Positions 1 through 14,641 of a DNA stretch of 14,641 nucleotides are shown here, in pieces. Within the stretch, counting starts at the first letter, position 1, and every line of letters starts with the position of its first letter. Source of the stretch: Rhizobium leguminosarum (GTDB lineage Bacteria; Pseudomonadota; Alphaproteobacteria; Rhizobiales; Rhizobiaceae); NCBI RefSeq assembly GCF_001652265.1, contig NZ_LWBS01000001.1:1-14641 (forward strand), in the 5' to 3' direction. The notes under the pieces are model-generated. The model saw nothing but the letters and a program-made list of their open reading frames with translations, had not been told where the DNA came from and did not search any database. Made by a program: the position numbers and the translations under genes.

Positions 1-2
1 CG

Positions 3-77
3 GAGCGGCAATCAGAAGACGATGAAACTCTTGCCAGCGACAATCAACATGATAACTTCGCTCCAACCGCGACATAA
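3..77 (+). CDS. Possible C-terminus of a gene entering from the left (partial)
   Basis: Frame 3 is open from the window edge and ends at a TAA at 75-77. It encodes 24 hydrophilic residues rich in Asp, Glu and Asn, ending in NFAPTAT. Frame 1 is also open until 111, so the choice rests only on composition. Nothing can be said about function. It has the same strand as the small gene at 300-437, so both may belong to the flank of the element or to a plus-strand unit beyond the tail-fibre gene. Confidence 0.25.
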   Translation, partial: ERQSEDDETLASDNQHDNFAPTAT

Positions 78-299
78 GAATCTCATCCAGATTGTCGCTC
101 GCGTCTCATCCTGATCGTCGCGCTATACTCCGACCTTATCTCCACAAAGTCGATGTAGTGCGACCCGCGTTTGAGGGAATGGCTCCCTCCGCATGCGCGG
201 AGTGGGCGGCATCCCGCCAATCACACATTTTATCCATAGCCGCAGATTCGTGTTCGGCTGACGGTCGACGCATCCGCGTCACCTCGGTAGAAGGTGGCT

Positions 300-437
300 A
301 TGAACGATTCGAAAAACCAAAACAGAGACGAAGACGAGCGGCCGATCAAGCCCCCGCTGCCCAAAGGCGAAAAATTCTTTGATCCTTGGGACGCAGAGTT
401 TCGCCGCGCTTACAGGCCTGACACGTTCGAGTTCTAG
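300..437 (+). CDS. 45-residue charged small protein, unknown function
   Basis: This short reading frame starts at ATG 300 behind a good ribosome binding site (AGAAGGTGG, five to six bases before the ATG) and ends with TAG at 435-437. The N-terminal third is highly charged (Asn, Asp, Glu, Lys, Arg). The middle is a Pro/Lys stretch (KPPLPKGEKF) and the C-terminus is aromatic (FFDPW, FRRAY, DTFEF), which suggests a conserved folding or partner-binding tail. It converges on the tail-fibre gene at 471, with a GC-rich hairpin between the two stops. No family is recognised. It could be the last element gene or a host gene at the left flank. The 222 bases before it (78-299) contain no gene I can support. 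Confidence 0.5.
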   Translation: MNDSKNQNRDEDERPIKPPLPKGEKFFDPWDAEFRRAYRPDTFEF

Positions 438-441
438 AGTT

Positions 442-467
442 GCAGGCGGCCCGAAGGCCGCCCTGCA
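442..467. terminator. UUCG-capped hairpin between convergent genes
   Basis: A perfect 7-bp stem, GGCGGCC (445-451) with GGCCGCC (456-462), closes a four-base loop. It is extended by TGCA/TGCA on the outside with a single bulged base. On the minus strand the loop reads TTCG closed by C and G, the exceptionally stable UUCG tetraloop. It lies between the stop of the 45-residue gene (437) and the stop of the tail-fibre gene (471), so it can end or protect both transcripts. No strong U-run follows in either direction. Confidence 0.6.
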
Positions 468-470
468 CCG

Positions 471-2471
471 TTAAACAATCTTCGCAAGGAAGCCGTCGGC
501 AATTAGGCCTGCTAGCGCATTTACGCCAGCGGTCGTGAGATGTCCGTCTCCGATGTTGTAAGCCGCTATCAGAGTGTCGTTGAACCCGGTCGAAACTCTA
601 AGCTGCCCCATCGCCGCCCACGCGGGAATCAAGAACGCGCCATTGTTGTCGCACCAGGTGGCGTACCGGGCATTCCAGTCACGGATCGTCGCGGCCTGCG
701 CGTCAGTGCCTGGATACGGGATCATTTCGCAGAGGAATAACCTGGTTCCAGCGTCGAGTGTCGCCAGATAGGTGTTCATGTCCGCCTCGACTTGAGCCCA
801 CGTTCTCCCGTTCACAATATCGTTGACTCCGCACATGATGACCACGGAGTGAGACTTTGCTCGAGTGACCCAAGTCGTTTGGCGAGACACCAGATTCGCC
901 CACGTCGACCCGCCAACCGCGACGTTTTCATAATTTACGCCAGGAAGTGACGGAAGCGCCTTGTAGAACGGATCAGCGTTTCGATTGCCCGTAGGCCCAA
1001 CATCAGCCGGCGAATGCCACATGTTGCCGGTGCCGAGATTATGGCCTTCCATCAGGCTGTCGCCGTCGGTCGTTACAAAGGCAGGCGCCCCAAGCGCTTC
1101 AAAGCATGGGTCTGCGTTTGCTTCCGTTGTGTATACCTCGCCACCAACTGCATCACCGATGATATATTTGATCGAGTTTGCCGCGTTAGTGCCAATGGTC
1201 CACGACTTTGTAGAAGTCCCGCCGGTCATAAAAAACCCGACGAAGTCACCCATGTTAAACGGGCCAAAAGCCGCAATATTGATCGTCTTCAGGCCAGTTC
1301 CCGCCCCAACTGGGATAAGGGGGCTGGTCGCGATGACATCGTAGCTTGAGCCATTGGCCCGCAGAATCTTCAACTTTATGCCGTTACCGGCATCACCACC
1401 ATTCGCCGGCACATGGACCTTGACCTGTCTGATGTATCCGTCCTGCCAGGAGGCGCGAGCCACGGCACCGTGCACGAACGTTCGGCCAGCGCCGTTTACG
1501 CTATAACCACCTGAAATACTGTTCGAGTTGTCATAGGCGTTGCTGTGGCCGCCCATATGGACGCGATTACGAACGGAAGTGATCTTCCATGCGCGAATGA
1601 TCTGATCGAGGCTGGTGGGAACGGATACCGCAACCCACCATGCGCCGTCGGCGCTTTGGAACCTATTGCCAGTGCCCGGATCAGAGGTTTCACGGCTAAA
1701 ATAGAGCACGCCAGAGTCGGTTTCGACGATGGCAATGTACGCGGCGGTGTTTGGTATCGTCGCAGCCTCGGCTTCGGCGACCGTAGCATACAGCCGGAAC
1801 AACAGTGCCGCTGCAGCCGCCTCGGCATCGTCGCGCGCAGCCTCGGCCGCAGCTTGCGCGGCTTCAGCAGCTGCCACGATCGCACCGGAAACCTGATCAG
1901 ACACAAGGCGAAAAGTAGACCCGTCCAGCCGCCCCATGACAAGCATGCCAGACGGCAAGCCGCCGACCGCAATATCATTGCCACTGTTCGACTTGATCGT
2001 CAAAACGGCGCCGCCATTGAAGGCAACCGTCACTGGCGAAACCGTGTTGGTCGCCACGATGTTCAGAAGAACCAGCGCAGAATCCGAAACCGGAATGGAC
2101 GAATCGGCTTGGATGGCATTGGCCGTGCCGGCGCCGCTATTGTTCGCCTCAATGAACGAATACGGCAGGTCGGCAACGCGCGTCCAGTTTCCTGAGCCGA
2201 TCGATCCGACTTTTCGATAAACACCATTGTAGGCGATTGTTGGGTCTTGGATCACCCAGGCCATATCGTTTGCGGGATGACTGAGGTCGGCAAACAGCGA
2301 AGCGCGCGTAAGATAAATCGAGCCTCCAGATGCGCCGATACCGGTAATGAAGGATTCCAGCCAAGCGCCCCAGGCGCGGGCTTCTGCCTTCTTGGGCCAC
2401 TTGTTTCCGGACGAAGGGACGCCGGGGATATTGTAGTCGCCCCAGACGACTGCAGCAGTTGGTGCGGGCAT
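471..2471 (-). CDS. Phage tail fibre with C-terminal SGNH/GDSL esterase domain
   Basis: The 666-residue protein starts at ATG 2471, preceded by GGAG eight bases upstream. Residues 1-190 resemble the N-terminal region of tail proteins common in rhizobial prophages (WGDYNIPGVP near the start, then MAWVIQD and VYRKVGS). An alanine/glutamate-rich coiled coil at about 195-225 probably drives trimerisation. The C-terminal part from about 463 is an SGNH hydrolase: GDS with nucleophile Ser472 (block I), a block II glycine in VAVGGSTW at 518-521, GVND with Asn550 (block III), and DGH with Asp642 and His644 (block V). The likely role is cell-surface binding plus removal of acyl groups from surface polysaccharide. 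A satellite lacking tail genes would use it on helper particles; a remnant prophage is the alternative. It is the last gene of the minus-strand series and ends at the UUCG hairpin. Confidence 0.85.
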   Translation of the reverse strand: MPAPTAAVVWGDYNIPGVPSSGNKWPKKAEARAWGAWLESFITGIGASGGSIYLTRASLFADLSHPANDMAWVIQDPTIAYNGVYRKVGSIGSGNWTRVADLPYSFIEANNSGAGTANAIQADSSIPVSDSALVLLNIVATNTVSPVTVAFNGGAVLTIKSNSGNDIAVGGLPSGMLVMGRLDGSTFRLVSDQVSGAIVAAAEAAQAAAEAARDDAEAAAAALLFRLYATVAEAEAATIPNTAAYIAIVETDSGVLYFSRETSDPGTGNRFQSADGAWWVAVSVPTSLDQIIRAWKITSVRNRVHMGGHSNAYDNSNSISGGYSVNGAGRTFVHGAVARASWQDGYIRQVKVHVPANGGDAGNGIKLKILRANGSSYDVIATSPLIPVGAGTGLKTINIAAFGPFNMGDFVGFFMTGGTSTKSWTIGTNAANSIKYIIGDAVGGEVYTTEANADPCFEALGAPAFVTTDGDSLMEGHNLGTGNMWHSPADVGPTGNRNADPFYKALPSLPGVNYENVAVGGSTWANLVSRQTTWVTRAKSHSVVIMCGVNDIVNGRTWAQVEADMNTYLATLDAGTRLFLCEMIPYPGTDAQAATIRDWNARYATWCDNNGAFLIPAWAAMGQLRVSTGFNDTLIAAYNIGDGHLTTAGVNALAGLIADGFLAKIV

Positions 2472-2491
2472 TGTTGCTCCAGAAAAGAAGA

Positions 2492-2511
2492 GGCCCGCTC
2501 GATGGCGGGCC
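2492..2511 (-). terminator. Intrinsic-terminator-like hairpin upstream of the tail-fibre gene
   Basis: GGCCCGC (2492-2498) and GCGGGCC (2505-2511) form a perfect 7-bp stem with a 6-base loop. On the minus strand it is followed by TCTTCTTTTC. It sits between the stop of the 50-residue gene (2520) and the ribosome binding site of the tail-fibre gene, so it may attenuate or process the message for the fibre. Confidence 0.5.
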
Positions 2512-2519
2512 GTTAAGGG

Positions 2520-2672
2520 TTATTGTTCCCAGGTGGAGCCATCGCTCCACGTTGTGCCGTCGTCGAAGGGCTCGGCGGGATCTTCCGGTGCCTCTGAAGG
2601 CGGCTGGTCGGCTTCGTCTTGTTCGTCGGGCGCAGGTGTTGGATCGCCGGCGAGGGCGGGATTTTTGTTCAT
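2520..2672 (-). CDS. 50-residue acidic proline-rich protein, unknown function
   Basis: The ATG at 2672 is chosen because AAGGAAAA lies immediately upstream. Upstream in-frame codons would place the start inside the divergent promoter region. The protein is low in complexity: an N-terminal NKNPALAGD, then a run of Asp, Glu, Pro and Ala, ending with two similar units, DGTTWSDG and GSTWEQ. Acidic, disordered small proteins of this type are common just before tail-fibre genes in alphaproteobacterial prophages. No function can be assigned. It is divergent from the plus-strand gene at 2746 and separated from the tail fibre by a hairpin. Confidence 0.55.
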   Translation of the reverse strand: MNKNPALAGDPTPAPDEQDEADQPPSEAPEDPAEPFDDGTTWSDGSTWEQ

Positions 2673-2745
2673 GTTTTTTCCTTGTTCAAAGCCAACCCTT
2701 GGCTTGAGGGTGTTCTCGGTCTTGCGAAGATTAGAATGAGCGCGC

Positions 2746-3297
2746 ATGATTAATGCGATCTCTGGGGTGGGGCTGATGATTAAAGACGCGATGTCGGCAA
2801 TTCTTGAAACGCCAGAAGGCAGGCGTTACTTTCGGTTCGCGATATTAGTTACTCTGAGTCTACTTGTATTATGCTTAGTATCGCTACTGTGGATTACGGT
2901 TCAACGAGGATATAATAATGCCCCGATTAATGTATGGGGGCTAGACATCGGCGCGATACCTAGCGGCGGTAGCGGGAAAACGGAGGAGCGGACGACCGAC
3001 GCCGCAAATCCCGATCTGCATAACGTCTATTTCGAATGGAGAACTCCCGATCGAGTTTGGGAAACGGACGGAAGTTGTGAGATTGACCTCATAGAAGCGC
3101 TAAAGCCCGTGCAGTTATCTAGCTTCAAAAAGAGCGGGGAACTGTTCTCAGGGGAGAAGGATGGAGCGCTTATCTTGGCGAGTTGTTATGGTGAAAAAGC
3201 CGGTCGGGGCTCGATGGCAAGTGTTGTAGCTTTCGGTAAAAAGGAAGGTGCGAAAGAATCGATAGATACCTTCTTGGCAATGACGGAGCGTCGCTAA
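2746..3297 (+). CDS. Single-span membrane protein, probable moron gene
   Basis: The 183-residue protein has one hydrophobic segment at about residues 31-52, preceded by basic residues (EGRRYFR). This predicts a short cytoplasmic N-terminus and a C-terminal domain outside the membrane, which holds two cysteines (in DGSCEID and ASCYGE) and a lysine-rich end. No family is recognised. The start is uncertain: ATG 2746 has a weak ribosome binding site, and ATG 2776 follows a GGTGGGG stretch that may be better. It reads against the flanking minus-strand phage genes and is visibly more AT-rich than they are in the membrane segment. Both are typical of a separately acquired moron under its own promoter. 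A TAGAAT hexamer at 2732-2737 could be its -10. Its stop abuts the stop of the convergent gene inside a palindrome. Superinfection exclusion or defence is possible but unproven. Confidence 0.6.
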   Translation: MINAISGVGLMIKDAMSAILETPEGRRYFRFAILVTLSLLVLCLVSLLWITVQRGYNNAPINVWGLDIGAIPSGGSGKTEERTTDAANPDLHNVYFEWRTPDRVWETDGSCEIDLIEALKPVQLSSFKKSGELFSGEKDGALILASCYGEKAGRGSMASVVAFGKKEGAKESIDTFLAMTERR

Positions 3298-3303
3298 TTA
3301 GCG
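3292..3303. repeat. 12-bp palindrome at abutting convergent stop codons
   Basis: CGCTAATTAGCG is perfectly self-complementary. It contains the TAA of the plus-strand gene (3295-3297) and, directly adjacent, the TAA of the minus-strand gene (3300-3298), with no base between them. Its half sites also occur as the arms of the inverted repeat at 11782-11813 upstream of alpA. Confidence 0.6.
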
Positions 3304-3570
3304 CCTCCGCAGCCGCCGCCGAACGGCTGGCTGCCCGAACTCACGAAGCGCCCAAGGCTTTGAGTGCTTGTCAGTCCAATTATCCATGTATTCCTCGCCC
3401 AGCCGCTGCCAGGCCTCCGCAACTGCTGCGTCGTCAGCTCGGCCGTATTCATCCACCTCAATGCCGGCGTCTTTCGCATCGTCGAAATAGTCGCGACCGG
3501 TCTGAAAGATCATTTCCCACGCCATCAGGTCAACGGGGTGGGCTTTTGATTTCCGTCTTTTGCGGGGCAA
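3298..3570 (-). CDS. 90-residue protein linked to the small terminase
   Basis: The start is TTG at 3570. GGAG lies six bases upstream inside the end of the terS gene, and no better start exists. The gap to the terS stop is two bases, so translation is coupled. The protein begins with a basic patch (RKRRKSK) and has an acidic middle (FDDAKDAGIEVDEYGRADD), a Trp-rich helix region (EAWQRLGEEYMDNWTD), and a strongly basic C-terminus (RRRLRRR). This suggests nucleic-acid or packaging-complex contact. No family is recognised. In a full prophage the large terminase would be expected in this place; it is absent. The gene could be an accessory packaging factor, or a spacer gene conserved with terS. 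Confidence 0.65.
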   Translation of the reverse strand: MPRKRRKSKAHPVDLMAWEMIFQTGRDYFDDAKDAGIEVDEYGRADDAAVAEAWQRLGEEYMDNWTDKHSKPWALREFGQPAVRRRLRRR

Positions 3571-3572
3571 GA

Positions 3573-3923
3573 TTATCTCCGGTTGGATCGAAGGGCGGGC
3601 GGCCTAGCGCTGTCGCCTCCGCCATCGAAGTCGAGATCGAGCTCTCGGATAAGCCGCGCAAACGCTAGGCGGCTGTTGTGCATGATCGAGACTTCGGGGC
3701 GCTCCTTGGGCTGCCCAAATCTGTCGGTGAAGGTCTGGCCGTCCCGCTCGATGGTCTCACGGCATGCTTCAGTCTGGTCCAGCGCTTCACATGCTAGGGT
3801 GAGCAAATGATGGTGATGCGCGTCCAAATCCCACTCCTCAACGACGGTTCGGAACCACTTCCGGGTCGCTGGGCGCAGGTGTTTAGGGGCTCTTGGCGGG
3901 CCGGAAGCCTTGGTTTCTGGCAC
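3573..3923 (-). CDS. terS: Small terminase subunit, P27 family
   Basis: The 116-residue protein starts at GTG 3923, preceded by a strong GGAGG. It has the P27-type pattern: an AP-x-HL segment (residues 10-17), a helix with R-x-W-F, a central LTLACEALDQTEACRETIERDG helix pair split around residues 40-62, a GQPKERPEV turn, and a final R-x-AF-x-R-LIRELDLD helix. Small terminases recognise the packaging site on phage DNA and hand it to the large subunit. No large-subunit gene follows: the next genes are a 90-residue protein and an opposite-strand membrane gene. A solitary terS fits a satellite that redirects a helper's large terminase, or a decayed prophage. The 277 bases upstream are the natural place for a cos/pac site. 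Confidence 0.75.
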   Translation of the reverse strand: MPETKASGPPRAPKHLRPATRKWFRTVVEEWDLDAHHHHLLTLACEALDQTEACRETIERDGQTFTDRFGQPKERPEVSIMHNSRLAFARLIRELDLDFDGGGDSARPPALRSNRR

Positions 3924-4200
3924 GTTTGTACCTCCGAATATTTTCTTGAACGGGGGACTCGGTCATGCGCGCGAATGGGGACGCGCGGTACGGGAGAACG
4001 GGTGGTTTTGGAAATCGATCCGCCCCTCCCGGTCAGGCGACAGCGCCCTGCGCGCTCATGCGTGTAAGCGCGCCCAACGTCGTGACATGCGCGCCGCTAC
4101 GGCTAAGCCAGATGCAAATGTTTTTTTATACAGGTTTAGCGCAAGTTAACCCCGGAGCCGGTACCCAGGGCGAGCGAACGCCAAAGGCGACCCACCCCGG
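3924..4200. other. Non-coding gap upstream of terS; candidate packaging/promoter region
   Basis: No gene is supported in this 277-bp interval. Moving toward terS (rightmost first), it holds an AT-rich block with TATAAA and a poly-A tract on the minus strand (about 4120-4135), then a GC-rich stretch with alternating GCGC and CATGCG motifs (about 4050-4100), and a GATCCGCCCCTCC element at 4017-4029 that recurs in two other non-coding places. Cos sites of phages with P27-type terminases commonly lie just upstream of terS. That this one does is an inference from position only. Confidence 0.4.
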
Positions 4201-4407
4201 CTAGACCGGGATGCCTCGCGCCTTCATCGCCGCCTCGGCCTTCGCCTTGACCGATTTCGCGTCCCGCTTACTGAGACGGCGCTCTCGGAGGATTAGTGCG
4301 ATCTTGATCGGATCGTTAGGCAAGTCTGGATCAAGCTTGCCGTTCACGCGGATTTCGTTCTTGACGCGCGGATAGCCGCCTCGTTTAGGTTGGCTGGCTC
4401 GTTCCAT
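4201..4407 (-). CDS. 68-residue basic protein, unknown function
   Basis: The start ATG at 4407 shares its A with the TAA stop of the upstream gene (TAATG), a one-base overlap typical of coupled translation. The protein is rich in Lys and Arg, with a predicted helical C-terminal half (RERRLSKRDAKSVKAKAEA), and ends in ARGIPV. No family is recognised. It is the last gene of the six-gene operon that starts at 6922, and is followed by the non-coding gap before terS. Confidence 0.65.
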   Translation of the reverse strand: MERASQPKRGGYPRVKNEIRVNGKLDPDLPNDPIKIALILRERRLSKRDAKSVKAKAEAAMKARGIPV

Positions 4408-5024
4408 TAGACTTTGAGCTCCTGCGGAATGTCAGATTGTTTGATGAAGCCTGCAGCACCAGCGTCCTTCAGCCAGATGGCAAGCTTGCCGCCCTCGGGC
4501 CCGAAAATGCCGTGAGCTTGGAGCGGCGCCAGGTGGCCAGTCCAGGCAACGTCCTGGGCCGACAGTTCATTCGTCATAGACAGTAGAGCCGCGTGTGCCG
4601 CGTGCGCGGCCAGCAAGGCGTCGGCAAGGGCTTTAACGAGTTCCGCGTAGGTCGGCGCCACTTCTGCGCAGATAACTCTGCTGGCCCCAAAGCGAGCCTG
4701 TGACAGGCGCTGCTGCGCGATCTCGATCGCGGCACGCAGATCGACCCGCTCGCCTGCAATTGTCTTAAGGCGAGCACGCACGCCGTCCGGCGCTTCGTCT
4801 TCTTCCGGGGTTGCGTCGCCAAGGAGGGCAGCCACGCGGCCGGTCTTCTCAGCCGACGGCGGGCGGTTGGCGAGCCGGTGCATGAGCTCGCTTTCTTCGG
4901 TGTCAAGCTTCGCGCTCGAAGCTTTGAGGCGGGTGACAAGATCCTTGGCGGCCGCATAGTTTTGATCGGCCTCCGCCAGGCTCCGAACCCGGATTGCCGG
5001 TTTTGCCGGCGCTGATTTTTGCAT
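4407..5024 (-). CDS. 205-residue helical/coiled-coil protein, unknown function
   Basis: Start ATG 5024 has AAGGACATAAGC upstream and follows the previous stop (5027) by two bases. The sequence is Ala-, Leu- and Glu-rich and predicted almost all helical. Residues 15-55 and 85-110 look like coiled coil; there is an acidic linker near 70-80 (DATPEEDEAPDG), a very Ala-rich helix near 130-148, and a C-terminal segment ending in KQSDIPQELKV. It has no signal peptide or membrane span. It could be a scaffold-like or capsid-interfering protein, but nothing in the sequence establishes this. Its place in a coupled operon between two unknown genes and its neighbour terS suggests a function in particle formation or redirection. 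Confidence 0.65.
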   Translation of the reverse strand: MQKSAPAKPAIRVRSLAEADQNYAAAKDLVTRLKASSAKLDTEESELMHRLANRPPSAEKTGRVAALLGDATPEEDEAPDGVRARLKTIAGERVDLRAAIEIAQQRLSQARFGASRVICAEVAPTYAELVKALADALLAAHAAHAALLSMTNELSAQDVAWTGHLAPLQAHGIFGPEGGKLAIWLKDAGAAGFIKQSDIPQELKV

Positions 5025-5026
5025 GC

Positions 5027-5539
5027 TTATGTCCTTGTGTATCGGTCGCGCAGCCGCGGGCGGCCAGCGCGCACTTCCGGTGCATTGGCAATAGCCGCGG
5101 CGAGTTTGATGAAGACTTCGGGCCCAATCCTCACTTCACGGTCAAAGGCCGGCCTCGGCTTAGGCGCTGGGGGGTAGAAGCTGATTGCCTGGACGCCGCG
5201 GTCTGGGCCACGGAAGGTCACTGAAGCGCCAGGAGCCAACGTCTCGATCTGCAGCTCGAGCAAATCAAATGGCTTCTCGACGAGGCCGGCGAGGACCTTG
5301 CCGAAGGTTGGCCCGCCGGTGCCTGGCTTTAGATTGAGGTAATCATCGACGAGGGGCGACCCTACAGTAATCGCAACCAGGATCGCGGCGATGTGTTCGC
5401 TGCTGATCTGGCCGGGGTAGCCCTGCGACGCTGGCAGCACGCCCGCCAGCCTCAGCCGCTGGGCGTGCCCTCGTGCTGAAGAAGGTGGCAGGCGCAAAAC
5501 CTCGTCCAGCGCCGCGCACGTTTGGCGGAGCGTCGCCAT
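5027..5539 (-). CDS. 170-residue protein, unknown function
   Basis: ATG 5539 is chosen over upstream in-frame starts because those would overlap the preceding gene by up to 258 bases. At 5539 the ATG lies one base after the preceding TAA (TAATATG), giving coupled translation. The N-terminal 60 residues look like a helical bundle, possibly a winged-helix-type DNA-binding fold (RLPPSSARGHAQRLRLAGVL). The second half has strands and a Pro-rich loop (YPPAPKPRPAFDREV), followed by a final helix and a basic tail. No family is recognised with certainty. If the DNA-binding reading is right it could regulate late genes or take part in packaging; this is inference only. Confidence 0.65.
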   Translation of the reverse strand: MATLRQTCAALDEVLRLPPSSARGHAQRLRLAGVLPASQGYPGQISSEHIAAILVAITVGSPLVDDYLNLKPGTGGPTFGKVLAGLVEKPFDLLELQIETLAPGASVTFRGPDRGVQAISFYPPAPKPRPAFDREVRIGPEVFIKLAAAIANAPEVRAGRPRLRDRYTRT

Positions 5540-5540
5540 A

Positions 5541-5855
5541 TTATGCGGCCTGCCACATGAACTTGTCGCCGGGCTCCGGATAGACGTCCACGTCCGTGTT
5601 AGCCGGGATGGGTACGCGGATGGTGCCGGCGGAGTTGGCGGACTTCCCATACGACAGCCAGGAGTCCGCCGTTGCTCGGGCGCGGAAAATGGCGGCGCCA
5701 GAGGCGTCATTAATGTCAGGCGCAGAGTTGGTGGATGCAACGCCAGTCGATGGCGCCTCCTGCCAGACAAGCCTGCCGAGGAGGGAGTGAGAGGCATATC
5801 GCGCGGCGCTGGATCCTGCGTAGCCGCAGGTCACGGTGAAGGCTGGGAGGGCCAT
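5541..5855 (-). CDS. 104-residue protein, unknown function
   Basis: ATG 5855 has a clear AAAGGAAA ribosome binding site. The protein is Ala/Ser/Thr-rich with short predicted beta strands, ending in a PIPANTDVDVYPEPGDKF segment and MWQAA. It has the look of a small beta-sandwich protein such as a virion decoration or fibre-tip domain, but no specific family is recognised and there is no signal peptide. It is followed after one base by the 170-residue gene, and lies 12 bases after the stop of the preceding small gene. Confidence 0.65.
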   Translation of the reverse strand: MALPAFTVTCGYAGSSAARYASHSLLGRLVWQEAPSTGVASTNSAPDINDASGAAIFRARATADSWLSYGKSANSAGTIRVPIPANTDVDVYPEPGDKFMWQAA

Positions 5856-5867
5856 ATTTATTTCCTT

Positions 5868-6065
5868 TTATGTGTGAGGTTTTGTGAAAGCGGAAACGCC
5901 CGCAGGGCGGTGGCTCTGCGGGCGCTCGATCAACCGCGCCAATATCGGGGCAGCCGACGGCGCAGGATTTTCGAAGAAAAGGCCGATCGCGTGAACTGCA
6001 ACGCGACCGGCAAAATTAAAGGCCGCCGAAGCAAACCTCTCATAAGTTAGATTCGGTATGGCCAC
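5868..6065 (-). CDS. 65-residue protein, tentative
   Basis: An open frame starting at GTG 6065, 11 bases after the stop of the 281-residue gene, with AGGTG eight bases upstream. The product has a hydrophobic N-terminal half (FASAAFNFAGRVAVHAIGLF) and a Pro/Arg-rich C-terminal half. It fills the only hole in an otherwise continuous operon, which favours a real gene. Against it, its C-terminal codons run through a perfect 9-bp inverted repeat that looks like an intrinsic terminator, so the segment could instead be an untranslated spacer with an attenuator. Confidence 0.4.
   Translation of the reverse strand: MAIPNLTYERFASAAFNFAGRVAVHAIGLFFENPAPSAAPILARLIERPQSHRPAGVSAFTKPHT
5897..5924 (-). terminator. 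Strong hairpin inside the operon (attenuator candidate)
   Basis: CGCCCGCAG (5897-5905) and CTGCGGGCG (5916-5924) form a perfect 9-bp stem with a 10-base loop. On the minus strand the stem is followed by TTTCCGCTTTC. It would reduce transcription from the first operon gene(s) into the genes from 5855 onward, or process the message. Confidence 0.5.
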
Positions 6066-6076
6066 TTTGGGTGCAC

Positions 6077-6922
6077 CTAGTCTGCGGTGTCCCAGTCGAT
6101 GAGCAAGCGAGCCGCTTGCCGAAGGCCACACAACAAGCGGTCTTTGCCCACGGCCTCGGCCTGCTTTCCCGAAAAGCCGCCTGAGGTGCCTATATGTAGG
6201 AAGCCCATGCCGGCCGTGGCGTCATAGACGGCTTCGTAGTGCTCTGGCGCCATCCGCGTTTTGATCCATGCTAAGCAACTACGAGCGTCGAAATTGTCGT
6301 TCGCTGGCGTGACGATATCTGTTGCCGCCGTCTTTCCGGGCTTCTGGCCTCTGGGGTCTCGCGCCTTGCGATCGCGCGGCGTGGAAACATTATCGGGGTG
6401 CTTCGGATGGGACGGCTTGACCCACGTATCCTGGTCACTCCCGTGGTACTCGCGGTTCAGCCGATAGCCGCAAATGACACCAACATCGTTGAAGCGGAAA
6501 CGACCGTGTTCCCGCAACTCCGCGACTTCTCGCTCCGGAGCGCACGGCAAACTCAAGGGATGCGGATCGAAACACCGGACCGTGCCGTTGGTGAAGTCTT
6601 CTAGGATTTTACCGGCTGATCGGCCTGAAACCTCAACAATGGCCGGGCCGCCGATGTAGTCCCCTTCATCAGCGGCAGACGGACGGGAGTATTGGCCTTC
6701 TTCTGCCCTAGCATAGCCGACGTCGGATTCCGCCGAGGCAAGAATTGCATCGATCCGGTTGAGTGTTTGGACGGCTAGAAGATTTTCTTCTGGCGATGGA
6801 AACAATCTGCCGGATTTTGCGCGAGCCATCACGGGCGCGCGCTGGGTGTGCTGAAAGTTGTCGTTTGCCGCGATATAGGCGAACGACTGCGCCGGCTCGA
6901 TGAGCCGCGTTGAAGATTTCAT
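6077..6922 (-). CDS. 281-residue protein with two ANDNF motifs, unknown function
   Basis: Start ATG 6922 has AGGA nine bases upstream. No known domain is recognised. Visible parts: an N-terminal tail with AANDNF at residues 18-23; a helical region with EENLLAVQTLNRIDAILA (45-62); a central mixed region with several Cys and His; a basic, Pro-rich disordered linker (170-200); a second ANDNF at 207-211; and a helical C-terminal domain from 213 to 281 (LAWIKTRMAPEHYEAVYDA, then a Gly-rich turn and LLCGLRQAARLLI). It is the first gene of the minus-strand operon running to 4201, and a TTGACA plus ATTTGTATGTTTA element lies about 95-115 bases upstream. The repeat of the same tail motif before the C-terminal domain suggests a two-module protein. 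Confidence 0.65.
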   Translation of the reverse strand: MKSSTRLIEPAQSFAYIAANDNFQHTQRAPVMARAKSGRLFPSPEENLLAVQTLNRIDAILASAESDVGYARAEEGQYSRPSAADEGDYIGGPAIVEVSGRSAGKILEDFTNGTVRCFDPHPLSLPCAPEREVAELREHGRFRFNDVGVICGYRLNREYHGSDQDTWVKPSHPKHPDNVSTPRDRKARDPRGQKPGKTAATDIVTPANDNFDARSCLAWIKTRMAPEHYEAVYDATAGMGFLHIGTSGGFSGKQAEAVGKDRLLCGLRQAARLLIDWDTAD

Positions 6923-7009
6923 CGATACAGTTCCTATGAAGTTTGCGTTGCCGTCCGCTTGGCGCGGATCTCGTCATTGGGGCGGAGGGTGGCTGCAACC
7001 ATCTGAAAC

Positions 7010-7037
7010 ATTGACCTAAACATACAAATTTGTCAAC
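7010..7037 (-). promoter_or_regulatory. Promoter/operator box A upstream of the 6922 operon
   Basis: On the minus strand TTGACA (7036-7031) is followed directly by ATTTGTATGTTTA (7029-7017) after one base, with CAATGT in the -10 position. The palindrome ACAAATTTGT overlaps the -35. The same 13-mer occurs upstream of alpA, and a variant upstream of int, so this is a likely regulated promoter. Confidence 0.55.
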
Positions 7038-7112
7038 GCGCTTCACAGTTTCACCGAAAAGTCAACTGCAAATCTTGTGATGTCCGTGACTCAGAAACTC
7101 GGAATATCTAGG

Positions 7113-7136
7113 GGTCCACCAACGAAAGGATGGACC
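7113..7136 (+). promoter_or_regulatory. Inverted repeat enclosing the ribosome binding site of the 26-residue gene
   Basis: GGTCCA (7113-7118) pairs with TGGACC (7131-7136), which ends exactly at the ATG at 7137. The loop holds AAAGGA. The structure could modulate translation of the small membrane peptide; the stem is only 6 bp. Confidence 0.35.
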
Positions 7137-7217
7137 ATGACCCTTCTCCAGGTCGCCTACGTCATGATCGCCGTGTCTTATGTCGTCGCCCTAATCGCGC
7201 TGGCGGGCGGGCATTGA
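7137..7217 (+). CDS. 26-residue membrane peptide
   Basis: ATG 7137 follows AAAGGATGG and the frame closes with TGA at 7215-7217. The product is one hydrophobic helix (VAYVMIAVSYVVALIALAGG) with a short polar N-terminus, long enough to span the membrane once. Peptides of this kind include small toxins, holin-like and superinfection-exclusion factors, but no homologue is recognised. It reads opposite to the two flanking minus-strand genes, and the 120 bases to its left carry the divergent promoter box of the 6922 operon. Confidence 0.45.
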   Translation: MTLLQVAYVMIAVSYVVALIALAGGH

Positions 7218-7470
7218 CGCTTGCCATGGCGCCATCTCCAAATTGCGAATTTTGCGGACGTGAACAATTTGTTGCCAGACCGGTCCAATGGAGACTGGCC
7301 GGCGAACCGTGATCCGCCCCTCCGGCACGCCAAAAAGTTCAATGTTTTCTCGCGCGCGCGTTACGCACGCGTGGGAATTTCTGTAATTGCATTAGTGATG
7401 AGGGAGGCGGCCGGTACGCTGTGGCGGCCGTGGAGGGATCGGAGGTACCCCGGTGGAGGGGGCGAGCTTT
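7218..7470. other. Non-coding stretch in accessory island
   Basis: These 253 bases hold no gene I can support. They include a copy of GATCCGCCCCTCC at 7311-7323, a CG-alternating patch (about 7351-7371), and a short CGAGC/GCTCG inverted repeat across the stop of the next gene (7463-7480) that may act as a weak terminator for it. Confidence 0.4.
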
Positions 7471-8109
7471 CTACTGCTCGTAAGTGCCGCAGATCGGGTC
7501 TTCACGGCGGTTGTAGGATGGCTCCCAGCTTACCTTGATTGTGCAATGGTACTTGTAGGTGACCTTACCTTTCCAGTCTTTGTCACTTTCCTCATGGGAC
7601 GTTACAGTTTCCCAAGTATTCTGCGGGCCGATCGACCTAGAACTAATGAAAGATGCGGCGACCTGGTTGCACCACCACGGTTGATCGTGCCCACCACCAA
7701 GCCGCCCGGATGAGTCAGAATAATTTTCCGTTCGACGCCATCCAATCTGCCCAAACTCGGGGCGCTCGCAAGCGACAAACTTCACTTTCTTTCGAATATC
7801 AATAATCTTCATCAGTTCGATCTTGCACATACTGACAGTAGGTATGTTCGATGGAAGTTTATCGAAGGGAATTCCGTTATACATTTCTTTAACTTGACCC
7901 CCGCTCACGTTTGCCGACCCCGACAGTATTTTAGCCAGCAGGCCAGCATTCACCTCCACTTTTCCAGATATGGAAGTTTTTGAATATTGACCAGAAGGGA
8001 TGTCTCCACAAATACTTTGCGAGAAGTCGCTTATCGCCTTATAGTCTTGAGAATATGCAATATTTACAGATGCTACAAAGGCAGCAAGAGTAATGGCAAC
8101 GGTTTTCAT
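7471..8109 (-). CDS. Exported cysteine-containing protein, unknown function
   Basis: The 212-residue protein starts at ATG 8109 behind GGGAGG. It has a clear Sec signal peptide (MKTVAITLAAFVASVNIAYS, cleavage after about residue 20), so it is periplasmic or secreted. Six cysteines in the mature part (SICGD, VSMCK, VACER, WWCNQ, YHCTI, PICGT) could form three disulfides. An N-terminal module of about 80 residues contains KVEVNAGLLAKILSGSANVSG and YNGIPFDKLPSNIP; I have a sense that this module recurs in rhizobial exported proteins but cannot name it. The second half is Trp-rich. The gene is AT-rich compared with its neighbours, and TACAAT (on the minus strand, 8129-8124) offers a -10 for its own promoter. 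It is an accessory gene within the island and divergent from the GIY-YIG gene. Confidence 0.7.
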   Translation of the reverse strand: MKTVAITLAAFVASVNIAYSQDYKAISDFSQSICGDIPSGQYSKTSISGKVEVNAGLLAKILSGSANVSGGQVKEMYNGIPFDKLPSNIPTVSMCKIELMKIIDIRKKVKFVACERPEFGQIGWRRTENYSDSSGRLGGGHDQPWWCNQVAASFISSRSIGPQNTWETVTSHEESDKDWKGKVTYKYHCTIKVSWEPSYNRREDPICGTYEQ

Positions 8110-8352
8110 AATCGCCTCCCTCTATTGTAGCTAAATAATACAACAAAAATGGTGAAGCGCAACCATCTCTAGAAAATCCGCTCACTACTCACTCAAGCTA
8201 CCATACGGTTCGAGCCCTAACTTCCATGGTTGCTGACCGCCCAAAAACAACATGTAGTGCTAGAATCCGAAAAAAATGGCTTCTATTGTGATTCCCTAAT
8301 GTTCTGTCATCATCTTTTCCGGAGGGTTTGATTCGAACCATCGGAGCTTAAA
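8110..8352. other. AT-rich divergent intergenic region
   Basis: These 243 bases separate two divergent accessory genes and are clearly more AT-rich than the surrounding DNA. A -10-like hexamer for the leftward gene is at 8124-8129. No RNA gene is supported. An isolated GGTTCGAAT on the minus strand (8339-8331) resembles a tRNA T-loop but has no matching stem. Confidence 0.4.
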
Positions 8353-8808
8353 ATGAGCACTGGCATCTTCGGACTTCTCGCGGCACCATCGCACGATCAA
8401 TTCCATCATTGGCAAGGGCACTCGGGCCAATGGTGGATTACTACGGTCTTTCCCTTATTTTCCTCACACATCACAGGCCCATCTGTCTACGTGATGGTTC
8501 GCAGGGATGACGCCGGCCGAGCCTACCCGCTGTACATTGGACAAACGTCCGACACAGCCCGGCGGATGGAAGAACACCTGCATGATAAGGTGCTGCAGGC
8601 CATTCGCCTTGGCGGCAACGAACTCCATGTTCACCTGCTGGCGAAACCCGAGGCTGAGCGCTTCGCAATAGAAACCGACCTACGGAATGGGCACAACGCT
8701 CCGCTCAATCGTCAGCACAGTGCCGCCGTCTTTGGCGGCTTGTTTGGCCTTGGCGCAGCGCAGATTGAAAAACGCAATCAAACTCTCGCAGGGTTGCTGG
8801 CCGGTTGA
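8353..8808 (+). CDS. GIY-YIG domain protein
   Basis: The 151-residue protein starts at ATG 8353 with GGAG seven bases upstream. Residues 43-122 carry the GIY-YIG nuclease pattern: SVYVMV (44-49, the GIY strand), PLYIGQTSD (59-67, the YIG strand), Arg70/Arg71, His75, Glu107 in AIETDLRN (the metal-binding glutamate), and Asn119 in PLNRQ. The first motif lacks the usual Gly. About 40 extra residues precede the domain and 30 follow it. The family cuts DNA in repair, homing and restriction. A small free-standing protein in a mobile-element island could be a mobility or anti-phage nuclease. It reads opposite to the replication gene and ends shortly before a 10-bp inverted repeat and the iterons. 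Confidence 0.75.
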   Translation: MSTGIFGLLAAPSHDQFHHWQGHSGQWWITTVFPLFSSHITGPSVYVMVRRDDAGRAYPLYIGQTSDTARRMEEHLHDKVLQAIRLGGNELHVHLLAKPEAERFAIETDLRNGHNAPLNRQHSAAVFGGLFGLGAAQIEKRNQTLAGLLAG

Positions 8809-8824
8809 TGCTGACCACCCTGCG

Positions 8825-8853
8825 CTGTGGCACCATGAAACACGGTGCCACAG
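8825..8853. repeat. Perfect 10-bp inverted repeat after the GIY-YIG gene
   Basis: CTGTGGCACC (8825-8834) and GGTGCCACAG (8844-8853) are exact reverse complements around a 9-base loop. It lies 17 bases after the stop of the GIY-YIG gene and about 100 bases before the first iteron. It has no U-run, so it may be a terminator of modest strength, a replication-origin hairpin, or a protein-binding site. Confidence 0.55.
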
Positions 8854-8952
8854 CCGTATTACGTGCGGTTGGGTTGACCAGCGCCCCGGCTAACTGAGCG
8901 CGGCGATCGGCGTTATCGTATGGTTGCATTTCAATCTGGTACATCAAAAAGT

Positions 8953-9090
8953 TTCCACACCACCACTTTGCTAAATTTCTTCCACACCACCACCCCACCC
9001 CACCATAAAGGCGGGGGTGTGGGTGGTGTGGAATGGGGAATCTCCACACCTTCCACACCTTTCCACACCTCAGTTTTGCATGGTGTGGAA
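8953..9090. repeat. Iteron cluster, probable replication origin of the element
   Basis: The nonamer TTCCACACC occurs at 8953-8961, 8980-8988, 9051-9059 and 9061-9069, inverted at 9025-9033 and 9082-9090, and with one mismatch at 9042-9050. Three copies at 9042-9069 are spaced 9-10 bp, about one helical turn. TTCCACACCACC (8980-8991) and GGTGGTGTGGAA (9022-9033) form a perfect 12-bp inverted repeat whose inner bases also partly pair. The last copy lies inside the 3' end of the replication ATPase gene. A modestly AT-rich segment (about 8911-8955) flanks it and could be the unwinding region. Origins of P4 and PICI satellites lie next to their pri/rep gene, supporting the call. Confidence 0.7.
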
Positions 9091-10968
9091 AACAGGAACC
9101 AAGCAGGGCCGCTCAATTCCCTTGTAGTCGGGCCGCTGCTCGATCGTGAAATGGCCAGCCTCTTTCCAGGCCTCAAGCATTCTCCTTACGCGCTTCTTTT
9201 CGGCTGGGTCAGTCAGGTTGATGCGAAGAGCCTCGGCCACCTTGTAACCTGCCCAATCGCTGGCTTGAACGCTGTCCCGGCAATCACCGCCGTCTATTTT
9301 GCGCTTGATGGCTTCCAGTTCTTCGGCGGACACAAACGCGGTTGCTTCCGACTTAGCCGGCCAGCGCCAGGGAGCGACAACGCCAATTTCGTCGCCCGAC
9401 TTGATCAAACCCTTGCCGTTCATAAGTGGCACGGTAACGAACCGGCGCCACTGACTGCTCGATGATGCCGCGGTCATGTTGGTCTTGCCGAAGTCTACGC
9501 GGAAGAACCCGCGGTGATCGTCGAGGCCGGCTTTCTCGCCCTCCTCCTTCGTCATCGCATTGATGGTGCGCACAGACCGCGCAGCATCTTTCAGGGCGCC
9601 ACCGCCACGAGCAGAGTCGGCCGTCACTTCGAAGTTGCCCTTGGTGACATGGTGGATGAGCTCAACGCTGCAGTTGCCCTCATCGGCTACTCGACGCCAC
9701 GCCTTAGCAACACGCTGCATGAGGTTGTTGTCATTCTCAGGAACCTCATGGGTCGAGACGAATGGGTCGACGACAACAATGTCGATCGCGTTTTCACGGA
9801 TGGTGGCAAGCATATCATTTACCATCGGCTCGCAGACTTTGAAGTCGCGCCCTTCCTGTCGCATGATTACAAACTCCTGATCACGTCCGGAGTCGGTGAA
9901 AAGGCGATCGGCGATGCTTTCTTCCGTTACGTTGAAGTGCTTTGCAGCAGCGACAAAACGGCGGTCGATTTCATCCTGTGGATCCTCAGCATTCACGTAC
10001 CAAACACGAAGAGGAGCGCTTAGGCCCGCCTGTCCATCAAGCAGCGGACGGCCCGTTACCATCGATAAAGCTTCCGATACGGCGTGCGCCGACTTACCGC
10101 CACCGCCGGCGCCCACGGTGATCGAGAGATAACGACGGATGTAGTGTCTGGCATGAAGCCATTCGCGTTCCGGAATCGAGGCAGGGTCTTTGAGTCGAAA
10201 CGGACTGGCGACGAGCCGCTTTGGTTTTACTGGCAGTTCAACGAACTTGCTGCCCAACCGACTCGTGAACAAGGCCCGACCATCTGCGAGAATCTGGATT
10301 TTGCCAGTGAGACCACCGACGACGGCGCCGAACAATGTGCTGCCGCTTATGAAGGCATCCTTGGCGGCGAAGGCGGCCAGGTAAGGGACTAGCCGCTCGT
10401 CATGCTGTGGCACGTTGTCGTTGGCGGCCAGTGGTTCGCCCTTTGGCTCATCGCTAGCTGCAGGATCAACATCACGCTCTGCGAGATTGGCGCGCGCCAT
10501 CCGCTCAAGCCACTTCGGGCGATGGCCGGCCACGAAGCCTTTGCGGTACGCCAGGATCTCAATCTCCGCTTCAAGCGGCGGCAGGCCGTGCCATTTCTCC
10601 TGAAGGGGCCTCAGGCCGGTAATGGCATCCGTTACTAGCTCTACGGCCGCTTCACACGGCTCGCCATCAATCTGCTGGATGAGCGGTGTGCCACTGCGCC
10701 ATAGCGTTAGGACGGTCGCATCCTGACCTTCGTCGATAAATCGAAAGAAGCTGTCGGTGACGATACCGAGCCGCGGGATGTCTTCATCGGTCATGTCTGA
10801 CCAGTGAGATATCTTCGTTAGTGCATCCCGTGTCAGGCCCTCGAGGTTATCAGGGTCCGGCACCAGTACAACGTCGCCTGACAGCTGCCAGAGGGCGGCC
10901 TTGTTGACCTCGTAAAATGCATCGCGGTGTGGTCGCGGGTCTGGTTTAGGCTGCTTTAGTGCGGTCAT
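9070..10968 (-). CDS. RecA-fold AAA ATPase, probable replicative helicase (RepA-like)
   Basis: The 632-residue protein has a RecA-like core: Walker A GAGGGGKS (286-293), Walker B IDIVVVDP (395-402), an ELIHHVTKG segment (436-444) and an S-A-R-GGGALKDAAR segment (452-464). These are as in AAA_25/RepA-type hexameric helicases. The N-terminal 250 residues are of unknown fold and carry an acidic Pro-rich linker with AANDNV (181-186). The C-terminus from about 545 to 625 looks like a winged helix (DWAGYKVAEALRINL then RRMLEAWKEAGHF) that could bind the iterons beginning at its own stop codon. Start ATG 10968 has a weak ribosome binding site; it overlaps the preceding gene by 23 bases, so translation is probably coupled. 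No primase motifs are evident. It is likely to unwind the element's origin during replication; a purely host function is unlikely in this context. Confidence 0.8.
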   Translation of the reverse strand: MTALKQPKPDPRPHRDAFYEVNKAALWQLSGDVVLVPDPDNLEGLTRDALTKISHWSDMTDEDIPRLGIVTDSFFRFIDEGQDATVLTLWRSGTPLIQQIDGEPCEAAVELVTDAITGLRPLQEKWHGLPPLEAEIEILAYRKGFVAGHRPKWLERMARANLAERDVDPAASDEPKGEPLAANDNVPQHDERLVPYLAAFAAKDAFISGSTLFGAVVGGLTGKIQILADGRALFTSRLGSKFVELPVKPKRLVASPFRLKDPASIPEREWLHARHYIRRYLSITVGAGGGGKSAHAVSEALSMVTGRPLLDGQAGLSAPLRVWYVNAEDPQDEIDRRFVAAAKHFNVTEESIADRLFTDSGRDQEFVIMRQEGRDFKVCEPMVNDMLATIRENAIDIVVVDPFVSTHEVPENDNNLMQRVAKAWRRVADEGNCSVELIHHVTKGNFEVTADSARGGGALKDAARSVRTINAMTKEEGEKAGLDDHRGFFRVDFGKTNMTAASSSSQWRRFVTVPLMNGKGLIKSGDEIGVVAPWRWPAKSEATAFVSAEELEAIKRKIDGGDCRDSVQASDWAGYKVAEALRINLTDPAEKKRVRRMLEAWKEAGHFTIEQRPDYKGIERPCLVPVFHTMQN

Positions 10969-11218
10969 TGGCGATCTCGTGCCCCTCGAAAAACATGGAA
11001 GCTGCGGCGGTTATCTGGCGGGAAAGCGATGTAGACGCGGTGATAGACCGTCCGCCGCCGGACACGGATGGAAAGAAGGTCCGGCGCCCTTTCGGTGTGT
11101 CGACAAGCTTTAAGCCGCACAGACGGAGGTCGTCAGTAACTTGCACGCTGAAGCGAGCAAGCACGTGGGCGCTTTCTCCGGCGAAGCCGCCGGACGTTTC
11201 GAAGTCAATGATTCTCAT
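10946..11218 (-). CDS. 90-residue protein, possibly SpoVG-like
   Basis: ATG 11218 is preferred to an upstream TTG (11239) because AAAGGGAACG precedes it. The centre reads as alternating strands: ARFSVQVTDDLRLCGLKLVD, then a PKGRRTFFPSV turn and a C-terminal helix (LSRQITAAASMFFEGHEI). This order of strand, D-x-x-x-L-x-G-x-K-x-V, Gly-x-x-x-x-x-P and helix is reminiscent of the small DNA-binding protein SpoVG, but the match is weak and by eye only. Its end overlaps the start of the replication ATPase by 23 bases, so it probably works with it, for instance as an origin or single-strand binding factor. Confidence 0.65.
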   Translation of the reverse strand: MRIIDFETSGGFAGESAHVLARFSVQVTDDLRLCGLKLVDTPKGRRTFFPSVSGGGRSITASTSLSRQITAAASMFFEGHEIANDRTKAA

Positions 11219-11246
11219 CGTTCCCTTTCTCGCGCACAACGGCGCG

Positions 11247-11267
11247 CCTGCCGACGTTGTCGGCGGG
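11247..11267 (-). promoter_or_regulatory. Hairpin between alpA and the downstream gene
   Basis: CCTGCCGAC (11247-11255) pairs with GTCGGCGGG (11259-11267) as nine base pairs including one G-U, with a 3-base loop. It lies 29 bases upstream of the ATG at 11218 in the transcript from alpA. There is no U-run, so attenuation or mRNA processing is more likely than termination. Confidence 0.45.
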
Positions 11268-11349
11268 TTAAGTCTGTGATTTGAACTTATCGGGCTAGGC
11301 GGGGATTTTTCGCGTCACATAACGGGTTTGAACGGATCGGCGCGCGAGG

Positions 11350-11559
11350 TCATGCGCTCACCCTCGCGGCAAGTTTCGCTTCGATCCAGGCCTGGACCTC
11401 GATGCGGGAGAAAGCGATTCGTTTCTCGCCCAGAGCGACAGCGGCAGGAAATGTTCCTTCGATCCGAAGGCGGTGAATCATGGTCTTGGACATGCTCGTC
11501 AAAGCGCAGGTGTCCCGGAGAGAAATCAGGGCAAAGTTGTCGTTGCTTGCGGTCGGCAT
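11350..11559 (-). CDS. AlpA-family (MerR-like HTH) transcriptional regulator/excisionase
   Basis: The 69-residue protein starts at ATG 11559 behind GAGGAG. It has the AlpA pattern over almost its full length: LISLRDTCALTSMSKTMIHR (helix-turn-helix), then LRIEGTFPAAVALGEKRIAFSR and EVQAWIEAKLA. AlpA-like proteins in satellites and prophages activate integrase/excision or replication genes and can serve as recombination directionality factors. An ASNDNF motif precedes the domain at residues 4-9. It lies between the integrase and the replication genes, behind an inverted-repeat operator and promoter box B, so it is the likely regulator of the boxes found upstream of three transcription units. 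A plain excisionase is the alternative role. Confidence 0.8.
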   Translation of the reverse strand: MPTASNDNFALISLRDTCALTSMSKTMIHRLRIEGTFPAAVALGEKRIAFSRIEVQAWIEAKLAARVSA

Positions 11560-11781
11560 GGTGTCTCCTCTTCAAAGCCGCGGACGGAATCCGGGCGCGA
11601 GATTGATCGTTAAGATTTGAGAAGGTTCGGTGACCGGCGCGCCATGGCCGGGTTGAGGTTAATCGACGCTCTCATGAGAGCCACCCTCTTCGGTCGGGCA
11701 GTCCGGCAGCGATGCTGCGGCTAGCGGGTGCGGGTCTTATGGATTCTCACCAGCCGCACCTCAGCGGGCACCACCCCGCGC

Positions 11782-11813
11782 ATTAGCGAAAATCCACCAC
11801 AAATCTCGCTAAT
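11782..11813. promoter_or_regulatory. Operator-like inverted repeat upstream of alpA
   Basis: ATTAGCGA (11782-11789) and TCGCTAAT (11806-11813) are perfect reverse complements with 16 bases between, so equivalent positions are 24 bp, just over two helical turns, apart. They lie immediately downstream of promoter box B in the alpA direction. This suits a dimeric repressor or AlpA itself. Confidence 0.5.
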
Positions 11814-11821
11814 GATTTGAA

Positions 11822-11850
11822 AGGTAACGTAAACATACAAATGTTCCAAG
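11822..11850 (-). promoter_or_regulatory. Promoter/operator box B upstream of alpA
   Basis: On the minus strand TTGGAA (11849-11844) is followed by ATTTGTATGTTTA (11842-11830) and then TACCTT at the -10 position. Compared with box A at 7010-7037, 20 of 24 positions from the TTG onward are identical, including the whole 13-mer. The shared block lies in the -35/-10 spacer, where a bound protein would repress or remodel the promoter. Confidence 0.55.
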
Positions 11851-11869
11851 TGTACCAAGACGAAATAAA

Positions 11870-13057
11870 TCACTTGACGCGTTTGTTTACAAAATCGGGT
11901 GCGGCAGCGAGATAGTTGGACCAGTCGATCATGAGTGCCCGGCGCTTCTCGAGGGCGTCCGATCGGCGATAAGCTTGCTCGATCGCATTCCCAATGGCAT
12001 GTGCCAGCGCCTGCTCGGCGACTTCGCGAGGGTGGTCGGTCTCGTCTCCGCACCAGTCGCGAAACATCGATCTGAGACCGTGCAAGGTCGAGGCCTTGTC
12101 GGGCGACGCAACACGAAGAGCTTTGGTCATTGCCGTGTCAGATACAGCCTTATCTCCACCAAAGAGAAACGGCCCGGTCGCCACTGCCCGCATGGCATTG
12201 ACGATTTCAATTGCGCGATCAGATAACGGCACGGTGTGCTCTTTCCCCATTTTCATGCGAGTCGCCGGGACGGTCCAAGTTTTGGCTTTCATGTCGAATT
12301 CAGCAAACTCGGCCAGCCGTGCTTCGCGTGTTCGGGTAGCGGTAAGCGCCAGGAGTTCTACCGCCCGTGCGGCGATGCCTGAAGACGCTCTGAGGTTCGC
12401 CGCAAGAACCGGCGCGGCTGCGTAGGCGAGGGCGGCGTGATGCCCGCGCTGCAGTTTTTGGCGGCGCGGCATGACTTTATCCAATAGACCCTTCCAGCGA
12501 GCCGGGTTGCCAGCCGTGCGCCACTCATGAGCAATGGCGTAATCGATCGTCGCCTGGATGCGCGATCGCAGGCGGTCGGCAGTTTCGGGCCGCTCGTGCC
12601 AATGGGGGAGAAGGCAGTCCTTCACATCGCCCATAACGACATCCGCAACCGGCATTTGGTGGAGCGGCTTCGCATACTCTCTCAGGGTCATCCGCCACTG
12701 ATCGGCGTGCTTAGGATTCGTCCACTCCGATTCCTTGGCCGCGATCAGGGCTTCCATACAATCATGGAAGGTCTTGGGGCGATTGGCCTTCTTGTCTGCG
12801 CGAGGATCTTCACCGCGAGCAAGCTGTTGCCGGATCGCATCGGCCTTTTCACGTGCCAGGACTAGACTGACCGGCGCCGTGCCCGCTCCATATCCACCGA
12901 GGCCGATCTCGTTCCGATCTTCTCCCCGGCGCCATATGAAGACCCAATTTCGGCTCCCGCCCTTCTGGACGCGTATATAAAGACCATCGCCATCCCCGTA
13001 GACGCCCGGGTTTGTCAGGCTCTTAATCTTCGTCTCAGACAGCTTGTTACGCGCCAT
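11870..13057 (-). CDS. int: Tyrosine recombinase, P4-type integrase
   Basis: The start is ATG 13057, with GGAGGG four bases upstream; a GTG at 13072 lies upstream of that site and is unlikely. The 395-residue protein has the family order: an N-terminal DUF4102-like arm-binding domain (KLSETKIKSL, GDGDGLYIRV, then WVFIWRR), a core-binding helical domain (about 95-190), and a catalytic domain. Catalytic residues seen are Arg242 (TRTREAR), a Lys in MKMGKEHTVPLS, His326 and Arg329 (HGLRSMFRDW), His353 (LAHAIGN) and the nucleophile Tyr363 (EQAYRRS). It inserts and excises the element by site-specific recombination. It lies at the right end of the element, reads inward, and has its own promoter region with box C. 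It looks intact. Confidence 0.9.
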   Translation of the reverse strand: MARNKLSETKIKSLTNPGVYGDGDGLYIRVQKGGSRNWVFIWRRGEDRNEIGLGGYGAGTAPVSLVLAREKADAIRQQLARGEDPRADKKANRPKTFHDCMEALIAAKESEWTNPKHADQWRMTLREYAKPLHQMPVADVVMGDVKDCLLPHWHERPETADRLRSRIQATIDYAIAHEWRTAGNPARWKGLLDKVMPRRQKLQRGHHAALAYAAAPVLAANLRASSGIAARAVELLALTATRTREARLAEFAEFDMKAKTWTVPATRMKMGKEHTVPLSDRAIEIVNAMRAVATGPFLFGGDKAVSDTAMTKALRVASPDKASTLHGLRSMFRDWCGDETDHPREVAEQALAHAIGNAIEQAYRRSDALEKRRALMIDWSNYLAAAPDFVNKRVK

Positions 13058-13095
13058 AAAACCCTCCGCCACACCGCAATCTTGTAACGGTTATC

Positions 13096-13126
13096 ATAAC
13101 GTACAAATGGAACATATGGAATATGT
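13096..13126 (-). promoter_or_regulatory. Integrase promoter region with box C and inverted repeat
   Basis: On the minus strand ATTTGTACGTTAT (13108-13096) is a variant of boxes A and B (11 of 13 positions). It runs into TATGAT, a good -10 candidate (13099-13094). Directly upstream lies ACATAT-GGA-ATATGT (13112-13126), a perfect 6-bp inverted repeat that may be an integrase or repressor operator. The integrase ATG is about 35 bases downstream of the -10. Confidence 0.5.
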
Positions 13127-13161
13127 AAGGGAAATCAGGCGTTTGTAGCCCGTATGTTCCG

Positions 13162-13195
13162 TAAAAACGGCGGAGGGGCGGACATCTTCTCCGCC
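13162..13195 (-). terminator. Intrinsic terminator on the minus strand upstream of int
   Basis: GGCGGAG and CTCCGCC (13189-13195 and 13169-13175 on the plus strand) form a 7-bp GC-rich stem with a 13-base loop. On the minus strand the stem is followed by GTTTTTAC. It ends transcripts entering from the right, insulating the integrase. This implies a minus-strand transcript from the 13200-13430 interval, whose 3' end would be a natural integration target. An outer inverted repeat (GGAAATCAG 13130-13138, CTGATTTCC 13199-13207) encloses it. Confidence 0.6.
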
Positions 13196-13425
13196 ATTCT
13201 GATTTCCTGAGCGTGTGTCGATCGTTGGTTTCTGGCAGGGAATCATATTCGCTTAGTCGGCTAGGCTGGCGACGAAAAATCTCTCTGCCTTTGAGCGAGA
13301 GAATCGCCTGCGGGAATCACCTCCTGCGCGCAAACCACCGGCAGGTGGCGAAAGCGGATCGGTGCATGTCCGGTTACGCTTCCGGCAATCATGAATCCCC
13401 ACAAGAGCCGTTTTTTGTCAAAAAA

Positions 13426-13447
13426 GTGTCACGAATGTGTCGCAAAT
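13426..13447 (+). promoter_or_regulatory. Tandem 11-bp direct repeat upstream of the porin gene
   Basis: GTGTCACGAAT (13426-13436) is followed directly by GTGTCGCAAAT (13437-13447), 9 of 11 identical and exactly one helical turn apart. OmpR-family response regulators bind such tandem sites. In rhizobia the ExoS-ChvI system is known to control porin-type outer-membrane genes, so ChvI is a candidate regulator; the assignment is inference. The repeat lies about 300 bases before the porin ATG, implying a long leader. Confidence 0.4.
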
Positions 13448-13753
13448 TGCATGTCCAATTCTTCGTTGATCTGACCTAAGCCTCCGCAAAATCAGGATTT
13501 TCTTAACAAAACATAAAGGAAATCGAGGCTGGCTGCCCGACTTGTGTCCTTTCAGCAACAGAATGTCGGGAAGGCTCCCTCAAATCCCCCATCCGAGCAA
13601 GTTGGTGATTGCGTGACGGCTTCCGTCTTGTATTTTCAACCTCGGAAGCAAGGGCGACTGATCGTCCACTTCTTGAAACACGGGGATGGGGCAGGGAACG
13701 CTGCTCAGCGAAAGATCCCAAACCCGATCGAAACTTTGAATTGGAGGTCATTT

Positions 13754-14641
13754 ATGAACATCAAGAGCCTTCTTCTCGGCTCCGCTGCTGCTCTCGCAGT
13801 AGTTTCCGGTGCTCAGGCTGCTGACGCTATTGTTGCTGCTGAGCCGGAACCGGTTGAATATGTTCGCGTCTGCGACGCTTACGGCACCGGCTACTTCTAC
13901 ATCCCGGGCACCGAAACCTGCCTCAAGATCAACGGCTACATCCGTTTCCAGGTCAACGTTGGCGAAGATGTCGGCGGCGATTCGGACTGGGATGCCGTCA
14001 CACGCGGTCAGGTTCAGTTCACGGCCAAGAGCGACACCGAGTATGGTCCGCTGACCGGCGTCATCGTCATGCAGTTCAATGCTGACAATGCCACCGATCA
14101 GGCTTCCAAGCTCGACTCCGCTTACCTCGACGTCGCCGGCTTCCGCGCCGGTCTGTTCTACAGCTGGTGGGACGATGGTCTCTCTGGCGAAACCGACGAC
14201 ATCGGCTCGGTCGTGACGCTCCACAACTCGATCCGCTATCAGTATGAAACTAACGATTTCTACGCTGGTCTTAGCGTCGATGAACTGGAAGACGGCGTTT
14301 ACCAGGGTACCTTTACTCCCGGCGTCATTCCCGGCACCACCGACTTTACTCCGGACGATGGTCCGAACAATGTCGGCGTTGCCTTCGGCGTTGGCGGCAA
14401 GGCTGGTGCGTTCAGCTACCAGGTCACTGGCGGCTGGGACTTCGACAACGAAGACGGCGCTATCCGTGCAATGGGTACGGTTGACATCGGTCCCGGCACG
14501 TTCGGCCTCGCCGGCGTTTACTCTTCCGGCCCGAACTCCTACTACTCCTCAGCTGAATGGGCTATCGCTGCCGAATACGCTATCAAGGCAACCGACAAGC
14601 TCAAGATCACCCCGGGCGTTCAGTACTACGGCAACTACTTC
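13754..14641 (+). CDS. ropA: RopA-type outer-membrane porin (3' end beyond the window)
   Basis: ATG 13754 follows a strong GGAGGT. The first 22 residues are a signal peptide ending AQA, then ADAIVAAEPEPVEYVRVC, and the typical rhizobial porin N-terminus YGTGYFYIPGTETCLKINGY with its two cysteines (CDAYGTG and ETCLK). The rest alternates strands and acidic loops as in a 16-strand trimeric porin of the Brucella Omp2b/Rhizobium RopA family. 296 residues are present without a stop; the family is about 330-420 residues. It is a general diffusion pore in the outer membrane. Codon use is strongly biased to C-ending codons and to a few frequent codons, as expected for a very abundant protein, and unlike the element genes. 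It belongs to the host side of the junction. Confidence 0.9.
   Translation, partial: MNIKSLLLGSAAALAVVSGAQAADAIVAAEPEPVEYVRVCDAYGTGYFYIPGTETCLKINGYIRFQVNVGEDVGGDSDWDAVTRGQVQFTAKSDTEYGPLTGVIVMQFNADNATDQASKLDSAYLDVAGFRAGLFYSWWDDGLSGETDDIGSVVTLHNSIRYQYETNDFYAGLSVDELEDGVYQGTFTPGVIPGTTDFTPDDGPNNVGVAFGVGGKAGAFSYQVTGGWDFDNEDGAIRAMGTVDIGPGTFGLAGVYSSGPNSYYSSAEWAIAAEYAIKATDKLKITPGVQYYGNYF

Follow-up and report, generated by a model that had tools for sequence, protein, structure and literature searches.

A tRNA-Ser island of Rhizobium leguminosarum with a small terminase and a tail fibre of its own, a probable phage satellite with relatives across the Rhizobiales

What is an integrated element that encodes a small terminase and a tail fibre without the large terminase, portal and capsid of a phage? 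The question is raised by a stretch of 14,641 nt from Rhizobium leguminosarum (GCF_001652265.1, NZ_LWBS01000001.1, positions 1 to 14,641, forward strand), referred to here as the window. Judged by sequence comparison, the element is probably a phage satellite of the gram-negative PICI type belonging to a family of the Rhizobiales, which would use helper heads through its private TerS and place its own fibre in the helper tail. The basis for this is the gene content, the integration site, the length, the lack of TerL and portal genes within mapped ends and tail parts homologous to those of rhizobial siphophages and a resident prophage; from these we infer mobilisation, TerS–TerL pairing, incorporation of the fibre and an effect on host range. 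The features of the window are given below, with fractions referring to the 34 loci of the family and L061 being the closest relative, from Rhizobium sophoriradicis.

1–127, no strand: insertion sequence end, repeated in the genome, which breaks the element and ends the contig; outside the satellite proper
128–470, no strand: element DNA downstream of the tail fibre, continuing into contig C435 (L158 4382 down to 1383), from alignment to L061
471–2471, − strand: tail fibre, 666 aa, with a phage-type N-terminal region of ~190 aa and a GDSL/SGNH hydrolase domain at 470–624 (phrog_38233, 2.3e-77; PF13472, 7.4e-13)
2520–2747, − strand: small gene before the fibre (blastp; short homologues in L040, L041, L061)
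2746–3297, + strand: 183-aa protein, cargo candidate (57% homologue at the equivalent position in L061)
3298–3570, − strand: 90-aa protein after terS, detected in 27/34 loci
3573–3923, − strand: small terminase subunit TerS (P27/Terminase_4), 116 aa (PF05119, 29.7 bits, cut-off 24.7; phrog_83)
4201–4407, − strand: 68-aa protein in the slot held by a prohead protease in 23/34 loci (locus comparison)
4407–5024, − strand: 205-aa protein, in 26/34 loci
5027–5539, − strand: conserved protein, in 29/34 loci
5541–5855, − strand: 104-aa protein (52% homologue in the resident prophage, contig C121)
6077–6922, − strand: 281-aa protein (60% homologue in L069)
7471–8109, − strand: 212-aa protein of low GC whose start resembles a signal peptide (by eye), accessory gene candidate (ORF features)
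8353–8808, + strand: GIY-YIG-like protein, accessory gene candidate (PF01541, E 0.0059, below cut-off; homologue in L066)
8953–9090, no strand: iteron-like cluster of CCACACC repeats, candidate origin, at the 3′ end of the replication gene
9070–10968, − strand: AAA_25 replicative helicase-type initiator (replication ATPase; PF13481, 2.9e-36)
10946–11239, − strand: conserved 97-aa protein before rep (homologues in relatives)
11350–11559, − strand: AlpA-type regulator/excisionase (PF05930, 8.3e-10)
11870–13072, − strand: tyrosine integrase with arm-binding domain (PF00589/PF22022/PF13356)
13183–13199, no strand: attR core CATCTTCTCCGCCATTC, 3′ end of tRNA-Ser GCT
13200–14641, + strand: host flank, comprising the region before a porin gene and its first part (83–89% to insert-free host loci)

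The element is an island of 16.06 kb at the 3′ end of tRNA-Ser(GCT), spread over two contigs of one genome. Its 17-bp att core occurs once in the window, once in the stretch of contig C435 (L158 1383) and once at an insert-free site (G223, L143 8388). The C435 stretch (G000:C435, L158 4382 down to 1383) carries an XRE repressor-like gene, an HNH-like gene and attL, which lies in tRNA-Ser(GCT). A 56-bp match (85.7%) sets window position 128 at L061 13869, while the C435 end (L158 4382) falls at L061 13866, and in the R. sophoriradicis alignment the two contig ends therefore abut. The assembly broke here because of the insertion sequence beside the tail fibre; 126–128 bp of its end are identical at nine further sites of the genome, six of which are at the first base of a contig. 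The preliminary description of this DNA, made from the letters alone, had suggested looking for empty sites, and insert-free versions of the integration site are present in close relatives. Its limits for the element, 3298–13057, lie inside the island but are too narrow, as the true end is at 13199 (attR) and both the C435 part and the tail fibre gene, which its gene list stopped short of, also belong. Its genome of about 13 kb is replaced by one of about 16 kb, and its genes do not all lie on one strand, the GIY-YIG-like gene and the gene at 2746–3297 being on the + strand.

The integrase, AlpA, replication ATPase and P27 small terminase that it had named were each recovered by a Pfam profile match, and its iterons also stood: with one mismatch allowed there are four copies of TTCCACACCNCC, all within 8953–9072, where 0.26 would be expected, and none of 200 shuffles reached four or more. 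The window has several features of a gram-negative PICI: an island of 10–20 kb with defined att sites, here 16.06 kb, an integration zone with integrase and AlpA, and a replication gene, the AAA_25 gene, adjoining a candidate origin, the iterons at its 3′ end. A complete head, packaging and tail gene set is likewise missing, from the six-frame searches of the window and the C435 stretch and from the 34-locus matrix. The six-frame profile search of the window gave no TerL, portal, capsid, prohead protease, major tail protein, p015, p011 or tape measure, which agrees with the earlier report that terL, portal, capsid and tail-tube genes are absent. The TerL, portal and capsid of a capsid-forming PICI, the same genes with those for the tail tube of a prophage, and the tape measure and tail assembly chaperone of a PLE are therefore not found in the window; with neither protease nor tape measure, the fibre is its single tail part. 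P4-like satellites have sid, psu and delta as marker genes, and no profile for these was among the named matches of the general Pfam and PHROG family scans of the window.

In the terS tree the window lies within a 15-row clade that holds satellites only (support 100/97). Its TerS had no tblastn match at 1e-5 among 50,697 phage records, a megablast of the window against the same records gave no match, and the satellite TerS shows only a distant likeness to that of phage 16-3 (hhalign probability 66%). Of the six coupled genes beside terS in the preliminary description, those at 5541–5855, 5027–5539, 4407–5024 and 4201–4407 are indeed adjacent or overlapping, though 6077–6922 stands 221 bp upstream of 5541–5855. 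The likely start of 5027–5539 is at 5539; a longer ORF reaching 5797 overlaps 5541–5855. The AlphaFold2 model of the 4407–5024 product consists nearly entirely of long helices (pLDDT 89.9, pTM 0.69), and the protein may be scaffold-like.

To place the window among its relatives we compared 34 non-redundant loci, the window and 33 others found by terS, from seven named Rhizobiales genera. The set leaves out duplicates (L043, L044, L045, L048, L095), a contig without terS (L046/L047), a partial terS (L088), loci found by rep (L038, L039, L050–L052, with TerL in L038 and L039), L049 and other stretches of the window's own genome, L054–L060 and further short search loci, and non-rhizobial loci, other layouts and fragments (L079, L084, L089–L091, L093, L098–L108, L110–L112), among which TerL adjoins terS in L084, L100 and L108. 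L072 and L073 were retained though they end soon after terS. The profiles for the locus matrix were home-made and iterative and ORFs were called simply; with these, TerS was found in 34/34 loci, a prohead protease in 23/34, a capsid gene in 5/34, a tape measure in 23/34 and a fibre or spike in 19/34. AlpA was detected in 7/34 and integrase in 19/34, some loci stopping short of that region. Relatives by the replication gene only (42–44% identity) sit in the phage-like TerL contigs L038 and L039. L061 shares the terS-to-fibre layout of the window at 56–72% protein identity, and differs in having a protease and another replication gene.

The first ~190 residues of the fibre match those of rhizobial siphophages, with 61.6% identity to p023 of phage 16-3 across 190 residues, and the prophage fibre of the same genome, while the receptor end differs. 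The window fibre is matched by 16 of the 17 other fibres, the exception being L086, and in 14 of these the match is confined to 164–217 N-terminal columns at 49–68% identity; it extends over 293 columns in L061 and 313 (55%) in the own-genome prophage. Several of the tape measures retain the two termini of the phage protein, and it is their central part, and hence their length, that differs. The satellite proteins (n = 23) have 435–992 aa, median 656, and those of rhizobial phages and own-genome prophage (n = 12) 593–1065 aa, median 859 (Mann–Whitney p = 0.004), the comparison being one of related sequences, with a convenience sample of phages and a frame break in the L076 gene. Shortening is a tendency only, as L070, L075, L077, L078, L083 and L109 exceed their best match in length. 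A homologue of 16-3 p015, chaperone-like or tube-like, is present in 8/34 loci. We read it as a probable tail assembly chaperone because it lies between the major tail protein and the tape measure and the phi3LM21 gene at that position carries this name; in the records of 16-3 and RHph_TM3_3_14B it is ‘tail tube protein’, and going by these names the eight loci may carry a tube-like gene.

Such tail parts might be captured passengers without a role in the satellite's own transfer, as for the capsid gene of an enterobacterial PICI. Gram-negative PICIs capture late genes, and one PICI capsid gene is dispensable for transfer according to the sections of PMC10111431 drawn on here; the tail parts also vary among members, and three loci show neither a tape measure nor a fibre (L069, L072 and L073, the last two ending 0.75 and 1.9 kb past terS). 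This would seem unlikely, however, as a tape measure or fibre/spike is found in 31/34 loci, several tape measures retain both phage-protein ends around a middle of different length, and loss of tmp lowered PLE11 transduction by roughly 99.9% in the part of PMC12987554 considered. Alternatively, fibre and tape measure might act against the helper by disrupting the assembly of its tails, instead of being of use in satellite particles. Satellites often interfere with their helpers and tail assembly is a known target (Tai, PMC11364771; Rta, PMC12987554; both from excerpts), but interference would seem to need less than long fibres whose C-terminal domains are distinct and include a predicted hydrolase, and we regard this explanation as improbable.

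A satellite is also suggested by the ends of the relatives. A direct repeat of the tRNA 3′ end (14–83 bp) lies at a fitting distance in 10 of 16 loci with tRNA genes tested, and the 13 end-mapped elements (these ten, the window and two nested ones) measure 14.8–17.2 kb (mean 16.2, sd 0.7). The similar gene order and near-constant length that had been proposed as a check are found, in line with the satellite family in Rhizobiales that had been suspected. TerL or portal genes occur in 3/34 loci only: in L075 and L097 they lie outside the element's direct repeats, within the prophage surrounding the satellite, and in L109, where the contig begins, a portal fragment stands before the first gene of the satellite. 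No homologous locus in which the same flanks enclose terL, portal and capsid genes, an arrangement that would have spoken for a deleted prophage, was seen among the 34 loci. TerL PF03354 gave 16 matches in 10 of 25 genomes, portal PF04860 matches in 14 of 27 genomes or records and TerL PF03237 in 19 of 30 genomes; from coordinates, contig extents and the lack, in the loci, of any ORF as long as the match, our reading is that none is inside an element, those at G267:C28, G287 and G288 adjoining one. Family scans covered 116 proteins (145 aa and longer) from ten elements, and among the 25 commonest of 38 and of 132 families, Phage_capsid and HK97-gp10_like each matched 1/116 and PHROGs named ‘major head protein’ up to 10/116. 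We read the latter, tentatively, as the protease hitting protease–capsid profiles because Phage_capsid matched 1/116 and, of those ten elements, L076 alone gave a match to the capsid profile. The least probable explanation is a defective prophage, in which a siphophage had shed terL, its head genes and most of its tail genes while terS and the fibre stayed behind by chance: the late genes are clearly phage-derived, fewer are present in the window than in most relatives, and the window has an insertion sequence, but random decay would not preserve the same gene set, order and length in 13 end-mapped elements at several different tRNA genes with TerS 43–73% identical, nor the layout shared with L061 despite its protease and different replication gene, so that recurrence, length and att evidence all disfavour a deletion derivative.

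The preliminary description had asked for prophages with a suitable terL in the same strain, and three PF03354 TerL genes lie outside the window in this genome, one of them among what looks like a full set of siphophage head and tail genes. The prophage on C121 has TerL, portal, capsid, connector, major tail protein, tape measure, central fibre and fibre. No PF03354 or PF03237 TerL was found in G257 (R. sophoriradicis), G266 (Bradyrhizobium sp. Rc3b) and G280 (Bradyrhizobium MAG), and these therefore have no resident helper of these TerL types. On induction of a helper, for which the C121 siphophage-type prophage is the candidate, the satellite would excise from tRNA-Ser and replicate from its iterons using its own helicase, and its private TerS would steer the helper TerL so that satellite DNA is packaged in helper-made heads. 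The satellite fibre would join the helper tail via its conserved N-terminal domain, and the particles would thereby bear a different receptor-binding and hydrolase end. Relatives would additionally swap the tape measure, in some cases together with a chaperone-like gene and one for tail completion, as well as the prohead protease or a capsid protein. Most likely, such satellites use helper virions but swap in specificity parts, giving chimeric tails. More tentatively, it is possible that a widespread rhizobial family supplies one specificity part per assembly step (TerS to select the DNA; protease or capsid protein in the head; a length-altered tape measure, in some with chaperone and tail-completion protein, in the tail; the fibre to bind the receptor) and so combines the helper's shell and tail tube with its own host range.

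As far as the sections of PMC10111431 used here describe them, gram-negative PICIs and HE-PICIs resemble the rhizobial family in having int and alpA first, a variable zone, a replication gene beside the origin and a zone of captured late genes, and also in their 10–20 kb, genes mostly in one direction and capsid genes in some; two or three rhizobial relatives sit, like HE-PICIs, within the head genes of a prophage. They differ in their primase, where the rhizobial family has an AAA helicase or O-like initiator, and the family has its own TerS in 34/34 (the loci having been found by terS) and tape-measure and fibre genes; the tail genes mentioned in that source are not those of the rhizobial family, which is a pointer and not a like-for-like contrast. 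In the portions of PMC12987554 considered, the tape measure and hub encoded by the Vibrio cholerae satellite PLE11 enter virions, a result of 2026 for one Vibrio family, which its authors call the first such family. The PLE tape measure comes with a tail assembly chaperone, and 8/34 rhizobial loci have a chaperone-like gene; the helper's other tail parts are used, as they would be by the rhizobial family, and the PLE11 tape is shorter than its helper's, as in several rhizobial members. PLE11 is, however, proposed to take fibres from ICP1 and encodes a baseplate hub, whereas the rhizobial family encodes fibres and a private TerS and has mostly siphophages as phage relatives; ‘Rhizob’ is absent from the main text of PMC12987554. 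Putative tmp genes are present in some cf-PICIs (Extended Data Fig. 10 legend, PMC12987554), where protease and capsid genes also occur, but cf-PICIs encode the head and both terminase subunits according to the part of PMC10690885 used, unlike the rhizobial family with no TerL or portal inside mapped ends. The same part describes MiniFlayer, a Streptomyces phage satellite that also encodes a tail fibre, though with its own terminases, portal and capsid and with fibres that attach to the helper's neck. Fibre-encoding satellites of the rhizobial kind look new.

If this is correct, a second family in unrelated hosts, with the receptor-binding fibre encoded by the satellite, would mean that satellites can choose hosts independently of their helpers, and a satellite could enter cells closed to the helper, helper lysogens among them. 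This would change the prediction of satellite gene flow in rhizobia, a well-studied and genetically tractable group whose matched satellite–prophage pairs permit a direct test of host choice.

Three further genes of the window are cargo or accessory candidates. The 7471–8109 product had no family match, and the PADLOC scan of 10 candidate cargo proteins gave nothing but a weak GIY-YIG match (8353–8808, PDC-S14, 1.7e-5). The 2746–3297 product has one hydrophobic segment near its N-terminus (by eye) and no PHROG or PADLOC match, with Pfam matches below cut-off only. In L040 and L041, what looked like opposite-strand cargo separating the tape measure from the terS operon proved to be shadows of + strand genes homologous to 16-3 p015 and p011. 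The opposite-strand genes that still stand are that of the window and L061 (2746–3297) and an AbiJ-type gene (PF18863) in L044.

The window, which is one entire contig (G000:C1, 14,641 bp) of a draft host genome of 472 contigs (93.4% complete, 5.4% contaminated), is well supported as a satellite of PICI-like type that encodes its own TerS and tail fibre. Its features, from the host flank leftward, are:

Right end: host DNA, including a porin gene with relatives in Rhizobium and Sinorhizobium
Next, in order: integrase, AlpA, a 97-aa gene (10946..11239, minus strand), an AAA_25 helicase-type initiator, iteron cluster, accessory genes
Continuing leftward: small uncharacterised genes, P27-type terS (3573-3923, minus strand) and its 90-aa partner, a 183-aa gene on the opposite strand, a small gene, a 666-aa tail fibre
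Left edge, first 127 bp: the end of an insertion sequence, with the same DNA at nine further places in the genome (six are contig starts)

The host-side end lies at position 13183, the 3' end of a tRNA-Ser(GCT), where homology to insert-free relatives starts. In one such relative (G223) this tRNA is intact and both flanks adjoin, as they also do in G220 and G205. Contig C435 of the host genome holds a complete tRNA-Ser(GCT) and, after it, the element's other end. A 17-bp core is found once each in the window (13183), the C435 stretch (L158, 1383) and the insert-free stretch of G223 (L143, 8388). C435 also carries an HNH-like and an XRE-type gene, homologues of which lie behind the tail fibre in relatives (both in L040, the XRE gene in L041 and L061). 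When aligned to L061, from Rhizobium sophoriradicis, window base 128 corresponds to 13869, within a 56-bp match, and position 4382 of L158 on C435 falls at 13866. The contigs thus abut with four bases in common, an overlap which fits insertion of the insertion sequence between them. As they abut, the element is about 16.06 kb long and, unless genes came in with the inserted DNA, it has no hidden room in which terL or head genes could lie.

A search with the terS alignment gave 31 loci from genome collections and 24 from virus collections, in addition to loci from relatives' genomes; within the host's family, 6 of 199 genomes have terS relatives, its own included. After duplicates and non-rhizobial or fragmentary loci were dropped, 34 loci including the window were retained, the named genera being Rhizobium, Mesorhizobium, Ensifer, Bradyrhizobium, Ochrobactrum, Nitratireductor and Pseudaminobacter. 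Sixteen tRNA-bearing loci were checked for a direct repeat of the tRNA 3' end at a suitable distance; ten have one, and none was found in L075, L078, L080, L083, L085 and L097.

Elements bounded by a direct repeat of a tRNA 3' end (locus, length, tRNA, repeat)
L061, 15.8 kb, tRNA-Pro, 83 bp
L064, 16.2 kb, tRNA-Asn, 17 bp
L066, 17.1 kb, tRNA-Phe, 53 bp
L068, 15.7 kb, tRNA-Met, 15 bp
L069, 17.1 kb, tRNA-Pro, 48 bp
L071, 16.4 kb, tRNA-Met, 14 bp
L076, 15.9 kb, tRNA-Lys, 47 bp
L087, 16.3 kb, tRNA-Ser, 15 bp
L040, 17.2 kb, tRNA-Pro, 80 bp
L092, 14.8 kb, tRNA-Lys, 49 bp

Adding the window and the nested elements L075 and L097 gives 13 lengths with a mean of 16.2 kb (sd 0.7). TerL and portal genes occur at three of the 34 loci only (L075, L097 and L109): in the first two they are outside the element's direct repeats, while in L109 there is an N-terminal portal fragment before the first satellite gene. 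The preliminary description had proposed a candidate phage satellite at 3298..13057, and the satellite call is well supported by the PICI-like gene set, the defined attachment ends, the insert-free sites, lengths of about 16 kb and the location of TerL and portal, which are not inside the mapped ends.

Genes were counted using home-made profiles built up from proteins of the window, the satellites and phage 16-3. Apart from terS, by which the loci were selected (34/34), the commonest families are the homologues of window genes 5027..5539 (29/34), 3298..3570 (27/34) and 4407..5024 (26/34), all on the minus strand; integrase was found in 19 and AlpA in seven. A prohead protease is present in 23 loci and a major capsid protein in five, with a frame break in L076; six loci, the window included, lack both. 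Tape measures occur in 23 loci, and homologues of the 16-3 genes p015 and p011 in eight and nine. Fibre or spike genes were seen in 19: eleven of the window type, four of two further types, and four (L062, L064, L074 and L096) identified by PHROGs for tail, fibre or virion proteins. A tape measure, a fibre or spike, or both are found in 31 of the 34. The 16-3 major tail protein and connector profiles matched none of the 34 loci; L094 has homologues of a tail terminator and of a head-closure protein, and L097 has a tail terminator homologue as well. In scans of 116 proteins from ten elements, the Pfam family seen most often was prohead protease (9), then integrase (6) and tape measure (5); the leading PHROGs were those named major head protein (10), followed by integrase and head maturation protease (9 each). 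Since Phage_capsid matches one of the 116, we take the major head protein matches to be probable proteases hitting protease-capsid profiles. The counts show the surrounding family as a graded set of predicted satellite-encoded head and tail parts.

Seventeen other fibres, from rhizobial siphophages (16-3, NV1.1.1, phiLM21, phi3LM21, RHph_TM3_3_3 and RHph_N28_2), satellites and the resident prophage, were set against that of the window. Fourteen match it over the N-terminal 164-217 columns at 49-68% identity and no further; the match extends over 293 columns in L061 and 313 (55%) in the resident prophage, and the L086 fibre does not match. This is the pattern of a putative common virion anchor with swapped receptor ends. 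The satellite tape measures fall in several phage families, and some retain both ends of the phage protein with a shortened middle: residues 393-609 of the 859 in 16-3 face about 50 residues in L040 and L041, and L071, L086, L092, L094 and L097 are similarly shortened. The match of the L068 protein to RHph_Y3_1 is limited to the N-terminal 655 of 1065 residues, and six satellite tape measures exceed their best match in length. Tape measure or tail genes of very different phage types (TMP_3, PhageMin_Tail and baseplate-wedge-like) sit on the same satellite chassis at L042 5649-6956, L044 3628-5427 and L064 12214-13806, suggesting that helper morphologies may differ.

The host genome has three PF03354 TerL genes. 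The prophage on contig C121 encodes TerL, portal, capsid, connector, major tail protein, a p015-type gene, a 731-aa tape measure, a central fibre and a fibre whose N-terminal domain is common to the satellite fibre; we infer that it is the best helper candidate. The satellite terS profile has a distant match in the terS of phage 16-3. A 54-row terS tree places the window in a clade whose 15 rows are all satellite loci (support 100/97), with L061 as its sister (100/100); the satellites overall are not a single clade, with five changes, at least three of them forced by starred branches. A PF03237 search gave matches in 19 of 23 satellite-bearing genomes, which may include gene-transfer agents and are thus weak evidence on helpers; G271 has PF03354 instead, and neither was found in G257, G266 and G280. 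Downstream of the C121 prophage tail fibres is a gene (L049 9651-9965) 52% identical to satellite gene 5541-5855. Another prophage, on C55 (L161 13855-16308), has a 41% homologue of the satellite 97-aa gene and an AAA gene immediately before TerL; the latter was found by iterative profile alone and has no direct blastp hit to the window rep, so it is uncertain whether the two replication modules share an origin.

The best reading of these gene sets is a proposed mechanism in which chimeric particles would form, with host recognition set by the satellite. Chimeric tails have been shown for PLEs, where the tape measure, chaperone and hub come from the satellite; PMC12987554 calls PLEs the first such family and also mentions putative tmp genes in some cf-PICIs. 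Gram-negative PICIs are already known to be organised in four zones and to capture late genes, and satellites embedded in helper late genes are known too (PMC10111431). A Streptomyces satellite encoding its own fibre and its own head is described in PMC10690885, and no terminase gene has been identified in the Pseudomonas satellite AH14b (PMC4936722). Neither a rhizobial satellite family nor a fibre-encoding satellite without its own head was found described among the open-licence full texts searched, though absence there is not proof.

Some family members are nested in prophages. In Ochrobactrum sp. CM-21-5 (G267:C28:47474-63519; L075 and L173) a 16.0-kb element, flanked by a 16-bp direct repeat, lies at the terL 3' end of an HK97-type prophage, whose portal gene is immediately behind the satellite integrase. 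At L097 5674-20354, continuing on G287 (L174), a 15.5-kb member with a 14-bp repeat and its own capsid gene interrupts a prophage major capsid gene, the C-terminal part of which is behind the satellite integrase; this arrangement resembles the helper-embedded PICIs in the published account (PMC10111431). L109, where the portal fragment (18-368) is at the contig start just before the satellite's first gene, is possibly a third embedded element. Outside the 34, eight loci (L079, L093, L098, L099, L102, L103, L106 and L107) have terS near protease and/or capsid genes, with no TerL profile match in these often short stretches, and may represent another satellite layout. L044 (the same locus as L082) carries an AbiJ-type gene (PF18863; 2528-3523) on the opposite strand between the terS operon and the tape measure, likely a defence cargo spot. 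Partial relatives of terS, which cover 41-56% of the query at 65-73% identity, occur on plasmid pRL11 of Rhizobium johnstonii 3841 (L088 10001-10144) and in 12 other Rhizobium plasmid records, and are possibly remnants of such satellites.
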